A DNA stretch of 64,000 bases from NCBI GenBank assembly GCA_964036045.1, contig OZ038390.1, positions 33,358,819 to 33,422,818 on the forward strand, given 5' to 3'. Source of the DNA: Eutreptiella sp. 'Long Island Sound 2002'. Lineage: Eukaryota > Euglenozoa > Euglenophyceae > Eutreptiales > Eutreptiaceae. Shown here one piece after another: positions 1 through 64,000 of this stretch; the stretch's first letter is position 1, and every line of letters starts with the position of its first letter. The position numbers and the translations under genes are program-made. Under the pieces are notes generated by a model. That model was not told the origin of the DNA. It searched no databases and saw nothing but the letters and a program-made list of their open reading frames with translations.

Positions 1-243
1 TCACGGAGGCGGAGTGCCCGACCGGCACCCCGACGATCCCCACCGACCCCCCCGAGCTCTTCGCCAACTGTCCGGAGAAGAGGGCCCAGGCCGAGGCGAA
101 CTGCCCACAGGGCCGGTTCTACGAGAGCTGCCTGACGGACGTTGGGGTGACCTGCAACGACGCATGGGTCACGCATTGCGGCGGAAGCAACGACGACTTC
201 ACCGACATTGATGACGGGGACATTGACACTCCGGAGGACCCCG
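1..243 (+). CDS. Cys-rich protein, next-to-last exon (gene runs off left edge)
   Basis: The reading frame is already open at the window edge (codons in register from base 3). About 80 residues carry six cysteines in short spaced motifs (FANCPEK, EANCPQG, YESCLTD, VTCNDAW, THCGG), followed by an acidic stretch (DDFTDIDDGD). Such spacing suits a disulphide-rich extracellular or lumenal domain, but I do not recognise the family and no signal peptide can be seen because the 5' part is missing. The exon ends in phase 1 at 243 before a GT donor (ccccg/gtgtgc). Joining it to the acceptor before 2421 rebuilds an Asp codon and gives 441 nt from base 3 to the stop, an exact multiple of three. The frame stays open past the donor to 437 but becomes low-complexity, which supports the splice. 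Confidence 0.68.
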
Positions 244-2420
244 GTGTGCCCGCCAACCAACTGCCCCCCGGCCCCCCCGCAACCGGAAGAACGCGCACAC
301 TCATGCGCACAAACCCACCCCTGGCCCACACAGCGGCGCGCTGCACGCCCGCCACTACACGCACCAGTAGCAAACAAGGTCCAGCTGCCCTGCAGCGTGC
401 CATTCAGCGGCACGCCACGCACAAACAGGCCCCATAACGGCTGGTTGGTGGCCGTCTGGTCCGAGTGGTGTCCACCGCCAAGTGCGACCCGCTTGTTGGT
501 CAATGGCACGAGTGGAGTCGCAGCACCTGCGGGGGTGGGAGGGGGGGGATGGGTGGTTGCCATAAAGCTTCAGTAAGCGTTGTCGGTTGGTATTTCCGGG
601 TGTGTGAAGTGGGTTGGGCTTTCAGGAGGAGACTTCTCACTGGCATCCGGCAACATTCCTCTTTGCATCCGGCAGCATCCCGCAACCAAAATGTGCACCA
701 CACTGACCTCTGCAAATAGCATCTCTCTCGGGGACATTCATAACCTGCCAACTTTGTGGGTTTTGGCACTTTTCGGTAGTTTCTGCAATTTTTGCTTCCG
801 CGTGCAAACATGTCGTCACCTGGGGGGGGGTATGTGTATACTTTTTGAAATCTGCAAGAAAACGCCATTTCAGAAATGTATGGGTTTGGGGGGGAGGGGT
901 TGTCATTTTTCAGCGCAGCACAACACATGGGACGGTGCACACAAACACAGCACTGCACCGTTTATCCATTTTTATTCAGAATCACTGTCACTGTCAGCAT
1001 TGCTTTTTTCAGGCAGGGCGGGGACCCCATTAGGGCAGACATCCCCCTGTTTGTGGACAGGGACATATTTCTTCAATTTTTGCCAATCTTGCAACCTCCG
1101 TGCTTTCACGGGCACCCAACCCTCGTTAAGGGGCATGGCCCACAGGCCATCGGTTGTGAGGTCCACGTTTCGTTGTTTGATCAACCCCACCTTGCGCCAG
1201 GGAATCGCCTCACTGTATCCTGATTTCAGCCATACATAACCAGGATGGGGCTGCAGATTCACTGGGTCAGGTGTGCTGCCAAAATCCAGCCATTTAACTT
1301 TATCGTCTCGGATCAACACAGGTTGCTGTTGATGGTCTGTGTGGCTGGCTGACGACCTGTATGCGCCTGCCAGCCACTTGTACACGTTCCAAAATATTTC
1401 GTTCGATGACCCCTCTTGATGGAGTACGTCGTGTAATTGTTGTACTTCACGTCTTTCTCCACATCAACGTCAATGCACGTGGCCAAAAATTCATGTTACG
1501 AAGCCTTGGTGGGGTGCGTCTTTTGATCCCAAAACTGGGCAGCAAAAGCGGTGACCTCAGCGGTCGTCAGAATGTCGTGCTCCTTGTGGGAGCATGCGGG
1601 TGGCTGTGACCGGGCGGTACGGGGTTTTTTTACCTGGCTGCCGGGCACATGTCGAGCCACCTGCACCCACCGTTCACCCCCAGAGCGAGCCCTTTTGCGC
1701 ATCAACTGCTTTTGTGGTGCGTCTGGGGAAGCAACAGCCCGTGGTGTAAATTTGTATGAGGACATGGCAGCTGCCTGTTAACAAAAAGAGGCAGCAAGCA
1801 ACACATGCACCGTCGGAAACGGACGAAAATCTCAGACATGTCGTCAGTCCAGCAAGCAGACCTGGGGTGTTCCAAATAGCCCTTTTCAAGGGCTTTCCGG
1901 ATATACCCCACATACCCCTACCTCCGGAACACTCAGTTGGCAAAAATGAGGCAACAAGGTCGCCAACCCGTGAAAACCCACAAAGTTGGAAGGAACAGGA
2001 TCGTCCCCGAGAGATCTTTGTTCCCTTGTGCATTTTCCTGCACCTCAGCACGCCCCCCTCCCTCTTTTTTTGGTGAGCCCATGTGCCGTGGCTGCGGGAT
2101 AGGGCGCCAAGCCACGTTGCGATGGCTGTTGCGATGGCGGACAGGGGGGTGGGCTTGCATCTGGCAGCATCCGGCGTGCCGGATGCAAGTGGAAACTCTG
2201 TTCAGGAGGCGATCGTCTACTTTGCTTGTCCCCCCAACCCGAGCCCCTCCGCTGGGCTTTGTCAGATTGGACAGTGCCTGTGTGCCACCCTCCCCTGCGG
2301 ACCTCGGGGGGAGGTCGCAGCCGAACCAGGCGTCCCAGACCCTCTGTGCATCATCAGTGTGCATGCTCATCCTGCCCCATTCATGTAACACCGTCTGACG
2401 CTTGTGTTGTTTTGCTGCAG
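244..2420 (+). other. intron of the Cys-rich gene, carrying an antisense transposon-like ORF
   Basis: GT (244) to AG (2420), with a pyrimidine-rich acceptor (ttgttttgctgcag). The intron holds a minus-strand coding remnant at about 972-1911, annotated separately. Elsewhere I see only short G tracts (for example 817-830) and no other gene. Confidence 0.62.
972..1911 (-). pseudogene. broken transposon-like ORF with acidic Ser-Asp tail
   Basis: Three minus-strand frame segments read as protein rather than noise: 1911-1790 (GYIRKALEKGYLEHPRSAC), 1765-1395 (begins MSSYKFTPRAVASPDAPQKQ, with an in-frame TAA at 1498-1496 and then VDVEKDVKYNNYTTYSIKR), and about 1425-972, which ends in the acidic tail NADSDSDSE and a stop. 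A one-base shift near 1400-1410 separates the last two. Other transposase tails in this window also end in Ser-Asp runs, so I infer a mobile-element protein, but no catalytic domain is visible and the family is unknown. It lies antisense inside the intron of the Cys-rich gene. The stop and frame breaks make it a pseudogene unless unseen introns repair it. Confidence 0.5.
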
Positions 2421-2620
2421 ATCCAAGAACCGGCCAATCTCCCTCCCCATCGCCAGAGCAGTGCCCCTGGAACCGAGAAGACATCGTCGCTAACGTGGCG
2501 TGCCCCAACCTCAAGAACCTCCTCAATTCCGTGTGCTTTATCCAGTGCGGTCAAATCGTGTGCCCAGGGAAGAGTAGAGACGAGATTGAGGCATTGTGCG
2601 CAGTCATTACCTTTGAGTAG
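2421..2620 (+). CDS. Cys-rich protein, terminal exon
   Basis: This exon follows a strong acceptor (ttgttttgctgcag/at) and completes the Asp codon begun at 243. It encodes 65 residues: a Pro-Ser linker (GQSPSPSPEQCPW), then six cysteines (QCPW, VACPN, SVCFI, IQCGQ, IVCPG, ALCAV), and stops with TAG at 2618-2620 after AVITFE. With the upstream exon the visible C-terminal part is 146 residues and 12 cysteines. The even number and regular spacing suggest disulphide pairs in a secreted or surface protein; the specific function is not recognised. Confidence 0.68.
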
Positions 2621-5507
2621 GCGTACCATCCAGCAGCCTCCCGGCGTGTAGTTGCAAGTTAGACTTCGACAGACCAAAGGTACGATGGACTTCGAATGCG
2701 GCAGTCACAGCCATTGCCGCACTATGCGAACAAGGGCCTGGGGAGCTGTCCCGCTGCCTCTCATTTTTTTCACGGGTTCGCGTTTCGTTTCTGATGCTGG
2801 CGGTCAGCCAAGGGTATCCATCTCTCACCCATCTTTTTTCTCATGCATCTCTCGAGAAAGCCTGGGTTCTGGGGACTGTGTGACCTCTTTGTCCACATGG
2901 CAGCGCCCCAACAGATCCGAGTCGTGTTTTTGCCCTCCAGCAAGGCAGTCTTACGCTGCTGCTGTGAGGTATTTGTTGCCTGTCCTCTCTGCTGCGTACA
3001 AAGCTGCAGAGGCAGCATGGGCTGGTGTAAACCCCCGCCCTCCCAGGGCCCATGGTCCCCCACCAGTGCCTTGAGGTAGGATATTCGTGTGGGGGTTACT
3101 GGCCATGCCCATATGCTGCAGCGCAATTTGGTTGGCCGCATATTTCGTTAGTTAGCTGACCAACCGGTTTAAGTGCCACGACGGTGTGTGTATCCCGAAC
3201 CCGGCTGTGCAAGAATGCTTTTCAAGCCAGTTACATGCACACCATTTGTCTCTGGGTTTCTCTGGGTTTGCTCTGGTTCTGTGTGCGGACACTCAAACAT
3301 GAATATCATCACAAGGATGAGTTGCGTTTGAGCTTCTTACAAGTTTGGCGCGAGTTTCGTATTAGTTTTGTATGAGCTCCATATGAGTTTCGAAAGAGTT
3401 CGTATGCTTTTCGTATGAGTTTCGTGTGATTTCGTTGAGTTCGGTCTTCGATTTTCGTGGGACGTTTTGTTTTGTTCGCCTGACTGTAGTGTGAGCTTCG
3501 TAACGGTAGTATATTTGTGCAGGTTCTTCTTGCATGCGGTATTGTACAATAAGCAGACATTCTTCAAGATGTGCTTGCTGGCTTCTGGGGCAGCATGGCA
3601 TTTTGAGGGCTTTGGTCTTTGACGAAGGCTGCCCAAATTTTGCCACGTGCTGCGGGATGTGGTGTTGCACAACAGGCTTTGTTGAGATACCATGTGTTGG
3701 CTCCTGTGTACTTTATTGAATGCGTCATATCCAGCTCAGACGGAGTGGAAACTGGAACTGTGCAGAAAAATTCACCCACATTACTGTCTTGTGTCTTCAT
3801 GGCAACAGACCAGGGCTCCACTTTGAGGAACCAAGAATCTGACCTGGGCGGTTGCATGGGGGGCGCTTACCTGTGAGGCCTGACACCAACCCCCCCCCCC
3901 CCCCGCCCCCCCTTCTGGACCCCCCAAGCCATACAAGTAAGCACCTGGTTAGAACTGGCAGCTCGGGCGCCAGTGGCGCCCGGAAATTTTTTTTGAGCCT
4001 GGTAAATTTGTGACACACTTGATTTCCCCCCAGTTGTTTACATTCAAAATGCTCACAATGAGTTAGGGACTGCCGTGCCATGTGTCTTCTTCTGCTGGCC
4101 GGGAAGCCTTTGCTGACTCAGAGGTACAGCTGTTGGAATACGGTACTGTTTTTCATTTGTTGTGCGTGGTAAAACCAAATTTCACCCCACCTGTGTATAT
4201 TGAAAATGCTCAGAATGAAATGGGGAATTCAAAAATGCCCCCAAAACGGAGAAAAAATTTCGATCCCCCCCCACCCCCCACCCCCTCCCGGACCCCCCCG
4301 CCCACGCCGCGGGGGTTGGTGTCTTGAACTGAACTGCAGACCTCCCCATGGGCGGTTGTAGGCTGTGTAAACAATAGACAACGAATTGTGCTGGTTTACC
4401 AAAGTGATCACCTCATGTCAGCTTCCACATGCAAAAATGTCGACACCCACAGCGCACCAAAACTCGCGAACCCACGCTTTCAGTCCCAGAGCTAGTCAGC
4501 CATCCCATTCCCATTTCGTCCAACAACTGTGGCCCACGCAGAAACAGGAGTGGTGCCATGTCATGAAACGACAATATTGTAGTGCAAGGGCTGAATGGAA
4601 GTGGGGGTGCGGTTGTAACAAACCATCACCAATGCGTCTGGAGAATACCTCCAAAAGGTGTGTGTGGTGCGTACGTCGCGAAGACTACCCCCCGCCCATT
4701 GTGTAGGGCCTAATCACCTTTCATTATGCCCAGTCTCCGTGAGTCTCACCGACTCACCGAGTATCATTATTATCAAGCAATTCTAACACCCTCACGCTCA
4801 CACTCAATCATCACCCAAGCCACTCAGTGCTGGCAACCCACATCTTTCAGCTACTCAGTGGGTGCCACCAACATCTTTGACCCAGGTGCCACCTGCATCT
4901 CCAAACCACTCTGTGGGTGCCCCACATCCTTGATCCAGATGCCAGCCACATCTGAAAGCTAGTAGGTGCCCCCCACATCCTTAAGGTGTTCAATGAGTGC
5001 CAACCACATCTGCAAGCTACTCAGTCACATACATCAGCCCCTCAGGAGCCGACACCCTCAATTGCCATTACTCAGCACCCGAGCATGATAAAGCACATTG
5101 TCTGGAGTCCAATGCCCCTCAATCACGCTCAGTCAGAATCGCGTAGTATTCATCCAACACATCATGCAGAATCACCGTAATCTGGCATTTCACCCCCCCC
5201 CCCCCCCTAATTATGATCAATTGTATTAATATCAACACAAAAAATGCGGCCATTTGAATGAGCCCCCTAACAAGATGGTTGGGCTCATGGCCACTGCTGC
5301 TCGCACATCATCAGGCACAAAGTGTCCAATCAAATACCCCCTTGACAATTGAAGTTTCCCTGAATACCTCCCTCTTTGAGAAAAGATGCAATGCATATTG
5401 AAAATGCAGCTTGTGCTGTGTTTGTCCATCAAGCCCCTATAGAGATGTTCAAGATGATGTCATTTTTACTTGTGCAGCAAAAAAGCACCTTTTGTCACAA
5501 GTACCCA
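2621..5507. other. intergenic, degenerate simple repeats
   Basis: No convincing exon on either strand. Visible structure: a run of degenerate repeats of a gtttcgtatgag-like unit at about 3310-3450; a 14-base C tract near 3891 followed by a paired GGCGCC motif and T run (3966-3990); and a degenerate array at about 4800-5060 built on phrases like ggtgccaccaacatc. Confidence 0.5.
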
Positions 5508-5868
5508 CCCCCCCCCCTTGTATAAGCTACGCCCTTGTCCAAGCTACAGCGGGTGTAGGGACCGTATTAATTTGGTACCTGATTTGATTTGGTATAAATG
5601 TAGTGCAGCCACATGAGACATAGGTTTGGTGACACATTTGCCAGCTACACAGGGTCATGGACACATCTGTTTTGACTGTTTGCCCACTTGAACCCACATA
5701 GCTCTGATTTTGGCTAAATTCGTGCATTATATTCCCCTTTCTTGCACCAGTTCACCATGCAATCATCTGTTTTTGAACCTGGTGGTCTGCGGCCTTGTCC
5801 AAGCTACATTAGGCGTAGGGACCGTATTAATTTGGGACTTTTGCGTAGCTTATACAAGGGGGGGGGGG
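5508..5868. mobile_element. MITE with poly-C/poly-G inverted termini, copy 1
   Basis: This is a 361-bp element with perfect terminal inverted repeats. The left end is ten C followed by ttgtataagctacgc (5508-5532); the right end is gcgtagcttatacaa followed by eleven G (5843-5868). Inside each end lies a direct repeat of the phrase ccttgtccaagctac plus gtagggaccgtattaattt (near 5530-5575 and 5794-5838). There is no ORF, so it is non-autonomous. A GTACC-like sequence lies close to both outer edges, but the homopolymers make the target-site duplication ambiguous. A second copy lies at 37565-37919. Confidence 0.82.
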
Positions 5869-8640
5869 TACCAGAAAATGGACAGAATAGAACAAATAGA
5901 ACACTTCACTTCAAATAGAACACTTCGATCCACGGCCGCAAGCGAAATGCTCGGTGGACCACATTTATCTATGGCTTGAGCTGGCAATGAGTGCCACAAA
6001 CTGAACTAGGTTGGCGAGGGGGGTAAATGTAGCCCATGATGGGCTGAAACAATCTCAGGTTGGCACATACAGAGGCCCAAACCCACGGAGCACGCCCAGC
6101 TGCAGCCCTTGAACCCCCCCCCCCCCCCAAAAGGCCTTAATCTTAGAAGGTGTGGAGCACAATTGATCCAAATTTGGTGCCAAAGGCGCCGAAAATCACC
6201 TCGAATGGACTCCCGCCTTTCCCGATGCAGCAGGGCTTGCCCTTGCAGCACTAAACCATGGTGTATAGCATGCAACCTAACCAGCAGCAGTCACGTGACA
6301 CACAGGGCCTGGCCATGCTACCATAACCTAAGTCACCCATGAGCCTCTTGTTCTGCCGGTGCCGAAGGCACCGTGCTGCGCAACCCTCAGGGAAGCAACG
6401 GTGTGACAAAGTGCCCTCAAGCCCAAGGCCTATTCTCTTGAAGAGAGTTTGTTAGATCAAGCGCAAGCGCCAGACCGCCCTATTTTGGGGTTATTCGCGC
6501 AACATGCGTCGTTGGGTGATATTGGATGTCCAACCCCTTGTCAAATCATTATTTTGGGAGACAAAACAATCCCCCAATGCATTTTTCGATTCTAAACCCT
6601 ATAACCCCCCCCCCTTTTACTTGGATGCCACTTTTTTTGGGAGGGGAGGGAGGGGTGGGGGGGGTTTTTGCGGTTGTTGTGCGTCAATTTGAGCCCAAGT
6701 CTTGAACAATTTTTTTTTGTACATGGACCCCCTAACCAATGGCGGGGGTCCTAGGTCCAAACTCCGGGTACCCGCCCCCCCCTCCGCCCCCACTATGGGC
6801 CCTTGCCAGTGAGGACTTGGTTGTTTTAAGGCTAGCATGTGTCGCCTAAAAATTTTCGGAAAGCTGTCTTTTTTCCGAAACTCTTCCGTGGGCCGTGGGA
6901 TGGGTTTGGATGATCACATGGTGACAATACATGTGCACGTCCTCTAGGACTGCCTGCAGCGGGAGCCGGCGTGAGCCACGTGGTTGCCATGCATGCGCGA
7001 TGCAGTGAACGAGCTGCAGCTTGGCCCGCTTGAGCAGTAGTTGGCCTACGTGCGCTGCGCGGGATCTCATGCCCCTCCACCTATCGGCGGGCATGGAGCG
7101 GGCGCGCCTAGACAAGTGCATGCACCGCATGTATGGCATGTACTGCTAGCTACTAACCACCGCTAACCACTAACCACTACCCGGCGGGTTTGGGAGATGC
7201 GCTCTTCCCACATGACCTCCGGCCCCGACCTGGCCACATATATCCCTAGCAGGAATTGTGTGGGCTATGTGCACGACCCTTCTTTTTTGGTCCGCTGACA
7301 AATGGCCATGCAGCTGCCTCGTTTGGCTATCCGCTGCCACGAGGCGTGGGTCCAGGGTGCTGCGAGTGCCGGCACAATTGCGGCTAGCCGGAACGACCAC
7401 TTCCTCATGGACTACTTCCCGCGGCCACCGGAGGGTGGCCAACCGCTCCTACCCTGTGCATAGCAGCCCCGGTGGGCCCAAACGCCTAGCATCCCTTTAG
7501 GCAGAAAGGTGCATGTTTTTGCTGATAGCAATGTAGCCATTTGCCAGCTTATGCTTTTCAAATGCCCAGTGGGCATGCTTGTACAGGTGCACATTCACAA
7601 GAGGATTTTGTACAGAATACAAAAGTCTGATGTGGTGGTGTTCGTGCATTGGCTGCCTAGCAAGATGCTGCCCATCGCTCGGCTCCGTAGGTTGCTCTAG
7701 CTGCAAGGAGGACAAGAAGCAAGCAAATGCAAGAGCGTGGCGAATACAGGATGAACTTAGGCGCTAGCCCGAGATCGCGCAATACATGGGTGTGCTCGAA
7801 ATGCATGTTTCGATGAAGGCAGTGCAGCTGTCGGCCGGCTAGAATGTGCTGCAGGAACCCGGAGGACGCAGCCGTACGTGAAGGGGGGGGTTTGCTAGCC
7901 AAGGTTTGGTTGAGTGTGTTGGGTTTCATGTTTGTGTGCCATTGTCGGGTGGTGGTGTTTTGAGCCACGTGCCGGAGCTTGCGGCCTTGTGCCGCTTACC
8001 TTTGGGTTTTCTTTAATGTGTGGGAGGGAGTGAGAGCCCTGGCTGGCGCACCGGCAACCAGTATTAGGGAAAAAACCCACTGAGTTGGACAATGGCTTGA
8101 GGATTTCATCCAGCAATGAAAAAAATGAGCAAATGAGCAATGGTGATGGCAGCAGCTTTGGTGTTTCTTTGTAAGGGAGACTGAAGTTTTTCAATTAAAA
8201 CTGAAGTCTCCCCCATACATTATGATGTCTTGTTGTTGTACAGTCCATTTGTCTGTATAAACATGCCTGGAATTGCCCAGCCCACCCTCCCATCCTTGCG
8301 GGGAGCTGCATATTGGGCCTGTTTGCCCTTGTACTTGCATATATACCCTGATGACCCAACCCAGCACCAAGCTACATGTTTGCGCACCCTCAGAATGTGA
8401 GGGGTGTTTTGGGGAAAGAGCATGAATTAATGACATCTCCTTTGCACCTAACGTGCACAATCATTGACTTGATCAAGGTTCCCAATGTAAGCGTCCATGA
8501 AATAGCAAAATGGATCAAAATCTCTGACTGAAACCGCCCACAAGTCGAAGCAGTCGAATCACAAGTGGATCCCGCGTTGTCTGTCTCCGTGTGTCTCCGT
8601 GTGTGACGTGCAGCAACTGCTTGTCTGTCTGAAGGTCACA
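5869..8640. other. intergenic between MITE copy 1 and the transporter gene
   Basis: No gene recognised. About 6085-6200 is homologous to 41810-41930 (phrase gcagcccttga, a C tract, ttagaag.tgtgga, then the paired GGCGCC motif). C tracts lie near 6113, 6605 and 6774. Small ORFs in 7100-7900 show no family resemblance. The 5' leader of the transporter gene presumably lies just before 8641. Confidence 0.45.
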
Positions 8641-8785
8641 ATGGTGAATCGATGGGTTACTTTATCTTATTCCATCTTTGTGTCCATTTGTGCATCGTTG
8701 ACTTACATCTTTGGCATCTATAGTGGGCATTTGAAGTCGAAGCTTCATTTCAGCCAGGCGGAAATCACCCTGGTTGGCACGTTAG
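8641..8785 (+). CDS. MFS transporter exon 1
   Basis: The start is the ATG at 8641 in the context acaATGg. An in-frame upstream codon at 8599 exists but is not ATG-led, and the family N-terminus fits the 8641 start (VNRWVTLSYSIFVSICASL). The exon covers helix 1 and the start of helix 2 and ends in phase 1 before gtgttg. Confidence 0.85.
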
Positions 8786-11700
8786 GTGTTGCCTTGTCCA
8801 GCCTACCGTGACTCTGCCATACCCCAGGCCGGAAGGGATGGTGCAGCGGGAATAGGGACTGAACCTTGCTTTGAGGACCACATGCAGGTGGACAGAGCTC
8901 CAGGGTGTGGGGAACAGCCCCTGAATCAATGAGTCGACAAAATGTCCTCCACAGTGGCACTGGGTTGCACAAAGGCAGCATTTGGCCCCACGATGGCTCT
9001 CAAATATATAGTTGGAGTGCTCGGGTGAGGAGACCTGGCCCCATTTGATTTGCCGTAACCATGGGGTGGTCTGGTTGTCGGAGACAGTTTCTGGCTGTCC
9101 CCATGTCTCCCCTTTGTCGCCGCATCGGCTTGTCCAGCGAAGCGGGGCCCTCATTTGCACCAGCGCTGCAGTTCCTCAGGGGAAGAGACGGGAGAGGGGG
9201 GGCGCCCTGCCCCACCGGCGGTGGTCCTTTCAGAGTTGGACCACCAACAAGAACACCCGAGACAAAAACAATGACCCCTGGGGCTGCATGGGTGAACGGG
9301 TTCAGTGAGGGACTGAGGAAGGCATTAAGCGAGAGGGTAAGAGAGGGAGGGAACCGTCAATACTGTGGTTTCCCTTTCGATATCCTGTAACAGCAAGTCG
9401 CTAAGAGGAAAGGGGCATGAACTCAGATCGTATCCCACCCCATTGTAGAATGGAAGTGTCTATCAGTGGGGGCAGATTTGGGGGGGGAGGGGGCGCAGCA
9501 TTGAGACCGTGATGTTTCCAGCTGAGGGCCCAGGCGAGTCTTTCAATAGCCACTTTGCTCTTCTTGAGTGTGGACCACCATGGTTTTGGAAATGAATGCT
9601 GTGGATTTGCATTGTGTTATCATGATTTCCCTTGAACAATCAGGAACATTGGCTGGACGTGTCTTGGTGGGGATATCCTCAGTGCACGTGGATGTGCGAT
9701 CAGTGCGTAACCCCCCCTCCCCTTCCTTTGCAGGCAACGTTGCGCAGTTCACAGGGCTTCCCACCGGCTTCGTATATGATGCCTACGGTCCGAAAGTTAC
9801 CATTTTCGTCGGAGGGTATTTTGCCTGGCTTTTCCTGTGCCCTTGTACACATACCGAACAGTGAGTCGCAAGGGTCTCATGCCTGGCGGGTGCCCTACCA
9901 CTGCCACACCCGGTGCTGCCACTGCCATTCCCACGACCACCAGCCACTGCCACTGCTACCGCCAGTATTACCTCCACTGCTATTACGTCTGCAACTGCCA
10001 CTTCCGCTACCACTGCCATTACCACACTACTGCACTCTTGCTGTGACTGCCACTGCCACTGCCACTGCCACTGCCACTGCCACTGCCACTGCCACTGCCA
10101 CTGCCACTGCCACTGAACCTGGACCAGCAGCAGCGTGATGCGCCGGTTCCAGTCCTGGTTGGACCCATGGCCTGAACAGTGCGGCTGCAGGAGGCGGGGC
10201 GCACGCCCACCTCAAACAAACCTACCAGCAACACACCAGCGAGGGCGCTTGCTGAACCCTCGTGGGATAGATCACCCACCGGTGGTTGGAGTGGCAGTGG
10301 CAGTGGCCCATCAGCCAGGGAGCAGCGCCGTGGCTGTGGGGTTCCCTAAGCTCGTTTCCTTGTGTCCAACGTCACACATGGCGTCTCCCTGGTGGCTGCT
10401 GGGCTGTTCCTAGCAAACGGAACACCACTTGCGCGGCTGTGAGACCCTCCGCTATGGGGCCTGAGCCCCACCTGGACCCTTCAGGAATGAGTGCTGCAGA
10501 TGTCGATTAATGCGTGATACCCTTGCGAATGGCCTTGTCCAGTGACCCAGCCCCACTGGGGCCCGCGCCAGGGAGTATAAGCGCGCCGGGCATCTTTTTT
10601 TTACCGTTCCCCACCCGTGCCTGTTTTTGCCCCCCCCCCTTACCAAAAAATCTGGAGTACCTTCTCGCCTAAGATCTGGCCCATCCTTTGCACCCAGTTT
10701 ATGATGATGGCAAGGGTGGTGGTTGGAAGTGGTGGGAGTGACATTTTGTGTTGTTGAATTCTCATATTTCGGCTTATGCAACGTGCTTTGCACGGAAGGT
10801 TTGCGGTCTAGTGCGGTCTACTTGGGGGACTTCCCTGGGTGAGGATAAACTTGGGGCTAGAGATAGGATACTTAATACAAAGGTAGCGCGCTGGGCAAAC
10901 ATACCCCCTTTTGTCCAGTGACCCAGCCACACTGGGGTCAACAGTTGTGGATGCCACCTCTGACGGCGACCTTACCCTGTTCCCGATAAAGAACATGCCC
11001 CGGACGTGGGAAGCCCTGGTCCACCAAGTGTTAAACAAGTGTGACAAGCTTGGCGCACGTTGCTGCCAAGAGGTGCACACCCCTGCACCTCTGCTTTCAA
11101 GGAGAGGTTGTGAGTGGTCACATGCGCGCGCCCGCGTGTGCGTGTGATGTCCGTACCAGCCCTACTGGTAAGGCATACCGATGCCCACTGCTGCCGTCGC
11201 CCATGATTGTGCAGGTGTCTGGCCTTCACGGGGTTTTCCCTCATGTATCTGGTCACCGCTGAGGGTTGGGATATTGGACTGGGCACTATTTGTTTGCTTT
11301 ACAGCTTGGCCTGCTTCTCAATGACGTGGTATGTTCGGCGCTTCTGGAGGAGGGTAGTCGGAGGGTGATTTCGCCCTCCGCAGTGGAGGTTTGGCCACTG
11401 CCTGTACTGGGGGGCGGTAAATGACGCGGTTCGCATGTTTCCGCTTTCTCGTAACCCCCCCCCACCCAACCCTAATTTAGTATCATCCCAAGTTTAGTAC
11501 CCCCTCGGCACCATTAAGCAGTTCTGCCAAAATAAGTACCCCCTTGAGCCTTCCAAGCAAACGGAACCTGAAAAAATTGAGGGTACGCTGTTAGCAGAAC
11601 TGCAAACGTCAGTTGAAGAATGAAGTCAGTGTCATCTGCTTCTTTGCATTGGAAACACCAGCACAGGCATGGGCCACAGCTGCAGAAGATGCTGCATTAG

Positions 11701-14700
11701 CTCCAGCAGCCCCTCTATCACATTTCTGCATCAAACTTAGCAGCTCAAAATCAGATTCAGAATCTGAATGTTCCATGCAGTGGATAGAAAGGAAAACTGA
11801 ATGAAACATGAAACGAAATGTGGCACGCACCTGCCCAAAATTAGTACCCCCCGGCCTTATTGAGCATTCTGCTGAAATTAGTACCCTGGGGTACCCCCCC
11901 CCCTTTGTCCTGCCCCACCCCTTGTGCTTACCCGGGGGGGGGGGTCACTTGGTCATCACAAAATTTTTTTTTACGGCTCACCTTGTTGATGTGTGGGTGA
12001 CTGTGTTGTGAGGCACTGCCACTTGTATCCTTTGTGCTCTTGGCAGGACATTTTGCTCACTTTTGCTGAAATGGAACTTGACAGCACAACCATGTTTACC
12101 CCTGGGACGAATGTAATGTTCATCCGCTCTACAGGGGAACCTGTTTTGGCACAGGTCGTTGGATATTCAGAGCACGGTGATGCATATCGCCGCATCTCTT
12201 ATGAGCGTGAAGGCAAGACAGTCCTGCCGCTATTCTTTCGTTTTGCAGTGCAATTTCTGTGCCTGAAAATGTGCGTGTATGGTGGTGATGTGGTTCCCCG
12301 GGGGGGGGGGGGGGGTCGCGTGGCAACCGTCCCCCAGGGGCTTGCAGGGGGCCGTCTTCGCTGGGGTTGGGCAGGACAAGAGTGGGGGGGGACCAAATTT
12401 GAGGGGGGTTTTACTGTTTTTTCGCACGTTTTGCTTCAGTGATAGCTGTGAGCCATGGAACGACACAAATCATTGGGCGCCAAAGGTGCGGCAAACAAAT
12501 GTTTGGGTGGGTTCGAAAAAGACTATTGTTGGGCTTGTCTTTGTCCCTTTGCACCCCCTGGGACAGGCCCTGTGGCCTGTTGTGCAGGTCCGGCAAAGGA
12601 GTGCAGTCGTGTGGCAAAAGCCTGTGTCCAAAATCAATCTCTGAAGGGGCACCCTCAGAATTGTGCACGACATCAAAACAAGGGCACATCAACGACACAG
12701 TGCAAGATCTTGATGACGGGATGGATGGACCCCAGGTGCCCTTCTCTTGAGCACAGGGCGGATGGAACCCCTGGTGGCAAACCAATGAACAGGGTGCAGC
12801 AACATTGAATTTGGATAGCCCTTCTACTGCGAGGATCACAGCACAGAGTACACTGCAATGATTTGTCCGCCTAACTTCCAATGGATTGCACAAGTGAGCC
12901 ATTTACTGTGGCTATGCATCTTGGGAAGGGTGAGTGGCTTTTTTGTTTGATGTTGTGGTGATGTCATGATTTGGACAATTTAGAAATAGATTTTCAAACA
13001 TTTTCAAACAGGCAAAGTACATCAATATTTAATAGACGTGAGAATCACACATGTCGACTGAGCGATGAGAAATTGCTCTGCCAGGAGTTTATGGCCCTTT
13101 GGCCCGGCGGAGAAGGGGGCTTGGGCTGTGGGGTCAGGAAATGAGCCTCCGAGGGGACGGGGTGGAGGTTCAAGAAGTAGGTCGTTCTGCCACCCCTCCT
13201 CCTGCTATGCATGCCCATGTTGGTCAGAGTCAACACCATTGACCTTGGCTAGACCTTGGCTGACACACGCATTTCTGTTGGGACCCTGTTTTGGTCCCTG
13301 TATCCCGTTTGTCTCAGGGTCCTCAGGTTGCAAAGCCCCCTGCTCCCCAAAACTTTGCATTCACCCGTGGCCGGTCACGTTGCTACTTTCATAGGTATGA
13401 CACTTCCAATGTAATCACCAACGTCAAGAACTTCCCCTCGCACCGTGGCGTCGTGATAGGCATGAGCAAGGCTTTTAATGGCCTTGGGGCTGGCGTTTTT
13501 GCACAGCTTTATCTTGGCTTTTTCAAGCCAAACAGCCAGCAATTCTTGCTTCTGGTGTGTATCCAACAGCTCACCATGCTCTGGCAGGGAGTCGCTCAGA
13601 GGGGGCCCTGATGGAGCCCGCGCCAAAACTCTCAAAACCGCCAATCGCACTGTTTCTTTTCTTTAAAAACCCGAAGCTCAAGCACTGAAGCAGGGCAGAT
13701 TGGTAATATGCAAAAGCGGAGGCAATCCCATCTGGCATTGTGGGGATCATTTTGATGCATATCCAGACCCCCTTGGGCTCCTGTCACGGGTGCCCCATGC
13801 AGCTGGGGTCTGAAAAGGGCCATTTCAGGATTTTGGCTTGGTCAAAGCCGGCCCAATTACGGAGCTACCCCCGAGTGCAACGCCAAGCACAGCCTGATCT
13901 TGGTTTGGGATTCTTTTTGGCCAAAATGTACAGATTGTTGGCCATTTTGAGGTGGCTTTAGGCCTTTTACTCAGGGAGTCAAACCCTTAGTAGCACAAGC
14001 ACAGGCAGTGGACTTACCACTGTCTGTGGTTCTTCTGGGCCAAGAATGGCTGTTTTAGCCTCAAGATTGTGCAGATCTTGGCCCAGGTTGGAGACAATGT
14101 TGGAAAACTCCTTCTACGCAAGGGCTCACCGGAGCTGAGTGCGCACTAGTATGAGTGTCTCAGCATCCGTTTGGGCAAATCTAAGGGGTGAAAAGCCCAA
14201 AAAATTAGGGTTTGTGGCTGGAGCAGGTGTCTTTACAATTGCATTTTGTGGGAATTCTTCGTATGCTGACACAAGTGTTTATAGCTCGTTTGGAGCCTTC
14301 TTTGGCCCACCCAAAGGAACCTAAAGGCCAAAAAAAATGGTCAGAAAAAGCATCAAAATTGCATCTCTCCAAAAACTGTTCGTAGACCACGTTCATCTTG
14401 GGGGGGTAGTGAGGGGCCTCTGAAAAAGCACTCCAAGGGCTGCAGGTTGGGGTTCCAGGGGTGGGGGGGGGTTGAACCCAAGACCTAATACTCAAACTGC
14501 TGACCATGGCTCCGTGCAAAACGTTCTATTGGATGCTCGCAGCCAAGAGTTGGGCCACCGATGCATCTCCACTTGCATTGCCCAAACACATCTTGAATTT
14601 GCTTTCCCTCTTTTTTTGTTGAGCAGTCGCATGCTACTCCCCACTATCTCTCGTCCTACGGGGGCAGGCAACTCCAAACTTGGCAGGCACCGTCCAAGCT

Positions 14701-17700
14701 GCCAATAGTGAGTTTCGCATCAAACTTTCAATTTGGAAAAGACGCCTGTCAAGCCCAAATGTGTGTGGAGTAGAGTAGAGCTTCAAGCTTTCGGATGAAG
14801 TTATGGCCAAAACAGCTCGAAGATATGTTGTTGCTGGTTGCTTGATAGTGTTGTTGCAAAAGATTTATGTGGAGAGGGGTATTGTAATCTTCAGACTGTG
14901 GGATAGGGGTCCAAGAGTTGGCGGTGGGCGATGATGACCTCAACGCACAATGTCCAAAGTAAGTGCCATGGCTTCAGGGTGCAGCGATACACATGAGTGT
15001 CAACAAGTCGACAAGCCCGAAAGTCACCCATTGACGATGGAAACAACTTTGATGTTTACGGTGCAAAGTGTGTAGACTTTCCCCCCCCTTTGGCAGGGCC
15101 TTAGGGAGGGCTTATCCTGGGGCGCCTTTGGGCACCTGCGGCCCGCCCCGCGGCACAATTTGGGCAATTATCTGGAAACAGAGAATAGTATGTATGCACA
15201 TGTAAGCATTTTCTTTTTCAGTATACCCCTATGGACCATTTTCATACCTGTTGCAGTATATTGTGCCTATTAAGTGTCTTTGCTTCACAAATGGTGCACC
15301 TCGTGCTCAGTAAAGTCTCTGCCTTGGAGTCCCCGAGACCGTCGTGGGTATGTAGCCACTTTGCTTCTCTCCAGAAGGAGTGTATCCTCCATAGGATTGT
15401 TCGTGCTCTGGTTCGCATCACAGTAGGTCAATAAGCACAACATGAAGTACCAGCCATATGGTCCATGGGACCAGTTCCCCCAGCACATCTTTCCAACAAA
15501 GCCCTGTGGCATAGACAGTGACTCATCCACATCCAACTCCGACTCCAACTCCAGCTTTGTGCCGTTGAGCTGGGGCCATGGTCTCTCCTTTGTAGAGAGC
15601 GATGGTGTCAATACATCAATGTACATGGAATTTTTCTGTCCTCTGCTTTTTTTCTTTCCTTGAAAATGTACACTAAAGCTAATTGCAGTTACCCTGCTGC
15701 ATGTGCGGGCATGCAGTAAGTTTTCTTTTCAGGAGATGCCCCCCTGAAGCCTCAAAGGATGGGGTTTAAGGGCTTGCCCCTCACCCCTGCAGTCGAATGT
15801 GCCCCTGCCCGTGTCAACAGCCGTGCCGCCTGCCTCTTCGCATGTTCCCATGACAGGTTCCCATTATTGCACTTGTGGTTGCCCTAGGTGGCACCATTTT
15901 TCTTAATCAAGTCCCTCCATCAGAAGTCCCTCCATCAGAATGTGAGGAGTCCACCGTCAGCAAGTATTTGGTGTATCTTTACACGCTGACCATGGTGTAT
16001 GTTCTCCTTTCTCTCTTTTGGCCTCTTGCATTCAGGGACCAACAGACCCCACTGAGATTTATTGAGAGCTGCAAACTGGCCATCTGCTCCCTGAGCCAAG
16101 CCCTGCCACGCACTCCGCCTGTGCTGGCTGTTTCCACCCAACGATGCCCCCAGCACCCCACCCTCATGTCTACTGCTCAGCATTTGCCCCGATTGTGCCC
16201 TATGGCCCTCCCGTGGGGAACCGTCCGTTAATGGATTCCAGTCCCCCCTTCGCCGCTCCCTTGGGGGCCGCCAGCTGCCCAATTGGTCCTGACCATTGTC
16301 AAAATCCCGACGCTGCGAGTGCCCGGAACCTTTTGGTTGTAGGAACAACCCTTATTACAAATTCTATTGCCTTCGGCAAGTCCACCTCGCAGAGATTCTA
16401 CCCCAAGCCACACACACCCTAAATAGGGTAAAAACTACATAAATACGGCCTAAAAAATGCTTTACATACCTTGGATGGTCAGTTTGGATGGTGACAATAT
16501 CAAAAAAACAAGTTTCGAAAACTTCGATTTTTGAGCTGCCCAGGGTGAAAAACTGCATAAGCAGGTTGTGTACCAATCCCTTGGGACCCCCCCCCCCCCC
16601 CGTGCGGCCAATACCCAAATAGGGTGAAAAACACGTAAATACGGCCTAAAACATGCTCTACATACCTTGGATGGTCATTTTAGGTGATCACAATATCAAA
16701 AAAACAAGTTTCGAAAACTTCGATTTTTGAGCTGCCTCGAGTGAAAAACTGCATAAGCAGGTTGTGTACCAATCCCTTGGGAGCCCCCCCCCCCCCCGTG
16801 CGGCCAATACCCAAATAGGGTGAAAAACACGCAAATACAGCCTAAAACATGCTTTACATACCTTGGATGGTCATTTTAAGTGGTGACAATATCAAAAAAA
16901 CAAGTTTCGAAAACTTCGATTTTTGAGCTGCCCAGGTTGAAAAACTGCATAAGCAGGTTGTGCACCAATCCCTTGGGAGCCCCCCCCCCCCCCCGGGACC
17001 TATTACCCCAATTGGATGAAAAACACGTAAATACAGCCTAAAACATGCTTTACATACCTTGGATGGTCATTTTAGGTGATCACAATATCACAAAAACAAG
17101 TTTCGAAAACTTCGATTTTTGAGCTGTCCGGGGTGAAAAACTGCATAAGCAGGTTGGGTACCAATCCCCTAGGAGACCCCCCCCCCCCGACCTGATTCCC
17201 AAATAGGGTGAAAAACACGTAAATACGGCCTAAAACATGCTTTACATAGCTTGGGTGGTCATTTTAGGTGATCACAATATGAAAAAAACAAGTTTCGAAA
17301 ACTTCGATTTTTGAGCTGTCCGGGTTGAAAAACTGCATAAGCAGGTTGTGCACCCGTCCCTTGGGAGACCCCCCCCCCCGACCTGATACCCAAATAGGGT
17401 GAAAAACACGTAAATACGGCCCAAAACGTGCTTTGCATCGCTTGGATGGTCATTTTGGCTGGTCACAACATCAAAAAAACAAGTTTCGAAAACTTCTATT
17501 TTTGAGCTGCCTGGGGTGAAAAACTGCATAAGCAGGTTGTGTACCTCCCCATTCACTAGGCCATTATTGGTGGAAACAGTCATTTCGCGTCTTTGGCACA
17601 GGTTGTGAACGGCCCTAGGCAAGGCTAGAGACTGCAAAAAACGTCCTTCCGTATCCTAGTAGGCATATACTGTCACAACATCCCCACTCACACCCCTCGG

Positions 17701-20700
17701 AGTGGGTACCACGGGGTCACCGAGGTTGCCAAAACCGCCAACATAGCAAAAATGGCTAAAAAGTTCATAAACTGCATAAGCGCTCGTCCCACTCCGCCCC
17801 ATACAAACCCCATAGAGTCGGGACCCGGAAACACTTTTTTGGCTCAAAATCGAAAAAAACCAAAAGATTCATGATTTTCGACCCAAAAAAAGGGGGGGTC
17901 ATTTATTCGACGTTTTTGACCCCCCCCCCCCTCCCTCAAAACCTCAAAAAAGTGGGTTTCAAGTGGGGGGGGTCTGGGGGGGTCCGGACCAAAAACTCAT
18001 TGGGGGATGCGTTTATTGGACAAAATAATGATTTTACAAGGGGTTAAACAAACAATTCAACCCCTTGGGGTAGGGTACGCGAATAGGCCCAAAAAGGCCA
18101 AAATGGGGGGGTATGTGGCGTTTTCCCCATATATACGCCTGCCTGGCTTTGATCTAACAACCTCTGCGAGGTGATTTTTTTGTTCATATCGTGTGCGTTT
18201 GCTCCAAATCATCAGAATTGCATGGGGGATCCAATAATGCAGGAAAACGGTCGAAGTATCGTCCGGGGCAGGCGTCACTTCGTCCGGGGCATCGCTTGGT
18301 CCGGGGCGTGCGTCACTTTGTCTGAGATGGGTGCCGCTTTCTCCGGGGCAGCCTCACTTCGTCCGAGTGGACCGCCACTTTGCCTGGAGCAGGCGCCACT
18401 CCTTCCGAGGCGGGCGTCTGCATTTTTTTTCAGGTGGTTTCAAAACGTTCAGTCATGTGGTAGTCAATGTATGTCACATGTGGAGGTTAGCCATATGCTG
18501 GTGGTACGTTTAGATTCCCGCTGTCAACTCCCACTGCGTCCCCACAGCATGCGGGGAACTACAGAGGGGGGGAATCCCATGTTGACGGGGGCTTCACCAG
18601 TACATTGGTACTGATGGTGCTGTGATGTTCTGTTTGGATGGCAGTGTCAGGCACTGGGTACAGGTGGGGGCAGACGAAGGCCGGGGGGCTAAGGGACGGG
18701 GTTGGGCGCGTATGGGGGGGCGACGGGTGAGGAGGGCCTGCATCAGGTTGGCGTTTCAGCTTGGAGGTACTGTGTGTCCTCGACAAGCCGGGATCTCCCA
18801 GCTGTCTCTTTTCCTGCCAATCCTCGTAAGCACAATGACTCTAGAAATTGATTGTCTAACACCGCCCAACCGCATTTCCTCGGATCCATTTGGCCTGAAC
18901 GTTGGCTGAAAAGAGGCTACCCATCCCCAGTGCCAGTTCTTTTGACTATGCCCTCCATCTGGGTCAGGAACTCCCGCAATAAAACAACAGGGACATTGTT
19001 GAGTCGCACGCGAACTATCAGGCAGCCGACCACCACCGAATGTCACTGGACCACCAAGCGCAGGCTGTTACCCACCAACGAATAAATGCTAACCACGGGG
19101 CCCATGGGCCCCTCTGTTGTAATGCCACACCCCTGCAGGGTCGTGGTAGCTGGAGGCCCCCAAAGTGTAGGTGTAGAAGGGGGGGGGGGGTACCTGGAGA
19201 GTTCACTGTGTCTGGAGACAGAGGGAGGACTGGGAGGGGGGATGGTTGGCGGGGCGGAGGGTTGCTTGAAGGAGGAATGCAATTCTATTGCCTTCGGCAA
19301 GTCCACCTCGCAGAGAATCTACCCCAAGCCACACACACCCTAAATAGGGTAAAAACTACATAAATACGGCCTAAAACATGCTTTACATACCTTGGATGGT
19401 CATTTTAAGTGGTGACAATATCAAAAAAACAAGTTTCGAAAACTTCGATTTTTGAGCTGCCCAGGGTGAGAAACTGCATAAGCAGGTTGTGTACCAATCC
19501 CTTGGGAGACCCCCCCCCCCGTGCGGCCAATACCCAAATAGGGTGAAAAACACGTAAATACGGCCTAAAACATGCTTTACATAGCTTGGATGGTCATTTT
19601 AGGTGATCACAAGATCACAAAAACAAGTTTCAAAAACTTCGATTTTTGAGCTGCCTCGAGTGAAAAGCTGCATAAGCAGGTTGTGTACCAATCCCTTGGG
19701 AGACACCCCCCCCCGGGACCTAATACCCAAATAGGGTGAAAAAGATATAAATACGGCCTAAAACATGCTTTACATAGCTTGGATGGTCATTTTAGGTGAT
19801 CACAATATCATAAAAACCAGTTTTGAAAACTTCGATTTTTGAGCTGCCCAGGGTGAAAAACTGCATAAGCAGGTTGTGTACCAATCCCTTGGGAGCCCCC
19901 CCCCCCCCCCCCGACCAAATACCCAAATAGGGTGAAAAAGATATAAATACGGCCTAAGACATGCTTTACATACCTTGGATGGTCATTTTAGGTGATCACA
20001 ATATCATAAAAACCAGTTTCGAAAAGTTCGATTTTTGAGCTGCCCAGGGTGAAAAACTGCATAAGCAGGTTGTGTACCAATCCCTTGGGACCCCCCCCCC
20101 CCGGACCTATTACCCAAATAGGGTGAAAAACACGCAAATACAGCCTAAAAACATGCTTTACAGACCTTGGATGGTCATTTTAGGTGATCACAATATCATA
20201 AAAACCAGTTTTGAAAACTTCGATTTTTGAGCTGCCCAGGGTGAAAAACTGCATAAGCAGGTTGTGTACCAATCCCTTGGGAGCCCCCTCCCCCCCCCGA
20301 CCAAATACCCAAATAGGGTGAAAAAGATATAAATACGGCCTAAGACATACTTTACATACCTTGGATGGTCATTTTAGGTGATCACAATATCATAAAAACC
20401 AGTTTCGAAAAGTTCGATTTTTGAGCTGCCCAGGGTGAAAAACTGCATAAGCAGGTTGTGTACCAATCCCTTGGGAGCCCCCCCCCCCCCCCGGACCTAT
20501 TACCCAAATAGGGTGAAAAACACGCAAATACAGCCTAAAAACATGCTTTACAGACCTTGGATGGTCATTTTAGGTGATCACAATATCATAAAAACCAGTT
20601 TTGAAAACTTCGATTTTTGAGCTGCCCAGGGTGAAAAACTGCATAAGCAGGTTGTGTACCAATCCCTTGGGAGCCCCCTCCCCCCCCCGACCAAATACCC

Positions 20701-23700
20701 AAATAGGGTGAAAAAGATATAAATACGGCCTAAGACATACTTTACATACCTTGGATGGTCATTTTAGGTGATCACAATATCATAAAAACCGGTTTTGAAA
20801 ACTTCGATTTTTGAGCTGCCCAGGGTGAAAAACTGCATAAGCAGGTTGTGTACCAATCCCTTGGGAGCCCCCCCCCGTGCGGCCAATACCCAAATAGGGT
20901 GAAAAACACGCAAATACAGCCTAAAACATGCTTTACATACCTTGGATGGTCATTTTAGGTGGTCACAACATCAAAAAAACAAGTTTCAAAAACTTCGATT
21001 TTTGAGCTGCCCAGGGTGAAAAACTGCATTAGCAGGTTGTGTGTACTGGCCCATTCACTAGGCCATTATTGGTGGGAACAGTCATTTCGCGTCTTTGGCA
21101 CGGGTTGTGGACGGCCCTAGGCAAGGCTAGAGACTCCAAAAAACGTCCTTCCGTATCCTAGTAGGCATATTTTGTCACAACATCCCCACTCACACCCCTT
21201 AGAGTGGGTACCACGGGGTCACCGAGGTCGCCAAAACCGCCAACATAGCAAAAATGGCTGAAAAAGTGCATAAACTGCATAAGCGCTCGTCCCACTCCGC
21301 CCCATACAAACCCCATAGAGTCGGGACCCGGAAACACTTTTTCGGCTCAAAATCGCAAAAAACCAAAAGATTCATGATTTTCGACCCAAAAAAAGGGGGG
21401 GGTCATTTTTTCGACCGTTTTGACCCCCCCCCCCACCCCCACCCCCCCCCCTCAAAACCAATCAACGGAGAGGCCATTCGGGTGTGGTGCCCTCTGGGCC
21501 CCCTCGTCTACGCGGGCTGTAGCGCCGCAGCCAGTGCAGCCAGCACCGGTGGCACCCAGGGCAGGGAAGCACTCTTTGCGCCCTGGTGCCCCTCCACCTG
21601 CCCGCGGTACGCCCTCGGCCGTGGGGAGCCGGACCCAGCCCGCGTGGCAGCACCACCTGTGCCTAAGGCAGTCAAGGAGTGCGGGTCTGACCCCAGTCGT
21701 GCCACGTACCACCGCCTTCCCGTGCCAACAGGCAGTCGTGGAGTGGTTGGGTAGCATGTCCTAGTGACGTGGAGGTTGCGAGCCCAGGCCCACATCTCCC
21801 CCGGCGGGCTCAGAGTCAGGCTCTCCAGCCTCCCTGCCGGGGCCTGGAGCACCAGGCACACACTACCCCGCACCATGTGCGCCAACGCCGAACAACAATG
21901 GAGCAAGCAGGTGTGCCACAGCCCCCCCCCCCCCCCTCCACAAACACACAAGGGCACATACACACAGGCACGGCGGCATCTCCCGCCCGCGAGCGCCACC
22001 GCGGGGTCTGGGGGCGGTCAGCAGTCCGGTAGGCCTTGTGACCGGACACCCTGGTACAGCCGCCCGGTCGGGTCCGGCAGGGAAGGCGGCGCGGACCGTG
22101 GGTAGGCGACCAGGTGAGGCCTTCACCCAACCCAACCCAACCCAACCCCTCAAAACCTCAAAAAAGTGGGTTTCAAGTGGGGGGTGGTCTGGGGGGGGTC
22201 CGGACCAAAAACTCATTGGGGGATGCGTTTATTGGACAAAATAATGATTTTACAAGGGGTTAAACTAACAATTCAACCCCCTGGGGTAGGGTGCGCGAAT
22301 AGGCCCAAAAAAGCCAAAACGGGGGGGTATGTGGTGTTTTCCCCATATATACGCCTGCCTGGCTTTGATCTAACAACCTCTGCGAGGTGATTTTCCTCCC
22401 CACCAGCTCGGTCTCTGCCCTGCTGCTGCTGCTATGCTGAGATAGAGGTGGTGGTGGGGGGGGGGAAGGAGGGCTGCAAGCCAGTAATGGATTGGAGACT
22501 GTTTGCTTCGAGAACACCTGCTGTGCTGTTTCAGGTTGGCTGGGTATCTTGCATCAACAGCGCTTGCGCAGACCATTTTGGAAGTCTCTCATGACGTGTC
22601 CGTTATGATAACTGTGGGCATGATAGGGCTACTGCTGCTCTTTTGGGGCCCTCCCATTCACAAGCGATTCACCCCGGCACAGGTACGGGTACTTCCCCCT
22701 GGAAATCAACGCTGGCTGCAGGGTCTCAAGGAGGTCGGACTTCCAATGGTGCACGTGGGGGCGGCCGACAGAGCCCCTGCAACACTGGCGGGGGGGGGGC
22801 AAAAAATGGGGATGGGGGTTCAGGCAGTTCTGGGGGCCTGATTGACCATGGGGCCGCACCGTGCGCTGTGCAAAAAGTCGGCTGTTTTCCACCACCGGTA
22901 GCCACGGGTCCCAGGGTCCTGAATTCTGCACCCCCGATGCTGGTTTGAATTGATCATACATGCTTCTGTGGGTGGGTGGTTTTCAGGGGTGTTCCCGGGA
23001 TAAACAGCGCAATAATTGGCGCTGTGCGAAAAAACCCCCCATTAAGCAAGCACTACGAAGTTCAGCGACAGAGATGAATCTGCTGTTTTTGCCCTGTGGA
23101 CGTAGCTCCCCCGGTGGTGGGTGGTGTTCAGGGCGGTCACGGGACACCTAATTTACTGTTGTGCTGTGCCCCCCCTCTATTGAGACCATGGACGTTCCGG
23201 GGTTGGTGTCTCATCAATTGATCCCTTTTTGATGTGGGGGGTGGGGTCCGGCCACCGGGCTCTATTGCAAGCATTCACACCAGCTGCCATGGTCGTGAGT
23301 GTGAGTGAGTGGTGAGTTGTCCCATTTCGATTGGGTGACTGGTGAGTGCTTTTTTCATAAGGGACCTGACGCATGGAAGGTGTCGCCCATTTTTCACATA
23401 TTTTCCTCCGTTTTTTTCGCCACCCCTTACCTGTTCATCCAATTTCTGTCATGCGCCCCCATTTCCCCCCATTTCTCCCGATTGCACCCCATTTCCCCTC
23501 ATTACTTCCCCATTGCCCCCCATTTTCCTCATCCGCCCCCCCATCTAAAATCCTAATTTGGTGAGTTGGTGAATTCGGTGGCAGTTAGTGCTTGCTATCG
23601 AAGCCCCCCCCCCCCCAGCAGAGAAGTGAAACAAGGGCAGTCCAGGGGCTCCGTTGGCACAACCTCCCAAGGGAAAGGAAGGCTGGGTAGGGAGGTATGG

Positions 23701-26700
23701 ATGACACAAGGTGGTGAGAGGCTGATGGGCGCCGCTGCCTGCGGAGGGAGAGGGTTCAAGGGAAGGGCAGCGGTAAGTGGCAAGAGGCCCATAGGCGCCG
23801 CCTGCTGCCTTTTGCTTTCAGGCTTTCACCTGATCTGTTGAGGATTGTGAGCATTTTTTGGGGACATGGTTTTATTGAATTCCTTTGATTTCAATTTCCT
23901 CTCGGCCGAGTTTTCAAATTCTATTGCCTTCGGCAAGTCCACCTCGCAGAGCATCTACCCCAAGCAACGCACAGACAAAATAGGGTAAAAAACACGTAAA
24001 TACGGGCTAAAACATGCTTCCCGTATCTTGGATGGTCATTTTAGGTGATCACAATATCAAAAAAATGAGTTCCGAAAACTTCGATTTTTGAGCTGTCTAG
24101 GGTGAAAAACTGCATAAGCAGGTTGTGTCCCAATCCCTTTGGAGACCGCCCCCCCCCCCCCCCCCACCTAATACCCAAATAGGGTGAAAAGCATGCTCTA
24201 CATACCTTGGATGGTTATTTTAGGTGGTCACAATATCAAAAAAATAACTTTTGAAAACTTCGATTTTTGAGCTGTCCGGGGTGAAAAACTGCATAAGCAG
24301 GTTGTGCACCCATCCCTTGGCAGACCCCCCCCCCCCCCCCCGACCTAATACCCAAATAGGGTGAAAAACATGTAAATACGGCCCAAAACATGCTCTACAT
24401 ACCTTGGATGGTCATTTTAGGTGATCACAATATCATAAAAAAAAGTTTCGAAAACTTCGATTTTTGAGCTGCCCAGGGTGAAAAACTGCATTAGCAGGTT
24501 GTGGGCCGGCCCATTCACGAGGCCATTATTGGTGGAAACAGTCATTTCGCGTCTTTGGCACGGGTTGTGACCGGCTCTTAGCGAGGCTAGAGACTGCAAA
24601 AAACGTCCTTTCGTATCCTAGTAGGCATATTTTGTCACAATATCCCCACTCACACCCCTCAGACTGGGTACCAAGGGGTCACCGAGGTCGCCAAAACCGC
24701 CAACATAGCAAAAATGGCTAAAAAGTTCATAAACTGCATAAGCGCTCGTCCCACTCCGCCCCATACAAACCCCATAGAGTCGGGACCCAGAAACACCTTT
24801 TCGGCTCAAAATCGCAAAAAACCAAAAGATTCATGATTTTCGACCCAAAAAAAGGGGGGGGTCGATTTTTGACCCCCCCCCCCCCTCCCTCAAAACCTCA
24901 AAAAAGTGGGTTTCAAGTGGGGGGGGTCTGGGGGGGGGTCCGGACCAAAAACTCATTGGGGGATGCGTTTATTGGACAAAATAATGATTTTACAAGGGGT
25001 TAAACAAACAATTCAACCCCTTGGGGTAGGGTACGCGAATAGCCCCAAAAAGTCCAAAATGGGGGGGTATGTGGCGTTTTCCCCTATATACGCCTGCCTG
25101 GCTTTGATCTAACAACCTCTGCGAGGTGATTTTCAAACTAATTTTCGCACTGTGATCCATGGCTGTACATTTGTAGGTTTCTTCTGGGGCCAATGCACCT
25201 GCACTGCACTGCACTGCACTGCACTGCACTGCACTTCACTCAGCTCCAGCCAACCCCACTCCACTTTGTTCCATTCCGTTCCACTCCATTACACTGCTGC
25301 ACTGCGCTCCACTCCACTCCTCTCCATTGCATTGACTGCACTGCCCTGCGCTCCAGTCCACTCCACTCCAGGCCACCCCACTCCCCTCCCCTCTGCTCCT
25401 CGGCATCGTACTCCACTGCACTGCACTGCACTCTGTGCTGGCCTCAGGACTCGCTGCTTGAGACGGACAGCAAGCCACTTTTCCCCAGTTCACCAATCCT
25501 GCCTCCATCTGAGGCCACCACACTCTGGGAAGCCCTTCGCGGTGCAAAGCTCTGGTTATTGTTCTTGGCATTCTTCTGCGGCACAGGTATGATCTCCATT
25601 GGTGCATCTGAATGGCCGCTGCTGTGAATGGGGGGGCGCGATGGGTCTGCACAGACACGAGCTGCTGTGAAGCACAGCAGTCGCGAGAGCGGCATTGTGA
25701 AGCGTCAACGGAAGAAGTTTTTGGGAGGAGCCCCCAGGAAGTTACAGTAACTATCCCCAGCCCATCCAGTGACCCTACAGAGCCCATCAGGAAGTAACAG
25801 CAATCATCCGCACGGAAGCAACAGCACAGGGCGTTAGACCACAATTTTCTTTCATTTCTAAGGAGTAGTACCAAATCCCCCCCCCCCCCCATTTTGGCTC
25901 TCCGACTCACAACAACATAGACTGCATAAGCGCTCGTCCCACTCCGCCCCATACAAACCCCATGGAGTCGGGATCCTGAAATACTTTTTCGGCTCCAAAT
26001 TGAAAAAAAACCAAAAGATTCATGATTTCGGACACAAAAAGGGGGGGGGCATTTTTTCGACATTTTTGACCCCCCCCCAACCCCCTCAAAAAAGTGGGTT
26101 TCAAGTGGGGGGGTCTGGGGGGGTCCGGACCAAAATCTCATTGGGGGATGCGTTTATTGGACAAAATAATGATTGGGTTAGACCAACAATTCAACCTCTT
26201 GGGGTAGGGTACGCGAATAGGCCCAAAAAGAAGAAAACCCCCCTCAAAGTATTCCCCCGATGGTATGCGAGGCATGGATGGCTCCATGGGACCGTTTCAG
26301 GGTGCTTTCAGCTGTCAGCAACAAGCCTTCCCAAAGTGCCGTGGTAGCCTCAACAATTTGCGGTGAGATTTCCACCCCAGGATAGCCCTTGAGGACTTCC
26401 CTCCAAGGTGGCTAACTGCCGGCGGTTGACCTCCAACCATCGGCAGTTACTGGCTAACTGCCGGCGGTTGACCTCCAACCATCGGCAGTTACTGGCTAAC
26501 TTTTGTGTAATGTGGGTCAATTGCCAAATCGATGTGATTTGACCAACCTTTGTTGCCTCCCCGGCGGCCCTTGTCGCCTTCAGTTTTCTCAGACCGATCA
26601 CTCTCATGGCACTTTTGACGCAAAGTTGAACACGACGCGAAAGCGCTTTTGCCGCAGGAGATCTGAATTTTCCTCCGCTGCGCTGAGCCCACGGCAGCCC

Positions 26701-27832
26701 CGACACCAATGTCCCTGCGGACCCGCATTCGCAGGCCCCCGGCCCTCACGCCCTGCGCGAAGACTCAAATCTGACCTTTCCACTGCAACTGCACCGTAAT
26801 CGGAAAAGTTTTGTTTTGCTCCTTTGGTGCCATGGATTTTTGGGGCAAGTGACCCCCCCCCCCCTTTCCCCTGTGGATTGTGTAGGGGCGGGGGGGGGGG
26901 GGGGGCAGCAAGCGCACAACAAACAAATGAGGGTTTTGGTGATTCTTGTATATCATGCTCCTCCATCTTCGCATCTTGCCCTTCAATGTACGGGCACAAC
27001 TCAAAAGTCCGGATAACCGCAATTGGTGCTTTTTCCGGGGAAATGGCTCTGCCATGGGGCTTAACTGCCGCGATTTCCCAAAAAGCAGCCAACGGGTCTC
27101 GATCCAGTTCTATGCAAAGCAGTGGGGAGGTCTGCGCTTTGGTACGGCACAGGCTTTGAAGGTGAGAGTTCTTGGGAGGTCACCTCTTTGCCAGAGAGGT
27201 CACCGCTTTCCATATCGTTCCATATCGCTATCCATATCAATGAACGGCGCAGTTGCAAATGATCACTTTTGGGAAAAGGTAAGAGATTTCCGCCTTCACG
27301 GGCGTGTGTAGGTAAGCGCGCACCAGTCGTCCTCCCGGGGGTTCGGGAGAGCGTCGCGCGATCTGCGGGGACTGCCCTTGGGGGGGGGGGGTATGACTGT
27401 TGGATGTTTGTCACCCTTGGATCCCTTGCGCAGGTGTAGGCCTGATGCTGATCAACAACTGTGCGCAGCTGTCGGATGCCTTGGCAGGCCCGGAGTACGC
27501 CGACCCCAACACCCGCAGTGTGTTGGTGTCGCTCCTGGCGGTAGGCAGTACCGTGGGCCGACTTGGGTGTGGTTCGCTGTCCGAAACCCTCTCCGCCTCA
27601 GTCCCCCGCACTGTGTTCCTGTGTGCCGTCACGGGGGCTCACGCAGGTGTGCGTGTGTGTGTGTGTGTGTGCTGTTGCCTTCAGGGTTGTTGTGTTGGAT
27701 CTTCGTGCGTAGCGTGTGTTAGTGTCTGGTCCTGGCTTGCGCTGCAGTTTGCGTTGCAGGACCTGAAGACAGCCCTGATAGCAATGCTCCAAGTGTACAC
27801 TCACTGGTTGTACGGTACTGTATGGTATACTA

Positions 27833-27872
<40 letters not shown>

Positions 27873-30800
27873 ACTGGTTGCTGCAGTGTGCGGAGGCGTG
27901 CAGGTGTGTGTGGGGAGTGCCATGCCAGTTACGGTATGTTTTGTGGGGAATATGGGACCCTTGGTGCGGCAGCCCACCCCTCCAAGAAGTTGGCGAATTC
28001 AGTGGGACGTCACACCGAAGGTGCCCGCCGATGGAGAGGGATGACTTGGGTGAACCCAAGTTGCAGTGGGCCCGGCGCACCAAGCGCTGATTGTGAGCTG
28101 TGGATGTTGCTTCCCGCCGGCGGTATGTATGGGTTTTTCAGGGCTGACCTATACCCCGTTCTGCTTGTGTACTGCCGGCTGCTGACTACATCCCCTATGC
28201 TCTAGAGTATCTGTTCTGGAGTGAGAGTTTTTCTGTTTTGCTCGTGACAAAGTGTGTGTGTGCGCGCGCGAATGATGTGTGTGCCGACTACTGCCTCGCC
28301 GACTGCAGTTGGCCCTGAGCTGGCGGAAGTTGGCGAGTAACCCCTGGCAATTGACGGTCAAGTGATACCTCTTGAGCGTCGATTGTGATGGAGTCCCGCG
28401 GGTTTGCCACGCCCCATTCCCCCGCGGCCAACTGTCTACATACTTGATCGGCGTGTTGTGGATGACGGTACCCCCACCTTTTGTGGAAGCGTGGGCGGCC
28501 CCTTGTTTGCATGTTCTGTGATGTATGGCATGTGACGGCAGCACCACGTGGGTTGCGTGCATTGGGATTTACGGCCGCCACCAAGCATCATCGGCTCCAT
28601 CGATGAGCGCCGTGCTGTGCAGACTGTGCAGCTGCAGCATAGAGCTACCTGTGTGCAGAGTTCCTTTCAACAACTCGCACCCCAAGGGGGGGGGGGGGGG
28701 TCCCAGAGGTCCCCAGGGATGCATTAGAAGGGAAGGGACCGCAGAGGTGGCCAAAAGTGGTTAGGCAGGCGGTTGGCGGAGGTTGCCAAAGCGGTTGGGG
28801 GCGGTTACTGTCGGCTACAAATGCCGTTGAAGCTGGCACTTGGCGTCAGGGAGACAGTGGCTGGGCATAGGCTGGGTGCCCTGGAGGGGGGGGGGGATGG
28901 CTCCCCCCCCAATGCATCCCTGCCCCCCCCCCCCCCCTAGAGCCCCCTTTAAAAGACTTTGCTTCGGCGCCTTCGGTGCCATTGATCCGTGTAGTTGCCT
29001 GCTTTGTACTGCATTCCTTGCTCTGCCCTTGTTACCTCTGTTTGTCTGTTGCATTTTGGGTCCCTGTACTACAGCTATGGCATCCATGTTGATGAAGTGG
29101 AAGAAGCCCCACGTTTCCCTGGCATTTGTTGTTTGCTGGTGTTTTTTCCCCCCCTTGTTGGCTCTCACGATTTCACCAAAAATTCGTTTTGGCACCTCCA
29201 GAAACTCGGCACCCCAAGGGGAGGGGAGCTGGGGGGGGCCAGACACCCCCCACCCCCCATGGACCCCTCCCCCCTTAAAAGGAACTCTGCCTGTGTGTTG
29301 AACAGAGACAGTGTTGGGTGCAGTGCCGCGTGTGGAGAGGGAGAGGCGCCCGATCAACAAGGGAGGTTTCGGGCTGGAAAGACTGGAGGTAATCTGCCCG
29401 CTGCCAGCTCTTCAACTGCTACCCCCCCCCAGCACAGTTGGTGTACAGCTGCCTCCAGCGCACCCCACAGGGGCACACCCGAAACATGTGGGACCATTTG
29501 CTTTGCCAAATTTGCCTCCTTCGCCCACTAATTCCAGTTGCAGTGCCGAATTTTGATGTGTGCACATACCCTCGCCACAACCACAGGCTCCATCATTACA
29601 GCCACATGTGATGGGCCTGCATGGCATCATGCACATGGGAGGCCACCACAGACCGCAGAATGTTCTCTCCCCTCACGTCAGTCCCGGCCAGTGTAAACTG
29701 CATCCCACTCCAACTCCAATTCCAAAGCGTATTCCACACCAATCGGGGAAATAAGAGAGCAGCCCTCGGAATCCTTTTTCCAACCCCACCCCGCCTGATT
29801 TCAGGGGGCTTCAAGCCCCCCCCCCCCCCCACAGGCTGCAAACACTTGTTTGGACATTCCAGAAGGTCTGGCATTGCTCTTAGTGTGGGTTCCAGGGTGG
29901 ATGAATTCCTTTGTTGTACAGGGTCAAATGGAGGTAGATAGCGTTGAGTGGTTTTGCATGATGTCCCAGTATGCCGTATCTTTGGGAAAGGGACGATTGT
30001 GCATGGCGCCTTTGCCCGTTTCACTCTTCCACCAATCTTGGACTGTTGTCCTGTGTGCCATGACGCTCCAAACATCCAAATATCCTACTCTCTCGGTTCC
30101 AGCATCAAGTCTTGACGAGGGTTAAGGGTTAGTTGCAGGCTTCATGGCGCCAGGTCATGCGAACTTGTGGTGAAATTGTGCACACCTCCGGGGGTGGACC
30201 ATTCCCAAAGACCACAACCTGCTGCAGGTCCGGGCTGGTGAAACCTTGCAAATGCAGGGGGTTTTGAGGCTGTTTTGCCCGTTTTTGGTGAGTCAGAGGC
30301 ACCAAAGAGCCCCCGGCAATGCGCCATTTGGAGATCAAAATAGTGTTGGGACCGCGGTTTCCACAACGGAGCCTCTTGGCATTGCCCCAACAAGTGATGT
30401 CTCCGAAGAAAGGGGCCCAGGGCCCCGCCGCCGGGAGGATGCCGACCAAGACTGTGGAGCCTGAGGGTGAGGAGGATGAATTGTGGTGAAGTCTGTGGTG
30501 TGAGGTGTGAGGGGATGCGCTGAGGTGTGGGGTGAGGCGAGGTGAGGGGGGAGTGTTTGCCGTGCGCGCGCCCTGCGCGCTACTTTTATTATGACTTTCC
30601 CAGATTCAGTCCCCAAGTTCACCATTACCCAATGAAGCCTCGGCTTCTGGGCCCTCTGGATTCCGTTTGGCTTTTTGTCAGTGGGGCAGGGGTTTCATTA
30701 GTTTTTGGAAATGGGTCTTTTCGAGGTCAACAGAGGGTCCGTAAAAAAATGCACAAAATAGACGTGTCATTTTGGGGGCTCCTCATCATCCCCCTCGCCC

Positions 30801-33800
30801 CCGCAACTGAAAGATTGGCTCCCATGGCTCAATGATGGTGTTGCTGAATGATTTCGACCCGGCATCTGTTTGCTTTTCTGCACACCCGAGGGCAGGACCC
30901 ACAGTGGTGCTGGGTGCTCGGGGGGGGGAGTGGGGGGAGGGTGCACAGCGTTGCTCCTCTATGCCTGCCCTCCCAGTCCATGGCCCTCCTTGCGCCCACT
31001 GGCTTCCTCTTGCAGTGGTCCAGGTGCTGCTGGCATACAGCTCCCACGCCCACTTGTACCCCGTCTGTTTGATCGCGGGCATCTGTTACGGTGGGTATTG
31101 GTCTCTGATGCCGACTATCTGTACCGATCTGTTCGGGATCAAGCACTTGGGTATGGTCTGTTTGCGGCAGAGGGCAGCCGCAAGGGCAGAAGGGGACGGG
31201 GGGGGGGGGCTTCGGGGACCGGGAGGGGCATTGCCTATCGGACCACTCGGGATGTGGGGTTCTCGCTGCAATCGGCGGATGATCTACCAGGGCCCATCGC
31301 AGTGCGTCGTGCCGGGGGGATCGCTTGCTTTGGGGTTGCTCCCGCCACAAAGATGGCGCGCACTGCGTCCCGTGCGGTGGTTGTGTTTTCGGAATGCGAA
31401 GCATCGGTTGTGTCGGAAGCATCGGTGTCAGCGTGGCAAAGGGAGGCAGGGGGTCCACGGCACGCGTATCTTGGGCCCCAGTGCGGACAAACAGGGTCAT
31501 GCCACTCGCCCCGCCACTAGAAAGAGGCCTCTGTCCATCGAGCAATTTTCATGAGTCCCACAAAACTGCGCCCCCCCCCCCAGAACCGATGTTACGATTA
31601 CCCAGCGATGGCATGCTTGTGCACCTGTCCCTAGGGACCCCCCCAGCACCCAATGGTCAAAGGGGTTAAAAAAAAAAAGCCCCTACAGAGGGCTCAACAC
31701 ATGCTTTACACTTGATACTTGATCCATGTCAGTGGCCACAATGTCCAGAAAAGGGGCTTTGGAATTTTCGATTTTTGAGCAGCCTCGACCCCAATTCCAA
31801 TGAAGACAGCGATTTCACAACTTTCAAACGGGACCCGACAAAAGTCCTTGATCTCAAAATCGCACAGATCCCAAAGAATTCGTGGTGCCCCCTCCCCCTC
31901 CCAAAAAGGTGTGGTCTTTGTTCCCCTCCTTGCCTTTCGCAATGGTTGAACCCCCCCACCCCCAGTCACTGGGTGGCCAACCCCCCCCCCCCCCATCCAC
32001 GTGTGGGGGTTTGTTACACCAACTGATCCTTTGGGGCATCCCTTGGTGGCAAGGAGAGAAACAGCAAGATGGGCAGAGGCAGCCAAGCAAGAGCTGCAAG
32101 AAGAGATACAGCATTTGGCTTTGCTCTACTTACAAATATTCTTTTGATTTGATCTTTTTTGTTGCGGCGGCCCCAACAAACATTTTTGCATGGTCTGCCC
32201 CACAGTCATGCACAGCGAGAACATCAAGCATGGTCCAACAGTGGAGGATGGGGTGCCGCATGCTGCGTCTCATGTGGGCGCCTGCAGTGCCATCAGTGGG
32301 CGGGGTATCATCCAGCACTGGCCAGTCATCACGGATGTACCCTTGCATGATGGTCACCCAAGAGGCATCCCATGAGGGTGGAGAGTCGGGAGTGGGTCGC
32401 GGCCTTATTGCCCCCCCCCCCCCCCTGGGCAGCACGATGCGGCCGACAACAATATCACGGCCCGCTGGGTGCTTTGGGATGTTCAGTCGTCGGCAGAATG
32501 TCCTGTTTTTCGGGGTTGATGGTGAGTGGTCAGTGGTTTCTTCACCCCCACTTATGTGTAGTTAAAGTGCTCAGAGAAGAAGGGGTAATTCCAATATGAC
32601 AGAGAAACAATAGCTGAAGATTCGTTTGACCCCCCCCCCCCGACTTTATGACAGCCCCCCCCCCCCCACATCAAGGTTCAAAGGCGAGAGGCCAATAGGC
32701 GCGGCCACAGGCTAACAGAGAAAGACGCCCGCGTGGTGCGCGCGCAGTGCCGGCGTTTTCTACGTGCACGGACAACTTTTTCTTTCCCCTTGTGCTGTTT
32801 TGTGCACCTGACCACTATTTGCCTCCCTTGTGGTGAGCCCGTGTGCCGTGGCATCGTCGCATGCAGAAATTGCACTTGATGGTGCGAGCCGTTGTGCACA
32901 TTCAGCAATTTCTGAATGTGCGCAATGTGCGCTATGAGCCCTACGGCCCCTGGGACCACTTCCCAAGTGGCATTTACGGGCAGCCACCGGCCACGAGACG
33001 CCGTGGTTCAGATTCTGATTCCGATTCGGATTCGGATTCCTCATCCTCAGGCTCGTCACTTACGTCCGCCGATGAAGAGGAAGAGGAGGCTTCCCGGTAG
33101 CCGACGTCGTGACAATCGAAACGCGAAACGAACCGATACGGTTACTTCTTGGGTTTCGGCACCCCAAGAAGTAACGCTCCGAAAACGCGAAACAAGTGCA
33201 TTGAGCATAGCGAAACGGCCTCACGACCCCTGCAACGACACAACCCCTACAACAACACGACCCCTACAACAACACGACCCCTACACCAACACGACCCCCA
33301 CACCAACATGACCCCTGCAACAACACGACCCCTACAACAACACGACCCCTACACCAACACGACCCCTACACCAACACGACCCCTACAAAGACACAAAACA
33401 CGAAACGAGTGCATCACTGAGGCGAGCACACCGAAACGGTTGCATCATGGGAATGGGCACCCCATTGAGCAACATGTCGAAACACGATACGATCGAAACG
33501 GCTCCACAGGCTTGGGCACCCTGTGGGGCACTAGGCTCTTCGGTCGAGCGGCCGTACCGGAGAGTTCTACATCTTCTTCTTCCTCTTCCTACGGCCCTCC
33601 CCTGGCAGGGGGTGTGGGCAGCTACAACCACCTTTGGTGAGGAGGCTGGAGTGGAGGCCTCCGTTGTTGTATGCGTACCCCTTAGGCCACCGCGTCCTTG
33701 CCACCCTGAAAAAAACTTGAAAAATGCAGAGGGTTGCTAGAAACGCCTGCGCGGTGCGCGCGGTGTGGGCGTCTTTCTCACAGAGCCAACCACCAAGGCT

Positions 33801-36800
33801 TTGTGCCAACCCCCCCCCCCCCACATCTGACATGGGGGTCGTTTGGGTGCAGATCTGGACCCCGACAATCGCAGTGTGTGAGCGGGGGTGGGGAATGGCG
33901 GCGTCGGACCTGAAGGTTGAGCAAGTCGGTTCGTAAGCCGAGGGCTCGGGGCTGGATTTGACGATCAATATCATTGCAATGGACACTGCACAGGCTCCAA
34001 CATCTGCAGCATGGCGTCCACCCCCGCCTCACCCTCCCTCGTGTCATAGGGGCTGGAGTACAGACCTACACTGAAACGCCCCCCCCCCCCCCCTCCTCCC
34101 ACGACCAGCGGGTTATCTATGGAAACGCTCCGGGGCTCCTGATCGTTGCGGCGCCATTGTCATTGCGCCTCGCATTTGCAGGAGCGGTCTACAATTTCTT
34201 GCATTTCGGCACGAGTCTGGGCACTCTGGTCCTGTCCACGTTGGTCGCCGGCTTCTTATACGACCAGGAGGGCGCGCGTCAGGGGCTGACGAACGTCTGC
34301 TACGGCCCCAAGTGCTATCAGCTCTCCTTCTTCATAAATGCAGGTTCCGCCTCAAGAGCAGTGCAAGGGCAATGGGGTCCAGGCTTCGAGTGCGGAGAGT
34401 ATTGAGTAGAAGCATTTGGGGGTCGAACAGTGTCGCATGGCGTGCAATGCGGTGGCGGGGCCGCGCGCTCCCGCCCGTCAGATGGTTATTCGACTTATAC
34501 TGTGCCCGTGTCTTGAGGGAGCGAGGTCCAGGGAACCAGCCAAACAGTGTCGCATGGCGTGCAATGCGGTGGTAGCCCCGTGAACTTTCTTTTTTTCCCT
34601 CTCAAAAACAGTCCCGCGCAGTGCAAGTCCCCGCAGAACGCCGCATGCCGCGAACGGTCTGCGAGGGGACCGCCGCAGCCCCCACCGGTAGTGCCGTGTC
34701 CACTCTCGACCCTCGTCTGCAGGGGCGTGCCTCGTTGGGTTCCTCGCGTCCGTCGCCCTGCACTACTGCAGCCGCGGCAACTACGGAGGGCGGTGACCCA
34801 CCTCCTGCGGATCCGGTGCGATATGCTGCCGCCAGGCAACGGGGCTGGGCCTGTGTGTCGCGAAAGGCGCACGCCAATGGCGCTGTGGCACACGCATCCG
34901 AATCGAGTGGTCGTAGAGCACGGGCCCTGAGGCACGTGCACGAGGCCGCGGTCGGCCGCCCCTGTACAACGATCCCCCAACGCTCCGGTTTGCGGCGCGT
35001 GCAGCCCCAATGCACGGAGCCCGTCCCAAGGCAGTGGCCCTGCGCGGTCAGAGCACCCCTCCCCCAATGCACCGACCACGGCTGGTCTGGCACAGGAAAG
35101 GGAAGGTATCGGCTCAGGTGCCCGCTTCACAGGCGAACCGAAGGCCGGAGCGGCAGATGATGCGGAGCCGGTGGCCTCGATCCTCCAAAACGCAGGACTC
35201 CGAGGGACTCTGGCCTGATGCAGACTTGCCACTAGCGTCCGCCAGCTCAGACATGATCGGATGGAGCAGGGTCCTACCGAGCCACACACCGGGCGCGGGG
35301 CGTTCCTACTGAGTTCTGGTGGTGCGGGGGGCGGGTATTACTGAGTGGCGTTTGGTACGGGGCCGATTGTTACTGAGAACCAGTCGCTCTGCCGGACGCT
35401 GGGGGCACGTCTGGCCTATTGTGTACGGGTGCTGCCGTTTTTTCTGTGGGGCCATCAGGCCCTCTCTGACGATGAACGATGCTGGCGGTCTGAGGAAGAT
35501 GTGCCATCGCAAGGGGCCGTCAGGGCTGCGTTACAAACGTCGGAGGACAGTGTCTTTTTCTTTGTCTTTTTTCGTGAGAGGACGTCCTCCGGTCCAATGC
35601 AGCGCTCCTCCTCCTGCACATCCGCAAAAAAGCGGTGACGTCACGCGAACCCACCGATCAGTGGCGGTTATCTGCCGTTACAGAGAGCAGACGCGGTGGG
35701 GGTTCGGATCCGGTGGTGCCCCGCTCAACATTTGGGGACCACCCCATTGCCCATCGCCGTCGGTGTGCGCAAGGGGTCGCCGGGCGGTCATGGGCGGTGT
35801 GGAAGCCAATCGACGGCCGTTGGGGGGCCACCCCACAGCAGTCCAGGGGCCGCACGCCCCGGCGGAAGGGGCCGTTGGGCGAGGGAACTCAGAGACGAGG
35901 GGCCTGTGCGCCACAAGGGGCACCCCCGCCCAAATCAGTGGCCGACTTCGCCGATTTGGTGGGGGTTGGGGGATTCCGGGACACCTGATGAGAAGGGGTG
36001 GGGGGTACACTCTTTGCCCCCCGCCCCCCCTCCCGCGAGGGGGCCCATTCAGTCAGTCACAGGTCAGCAAACCCCTTAAACCCCGTCCCCCCTGCTCTCA
36101 ACCCCCTCCCCGAACCTCCGCTAAACAACCTTCGAAGGTGCGGCCCCCTTCCGCTGATGGGGAGGTGGGGGTCCACGTTGGTGCGGTAGGGGCCCCCACA
36201 CATGACAATGCGTCGCCACGGGGGCAACGGGGGGCCGCAGTCCCTCCCAACCCCTGGGCGAGGGGCGGGGGGCTGCTGGTGCCGGCGGCTCCCTTTTGCC
36301 CCCACCCCTTCCCTCGGCATCTGCCCCCCCACCTCCCCGACTCCGGGCGGCACCGGCTTTGGTTGCCGTCGGTGCTGCCAGAGCGGGGCACGGTGGCACG
36401 GCGGCACGGCGGCACGTGTTCATGAGGGGCTGTGCGGTAGGGACGGCCCCACCTTCGCCCCTTGGCGGGGCCATTAACCGACCCTCTCTGACCCTTCTCC
36501 TTAACCCTCCCTAACCCCCGGAGCAGCGCCGGCCTGCCTGCCAGCGTTTGGTGGTGAATGGATGCCCTGGGCCCTGCAAGTCCCGTCCTTGTCAAGGGCA
36601 TGTCCTGGCGGCCGGCGGGGCATCGGCATTGCTGTGGGCCAGGCCCAAAGGGTTGGGCGCTGGAATGATGTGCACCGCAGTTTCCCCTGCCCCCCCCCCC
36701 CCCCTTTGATGACCCTCGGCGGCGGCGGGTTCCTTCAAGGCACGTTGGTGGCCGTGTCCCGTGCCATGTGTTTTCAGGGCCGGGGGGGGGGATTGCGGTT

Positions 36801-39800
36801 CGCAGTTTCGCAATTTTTTTCGCAATTTTTTGTTTGAAGAGGCACAGAAACCTTCTGAGGGACCTGTGCTGAAGTGTTGCTCCTTGAGGCTTCGGGGGGT
36901 TTTGTTGCAGCACCGCAATTTTTGTCGCAATCTTCCCGCAATTTTCCGCACCTTTTCGCCATTTGCCCCCCGCATTTTCGCCATTTTTTCGCGTTTTTTC
37001 GCAATTGGATTGGACCGTCCCTGATCGCAATGCCCCCCCTGCCTCCTGGTGTTTTGTGCGGCCTGCGTGTTGGTCGAGGTGATGGGGCTGGGGTAACGAC
37101 ACCAGCAGGAACGCAGGCCGCAGCGGCCGTCAGAACACAACAACCCGACGCAGCACGCGAAGGGACGAACAGGTGACTGTCCAGGGCCCCGTAAAGAAAC
37201 CGCAACCCGACGGACTGTCACACAGGGGGCGGATGCCAGGCGAGGGATTGGCGGAGGACTGCAGTTTTGTGGTCGGGGGTGAAATACCTGTCCCGCTGCT
37301 CACGGTTGCCGCCCTCTGCCCCCGCGGTGTAACACAGGGCCAGGGGGTTCCGGATCCTCCAGTGCGCCACATCAGTGGTGCGCTCATGACTGGGGGGGAG
37401 GGTGCCATAAAAGGCTGAGTGAGGATGGCTTGTGGGGGGGGGGGAGTGTTGTCTGTTGGAGGTTTTTTCCGACGTCATTCTGGCACCACGTTACAATACC
37501 CTCGTGCACTCACCGTGCACCCGCCGCACTGTGCCCAGGACGTCCTCCAAGTCATGCTCCCTCTCCCCCCCCCCCCCCCTTTGTAATAGCTACGCCCTTG
37601 TCCAAGCTACAGTGGGCGTAGGGACGGTATTGATTTGGTACCTAATTTGATTCGGTACAAATGTAGTGCAACCACATAAGACATGGGTTTGATGACGCTC
37701 TTGCCAGTTACATGGGGTCATGGACACATTTGTTGTGAGTGTTTGCCCACTTGAAGCCACATAGCTCTGATTTTGGCTATATTTGTGCATTATATTCCCC
37801 TTTCTGGCACCAGCTCCCCATGTGTGTGGTACGTGCAAGCTACGGCCTTGTCCAAGCTACAGTAGGTGTAGGGACCGTATTAATTTGGGACTTTTGCGTA
37901 GTTATTACAAGGGGGGGGGTTAAGTGCGGCATACAAAGGGGTGGTGCAGGGGGTCAGTCGGACGGGTGCCCGTACTGCCCCAGTGCCTGTACTGCCAAAC
38001 GCAGGCTTATGCGTGTCTTAAGAAGTCATGTTGACATTCTGTTGTACATGGAGGGGGGTGGTTACAGCCCACGATGGTCTCTGCCTGACCGTGACTGATT
38101 CACAAGGGGTTTCGGCTCAATGCCCCCCCCCCCCCCCCCGGGCTCCACGAGACAAGAGAGCAAGGGTTGGGTGCCAAGTGCAGACGGCGTCGGTCGATTT
38201 GAGCTGCAGCATTGAGCTCCCGGGGCAGCGCTGGACGCAGTGCGCTTTTTGAGGTCCCGGTTGTGGGTTTCTCCCGGAGCGGAAATAGTCTGCCGTTCCC
38301 GATATCACCTCTGAGGGTGCGTGCGGCGCACGCGTGGTGTGTGTGCGCCGCATCTGCGCCTCCCCCCCCCCCCCCTGTAGGCTGTGCAGTGGGATGTGGA
38401 CGGGACTGCGCCCCCCCCCTCCCCCCAGCCCCCCGCCCCGTTGGATGTCCTGCGTCTGTGCCGGTGCGGGTGGCACATGAGGGGGTAGGATGGGCTTCAC
38501 GACCACGGCACCGAACCCTCGGAAGCGCCGAAAGCGGACGGTGGTGTGTTGTCCAGAAACTGCGGCGGTGCAGCAGTACCCACGCCGCAACCACCGGCCG
38601 TGACTCCATGTCCAGCTGGCGGTGTGCGGCTTGGGTGTGCTGTGGCCCAGGGTGTCCTGAGGTGTAGGGAAGGAGGAGCGAGCCCTGCAGACAAACCACG
38701 CACCAAAGACACCCGAACCCGCAACACATGCATATCACTTGAAGTAGAAGGGGGTGGTAGACCTTGAGGCATTTCCCTTCAACGGGATGAAGGAGGCGGG
38801 GAGAGGGCCCAACCATGGGACAGGGGGTGTAACAACGGGACACCGGGAGGGACGAGGGGGTCGGCCATGGTCGTGTAACTCGGGAGCACACCTGAGCTGC
38901 AGGGAAGGGGGCGTCTCGCACTACTGGTACACAGGGAGTCCCTCCCACATGCAGTGCAGTTGGAGAGCGCCGGGGGGGGGGTCCGCAACCCTGACGCCCA
39001 TGGGCTAAGCTCCTTAAGATGCATTCTCCTTCCCATGGGACGGGTGTGTACCCAGGAAAAGGGCAACACTGCCGATTATGTCGGATGATTTTGCTCCGAG
39101 CAGTGATGTGCACAGGCACCTTATGCCAATCGCAATAACCAACAGACAAAGAAGGGGATCGCATAGTCAGAGGGTGCGGGGCCTGGAGACACTGGAGCTC
39201 AAGTCACCTTGATTCGCCTCGTCAAAGAGGATGGCAGCAGAAAGACAAAAGGTGGGAAAGCATCAGAGAGAACCTTGCCATTCATGTAGCACCCTGTCCC
39301 CACGCATGGAGAGGGTGGCTGTGCAGGGTTGTGCGGGCGTGTGGCTGCAGTTCAGGTGCCCGCTGCACATTTGTCTGCACTGTGAGCCTCTGGGTGTGGA
39401 CAAGACTGTGGGTTCCAAGAGCAGCCCGCCGGGTCGGGCAGCCTGCCTGCGCCATTTCCTGCGCTGCACAAATGGACGTGTTTGGTTCAATTGTGTGTGT
39501 TATATATCCCTGTGGCCCGATCATTCGAGCGCGGCAGTTATTTGATATTGGTGACAAAATGGACGGACTCCAGGTCGACTGCCCAGTGAAAAATGTGATG
39601 CTAGTCACAGTGAGGACGAGGCCTGTGGCGGAAGATAGGGTCCACTACCTTGGAACCACGTTTTCCTTGATTGTGCCTGAGGTGACTGCTGCAGAAAATT
39701 CAGGTCTGTTCTGGGGTTTCAACTTTTCTACACAACGCAACAGGTGCGCCACGGGGGGGGGGGAGGCGGTCCTTGTGTGCGATGCCCCCCAGCCACCCCC

Positions 39801-40132
39801 CCGCCCCCAGGTTTTGAGAGACAGTGGGGCCATGGCGCCAACGGCGCCAAAGTTTTTTTGTGCATGCTTCCCTCTCATCAAACCATCCATGTTTTGAGCG
39901 CCAGATTAGCAGGATGAGGTGCTATACAAATGTCGTTTGTTGCGAAGTGAAGAACCTGCATTCAAAGCTCTTCCCCGGCTCCAGTGCAGCCCCAAAACTT
40001 CCAGGGGTGAATGCCGGTGGTTACATGATGCTCTCTTTCATTACTATCACTACCACTATTATCACATACATACCTTTGTACCCCCAAACCCCCACACACA
40101 CATCCCCCCTCGAGGTATGCATGTGGTACTAG
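8641..40132 (+). CDS. nodulin-like / NFD4-type MFS transporter, 11 exons, complete
   Basis: Join 8641-8785, 9734-9836, 11215-11328, 13395-13554, 15857-15996, 22535-22682, 25448-25586, 27434-27646, 31016-31150, 34182-34343 and 40005-40132. The total is 1587 nt, giving 528 residues plus TAG. All ten introns are GT-AG and every phase closes. The protein is hydrophobic, with about 12 membrane segments. Family landmarks in order: IFGIYSGHLKSKLHFSQAE near the N-terminus, GLPTGFVYDAYGPK after helix 2, NVKNFPSHRGVVIGMSKAF before helix 5, DSLLETDSKPLF in the central loop, LMLINNCAQLSDALAG and VGRLGCGSLSE in the C half, then ICYGGYWSLMPT, LGAVYNFLHFG, AGFLYD and CYGPKC. These match Nodulin-like (Pfam PF06813) and NFD4-C MFS proteins, which move small solutes across membranes. 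The substrate and membrane cannot be told from sequence. The gene is about 5% coding, its introns being filled with mobile DNA. Confidence 0.9.
8786..9733 (+). other. transporter intron 1
   Basis: 948 bp, GT-AG (ctttgcag). Nothing but short G tracts (around 9481) and unsupported small ORFs is visible. Confidence 0.75.
9734..9836 (+). CDS. MFS transporter exon 2
   Basis: Residues about 49-83: GLPTGFVYDAYGPK and the start of helix 3 (FVGGYFAWLF). It ends in phase 2 before gtgccc. A stronger-looking donor (cagtgagt) at 9861 would add CPCTHTEQ and interrupt helix 3, whereas the 9836 end continues directly into CLAFTGFSLMYL of exon 3. Confidence 0.83.
9837..11214 (+). other. transporter intron 2, with a hexanucleotide array
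   Basis: 1378 bp. It contains a (CCACTG)n array at about 9895-10116, degenerate on the left and perfect on the right; a phrase tgtccagtgacccagcc present at about 10530 and again at 10915; and at 10817-10905 a segment that resembles 63836-63930 (ttaatacaaa.gtag.gc.ctgggc). Confidence 0.72.
9895..10116. repeat. (CCACTG)n microsatellite
   Basis: The right part (about 10035-10116) is a run of about 13 near-perfect CCACTG units; the left part is degenerate. It lies in transporter intron 2. Reading frames across it give artificial Gly-Ser, Val-Ala or Cys-His repeats that are not genes. Confidence 0.9.
11215..11328 (+). CDS. MFS transporter exon 3
   Basis: Residues about 83-121, finishing helix 3 and giving helix 4 (GFSLMYLVTAEGWDIGLGT, then LLYSLACFSMTW). 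The acceptor is attgtgcag and the donor gtatgt. It ends in phase 2 inside the Trp codon completed by exon 4. Confidence 0.85.
11609..11830 (-). pseudogene. transposon protein tail with acidic motif and PIP-box-like end
   Basis: On the minus strand the last ~55 codons read EHSDSESDFELL, then an Ala-rich linker, then KKQMTLTSFFN and a stop. Q-M-T-L-T-S-F-F fits the PCNA-interacting (PIP) consensus Qxx[ILM]xx[FY][FY]. Some DNA-transposon and LINE proteins carry such a box, so this is inferred to be the C-terminal scrap of a mobile-element protein. No catalytic part remains and it lies antisense in an intron, so it is not a gene. Confidence 0.45.
12069..12240 (+). pseudogene. coding-like fragment, unknown mobile-element protein
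   Basis: The frame beginning MELDSTTMFTPGTNVMF continues through GEPVLAQVVGYSEHGDAYRR and ISYEREGKTVL, which has the composition and spacing of a folded beta-rich domain. It then runs into low complexity and a G tract at 12300. There is no start, splice or partner exon in the transporter frame, so I take it as a decayed transposon fragment. The family is not recognised. Confidence 0.35.
13395..13554 (+). CDS. MFS transporter exon 4
   Basis: Residues 121-174. It contains the most diagnostic family segment (NVITNVKNFPSHRGVVIG) and helix 5 (FNGLGAGVFAQLYLGFF). The acceptor is tttcatag and the donor gtgtgt in phase 0. Confidence 0.88.
13555..15856 (+). other. transporter intron 4
   Basis: 2302 bp. 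About 13900-14330 is a diverged relative of the 1.1-kb unit duplicated at 57981-60246 (shared ccgtttgggcaa.tctaaggggtg). A transposase tail lies at 15378-15600. Confidence 0.68.
15378..15663 (+). pseudogene. PIF/Harbinger-like transposase C-terminal remnant (copy a)
   Basis: ECILHRIVRALVRIT (15378-15422) is followed, after a frame break, by NMKYQPYGPWDQFPQHIF (from 15439) and the acidic tail DSDSSTSNSDSNSS. The same order (VRA.V.I..., Y.PYGPWD.FP, Ser-Asp tail) occurs at 32843-33100 and 63343-63700, where more of the transposase survives. It lies in transporter intron 4, sense strand. Confidence 0.55.
15857..15996 (+). CDS. MFS transporter exon 5
   Basis: Residues 175-221. Helix 6 is completed (VPIIALVVALGGTIFL), followed by a short loop containing a repeated PPSEVPPSE and the start of the next helix (YLVYLYTLTMV). 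The acceptor is atgacag and the donor gtatgt, phase 2. Confidence 0.85.
16359..18178. mobile_element. composite satellite-bearing element, copy 1 (6 units)
   Basis: It begins aaattctattgccttcggc and then ccacctcgcagag, and ends ctctgcgaggtgatttt; the 12-bp cacctcgcagag/ctctgcgaggtg pair is an inverted repeat (16383-16394 and 18162-18173). Inside are six tandem ~195-bp units (about 16420-17545), then a unique tail of ~620 bp with a G7TCA...TGAC7 hairpin. There is no ORF, so it appears to be a non-autonomous DNA element. The exact outer ends and target-site duplication are not clear because the first ~24 bp before the inverted repeat are also shared between copies. Confidence 0.72.
16420..17545. 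repeat. ~195-bp satellite array, 6 units
   Basis: Units share gggtgaaaaacacgtaaata, catgctttacataccttgga, tttcgaaaacttcgattttt and gcataagcaggttgt, and each is closed by a C tract of 9 to 15 bases. The marker gcataagcaggttgt recurs at about 16556, 16752, 16946, 17144, 17336 and 17528. Confidence 0.92.
18257..18416. repeat. ~26-bp degenerate minisatellite
   Basis: About six imperfect units built on cacttcgtccggggca with variable links, in transporter intron 5 just downstream of composite element copy 1. Confidence 0.7.
19340..21050. repeat. ~195-bp satellite array, 9 units
   Basis: Same unit as at 16420-17545. The gcataagcaggttgt marker recurs nine times (the last as gcattagcagg). C tracts between units vary from 7 to 18 bases. 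Confidence 0.92.
21460..22147. mobile_element. retroposon-like insertion nested in composite copy 2
   Basis: This 688-bp segment, absent from copies 1 and 3, is bounded by a 10-bp direct repeat cctcaaaacc (21450-21459 and 22148-22157), which is the sequence present once in the other copies. Its right end is a (CCAAC)n tail, as in non-LTR-mobilised SINEs. A close relative lies at about 40786-41489. I see no convincing RNA polymerase III boxes and no ORF with family resemblance. Confidence 0.75.
22535..22682 (+). CDS. MFS transporter exon 6
   Basis: Residues 221-270: AGYLASTALAQTILE, then a strong helix (MITVGMIGLLLLFWGPP) and the cytoplasmic IHKRFTPAQ. The acceptor is gtttcag and the donor cag/gtacgg, phase 0. 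Joining to exon 5 rebuilds a Val codon and one continuous helix. Confidence 0.88.
23916..25133. mobile_element. composite satellite-bearing element, copy 3 (3 units)
   Basis: Same ends and tail as copies 1 and 2, with only three satellite units (about 23980-24505). Its intact tail (ccctcaaaacctcaaaaaag) shows the pre-insertion site of the retroposon found in copy 2. Confidence 0.75.
25195..25435. repeat. degenerate (CACTG/CACTC)n pentamer array beside a splice acceptor
   Basis: Pure gcact units at the left grade into cactc/cattc-type pentamers and return to gcact at 25411-25432, ending 12 bases before the acceptor of exon 7. On + the array is pyrimidine-rich and probably serves as an extended pyrimidine tract. 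Confidence 0.82.
25448..25586 (+). CDS. MFS transporter exon 7
   Basis: Residues 271-317. It carries the central-loop motif DSLLETDSKPLF, an acidic/Pro linker and the helix that opens the C-terminal half (AKLWLLFLAFFCGTG). The acceptor is gcctcag and the donor gtatga, phase 1. Confidence 0.88.
25915..26235. mobile_element. composite satellite element, truncated copy 4 (tail only)
   Basis: It matches the tail of copies 1-3 from gactgcataagcgctcgtcc to ggggtagggtacgcgaatag. The satellite units and both termini are missing, and the G/C hairpin is retained. Confidence 0.78.
26410..26495. repeat. two tandem 45-bp units, each a hairpin
   Basis: Each unit contains aactgccg...ggttg and caacc..cggcagtt, giving an interrupted stem around gacctc. 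The two copies are identical over about 45 bp. Located in transporter intron 7. Confidence 0.8.
27434..27646 (+). CDS. MFS transporter exon 8
   Basis: Residues 317-388, the longest exon. Family motifs are LMLINNCAQLSDALAG, a loop with YADPNTRSVLVSLLAV, VGRLGCGSLSE and helix VFLCAVTGAHA. The acceptor is ttgcgcag. The donor gtgtgc starts directly in a (GT)n run, so the exact donor could slip by a few bases; phase 1 here joins exon 9 cleanly. Confidence 0.88.
27647..31015 (+). other. transporter intron 8
   Basis: 3369 bp. (GT)n tracts lie at 27648-27670 and 27836-27868. G or C tracts lie at 28686, 28888, 28924 and 29818. At about 28971 the paired GGCGCC motif occurs in reverse orientation. No exon or transposon ORF was recognised. 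Confidence 0.7.
31016..31150 (+). CDS. MFS transporter exon 9
   Basis: Residues 388-433: QVLLAYSSHAHLYPVCLIAG and ICYGGYWSLMPTICTDLFG, then IKHLG. This matches the family block where a Gly-Tyr-Gly-rich helix precedes the LFG-(L/I)K motif. The acceptor is cctcttgcag and the donor gtatgg, phase 1. Confidence 0.9.
31690..31790. repeat. diverged single unit of the ~195-bp satellite
   Basis: The phrases acatgctttacacttga, cacaatgtc and ttcgatttttgagcagcctc line up in order with the unit in the arrays at 16.4, 19.3 and 24 kb. It is isolated, without the flanking element ends. Confidence 0.6.
32843..33100 (+). pseudogene. PIF/Harbinger-like transposase C-terminal remnant (copy b)
   Basis: The frame reads VRAVVHIQQFLNVRNVRYEP, YGPWDHFPSGIYGQ, then a long acidic Ser-Asp run (RRGSDSDSDSDSDSS) and EEEEEASR before the stop. 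It aligns with the end of the fragment at 63343-63700. Only the C-terminus is left and the DDE residues are absent. Confidence 0.58.
33236..33390. repeat. ~17-bp minisatellite (cacgacccctacaacaa)
   Basis: About nine units of cacgacccctac(a/c)(a/c)caa in tandem, in transporter intron 9. The neighbouring DNA (33115-33225 and 33390-33500) repeats a looser cgaaacg motif. Confidence 0.85.
34182..34343 (+). CDS. MFS transporter exon 10
   Basis: Residues 433-487: LGAVYNFLHFGTSLGTLVLS, TLVAGFLYDQEGARQG, then NVCYGPKCYQLSFFINA. The Tyr-Asn-Phe, AGxLYD and C-x-G-x-x-C motifs are typical of NFD4-type C-termini. The acceptor is catttgcag and the donor gttccg, phase 1. Confidence 0.9.
34427..34572. repeat. 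29-bp direct repeat pair
   Basis: The phrase acagtgtcgcatggcgtgca followed by atgcggtgg occurs at about 34428 and 34542, 114 bp apart, in transporter intron 10. Confidence 0.75.
37565..37919. mobile_element. MITE with poly-C/poly-G inverted termini, copy 2
   Basis: The left end is fifteen C followed by tttgtaatagctacgc; the right end is gcgtagttattacaa followed by nine G. The interior is homologous throughout to 5508-5868, including the two gtccaagctac blocks. The termini carry two small mismatches, so this copy is older or less constrained. It lies in transporter intron 10. Confidence 0.82.
40005..40132 (+). CDS. MFS transporter exon 11 (terminal)
   Basis: The acceptor aaaacttccag precedes it; gg from this exon completes a Gly codon with the g at 34343. 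It encodes the last helix (GGYMMLSFITITTTIITYIP) and a short tail LYPQTPTHTSPLEVCMWY, then TAG at 40130-40132. Choosing this exon makes the full coding length exactly 1587 nt and gives the final helix expected after CYGPKC. It is the least certain exon because the intron before it is 5.7 kb. Confidence 0.75.
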
Positions 40133-42149
40133 TAGGTCGCACGCAGGCCCCCCCACCTTGGGAACCCCCTCCCACAGCCGAACCCCCCCCCCCCAACACT
40201 CTCTGTCGGCCCAAATTTCAGCCACCACAAAGCGAGGGTGCAGGCCGTGGGCTGGTTCCCCTTGGGGACCAGGAAACAGGGGAGCAGACCTTTTGCTGCC
40301 CCCACCCCCCCCCCAACAGAAATGGGGCCGGACCGAAAGCAGGCCCAGCACCCCCCCCCCCCCCAGCATGCCTTCGCACCCTCACTGCAGGCCGTCACAT
40401 GGTGATCGAGGTCCCTCAGGGAGCGGACGCCGAGCGACGAGTATGATGGGATCTGGGACCCGCATGGTAACCCAGCAGGTGGTCCTCCTCTCCCACACAA
40501 GTGAACAGGTAGACCCAACCACCACCCTGACCCCCCCCCCCCCCCGCCTGCGCCCCCGACGGGAGGGGTGCACGGAGTCGGCGCCCTCAGGGCCTAAAGA
40601 GTGGAGGCTGTGAAGAGCTCACCGCTTGACCGCTGTGGGTATCCCTTGAGCGGCCTGCCTAGGGAACCTCCAGGTGTGCACGTGCCCCTCCAACTTCATC
40701 ACAGACGCCTAGGCCAGCACAGCCCCGTGCACTCTAGTGCAGTTGTGGGCGACCCCTGGAGGCCAGACAGCCACCAGCCGACCCCTGCCCCCCCCCCCTT
40801 CCTCAAAGGAGAGGCCATTCGGGTGTGGTGCCCTCTGGGCCCCCTCGTCTACGCGGGCTGTAGCGCCGCAGCCAGTGCAGCCAGCACTGGCGGCACCCAG
40901 GGCAGGGAAGCACACTCTGCGCCCTGGTGCCCCTCCACCTGCCCGGGGTACGCCCTCGGCCGTGGGAGCCGGACCCAGCCCGCGAGGCAGCACCACCTGT
41001 GCCTAAGGCAGTCAAGGAGTGCGGGTCTGACCCCAGTCGTGCCACGTACCACCGCCTTCCCGTGCCAATAGGCAGTCGTGGAGTGGTTGGGTAGTATGTC
41101 CTTGTGACGTGGAGGTTGCGAGCCCAGGCCCACATCTCCCCCGGCGGGCTCAGAGTCAGGCTCTCCAGCCTCCCTGCCGGGGCCTGGAGCACCAGGCACA
41201 CACTTCCCCGTGCCATGTGCGCCACGGCCGAACAACAATGGAGCAAGCAGGTGTGCCACAGCCCCCCCCCCCCCCAGACACACAAGGGCACATACACACA
41301 GGCACGGCGGCATCTCCCGCCCGCGAGCGCCACCGCGGGGTCTGGGGGCGGTCAACAGTCCGGCAGGCCTTGTGACCGGACACCCGGGTACGGCCGCCCA
41401 GTCGGGTCCGGCAGGGAAGGCGGCGCGGACCGTGGGTAGGCGACCAGGCGAGGCCTTGACCCAACCCAACCCAACCCCCCCAACACCCTCCAGCCGACCC
41501 CCCCAAACTGCCCCCCCAGCCCCCCCTCCCAAGTTTTGACAGATAGCTGGGGGGCTGTCGCATCAGGGCCGGTTGTAGTCGCCCCCCCCCCCCCCCGAGG
41601 TGCGCACGGTTCTGAGATGGATGTCGGACAGGGCCCCAACAACGGGTTTTGGAATTTGCGAAATTGCACGTGCCTGTGGTGTGCACTTTTTTGGGGGCCA
41701 CAAACGGGACCCCATTCTTTTCAATGAACTTCACTCGGACATTAGGCTCCCAAATCGCTTCTTTGCTTATTGGGGTTGCAACAGCGAGCATGACAGACCA
41801 TGGGGGGCACCCAGATGCAGCCCTTGACACCAACACCCCCCCCCCCCGGCCCCTCAAAACGGCCAAAATGTTTAGAAGATGTGGACCACATTTGGTCCCA
41901 ATTGGGTGCTGAAGGCGCCGGAAATTTTTTTAGCATATGTGGGTGCTAAAAATTTGTTTTTACCCCATATGTGTAGACCCAAAAGACTCAGAATTTTATG
42001 GCGAATCTTTGGATGCATGCAAAACATGAAAATTTTTCTGACCCCTGACCTCACCCATCTAGCCCCCCATACCTAGCTGCTCGGATTGGACCCCCCCCCA
42101 GGGTAAAATTTTTTTCAACCCCCCACATTTTCAAAAACCTCACATATGT
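40133..42149. other. region downstream of transporter, retroposon copy and short repeats
   Basis: Apart from the retroposon copy (40786-41489) this holds C tracts, the segment 41810-41930 homologous to 6085-6200, and no recognised gene. A clear AATAAA signal is not seen close after the transporter stop. Confidence 0.5.
40786..41489. mobile_element. retroposon-like element, second copy
   Basis: From gagaggccattcgggtgtgg (40811) to the (CCAAC)n tail it is closely similar to the insertion at 21460-22147, with scattered substitutions. It is bounded by a 12-bp direct repeat ccagccgacccc (40774-40785 and 41490-41501), a candidate target-site duplication. The first ~24 bp after the left duplication differ from the other copy. 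Confidence 0.68.
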
Positions 42150-43870
42150 GTGTTCAAAATGATTACTGCAACGAGCAGATCATTTGGTATGTATGTTGGC
42201 GTACCCGGGACCTCAGCCCGGTTCCCCCCCAGCCCCCCTTGCGATTCGGTCTATGATCTGGCTGCGATCCGGGGCGCCTTCATGCGGTCCCTACCCCTCA
42301 CCTTCACTGAACGAATCACAATGTTCCAAGAGTGGATACTCCCCTAGTTCATATTTCCTGCCCGAGCCTATTTCCCCATAGATGCAGTGGTAGCCGACAT
42401 AGCTGCAATCTACGTCCAAGCACTCAGGACTAGTAGCTGAGGGCTAACACTGGAGTTGCTACTGACACTTGGAAAAAAGAACCTGCTACAGCCCCGCACA
42501 TTCTTGTTGTGGCATCATGGTGCACCTTTCATCCTCACGCCATGAGCCTTTTTTGGTACCCTTCGTGTCCTGTAGACATTTCCACACTTGGGCCACCACA
42601 CTTGGTGTGCCGCTGGACCCCATGCACTTGCCCTCGCTACAATCCGGACCCATCCCATGGAACGCCTCTCAGCTCCTGAAACTCGGAGTGTCTGCCCCCC
42701 ACGTGGGCCCTATGTACAAGGGCATTGTCCCCTCTCCTCTCGTCCTCGCTGTCCGACAGGAAACACTTCCTCAACATGTGGGTCTTAGGGCTAGAACCTT
42801 GGTTGGAGCACCCCACACCCGCCTTGCCACACTCGGAAACGAACATGCTGCTACATGGCCTGCAATGTTGGAGGGCCCAAAAGGCATGCTGGACCACCCA
42901 CGGGCCATTTCCCCCGACCCCCGACCCCCACCAACCCTACTGTACCCGCAATGGAAAAAGCCAAAAAATAGGGCTCTGAAGAAGTGTCCAGAGTGTATTT
43001 TGGGGATGTGATTGCATAATACGAGGGGTGGTGCATCATATACTCCAATGGCTCGTCAGAGCAACACCCGCTTGTGGGAAGGGTGGGAGGCTTTGGTGTC
43101 TATTTCGGCGATTCCATGGACGTGGTAGATGTATGAACAAGCTTCAGCCGCGATAGCACCAAAGCCGTCAGAAAATACGCCTTGGATACCCAAGCCACAA
43201 TCGGATGTATCCGGGCCCAAAGCATAAAGACACCCTCATCTAGTGTAATATGTAGCCTGGTCAAGGACCTCGCCCGCCTTAATGCCTTGCAAAGGCTTGA
43301 TCCACCGGAAGTCCCATAAGTGTGGGCATTTTGGATGAATGGCAAGTTCTTGAGTTTGCCGGAGCCGGCTACACACACGGGGGCCGCTGGGTTTTTTTCA
43401 CCCGGGGTAGAATACCGACTGGAGGCCTTGTCGGTCAGGGTTGCCGGGCGGCCTAAACTCGTTTTGTGGTTGGAGGAGTTTCTCTAGATGCTGCGTAAGT
43501 ACCAAGGGTTGGGTTACCGCTTGGTCTTCCAAGCGGGTAAGTCCAAATGCTTCATCACCGTGCGAGAATTACTTCAAGGTTAATTTGGCCATGAGTGTGC
43601 CGGCGAGGCATAATCAGTCGCAGCATGCAGTGGAGTTGTACTCAAGAATCAGGGCCTTGCACTCATGGGGTGCACTACTTTTTGCTATGCAGTTGAACTA
43701 TGCAATGGCGGGCATGGGGGGGGGAGCGAGTGCGGCCGTGGCAGTAGCAGCAGTGGCTAACGCCCAAAGGGCCGTTGTCTAATGTAGATCTGTGGATCCG
43801 GTTGGTAGAGTTGCTAAAGGGGGAGAGAGAGTTAGTGGTATTTGCCAAGCTAGGGCCAGAGGTGAGGGTC
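42150..43870 (+). pseudogene. decayed LINE: RT thumb and RNase H remnants
   Basis: At 42283-42435 the frame reads SLPLTFTERITMFQEWILP, stop, FIFPARAYFPIDAVVADIAA. This matches the RT thumb of the LINE at 45.7 kb (LTLRERVFLLKLWILRVLVY) in spacing and sequence. At 43020-43130 WCIIYSNGSSEQHPLVG, RVGGFGVYFGD is the first strand pair of an RNase H fold (with Asn for the usual Asp), and a further RNase H-like helix (NVDLWIRLVELLKGERELV) follows at 43778. Stops and frame breaks throughout; dead. Confidence 0.58.
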
Positions 43871-44883
43871 GATGAAGTGGTAGGGCGGAAGAGGTGGCCT
43901 TGGAGGTGCATTGTCCCTACCCCTTGCATGCGGGGGAGGGGGGGGGGGGGGGGCACCGGCAGGAGACAATATGTGTGACGGGAAGCCAAGGGGAGTTCTT
44001 GGAGGAGGTGAGACGGGGTTCGGACACGGACACAACAACAGAGTCTCCGGTGATCCATGTGGGAGGTCGGACAGTTTGCGCTCAGGAGATTACGACTCGG
44101 TGGCGGTGGAGGGGATTTGGAACGAATTGGGGCTGAAGGAGCTTGGCGAGCCGGAAGGAGAGGGAGGGAAAGCGCGGACAGTGGGGGGTTGACAGGTATG
44201 ATTTATACAGGGGGGTGCTTGAGGGGTACGCAATGGAGGTAAGGGTATCGAGTGAGTAAACCCGGGTGCAAGCCGGCGCCCAGATGCCAGGTTAGGGTTA
44301 GGGTGCTAATGGGATACACTCGGCGGTTCGAATCCCATCGTACTTAATGAGAAATGGGATGCATTGAATGCACCGGATGCCCCATTTTGTGTGGGCATGG
44401 CTAATGAGTGATGCCTTGATGAGTAGTCTAGTGGAGTGGTGGCTCCGCTGCTAGGGCTGGGTGTTGTCTCGGCCCTGCTTGCTATTTAAAGAACAGAGAG
44501 AGTGGGGATGTGCGGAGATAAGCCGTGGGGTCATGGTTCATGGCTAACCGGCAAGAATGGGAGGGTGAGAGCTTACCTTTTGACAGGGCGGCAGCTCTCC
44601 AGAAACCCGCGCGACTTGCCCCTTGGGTGAGTCTGGGGGCTGGAATGGGTAGAAGCCCCATGGACTATTGCTCCTTAATATGATTTCCTTCCTGAGAGCT
44701 TACCTTTTGAGCAGCTTTTGGGCCATAAAGCAACCGATACAAAGCTCGCATATAACCCTGTGTCACAGGCATATGGTCATTGCCACAATTTTCTGTGTGC
44801 AATGTTTTGCCTTGCTGCACCGCAGTGCAAACTAGCCCACTGCCGAATGTTGCCTTGAGTTCACCACACCAGGTGGCTATCAA
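43871..44883. other. spacer with a tRNA-type B-box motif
   Basis: GGTTCGAATCC, a perfect match to the RNA polymerase III B box, lies at about 44316-44326, but the surrounding stem does not pair as a tRNA T arm and no A box stands at the right distance upstream. A tagtctagtgg A-box-like string lies downstream at about 44424. Two telomere-like ttaggg units sit at about 44292. No protein gene is seen. Confidence 0.4.
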
Positions 44884-44984
44884 ATGTTTCTTGGGCTGTT
44901 TGGGTTGATGCGTGGCTCACAGGAACAGGGCTATCCCATGGTATACACTGACGGGTCATCTGAAAAGGTGACTGGTGTGGGCCA
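44884..44984 (+). pseudogene. RNase H N-terminal fragment of a LINE
   Basis: EQGYPMVYTDGSSEKVTGVG has the first RNase H motif (Y-T-D-G-S with its Asp) and is cut off by the tandem array that begins at 44985. It does not join the RNase H end at 55.3 kb in any simple way. Confidence 0.5.
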
Positions 44985-45660
44985 TGTAGCAAATTTGCCC
45001 AATTGTGGGCCACATCTGATTTTGTCCGCCGCTCTGAAGCGTCGGGGATTCCCAAGACAGGACAGGTTATGTAGCCAATCTGCCCAATTGTGGGTCATTT
45101 ATCATTTTGTGCTCCGCTCTGAAGCGGCTTGGACCCCGGTATAGCAGGGCTATGCAGCCAATATGTAGAAATTTGGAGAACATGTGATGTTGTCCCCCGC
45201 TTTGAAGCATTGGGGATCCCCAAGATAGTAGGGGTTATGTAGCCGATCACCCCGATTGGGGGCCACATCTGATTGTGTCCCCCGCTCTAGAGCCCAGGGG
45301 ACCCCCAAGATAGCAAGGGTGATGTAGCCAATGTGCCCAATTGTGGAGCACATCTGATCCCCCCCCCCCCCCCCACTCTGAAGCGTAGGGGACCCCCAAG
45401 ACAGCAGGGGTTGTGTAGCCGATCTGCCCAATTGTGGGCAACATCTCACTTTGTCCCCCGCTCTGAAGTGTAGGGGACCCCCCATACGGTGTAGGCAATC
45501 TACCCAATTGCGGGCCACTGATGATGTTGTCCTCTACCTTGAAGCGTCTTGGACCCCCAAGATAGTAGGTGATAGAGCCTATCTGCCCATTTGTGCCCCA
45601 TTTCTGAAGTTGTCCCCTGCTTTCAAGCGTGGGGAACCCCCATAGGGCAGGGGTTATGTA
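44985..45660. repeat. ~84-bp tandem array, 8 units, abutting the LINE
   Basis: Imperfect units share gtagccaatctgcccaattg, the word cacatctga and tctgaagcg, then ggggacccccaagatagcag. Unit starts lie near 44985, 45070, 45153, 45238, 45323, 45414, 45490 and 45575. The array ends at the point where LINE-like coding begins (45661). It could be promoter monomers of the LINE's 5' region or an independent satellite into which the LINE inserted. Confidence 0.85.
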
Positions 45661-45673
45661 GCCAATCGACCCT

Positions 45674-47294
45674 ATGACCCGCCCCCTGAAACGGAAAACA
45701 CATGAGGTATGGAGGCTCGTCAAACAGCTGCAAAACAAGCGCAAGCTCCAGCAACTTAGAAATAAATTTGGTGTGGTGATTACAGATCCGGACGCCATCG
45801 GCACTGAAATTTTGGCAGCAGACTATGTCCGTCACAGGCCCTCCTCTGGAACAATGCTCCAGCTATCTTCACAAAATTTTTCAAGGAAAAGATATTGCTT
45901 TTATGGCTAAGGTTCTCATCAAGCCATTGACAAAGGACCTGGTACATGCAGCCCTGTCTAACCTGAATGCCACGTCATCCCCAGGGTTCGACGGTATTCC
46001 CTGTGCTGTGTACACTGCCTTCGCTGGTGCATTTGTCTCAGTTATGTTTCATATTATCTCCAATTGTTACGCCAGTGAAACTATTTCAGACTCGTGGTCC
46101 CTGGCCCTTCTCAATGTGATTCCGAAGGCCCGAGGAACGGTGACTATGCGGGAACTGAGGCCCTTGGTCCTTCAAAACACCTGCCATAAATGGTTTGCAG
46201 CGTGCATTTCACTACAACCACAGGATCTTATTGGTGCTCTGACGCCGGTGCAACAAAAGGGCTTTTTGAAAGGCAGATATATCTTTGATCACCTATGGAA
46301 TGCCTTTGGCTCCTGGTCCTCGATGACGGAGGGCCTTATGTGCCTGGTTGATTTCAGTAAAGCCTATGATTCTGTCTCCCATGAGTACGCAGCTTCCTTT
46401 TTCACCCTCATGGGGCTCCCACAGTACCTTATCAAAGTATTGATACTCTTGTTTCGCGCCCCCATGGCGCTGATTGTACATGACTCGGTCAGACTGGACC
46501 AGCGAATTCATCCGACCTCGGGAATCCGGCAAGGTTGCCCCCTGTCCCCCACCCCGTTTGCCCTCCTAATTTCCCCCATTGCGGTTTATTTGTCTGATGT
46601 AAATTCTTGCATCGAAATTTTGCTGTATGCAGATGATCTGCCGATCATCATTACGCCCCCCCCAATGATGGCGGCTACGCTGCTGCTTCATTGCCTTGAT
46701 CTGCTTGAACATTTTTCTATTTTTTCGGGCCTCAGTATCAACTCCGATAAATCAGCGATCCTGCTGGCTGGCATCTGGGACGATGCGGCCAAATCTCTTT
46801 TTAGTTGCACTGATATCAAAGTCTGCTCCTCCTACAAATACTTGGGGTTGAAGCTAGGCTACGTGTCCCCTGAGGAGGCTTTTGCTCCAGCTATGCAAAA
46901 GGCGATGGGCAGAGCTGTGTCCACGCGACACTGGAAGCTAACCCTTCGCGAACGGGTTTTCCTCTTAAAACTTTGGATTCTCCGTGTGCTGGTGTACCCC
47001 TCCAGAGTGATTTATCTGTTCAAACAAGTCGTTAACTCCCTAAAAGTCATCTACGACATCGCGTTGGGCCTCAACACTTGGGGCCTCACACATGAAATCC
47101 TTGCCCTCCCGGAACAGGAAGGGGGAATGGGACTAGCTATGCCACGGGATTTTCTACTCTGGCATCACTCAGCCTTGTATCCCCAGGGGACCATGCAGCC
47201 TCACACAGTCCCACCCAGGATTCGCGATGACTTTGACCGATGGGCTACGCTACGCGGCATTGCGGTTTCCCCCTCGACGCTCCCCTTTTTTTAG
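45674..47294 (+). pseudogene. LINE reverse transcriptase
   Basis: The linker frame 45674-45830 (HEVWRLVKQLQNKRKLQQLR) shifts to the main frame 45825-47294 (489 codons). RT motifs counted from 45825: SSPGFDGIP, IPKARGTVTMRELRPLVLQN, LVDFSKAYDSVSHEY (motif A, Asp in place), SGIRQGCPLSP at 232 (motif B), LLYADDLPI with YADD at 268-271 (catalytic pair intact), GLSINSDKSAIL (motif D) and YKYLGLKLG. The thumb (LTLRERVFLLKLWILRVLVY) follows. A TAG at 47292 ends the frame, and downstream coding continues in the same frame from the next codon. The upstream endonuclease is missing, so this is a 5'-truncated copy. Confidence 0.85.
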
Positions 47295-48058
47295 ATGGAC
47301 GTCAATATCCCCCGGGAGTCTCTGCCATATATGGCTTTTAGTGCAAAAGCCTTTTCCCTTCTACGCCAACGATTGAATATTTCCATTCCCAGCGAACTAC
47401 CCTACGATATGCCTCTCTGGCATAACCCGATTTTCCACAATAAGCACTTCCACTCCTATGCTTGCCCCGCTTTGATCCGCTGCAGTGTACTCACGGTGGG
47501 TCAGCTGCTGGAAGATGATTCTAGTCTGATCTTAATCGCCCCTACTTGGCAGGCAGTTTATCGTGATGCCATAGGCCAACCGGCCACCGGGATGTATGAA
47601 TTTGATGCCCAGACAACACACCCCGCTGTTTGTTTTTCTACGCTGCTTGCAGAGTGGCATGCCGGAACGGCCATGGCAACCCTCTCGTACCCTAAGGAGA
47701 TAGAACGGCGACAGGACGCATCGGTGTGGGAAGCCCCAGGAAAGTCCCCACTACCGGATCAGGATAAAGATTTCGTCAGGGTGCCCTCTGGCGTAAGCTT
47801 TCAGTTGGTATGCGTCAGTGCAAGCGGAAGCCCGGTGACACCCTCTGCCCTATTGACAACAAACATGAGACTGTAGACCATGCTTGCTTTGACTGCAAAT
47901 TCTTGCTTCGAGCTTTCATGATTATTGACCGTTGTTTCTATCATTATGAAACGAGTGCGGGCCGTTGCTCCTCGGTCCGAGACCTCTTAATGAAAGCCCC
48001 GGATACGGCCTTGGGCATTCCCCCGGGGTTGCTGCCTTGGTCTGCCATTAAGGTGAAC
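47295..48058 (+). pseudogene. LINE C-terminal region with Cys/His knuckle
   Basis: The same frame as the RT resumes directly after TAG (DVNIPRESLPYMAFSAKAF, then MPLWHNPIFHNKHFHSYACP), a usual stretch between RT and zinc knuckle. Near 47800 the frame shifts and reads CKRKPGDTLCPIDNKHETVD, HACFDCKFLLRAF, a C-x(n)-C-x(n)-H-x3-C type knuckle typical of LINE C-termini. It is interrupted at the AAC codon 48056-48058 by the YR element. Confidence 0.75.
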
Positions 48059-48123
48059 ACTAGTTGTGCCTCGTCTCAACTTTTGTTTGCGTCTCCAATG
48101 TTTAGGCAGTTTTCCTGTCTTTG
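48056..48123 (+). repeat. split direct repeat A1
   Basis: 68 bp from aacactagttgtgcctcgtc to cctgtctttg, identical to 54263-54330. The gag-like ATG follows 13 bp later. Confidence 0.93.
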
Positions 48124-48136
48124 TTTTTGTTAACCC

Positions 48137-48769
48137 ATGGACGGGGTTGAGCAGCCTAATCAGAACCAACAAGAGTCAGCCGAGGAGCGGCTGGCGGCGC
48201 AAGCCAAAGAAATTCAAGAACTCAGAGAGCAACTCGCCCGGGTGGCAGTGAAGGAGGGGCCCCGCCTGCCCCCACTGAGCGTGCCAGAAGTAAACCGAGC
48301 CCTCGAGAAGCCCCAGTTGGCACAGTGGATGAGACTCATGCTGTCCAACATCAAGGCGTACGTACGCCTTAGAGCTGGTGAGGTGGGGGAGATCCCCCGA
48401 CCAAGTGAGTTTGGCGGCCAGGTGACGGAGGCCGCAGTCGACCCAGGAGAGCAGCTGGCGTGGAGGGTCTGGGACTGCGTGTCCCAGTCCCAGGCGGCGT
48501 ATGCCCGCAGGTATGCAGGGACGCACGGGAAATCCAGCTCCGAGTCCAACCAGTACACCACGCTGGAGGAGGCATGGAAGGAGCAAGGGTCGGCGTTCAC
48601 GTGGCGGAGCGTGAAATTCAGGGAGGTGGGGGGAGTACTGCAATGGCAGACGAGGCAGGGCGAGTGGATCCCTGTGGACTCGCCGCCGAGCGGAGGGTGC
48701 CAGAGGTGCGCGCAGCGGGGCTCCCCCGACGAACGCCACTGGCACTTTAGATGCCCACACTGGTCCTGA
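48137..48769 (+). CDS. gag-like protein of the YR retrotransposon
   Basis: 210 residues. The N-terminal ~45 residues form a likely coiled coil (ESAEERLAAQAKEIQELREQ). The middle is helical and charged (LAQWMRLMLSNIKAYVRLRA). The C-terminus has a Cys/His cluster (CQRCAQRGSPDERHWHFRCP) that could bind zinc and nucleic acid, as Gag knuckles do. The ATG at 48137 is the first after repeat A1. It ends at TGA 48767-48769, and the frame continues open on the far side straight into the recombinase, so the stop may be read through (TGA is followed by C, a context known to be leaky) or may be a mutation. Calling it Gag rests on position and these features, not on clear homology. Confidence 0.72.
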   Translation: MDGVEQPNQNQQESAEERLAAQAKEIQELREQLARVAVKEGPRLPPLSVPEVNRALEKPQLAQWMRLMLSNIKAYVRLRAGEVGEIPRPSEFGGQVTEAAVDPGEQLAWRVWDCVSQSQAAYARRYAGTHGKSSSESNQYTTLEEAWKEQGSAFTWRSVKFREVGGVLQWQTRQGEWIPVDSPPSGGCQRCAQRGSPDERHWHFRCPHWS

Positions 48770-50620
48770 CAGGACCGGCTGGAGCCCGGACCGGCCGCCC
48801 CGGGCTCCGGCGTTGGAGACACGGCGGCAGAGCTGCGGGCGCTCGCCCGCCGGTGGGAGACAGCAGCCCGGACAGACGACCCCTGCTCACCGGAGGAAAG
48901 CGCCATGCAGTCCTGGAGACCGAGAACCCGCTCACAGTACGCGTCCCGACTCCGGGCCTTGGCGGCTTATGCGGGCCGCGCGGGCCCGCCTGATACAGCC
49001 GCGGCACTGGCAGGCCTCCTGGCAGAGCGGGCCCAAGCCGGCGCTACAGCGTCGGCCCTACGGGGTATTACCTCCGCGGTCCGGGCCGTGAAGGACCTCC
49101 AGTGGCTGCCCCCAACAGTCACCACCTTGCACAAAAGGATTGCGGCGGGAGCCGCATCCTCGGGCTCTCAACCATATCTGTCCCCAGCAGGCTTGGTCCA
49201 GCTGGTCCAAAAGGCCAGAGACTCCAGACACGGAGCGGTGTTCAGCGCGTTGGCCATCATCAGCTGGGTATGCTACCTGCGGGTGGGCGAAGCAGCTGGC
49301 ATCAGGGTTACTGACCTGGCTATGCCAGGCTTTGTCCAGTTTTGGAACTCCAAGACAGGGGAGGAGGGGTATACCACCCGCCCCCTGTACAGGTATGCGG
49401 ACGGCGTCCGGGCGTGGATTCATGGCCACATGGTTTCGCTGGGCCGATCCTCAGACATGCTCGTATGGCAGTCAGGGGAAGCGGGGTTGGAGGCAGGCAT
49501 GGCCGAAACCCTGGCGAGCACCGCACACTCCCGAGCCAGGTGGCACGCCCTGCGCAGGGGAGGCGCCGCAGCGACTTGGGCCCGTAAACCAGACCTCGCC
49601 TACTACAAATGGTGGGGCAGATGGCAGAGCACGGCCGTGGCGATGCAATACGGCGCCAAATGGTCAGACCCGGGAGTCGTTGCCCCTACGGTGCTGCCCG
49701 CGTGGTCCCGTGACCAGGGGCCTTTGCCGACTCCGGAACGCGTGGGCGTCCTGGCCCTGTGGGGATCCCCGATGTTCCCCAGTATCGCGAGCGCCCTCAA
49801 CACCCCGACCAAGCGCAAGCCGAGACTTCCGCGAGGTCAGGAGCTGGAATCCACTGCGAGCGGCACGCTTGGGGGAGGAGGCGACGGAGACCAAACCGCA
49901 ACCGAGCTGGAGGAATCCCCAGGGGACGGCTCTGCTGAGGTGGGCCCGGGGCCTGACACAGCTACTACCCTCCCTCCACTTCCTCCTTTGGCCTCTGCCA
50001 TTGAGCGCGGCGCCGTGTCTCGGGAAGGTGCGGGTCAGCTGTGCACGGTGGCGGGGCCTTTGGTTGCCGTGGGGGGGAGGGCGTGCTGGCCGGGGACGGC
50101 AGCCGGGCCCATCAATGTCGATTCCGACGTGGACACCGACGACAACAGTGAGGATTCCGGAAGCGAGCCCGCTGGCGAATTCGCAGTCGGCAGCGCCAGG
50201 GGCTCCCCCGGGCGTCGACAGGCCGGAGTTGCCAGGTTCGTTGGGCGGGAGCGTAAGCCGTGGTCCTCCAGGGCGGCCGTTGGCCCTGTCAGAGGAGGAC
50301 CCGCAGCGGGCTCGAAAGCTGGAGTGGTGGGCCGTGTCCACCGCACATACACAGGGCCGCGTCGCGCTAAGGTGGTCCTGGGTGGTACGCAGGCCGTGCG
50401 ATCCCGAGCCCCTGCACGCCGTCAAGCTGGGCGACCTCGTTTGGCCCAGCAGATCGGAACGCCGCAGCCCAAGCGCATCAAGCTCGGGCAGGGCGGGCAT
50501 GTCCGGACGCCGGAGGCGCAAGGCCCGGTGGAGGGTGCCTTCGTGGCTGCAGCTGAGCGTCTCAAGGCCAAGGCTTGGGGGCGGGCGGGCCCAGTGGCGT
50601 CGCCCCCCCCCCCTCTGTAA
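48770..50620 (+). CDS. tyrosine recombinase (integrase) of the YR retrotransposon
   Basis: The first ATG is at 48905, but the frame is open from the gag stop, and residues before the ATG (ELRALARRWETAARTDD) look like the start of the N-terminal DNA-binding domain. Counted from 48905: N-terminal SAM-like domain about 1-80 (SWRPRTRSQYASRLRALAAY), catalytic domain about 90-260. Catalytic residues seen are Arg126 (CYLRVGEAAG), His214-x-x-Arg217 (RWHALRRGG), Trp in GRWQSTAVAM and nucleophile Tyr249 (AMQYG), a complete set. The enzyme would recombine the circular cDNA with the target through AAC. The last ~310 residues are a Gly/Pro/Arg-rich linker ending at a C tract (50603-50613) and TAA; beyond it RT coding goes on in another frame. 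Confidence 0.85.
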   Translation, partial: QDRLEPGPAAPGSGVGDTAAELRALARRWETAARTDDPCSPEESAMQSWRPRTRSQYASRLRALAAYAGRAGPPDTAAALAGLLAERAQAGATASALRGITSAVRAVKDLQWLPPTVTTLHKRIAAGAASSGSQPYLSPAGLVQLVQKARDSRHGAVFSALAIISWVCYLRVGEAAGIRVTDLAMPGFVQFWNSKTGEEGYTTRPLYRYADGVRAWIHGHMVSLGRSSDMLVWQSGEAGLEAGMAETLASTAHSRARWHALRRGGAAATWARKPDLAYYKWWGRWQSTAVAMQYGAKWSDPGVVAPTVLPAWSRDQGPLPTPERVGVLALWGSPMFPSIASALNTPTKRKPRLPRGQELESTASGTLGGGGDGDQTATELEESPGDGSAEVGPGPDTATTLPPLPPLASAIERGAVSREGAGQLCTVAGPLVAVGGRACWPGTAAGPINVDSDVDTDDNSEDSGSEPAGEFAVGSARGSPGRRQAGVARFVGRERKPWSSRAAVGPVRGGPAAGSKAGVVGRVHRTYTGPRRAKVVLGGTQAVRSRAPARRQAGRPRLAQQIGTPQPKRIKLGQGGHVRTPEAQGPVEGAFVAAAERLKAKAWGRAGPVASPPPPL

Positions 50621-52570
50621 GGGTCCCGACAGGGGTGGGAGGGTGCAGGAACAGCCCCCCCTCTTCCTGGAGTTCATGCAGGCACTCACCCCCCATTTTC
50701 ACTGGATAGCCGAGCGGGAACGTTGTGGCTTGTGGATGGTTGCGAAGAGGGTGGATTTGTGGTTGAATAGAGTATTCGATACAGCCGAGGATTTCCGCTT
50801 GCACGGGGCTTTACCCGCTCTCCTGGGCGCCTTGCGCAAGCTCCACCCGGACGCCTGGGAGGCATGCCTCCATATCAACACCTCCCCCATTCCGCGGTTC
50901 ATGGGGGGGGTCGAGGATGCCATTTTGGACCGGGGATTGGGGCCGATAGGCTCCCACCAGATCCCTGACGATCTGTGGGACGCTGTCGTACCGCCCTTCT
51001 ACCGCGGAGGGCTCCAGGATTTTGACGTCGAGCGGGAGTGGCAGGACGGGGATAGGGTGGTCCGAGGGGCAACCAGATGGGTGTCACAGCAGGTCCAGAG
51101 GATAGTGCAGGCGTTGAGGGGGGCGGGGGTCTACGAGGAGACGTCTGACCCCCCCCCCCCCCCACGTGTTACCCCTTCGTCATCCCTAAATCCTCCGAGA
51201 AGGTATCCTTGATCTTGAGTTGCGTCAAGATCAACAAGAGTGACGGGGGCAAGCCCCCCACTTTTAGATTGGATTCCTGGGAGGATTTGGCTAGGTCCTT
51301 GTCGGCATTCCCGCCTGATGTGGACCTCTACGGCCTCCACATTGACCTCAAAAATGCGTTTTGGAGCTTTTGCTTGCCCCAGGGTGCGCGCCAGGTTTTT
51401 CGCTTCCGGCCCGCCCCCGGGGCTCCGCCTGTGGCGCTGTCGCGCCTACCATTTGGCTGGAAATACAGCCCCTATCTGTGCCAAACGAGTTTGGCTCGCA
51501 TTCTCCAGGGGGTACTGCCCCCCGAGATACTCCTTGTGCACTACCTTGATGACTTTTTGCTCGTCTTCACTGATAGGGAGGTGCTCAGGGAGGCGGGGCG
51601 AGTGGCAGTGCGTGCCCTGATCGAGGCTGGATTCCTCATAAGTCCTAAGAGTGTCCTGGACCCGGTGCCTGTGGCGTCATTCCTGGGGAAGGAGCTCGAC
51701 TTGCAGGCTAGGCAGATCAGGAGCCATGAACAAGCGCTGCTCCAGTTGTGGGCGGGATGGCTGAGGCCGGCGGTTGGCGCAGGCAACGACCGGCACCTCC
51801 AAAGCTTCCTGGGTTTACTGAATTGGCATGTGCGTCCGAGGGGATTGGGTTGCCCTTTCGCGGCGGGCGCCTACTGCTGGTTGCGCTGGGGTAGGACGGT
51901 GGGGGGGGTCAAGCAGCCGGCCCAGGGCTTCCCCCTGAAAATGCTGGGCAGCCTCGCAACATTGGTGGCGGTGGCGGCCGAGCCCTGGCAGGCACCGGGC
52001 GGGGAGGCCTGGAGGCAATTGAGGGCCCTCCAGTTTGGGACTGAGGATAGGCTTTCGCGATCCTCTCTGTGGTGCGGGGGCGTCGTCATCTGTGTTGATG
52101 GAGCGCGCGATGCGGGGTGCTGGAGGGTGGGGGCGCTCGTGCCGGGGGTGGGTGTGCGTACGCATGTGACACCTCCTGCCCGCTTGGCCAGCCAGCAAAC
52201 CACGGAACTGAGGGGAGTGGCGTGGGCTGTCAGGTTTGCAGTCAGGACAGGACACCGATCTGTTACGGTCTGTAGCGACAGTGAGGCGGCCATTGCTCAG
52301 GTCCTCAGACTGCGCGCGACTAGCCACCTGACCCACCACCAAACGGTCCTTCGGTCGTTGGCTAGGGTCCTGTGGGTATCAGGGATCGTGCTCCGCCTCG
52401 TGTGGGTGCCCTCGGCGCTTCAGCCGGGAGACCCTATGTCCAGGGTGACGTCAGTGTTCGGAGGCTCACAGGCCAGAGCGGAAGTCGAGGCTTGGTGCAC
52501 GTGGGATGCATTGCTGGAAAATCTGGGCGAGGCTCGGGTGAGGGGGGTGGTGTGTCTCCAGAGATGCTAG
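50614..52570 (+). CDS. reverse transcriptase - RNase H of the YR retrotransposon (frameshifted)
   Basis: The N-terminal part (about 50640-51148: ERCGLWMVAKRVDLWLNRVF and onward) is one frame off the recombinase. A 15-base C tract (51149-51163) then shifts it back, and coding continues to TAG at 52568-52570. RT blocks: YPFVIPKSSEKVSLILSCVK, LHIDLKNAFWSFCLP (motif A Asp present), LPFGWKYSPYLCQTSLA and VHYLDDFLLVF with YLDD at 51542-51553. RNase H: CVDGARDAG (Asp), QQTTELRGVAWAV (Glu), VCSDSEAAIAQ (Asp) and VPSALQPGDPMSR (Asp), so all four acidic positions are kept. The two C-tract shifts cancel each other modulo three. They may be sequencing or assembly length errors, real decay, or slippage sites. 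Confidence 0.85.
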
Positions 52571-52650
52571 CCCCCCCCCCCCCCCCCAGTAGGCCAGCGG
52601 CGGCAGTGTATGCGCCCTCCATGTAGCAACCTTTTTTGCTATCCGCACCT

Positions 52651-53160
52651 ATGACCAAGCGTCGGGGCTCGCGTGGGGCCCGCAAGCGACAGGGTTCCCG
52701 TGGAGCCCGCCGAAAGGGTCGCCATGGCGGGCAGCGGCACCAGCGTTCCGCAGGCGCACAGCAGCGCCGGGCGGCGAAGTGGAGCAGCGTGCTCCGCACC
52801 CGCCTTCGCGGCAGGTTGGCGCGCCTGCCCATCCGCCGGGTGCTGCTCGGCAACGGGGTGCGCCTGTGCCCCCAGTGCCCCCTCCCTGACGACAGGGAGG
52901 GGTTTTTGGAACGGGCGGTCCGGGACGTGGCCGCGCGCGTGGGAGGCACGCCGCACCGCCGCACGACCCCCGACGGCCACAGCGTCAAACCCCCAGGGCG
53001 GCATGCCTGCTGCCAGGTCTGGGAGGTAAGGCTGCCGGAGGGGGTCGCAGTGGTCTCCCTAACGGACTGGAACCAGGGACGCAGGGTTGCTGTACCCTAT
53101 ATATGGATCCAAGCCCGGTATGGGCTGGTGTTGCAATTTGCCCGCCTCTTCAACCCGTGA
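52651..53160 (+). CDS. small basic protein of the YR retrotransposon, unknown
   Basis: 169 residues from ATG 52651. The start is strongly basic and repetitive (KRRGSRGARKRQGSRGARRK). A middle segment has CPQCPLPDD (CxxC), then a Cys pair (HACCQVWEVRLPEGV), and the C-terminus is hydrophobic/aromatic (AVPYIWIQARYGLVLQFARL) before TGA. The position after RNase H is where DIRS elements carry a methyltransferase or other extra ORF, but no SAM-binding motif is visible. The arginine-rich head suggests nucleic-acid binding or nuclear entry. Whether it is conserved in other copies cannot be judged here. A C tract (52571-52587) separates it from RT-RNase H. Confidence 0.55.
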   Translation: MTKRRGSRGARKRQGSRGARRKGRHGGQRHQRSAGAQQRRAAKWSSVLRTRLRGRLARLPIRRVLLGNGVRLCPQCPLPDDREGFLERAVRDVAARVGGTPHRRTTPDGHSVKPPGRHACCQVWEVRLPEGVAVVSLTDWNQGRRVAVPYIWIQARYGLVLQFARLFNP

Positions 53161-54223
53161 GGTCTGCCGGCTGTCGTCGTCGTCTGTCCCTGCCCACTGC
53201 AGTGGGTGTCCCTGACGGCTTGGCCGCTGGGTGCTGATTTGGTTTTGTATTTTTGGGCCGCGTCGGTCCGCGTTCCGCTGGAGCTGACGGCCGGGTGCTG
53301 GGACTGGCCGCCTTTTACCGTCAGTGAGACTCCCCGACAGTCGTGTTCGCCTGTATCTGCCCTCTGCAGAGGTTGACTCCGACGGCGTGGCCGATGGGTG
53401 CGCCTGTCTTGTTGTCTTTTTGCTTGGTTGGCGGCACGGCCGCTGGGTGCTTTATTTATTCACCTTTTTGGGCCAGCCTCACTCTGCATCCGGCTGGGAC
53501 TGACGGCCGGTTGGTGCGATTTGCCCGCCTCTTTGTCCGCAGGGCACGGCGACCGTCGTGATCGCCTGTATCTGCCCGCGTGGTGGCTGTCCGGGGCGGC
53601 ATGGCCGCTGGAGGAGTCCGCCGGACGTGGCGCTGCTGGTTTAAGCTTGGTGCCCAACACGGCTCCTGCCTTCCCTCCGCCTCGGCCTGGGGACTGCCAT
53701 TTGCTGGATTGCTACCTCGGTGCACATCCCTCTGGGGCTGGGGTTAGGTAGTGGACCCTGTGGTGGATACCTGGATACGGCGGAGACCTTTTTGGGCCTG
53801 CTTCACTCCGCGCCCGGCTGGGGCTGACGGCCGGTTGATGCGATTTACCCGCCTTATTTGTACGTGGGGCACGGCGACCGTCGTGACCACCTGTGTCTGT
53901 CCACTGTGGTGACTGTCCATGGCGGCGTGGCCGCTGGAGGATCCGCCGGGGGTGGCGCTGTTGATGTGGGCCCGGTGCCCGACACGATTCCCGCCCTCCC
54001 TCCGCTTCGGCCTCTGGCCTCTGCCGTTGAGCGCGGCGCCGTGTCTCGGGAAGATGCGGGTCAGCAGTGCACGGTGGCGGGTCCCCTGGTTGCCGTGGGG
54101 GGGGGGGGTTGCTTCTGTTGCTTTGCATTTTGCTTGATTACTACCTCAGTTCACATTCCTCTGGAGCTGGGATCCGGATGTGGGACCTGTGGTGTGAGAA
54201 CTGGGTACAGCGGAGAATGAATA
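53161..54223. repeat. 3' non-coding part of the YR element, degenerate ~320-bp repeats
   Basis: Four imperfect units share gatttgcccgcctctt, ggcacggcgaccgtcgtga, tggccgctgg and ctgacggccggttg (near 53137, 53335, 53519, 53840). Part of the recombinase ORF's linker (49910-50090, phrase gcggcgccgtgtctcgggaa) is duplicated at 53940-54110, and a weaker version lies at 53612-53700. Confidence 0.78.
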
Positions 54224-54265
54224 CCCAAGTCCTGTGCAGTTTTCTTGTGCTCTGCTTGTGCAAAC
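54224..54265 (+). repeat. split direct repeat B1
   Basis: 42 bp, cccaagtcctgtgcagtttt to cttgtgcaaac, identical to 54569-54610. Its last AAC is shared with the start of A2. Confidence 0.93.
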
Positions 54266-54330
54266 ACTAGTTGTGCCTCGTCTCAACTTTTGTTTGCGTC
54301 TCCAATGTTTAGGCAGTTTTCCTGTCTTTG
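54263..54330 (+). repeat. split direct repeat A2
   Basis: 68 bp identical to A1. The B1/A2 junction is the sequence expected at the closure of a circular element. Confidence 0.93.
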
Positions 54331-54568
54331 CCCGCCCACCCACCCACTGACCGGCTGACCCCCTGAGAGCACCTGCCCTTTCCTTTCCCTTTTGAAACCG
54401 ATTCCCTCGGGTAGAGTGGGGGATCTAACCGTGCTGCAGCGTGTGGACCAGGGTATAGGGTCAGGGTCCGTTTCAGAGTGGGGTCCCGCATCCAGCGGAG
54501 TGGTCCGCAGCGCACCCGTCCATACAACCGCCGGTATTCCGGCCTTGGTGATACTTCAGTACTGCCAT

Positions 54569-54610
54569 CCCAAGTCCTGTGCAGTTTTCTTGTGCTCTGC
54601 TTGTGCAAAC
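54569..54610 (+). repeat. split direct repeat B2, right end of the YR element
   Basis: Identical to B1. Its terminal AAC borders the LINE sequence that resumes with taggaccttcgctg. Confidence 0.93.
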
Positions 54611-55498
54611 TAGGACCTTCGCTGTGCCCTACGCAAGACACATTTTCATGTTTCCACGCCGGCTTTTCTTACCCGATGGGTTAAGCGACTGTTAATTTGG
54701 CAACAGGTTCAGGTCTGGGTGCTATCCCCCAAAACGCTGTCCGCGTTCATTGATGTTGTACTTTCCTCTACTTCTGACACGCCTATAGCTTATCCTTCTC
54801 TCAGTGCCATACCACCCACGCCGCCACCCTCTAGAGCCCAACTACGGGCGGCCCGGCGCTTGGAACGTAAGTTGAGGTCCGTGGACAAACTAAACAAACA
54901 CTTGGAGCAGGCCAACACCCTGGCCAACCAGGGCCGAATCATGAACCCCCTGTACCCCGTAAAAGGCACGCCACATGGCCGCCGTCAGCACCACACCTGT
55001 ACCCCACACAAAACGGCCAAGAAGCCCAAACTACCAGCTCGGGAGACATCCCCAATCAGGCCTCTTGCCCTCGAATTTGATGGTGTCGCGGGCCCCAGTC
55101 GTCACAGCGAAACACTGGAACCGGTTCCGCCCCCATCCCCCCCTCCGTGCCTCAGTGATCTAGGCCTACATTTTATGCCCGATGATGTTGATAGCTTCTC
55201 CCCAGCACACTCCGTTTTAACTTTCCTGCACATCCCATCCCCTGCTAGGTCTGGCTCTTTCTTCTCCTCCCCTGCGGAACGCCAACCCTCCACCTCTTGC
55301 AGTGAGAGGGGGAGGGTGGTTGAATGGATTAAGGTGCCGTTGCACGTAGGAATTCAAGGCAACGAAGAAGCCGATTCTCTAGGTGAAAACGGGCGGCTGA
55401 GTAGCCCTCTGCTCAGACAGTCCGTTGCCCTTGCAGCTTGCAATATCAAACAATCTCTGGCCCCGAAAAGGGGAGCTTCCCCCCCCCCCCCCCCATGA
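54608..55498 (+). pseudogene. LINE 3' part: end of Cys-rich region and RNase H C-terminus
   Basis: In register with the left half through AAC, the frame reads TAG, then DLRCALRKTHFHVSTPAFLT and RWVKRLLIWQQVQVWVLSPK. It continues through a Pro/Arg-rich linker (LRAARRLERKLRSVDKLNKH) to VVEWIKVPLHVGIQGNEEAD, the conserved C-terminal RNase H motif (H-V-G-x-x-G-N-E-x-A-D). The YTDGS half of RNase H is missing, and the frame ends in a C tract at 55480-55494. Confidence 0.68.
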
Positions 55499-57980
55499 TT
55501 CGAAAATGACCCTGTCCAAACGAAATCTCACTGGAATTGGTCCGGTGCGCAGCAGGTCCGAACTAGAAAACAGCTTGTTGTCTTGGGGCCCTGCCTTTGA
55601 GAACCTACCTGGGGCACAAATGAGTGGGCTTGAACTTATCAGCGTCCCCTCCAGCAGAGAAGAAAGTGGGCAGCAAGAGGGGGCTCACCACATCCTGGTA
55701 AAAGCAGTGGTCTTTCAGAGAGCAGTGCAGGACCCTTCCAACAGGCCCACCACCTATGGAGCTCTGGGACGGGCCCCAATCTTCAATCACATTCATGCTC
55801 AATAGGTTTTTGGGAAACTGCTGCAAGCGTTGCCTTTTCTTCAGTGCAGACACCATGGTTTGTTGTGAAAGCGGTCCGACAGGTTGCATGCACAAGGGTG
55901 GCCACAGTCAAAGCAGAAACACTGGTGTTCTGGTGTTTGAAGGGATAAGGTATGAACAATTTAGATGAGATACCACGTATCCATCTGCCACAAGCAGACA
56001 TATCTACAATCAATCAAACCTCGAAAGTGCTGCTGGAGGGATGATGATATGTCGCGGCATCCACGACTCACTGTCTGGCCTGCCAACCACAGGCATCATG
56101 TTCAAGCACTCCTTCGGCTCTCAGTCTCTGTGGTTGTCCTATATGTGTGTGGGGCAATTGCTGAAAGGGTATCATATGAAGGGTCGGGTCAATTTAAAGC
56201 TAATTTGTGTTCGTTTTCTAGGCATCAAGACTTGAGTGCTGGTGAAGGAGTCCCGCGAGGCCCCCATAGAGATCGTGCTCTGGTCCGAGTCACTAGCAAA
56301 AAACCTGCGGTAGTGTCAGCATCAGAATCAAACTCAAAAACGTGGTCCCGCGAATGGGGGAGGCAAAACCAGTAGAGGATACCAACTGTAGGTCCAAGGA
56401 GGCGAGCACTTTGCATGTCCTTGCAATTCCCTGGGCACATTTCCTTTCCCTGCACATTACACTTCATTCTACAGACTCCATGGAAACAATGCTACCAGGG
56501 ATGCCTGTGGGCAGTCACTGTTCCTCAGAACCAGGGATGCCTGTGGGCAGTCCCTCATCCTCAGATTTGGAACAGCCGGTTGGGCTTGGCAGCCATTTTG
56601 AGTTTGAACAGGTTTGATTTCACAGGTCCAGGGGCAGATGCTGAGCAGTCGTTGACCAGATACTAGCGCATACACATGCCCCCCCCCCCCTTCATTTCGT
56701 AAAATGTATTTGAGATCAACAATTTTGTCCCCCCGAGATCCTGAATTTTCTTCATAGGGACCCCATTTGTAACCCTTTGAAGTCTCCGGTTTTCCGGAGA
56801 CCTCCGGAGACCTTGAATTTCCCCCATTTTTCCACTGGAGACTTGGAGACTGGATTTTTGTAAAGGGCCCCTGAGGAAACTCTTGTCAGCCCCTGGAAAA
56901 ATGAGACATGGAAAAATGGGGAAGTTGCCTGAACATGTCCCAGTTTTTACCCATTTCTCCCCCATTTTCCTCCATTTTCCTTTCTTCTTGGAACACTTTC
57001 ATACATTTTCCTTGATGTATTTGAAACAGTTCCCCTGTTTTCCCCCATTTTCCCCCATTTCCTCCCATTTCCCCCCATTTGGACCTGGAAGTTTCAGCAG
57101 CTTGTGATTCCATTCCATATGTTCCAAATGTGGGAGCCTGCAGTCCCTTTCTTCAGCCACATGATTTCGCCAAGTCAAAAAATTGCTGCAGTAAACCTCA
57201 GCAGGGGGATTTCTCTTGTCTCTTGCAGCAAAATTACCCTCCCCCAAGAAGAATGGCACTTACCCTTGAGTTCGCAAGATTCACCTTGCGCTCTACCATT
57301 GACAAGGTGAAGCGTGAGAAGCGGACAGGCAAGATGAGAAACAAGCAACAGCTCACACGCCCTTATCTAAGCACCCATGACCCCATTGAGCCATCGTTTT
57401 TGAGATCATGACTTTTGTGGTCCTTATGACGCTGAGATGCGGTATTCTCTGAGGGGTTGTTGCAGTTCTACTTATGCTGTTGTTGTCCTGTGCTTTGGTT
57501 TCAGCTCAGCATTTAGCCCCATCCCTTCATCACATTTTATTTTGACCCACTGTGGCACAGAACAATACGCTCTGGTGTTCTGGAGGTGCTTTACTGTGGT
57601 GCTGCTGCAAGGTTTAGGGCACCAACAGCAACACTAATAGTAAAAGCACCAATGCATAACCAGCAATCTTTGCCCCAAAATTCGGTGCAATCACCGGGGG
57701 CCGTCTCCTCGGTTCGGGTACACGACTCCCCCCTCCCCCCCCCCCCCCCCCCCCCCCCCCTGCCCTCCGGGCCCACTTAGTTACCAAGGGTCAATAGCTA
57801 CTAGCCATACCTATGGTGGCGCCGAAGGCACCTGAAATTTTTTTCATTCCCCTTGCCAACGTAGCATCCCTCCCCGCCCGGGCGGTGGAGCACCCCAACG
57901 CTATACTTGAACCCAACCTTGACTCTAACGCCCACCCCAACCCTCAGCCTGCTCTTAACCCTACACCTAACCCTACCCAT
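55499..57980. other. intergenic, no gene recognised
   Basis: Small ORFs (for example 56342-56617, with GMPVGS repeated twice) lack splice or family support. At 56935-57080 there is a degenerate ccccattttcc repeat, at 56785-56815 a ccggagacctccggagac duplication, at 57736-57761 a C tract of about 26, and at 57950-57980 degenerate telomere-like aaccct units. Confidence 0.5.
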
Positions 57981-60246
57981 GACCCTAATCAAGACTGAAT
58001 ATTGGGACCGAGCTCGGGGGGAGGGAACATCAGCTATGACTGGTGAGGGACATCAAGAATGATTGATGGCTCTTGACAAAGTGACATCAGCTTGCAAGTG
58101 AACCCCATCACCACGAGGCCCACTTTCAGGCTTTTGGATTCTTAGGGGCCAATGCCCAAAAGGGCTCAAATGGGCTCATTTCACCCGTGGTTAGGATGAG
58201 GTTTGGAAAAATGCGTTTTTGACCCATTTTTGACCCATTTTTGGTCCCAAAACAGCCCCATTTTCAAGGCATTTTGGGATTTTCGGAGGACCAAAATGGG
58301 CCACCACAAGCTCAAAGCGGTCCAAAAACACTTGTTTTGGCGTCGCACATGGTCTAGGATCATTTTTGAGAAAAGTCATCTTTTTGCCCCTGCTGGACCC
58401 TGGACCCTGTTGACCCATTTGGGCACCCACCTGTTTGGGCTTGAGCTTGCAGCTTGCCGCAGCCTAGTGGGCCTAGGTATTGGGGTCTAGGCGTCCGTTT
58501 GGGCAATTCTAAGGGGTGGAAACCACAAAAAGTGGCGGGTTGCGAGTGGAGTAGGTGCCCTCGGAATCGCATTTTGAGCCATGTAGCCAAAGATATGGCC
58601 TATTCTTGGTTTGTGGCTGTCGGCATTTGGAGCTTCTTGGGGGCCTTTTTGGGCCGTTTCCGCGACATATCATGGAGTTAGAGGCCGCAAAGAGCTCGTT
58701 GACACGGGGAAGTCAAGCCGCACGTGGAGTTTACCCACCGTTTCCTTCATTTGGCCGTTTTGAATGTGTTCCAGGGCTTTTTTGGCCCAAAAATGGCGGT
58801 TTTTGGCCCTAAACTGCAGTTTTTGAAACTGAGGTCCGCCACTTGCGAATTCCGTTCCCGGCCGCCACCGTTGAGTTTCTTGCTCAAACTTTGTGTGATT
58901 GTACTTCACACCCATAGGTATCATCCACCAAAATTTCACCCGAATCTGAAGCACCACGACGGAGTTGTGATTTTTACCCATTTCGCGCGTGCTGCTTGCT
59001 TGCTGCTGCTGCTGCTGCTAAACCTGGTAGGTCCACCCTAGACACTAAAAAGGGTTATAAAACCAAGACTGGTTCCACCAGCTCGGTGACCCTAATCAAG
59101 ACTGAATATTGGGACCGAGCTTGTGGGGGAGGGAACATCAGCTATGACTGGTGAGGGACATCAAGAATGATTGATGGCTCTTGACAAAGTGAAATCAGCT
59201 TGCAAGTGAACCCCATCACCACGAGGCCACTTTCAAAGCTTTTTGGATTTCTTAGGGGCCAAAATGCCCCAAAATGGGCTCAAAATGGGCTCATTTCACC
59301 CGTTGTGCACCCCAAATGGTCTAGGATGAGGTTTGGAAAAATGCGTTTTTGACCCATTTTTGACCCATTTTTGGTCCCAAAACAGCCCATTTTCAAGGCA
59401 TTTTGGGATTTTAGGAGGACCAAAATGGGCCACCACAAGCTCAAAGCGGGCCAAAAACACTTGTTTTGGCGTCGCACATGGTCTAGGATCATTTTGAGAA
59501 AAGTCATCTTTTTGCCCCTGCTGGACCCTGGACCCTGTTGACCCATTTGGGCACCCACCTGTTTGGGCTACCCATTTGGGCACCCACCTGTTTGGGCTTG
59601 AGCTTGCAGCTTGCCGCAGCCTAGTGGGCCTAGGTATTGGGGTCTAGGCGTCCGTTTGGGCAATTCTAAGGGGTGGAAACCACAAAAAGTGGCGGGTTGC
59701 GCGTGGAGTAGGTGCCCTCGGAATCGCATTTTGAGCCATGTAGCCAAAGATATGGCCTATTCTTGGTTTGTGGCTGTCGGCATTTGGAGCTTCTTGGGGG
59801 CCTTTTTGGGCCGTTTCCGCGACATATCATGGAGTTAGAGGGCCGCAAAGAGCTCGTTGACACGGGGAAGTCAAGCCGCACGTGGAGTTTACCCACCGTT
59901 TCCCTTCATTTGGCCGTTTTGAATGTGTTCCAGGGCTTTTTTGGCCCAAAAATGGCGGTTTTTGGCCCTAAACTGCAGTTTTTGAAACTGAGGTCCGCCA
60001 CTTGCGAATTCCGTTCCCGGCCGCCACCGTTGAGTTTCTTGCTCAAACTTTGTGTGATTGTACTTCACACCCATAGGTATCATCCACCAAAATTTCACCC
60101 GAATCTGAAGCACCACGACGGAGTTGTGATTTTTACCCATTTCGCGCGTGCTGCTTGCTTGCTGCTGCTGCTGCTGCTAAACCTGGTAGGTCCACCCTAG
60201 ACACTAAAAAGGGTTATAAAACCAAGACTGGTTCCACCAGCTCGGT
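57981..60246. repeat. tandem duplication of a ~1.1-kb unit
   Basis: Copy 1 57981-59087 and copy 2 59088-60246, both starting gaccctaatcaagactgaat and ending accagctcggt. Copy 2 carries an extra 29-bp internal duplication (acccatttgggcacccacct... near 59540-59597) and about 20 bp near 59300. Both contain (ctg)n near the end. A diverged relative lies at 13.9-14.3 kb. Parallel ORFs in both copies lack coding character. Confidence 0.88.
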
Positions 60247-61010
60247 GACCCTAGCCCTAGCTCTCACCCCAGAGGGAGGGCAAGGGGAGGTAACGGGAGC
60301 CCGTGCCCCCCCCCCCCCCACCACCCCAAATCGCCCCACTGGGGCTGCTGGGGTACTCGCCGCCAAACCCTGCTATTGCCTGCAGATCACAGGAACGAAG
60401 CGTCCAGACAGAATTTCAAACTCAGAGGCTGGGCCTTCGGCCCCCTCACACCAACTATGCCACTCCAGCCATGCGTAATGTCTACAGCACCATGACACAC
60501 CAACAGCAATCGAACACACAGACACACAGCAGAACACACCATAGGACTACCACAGCAACTGAGAGCCGAAGGAGTGCTTGATTACAGTAGCAGTGGGAGG
60601 TAAGACACACAGTATGTCGCATGAAGGCAGCACTTGCCGATATATAAGTCATCAGGTGAACACGCACGAATGTTGAAGTTTGATTGTAGATATGGATGTA
60701 GCTTTTATGACGGATGAATACATTGTGCTTCATCTAGATTGTCCATAGCATATCCTCTCGAACACAAGAACAGTTGCAGTGTGAATGATGATTGCGCTCA
60801 AATCGCCCCACCTGGACCCCCCCCCCCAACCCACCCTCCCGACCGCCCCCCCCCCCCCCATCGCCCCTCCGTGAACCCCCCCCCCCCTCCAATGCCCCCC
60901 CCCCCCCCCCCCCCCCCCCCCACCTGGGGGCCTTCGGCCCATTTCTACTGGGGGGGGGTCGCATACAAAAGCGAGGTGACGGCCCACCCGTGGGTGCAAT
61001 AGAGAACAGC
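60247..61010. other. spacer rich in C tracts
   Basis: It contains several C tracts, the longest about 27 bases at 60895-60921. No gene recognised. Confidence 0.5.
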
Positions 61011-61385
61011 AGTGACAGTCGTGTCAGTGGCTGTCCATCAGCAGCTGCCGGTGGGGTGGGGCCTATTGATCAATTTTCCAGTCGCCTTGTGTACGCCTGC
61101 TCTTTGTGCAAGGCAGAAGGGTTGGCTGCAACCAAAGCCCATACACGAACAATTACACTAAGAAATACCAAGAAACTAAGGGCATACAGCATATACAAGG
61201 ACAGCAAATGCACTACATGTTTACATCAACGGTGGGAAACAACAAACATTGATGAAATGCTGCACAACAGAACAGTGACACAAGCCCAATACATGCTGCA
61301 ACAACTGATACACTGGGATACAATGCAACGCGGCTACTACAACCACCTGAACCACTGTGTGACACTGTTCCTATCAGACCTTTGA
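61011..61385 (+). CDS. hypothetical ORF fragment with CxxC pairs
   Basis: The frame reads PIDQFSSRLVYACSLCKAEG, a lysine/threonine-rich stretch (TLRNTKKLRAYSIYKDSK), CTTCLHQRWETTNIDEMLH, then helical QAQYMLQQLIHWDTMQRGYY and NHLNHCVTLFLSDL before TGA at 61383. Two CxxC pairs could hold zinc. Composition is unlike the neighbouring low-complexity frames, so it may be a real terminal exon or the end of a transposon ORF. No family was recognised and no convincing upstream exon was found; the frame enters C tracts before 60990. Confidence 0.35.
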   Translation, partial: SDSRVSGCPSAAAGGVGPIDQFSSRLVYACSLCKAEGLAATKAHTRTITLRNTKKLRAYSIYKDSKCTTCLHQRWETTNIDEMLHNRTVTQAQYMLQQLIHWDTMQRGYYNHLNHCVTLFLSDL

Positions 61386-63342
61386 CGTACAAAAACAACT
61401 CCTCATGTACCGCAAACGTGCACGTGGACACAGGTCACCACACCAGTGGGAGAATGACCAGGACCATGCACTACTAACAAGCGGGAAGTCCCCCTCAACG
61501 ACCTGGGCTCCTCAGTCGACACCCAACACCAAGCACGCTGCAAACCACGGGAGCACAAGGGGGTCCAGTCTTGATCTGAAGCCTGTTTGCGTTTGCATAC
61601 CCGTGATCAAGATTGACCTCACGTCTCTTCCAAAAGCATTTGTGCTTATGCTTCAGCAGTGCAGGACTGAGGCCAGAACCATGAGTGCCCAATTTCATCA
61701 AAGAAAGATGTATGCCTGACACACATAGCCACTAGTAAATTCGTGTGTTCCCTCCCTTTTGTGTACTGATTGCTTTGAGGGCTCACAAAGAAATATTTGA
61801 CAGGGTCTAGACAAGAGCACTGAACGTTGTACGAAATGCCTAAATGTTCCAGACAACTGCCATAGGCATCCGATGGCAGAACAGCACTAGAACTAGACTG
61901 CGAAGGCATACTGTGCTTAGTGTTGCATGCTGATAATTTCGAAGGCACCTTTAGAGAATGCTAAATTCTGAGCTGAAACCCCCCGTGTTCCTAAATGTCC
62001 TTTTTTCACACCATTGACAAACACTATTGTTCAGTTTGGGGGCAGAACTTTGGGAATCTTGTTGCCATATGACACCGCATCTTCCGACAAAAGTTGCACC
62101 AACATTGAAAACACTGAAACATTTGGAATTATGTTCTGATTCTTGTCCCAGATCTCGCTTGCTGCTGTTACCAGAACCCCCCTGGCCCTTCGTACCAATA
62201 CCAACATCATCGATGGAGAGTGCCCTCCAAACATCATGGTTTGGGAATGACTGAATGTGAAGCCTGCCAGCCTACCAGTGCTGGGAGGGGAGTGGACGCC
62301 ATGGGGGCAGTGGGACAAGCATTCCACTCTCACTCACAAAGCCCCCCCCCCCCCCGTCCCTGCTTGCTGCTTGCAATAAACCACATCTCACCCCAGAATC
62401 TCAAATGGAATAGAAACTGAACTTGCGAAACCCAGCTCAGTGACCCTAACTCCTGGTGGAGTGTACATGGGAGGAGGGTACATGCACTGCACACTCCTCT
62501 GCAGGATATGTTGGGCAACACAGCACAGAAGCTGCAGCCCTCGGAAGCAGTGCGGAAAACCAATTTTAGATCGGCTGCAGTGAAGTCCAACCCAAGCCTG
62601 AACTCCTACATTGAGGGCTATGAAACAGACAACAGGTCCAGTTCTTCCAGGGCTTCCAGGCCCGGCTCCATGGGGGCCATTTCTTCCAAGGTCTCCAGGC
62701 CTGGTTCCATGGGGTTTATCAGCCCTTCGCCGCAGATGCAGAGTCCGCAAACTAAGGACACAGGGTGCCAGTCAAGGGTCCCAGTGTGGCCTTTGAAGGT
62801 GTGGTCCTCCTATTGCCATTTCCATTGAGCCACTTCACTGAATTCTCCACTTGCCAGCACCCAGCGCCCCAAGGGGAGGGGGTGTTCTGTGCTTGATGAT
62901 ATGTGAACCCACCAGAATATAGTTCATAGTGCTTAGGTGCAGTGGAACCGCATCGCACTTCTTGTCTTTGCCTCTCTACTGCAGCGAAAGGCGCCTATGA
63001 CACGTCACTGAAGAGCTTTTCTCTTTGACTTTTGGTTTGCACTTCTGCTCTGTGCCTGACGGTACCGGTGGTGCACACGCATCTGTATCCCATAGCAGGG
63101 GCGGAGAAGAGAGCACAGGACTAAGCACAGGGCATGTGCCTCAGGGGGAGCGTCAGCGCGCCGGGCAGGCGCTAGGCATCTGTTTGGGCCACTGTTGATA
63201 CGGAGCCCTAATCCACGCTTTTGGCATGGCCCCTTTCCCGTTGGGGATATGGACTGGCCCCTTTCCAGTTGGGGATATGGACTAGCCCCTTTGAGGGTGG
63301 GGATATGGACAGGCCCCTGCTTTTACTTTCATTGGAAGAAGG
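61386..63342. other. intergenic, no gene recognised
   Basis: Small ORFs on both strands (for example the minus frame 61948-61646) are not supported by splice sites or family resemblance. A three- to four-unit 28-bp minisatellite lies at 63222-63318. Confidence 0.45.
63222..63318. repeat. 28-bp minisatellite
   Basis: Three to four units of ggccccttt(c)c.gttgggga plus tatggact. The unit is not a multiple of three. Confidence 0.82.
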
Positions 63343-63700
63343 AATGGAACTTTGACGGCCCGGCAACAGTCGTACAATCATGGGCATGGGCGGTATAGGG
63401 CACGCATTGAGCATTTGTTTGGTCATTTGTGGCATTGGGGTTTGGTTAGGAACATCTGGCGTAGCGCCCCCAATGAATTGCACCAGTCCGTGCGTGTTTT
63501 GGTGCATTTCACGCAATTTTGCATTCGGAGGCAGGTCACCCTCGTTATGGACCATGGGGCCATGTCCCACTTCATGTTTGGGCTGACAACAGCAACCCAG
63601 CCGCCACGCAAGATGAAGGAGAGGATGAGATGTGTGTGCCTTGTGTTGTCAGAAGCGCCCCACCATCACAGCTTGTGGTGAGTGCAGAGAGCATTTTTGT
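63343..63700 (+). pseudogene. PIF/Harbinger-like transposase C-terminal part (copy c)
   Basis: The frame reads TARQQSYNHGHGRYRARIEH, LFGHLWHWGLVRNIWRS, then LHQSVRVLVHFTQFCIRRQV. A YN...R.R.EH.FG.L signature is what follows the last acidic catalytic residue in DDE_Tnp_4 / Harbinger-type transposases. A one-base shift then gives RYGPWGHVPLHVWADNSN and an acidic EDEGEDE-like end, matching copies a (15.4 kb) and b (32.9 kb). The DDE residues lie upstream and are not found. A relic, but the best preserved of the three. Confidence 0.62.
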
Positions 63701-64000
63701 GAAAGTATTGATGCCTACACTGGTGGGGAACCAATTGCTTATTAGCCATTGCATGAGTAATACACATTGATGTTGAAAATCTCCATTTCGCCTTATGCAG
63801 ATCGCTTGGTAGGGAAGGTCTGCAGTCCACTCTGGTCGACTTGGGGGGCTCCTCTAGGGGAGGGTTAAATCCGGGGTTACAGTCGGGATAGTTAATACAA
63901 AAGTAGTGCACTGGGCGCGCACCAGGCAAACCCCCCCCCCCCCCCCCGCCCCTCAGCCCTCTTGTGTGTTTGTGGTGACCCACAGCACTTGGCTGTAGCC
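63701..64000. other. right edge, dispersed repeat fragment
   Basis: 63836-63930 resembles 10817-10905 in transporter intron 2 (phrase ttaatacaaaagtagtgcac and cagg/caaac before a C tract), indicating a dispersed repeat. No gene. Confidence 0.55.

Follow-up and report, generated by a model that had tools for sequence, protein, structure and literature searches.

A split-repeat element within a LINE

How did the retrotransposon at this locus enter a LINE, and which of the bases at its two ends did it bring along? By the part of one account that deals with DIRS1, experimental demonstration of that element's insertion mode was still outstanding as of 2018 (PMC5941688). A young, multi-copy family with natural empty sites turns the question of insertion mode into a count of the triplets that survive at each end.

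The element lies in a 64,000-nucleotide stretch of Eutreptiella DNA (the window) and has the order A1-ORFs-B1A2-B2 (Table 1). A1 and A2 are identical at 68/68 positions and B1 and B2 at 42/42; neither pair extends beyond its limits by even one base, and no 16-base word is shared between A or B and the rest of the window on either strand. The left flank reads gtgAAC, the internal B1/A2 junction GCAAACACTAG and the right flank GCAAACtagg. A search of 47500-55300 for inverted pairs of at least 25 bp (seed 14) returned none, and the inverted terminal repeats typical of DIRS1-like elements are absent from this layout; split direct repeats are instead those of Ngaro-like and VIPER-like elements, and form one part of the PAT-like definition (split direct repeats plus an MT domain).

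The first-pass annotation had proposed that removal of the element at AAC restores the LINE frame with no target-site duplication, and had called for a search for an uninterrupted LINE copy; each proposal was borne out. Flanks joined at AAC read ...WSAIKVN*DLRCALRK..., in register on both sides, and 21 LINE paralogues (identity 79-90% across the left flank) each run as a single alignment unbroken through the joint, closing exactly at AAC. Comparison of the nearest paralogue (gtgAACtGGgac) with the joined flanks (gtgAACtAGgac) shows that no base was gained or lost. At the joint, 20 of the 21 paralogues (L028, with a query gap there, was excluded) carry AAC (9), AAT (9) or AGC (2), followed by the codon TGG (17), TAG (2) or CGG (1); the in-frame stop of the joined LINE is a TGG/TAG base difference and no scar. 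Loss or duplication of a base at insertion is ruled out by these paralogues together with the empty sites of other copies, described below.

Table 1. Positions of the element, its parts and the interrupted LINE within the window
Feature	Positions	Strand	Remarks
Host LINE, left part	45780..48058	+	RT ORF 45780-47294, then further frames to 48058
Target triplet AAC, derived from the LINE and now bordering the element on the left	48056..48058	+	Empty sites of other copies
Repeat A1, first three bases from the target	48056..48123	+	
Inserted unit ACTAG...GCAAAC	48059..54610	+	
ORF1, gag-like by position	48137..48769	+	Ends TGA, in the same frame as the YR ORF
ORF2, with predicted tyrosine recombinase	48770..50620	+	Domain 48902-49720
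ORF3 part with reverse transcriptase and RNase H	51149..52570	+	Begins in C15 run
ORF4	52651..53160	+	Under constraint
3' non-coding region with diverged internal repeats	53199..54113	+	
Repeat B1	54224..54265	+	
AAC at the internal B1/A2 junction	54263..54265	+	Constant in 23/23 copies read
Repeat A2	54263..54330	+	
Repeat B2, AAC at its end	54569..54610	+	
Host LINE, right part	54611..55498	+	Open frame 54614-55498; paralogue homology examined for 54608-54800

Coding regions and the recombinase

The genes follow the order gag-YR-RT-RH-ORF4, with the tyrosine recombinase (YR) upstream of the reverse transcriptase (RT) and RNase H (RH) in all five long copies read. ORF1 matches no Pfam family at the Pfam cut-off, and its stop is retained in 7/7 copies read; no family match was found for ORF4. 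All four ORFs are under purifying selection: counting only matches that span 90% of the query, dN/dS is 0.05-0.24 for ORF1 (18 comparisons) and 0.20-0.57 for ORF4 (19 comparisons). In the window copy the frame changes at the C15 run (51149-51163). The RT matches RVT_1 in Pfam (4.5e-13) and also retroviral RTs in PDB, while for RNase H the only match is RVT_3 at 0.0067, below Pfam's cut-off. An MT domain drew no Pfam match in the four ORFs scanned, a scan that missed the YR as well and outside which 50621-51148 lies.

Sequence searches point only weakly to a YR in ORF2: PHROG returns an integrase at E 0.021, Pfam and NCBIfam no match (Pfam at E up to 1), and a PDB sequence search nothing relevant. 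A first prediction of the fold, based on few aligned sequences, was of poor quality (pLDDT 52; XerD the top match at E 0.72), so a deeper alignment was used; Foldseek then matched the predicted fold best to Cre (E 4e-4), followed by lambda Int and XerA, with an integron integrase at rank 20. The presumed catalytic residues, in domain numbering, are R127, K151, H215, R218, W241 and Y250. In an alignment of 37 rows, counting those that have a letter at the position, the expected one stands at 25/32, 28/33, 21/23, 23/25, 16/19 and 13/19, respectively. A predicted fold of the Cre/lambda/Xer type and these residues support the identification of ORF2 as encoding a YR. The VIA listing shows topoisomerase IB chains alongside recombinases; the two enzyme classes have a catalytic fold in common, and the rest of the element speaks for a recombinase.

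With a YR, an RT with RNase H and no target-site duplication, as in YR retrotransposons (order DIRS), the element is a YR retrotransposon with split direct repeats. This is what had been proposed at first sight; the repeat pairs are identical, and catalytic residues and predicted fold argue for the YR.

The two ends compared across copies

The element is a young, high-copy retrotransposon, multiplying by way of RNA and inserting by means of a Cre-type recombinase where an integrase would be usual. One search gave 6694 candidate places in the genome, and 13 of its 141 scored matches contain an internal stop within the matched stretch. Of 35 places found in another, 17 were examined with long flanks, and 3-kb loci were read at six others. 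Left ends were taken from copies picked regardless of left-end sequence: 17 found through A2, less L049, L051, L062 and L063, and 20 found through the YR, less L069, the excluded copies being without A1. Six more copies and the window copy were kept out of these 32: they had been picked up by an exact A1 match, a selection that favours AAC.

The 32 left triplets are AAC (9), ATC (9), ACC (8), TTC (4) and TCC (2). Their third base is C in 32/32, the sole invariant base of the left ends. By contrast with this variable left end, the right end is AAC in 25/25 copies (22/22 and 3/3; minimum match lengths of 90 bases for B1A2 and 33 for B2). Wherever a non-AAC left triplet is paired with a readable right end, the element's AAC stands on the right (13/13, as 10 and 3; two-sided sign test, 0.0002), as it does in the 8/8 AAC-left copies with both ends read. 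Of the YR-found copies, the 12 whose left triplet is not AAC were followed to the right end and the seven AAC-left ones left out: three of the 12 stretches contain the B2 end, one B1A2 only and eight neither, and of these eight one has a cut-off B2 and one lies in a neighbouring repeat unit. The right end of L048 was unreadable.

Empty sites identify the source of the left triplet. Paralogous sites read ATC in 10/10 cases for L052 and ACC in 9/10 for L050, each identical to the left triplet of the copy inserted there; these are 10 read at each among 40 scored paralogues listed, of which 37 and 32, respectively, match all 183 bases at equal length. Empty sites also equal the left end at L055 (1/1), L057 (2/2) and L059 (2/2), and in 4/9 cases at L054; for L056 the row against its own flank stops short of the joint and was not counted. 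The left triplet is shown to be target sequence and the right AAC to be the element's. Since the AAC at the end of A1 is the target's, the inserted unit proper begins at the following base (Table 1).

The element, then, enters directly behind a W-H-C triplet and brings in ACTAG...GCAAAC, every base of the target being kept once. In its first and third positions the target is like the junction AAC. A fixed AAC target was rejected, and so was the view that the AAC opening A1 is element sequence, its first two bases varying beside a constant ACTAG. The search for other copies suggested by the first-pass annotation had a divided outcome: the right AAC and the internal circle-type junction proved constant, whereas the left triplet varied, and AAC as a required 3-bp crossover common to both sides lacks support in that form, other copies having the left ends ATC, ACC, TTC and TCC. 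One-sidedness is invisible in the window copy because its target happened to be AAC. One edge of the exchange is fixed after the C, the data leaving the width of the overlap free.

A possible route of integration

Our account as a whole, to which we assign a probability of roughly 0.7, is of a split-repeat YR retrotransposon that inserts at WHC from circular cDNA by exchange on the minus strand, likely of a single strand and with replication. Reverse transcription would yield a circular cDNA with the junction GCAAAC/ACTAG, the internal B1/A2 copy of this end-to-end junction serving as its guide, and at the C the YR would carry out an exchange between circle and target. The inherited exchange would lie on the non-coding strand (the minus strand, first-strand cDNA), because only there does a YR cut after the C put the exchanged overlap toward WHC/AAC, the side on which circle and target agree. 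Most likely one strand would be exchanged and replication would complete the insertion, in the fashion of integron cassettes; double-strand exchange followed by biased repair would have an indistinguishable outcome.

We infer that the element integrates as a circle. The ends of its copies suggest that the join is determined by only one strand of the incoming DNA. The 13/13 one-sidedness points to first-strand cDNA: it is contrary to the equal segregation of a double-strand exchange, and is predicted by one-strand exchange of circular cDNA followed by replication. Tentatively, and at less than even odds, the YR may join minus-strand cDNA, as a single-stranded circle, to one target strand after WHC, host replication making the second, perhaps as a general feature of the order DIRS.

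Possible too, though short of probable, is that a double-stranded circle undergoes two-strand YR exchange via a Holliday junction, with the heteroduplex overlap at each end resolved one way, whether through mismatch repair or through a bias tied to chromatin or replication. Two-strand exchange is the textbook YR reaction and accounts for the precise ends and the lack of duplication. A similar model has been published for DIRS1-like elements, in which a circle recombines through its 3-bp junction with genomic DNA of identical sequence (PMC3266345). Our copies depart from both forms of it: the target may differ from the junction, contrary to an identical-site model, and unbiased exchange would give half of the copies a left AAC and a right target triplet, an arrangement found in 0/13. 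A bias so strict has no known cause.

Less likely by some way is an overlap-free cut, in which the target is opened bluntly after WHC, by the YR or some other nuclease, and receives a linear double-stranded cDNA, ACTAG...GCAAAC. The observed product is exactly that of blunt insertion after WHC, but known tyrosine recombinases make staggered cuts, and the likeness of target and junction AAC in the first and third positions counts against this reading. Linear cDNA has a reported precedent, Malicki et al. 2020 reportedly naming, by title, a linear, single-stranded cDNA for DIRS, yet linear insertion has no need of an internal end-to-end junction, which is kept in 23/23 copies. As for chance, faulty assembly or a composite rearranged long ago, we found nothing in support and give it next to no credence, many near-identical copies at different places sharing one right terminus and one internal junction, and the LINE empty site and the other empty sites refuting it.

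Relation to known elements

We regard the element as a variant of known YR retrotransposons. With Ngaro-like elements (Xenopus DIRS-53_XT and the Cafeteria Ngaros) it shares identical pairs of split repeats (A1 / B1 A2 B2), a YR, RT/RH and a gag-like ORF. Ngaro-like elements have no MT domain; here Pfam, which missed the YR too, detected none in the four ORFs scanned. Compared by published description, Ngaro RT/RH lies upstream of YR, whereas here YR comes first: the Cafeteria Ngaros encode RT/RH in ORF2 and YR in ORF3, and Xenopus DIRS-53_XT has gag, RT/RH and YR, with SGNH after YR, where the present element has ORF4, of no matched family, downstream of RT/RH. The genes here run gag-YR-RT-RH-ORF4 and do not follow the gag-RT-RH-YR of Ngaro. 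Pfam/CDD YR profiles detect the YRs of fungal DIRS and Ngaro elements, whereas Pfam misses this one; given this and the YR-first order, similar elements may be under-annotated.

VIPER of T. cruzi and C. fasciculata has the same split direct repeats (A1 / B1 A2 B2), and its physical gene order is gag-YR-RT/RH. That order is also the one found here, and a published table and legend name gag, YR and RT/RH of VIPER/TATE in this sequence. VIPER/TATE elements, likened here by description, differ in that reports of them come from kinetoplastids only and in that the description consulted mentions no ORF4.

DIRS1-like elements share YR, RT/RH, a 3-bp circular junction and the lack of target duplication (PMC3266345). 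They differ in their inverted terminal repeats, and they carry an MT domain. AAC is among the junctions given in Table 3 of that paper (GaDIRS1, GaDIRS2, SkoDIRS2, TnDIRS1a). Both ends bear the same triplet in 18 of the 28 elements there; of the other 10, seven have a start complementary to the junction and a deviating end, AcasDIRS1 is the reverse case, and AmDIRS1 and BfDIRS2 are ambiguous. These ends may hint at a polarity, on which the text around the table makes no comment. A full-text literature search, mostly of titles and the beginnings of abstracts, found no report of one-sided ends.

Integron cassettes are bacterial, have folded attC hairpins and move without reverse transcription. 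Any likeness to them is one of mechanism only: should the favoured single-strand reading be right, both would share single-strand (bottom-strand) YR exchange resolved by replication, and integron-like integration would occur in a eukaryotic retrotransposon.

Closure of the host LINE at the insertion site

The repeat pairs of the element are as the first-pass annotation described them: A1 and A2 are identical at 68/68 bases and B1 and B2 at 42/42, neither pair extends beyond these limits, and the window holds no further copy of A or B. Used as a query against the 2.28-Gb genome, which includes the window, the left LINE flank returned its own locus and 21 paralogues, and the joined flanks gave a single through-alignment in each of the 21. 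The closest paralogue (L010, 90.7% identical over the joint) has gtgAACtGGgac where the joined flanks have gtgAACtAGgac; it reads through the joint, indicating that insertion at AAC added sequence and that nothing was removed or duplicated. The closure of an uninterrupted LINE homologue at AAC is thereby confirmed, as is the proposed lack of a target-site duplication, no base having been lost or gained by duplication at the LINE site. The restored LINE frame is likewise in register, the stop in it being a TGG/TAG difference.

Origin of the two ends

Comparison of copies across the genome revealed that the two ends behave differently. Wherever it was read (23/23 copies), the internal B1/A2 junction is GCAAACACTAG; at the right end, 22/22 copies and three of three read later have GCAAAC. 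By contrast, the triplet at the left end, scored in 32 copies picked via A2 or the YR domain and hence blind to that end, is AAC in nine, ATC in nine, ACC in eight, TTC in four and TCC in two, with A or T at the first base in 32/32, never G at the second and always C at the third (WHC). Flank preferences are weak: G at -4 (20/39), A at -2 (20/39) and G at +4 (14/25).

Paralogues of the insertion sites that lack the element identify the source of this variation. For copy L052, whose left end is ATC, all ten fetched paralogues (of 40 listed) carry ATC; for L050, with ACC, nine of ten fetched (of 40 listed) carry ACC and one ACT. In a separate comparison, two of two L050 paralogues have ACT against the copy's ACC. 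The copy's own triplet recurs in the single paralogue of the L055 site (ATC), in both of L057 (AAC), in both of L059 (ACC; within a recent duplication in the window, see table) and in four of nine of L054 (TTC), the other five having TTG; at L068 the adjoining repeat unit matches the left end (ACC), a comparison covering the left side only. The left end thus retains the triplet of the target, whereas the AAC at the right end is newly added. AAC forms the right end in 13/13 copies with a non-AAC left triplet and a readable right end (10 + 3; sign test 0.0002), the target having been compared with paralogues for five (L050, L052, L054, L055 and L059) and inferred for the other eight. The reverse polarity, AAC left and another triplet right, occurs in none of the eight AAC-left copies with both ends read. 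The first-pass interpretation was right in kind, but not in taking AAC as a fixed 3-bp site, since many copies carry ATC, ACC, TTC or TCC on the left.

Several copies (L054/L040, L048/L001, L057/L002 and L068/L106) are located in arrays of tandem repeats, and there an adjacent unit can stand in for the empty site. The window has tandem arrays of its own (see table).

A proposed model for one-sided integration

In exchange by tyrosine recombinases, the overlap lies on the 3' side of the cleavage point in either strand. Given this geometry, the edge fixed after C assigns the WHC/AAC overlap to the minus strand, and the inherited insertion is accordingly read as the product of exchange on that strand. 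An overlap of any width leftwards from C would look identical. A complete two-strand exchange would leave heteroduplex at both ends, from which replication would yield both arrangements equally, and repair bias is the main rival explanation for one-sided ends. A single-stranded first-strand cDNA circle as donor would produce such ends without further assumptions. Looking beyond the single copy to many others has added a one-sided rule against which the mechanism of integration can be tested.

Relation to known YR retrotransposons

The model for DIRS1-like elements involves a 3-bp circular junction, AAC among those described, and integration without target duplication (PMC3266345); DIRS-1 cDNA circles have been reported (PMC5633606), and split direct repeats are known in Ngaro, PAT and VIPER (PMC6681497, PMC9210276, PMC4157794). 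The element fits the order DIRS and is placed at order level only: it differs from Ngaro in gene order and from DIRS1 in repeat type, a Pfam scan of its four ORFs detected no MT domain, and with VIPER, as we understand that element, it has the gag-YR-RT/RH order in common. Among 28 DIRS1-like elements, the terminal triplets are equal at both ends in 18 (Table 3, PMC3266345); in the other ten, the junction matches the start only in seven, the end only in one (AcasDIRS1) and is unclear in two. End polarity may therefore be more general, with AcasDIRS1 against. No report of one-sided ends appeared among the titles and abstract openings listed by literature searches, nor does the section around that table comment on them.

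Coding capacity and family size

All five long copies read have the order gag, YR, RT/RH, ORF4. The gag-like ORF (211 codons) and the YR-carrying frame (616 codons) share a phase and are separated by a single TGA, retained in 7/7 copies read, with 45 codons preceding the first ATG of the YR ORF; this conserved in-frame stop suggests readthrough or re-initiation. RT with RNase H is encoded downstream. Changes are mostly synonymous in all four genes, with dN/dS against the window copy of 0.05-0.24 for gag (18 comparisons), 0.19-0.25 for YR (five), 0.14-0.17 for RT (four) and 0.20-0.57 for ORF4 (19). ORF4, whose reading frame is open for 177 codons (169 if counted from the first ATG) and Arg-rich at the start, accordingly looks like a real gene, to which no function is assigned; it matched no Pfam or NCBIfam family, and its best PHROG match was no better than E 0.11.

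The A repeat gave at least 40 matches, all 100% identical (best 40 scored of 902 candidates), and the YR domain at least 141, all at least 95% identical (best 141 of 6694); scoring covers the best candidates only, making both counts lower bounds. They show a family that is both young and large.

Long C or G runs occur at similar places, with differing lengths, in the five long copies read, C runs of variable length sitting near ORF ends. Around the run at which the window copy changes frame, the RT region is open in two of four other long copies.

Features of the window and the element
Feature	Coordinates	Observation
Empty copy of repeat entered by element copy L059/L031	59006-59147	ACC at site
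Empty copy of repeat entered by element copy L059/L031	60165-60259	ACC at site
Duplication	58413-60199	spacing ~1.16 kb; includes a 272-bp and a 300-bp stretch of 100% identity
Tandem array	16395-24627	units ~191-196 bp
Tandem array	33188-33421	units of 17 bp
TGA closing gag-like ORF	48767-48769	YR ORF onward in-frame
ORF4	52651-53160	
C/G run	50603-50613	
C/G run	51149-51163	coincides with frame change in RT region of window copy
C/G run	52571-52587	
C/G run	54097-54108
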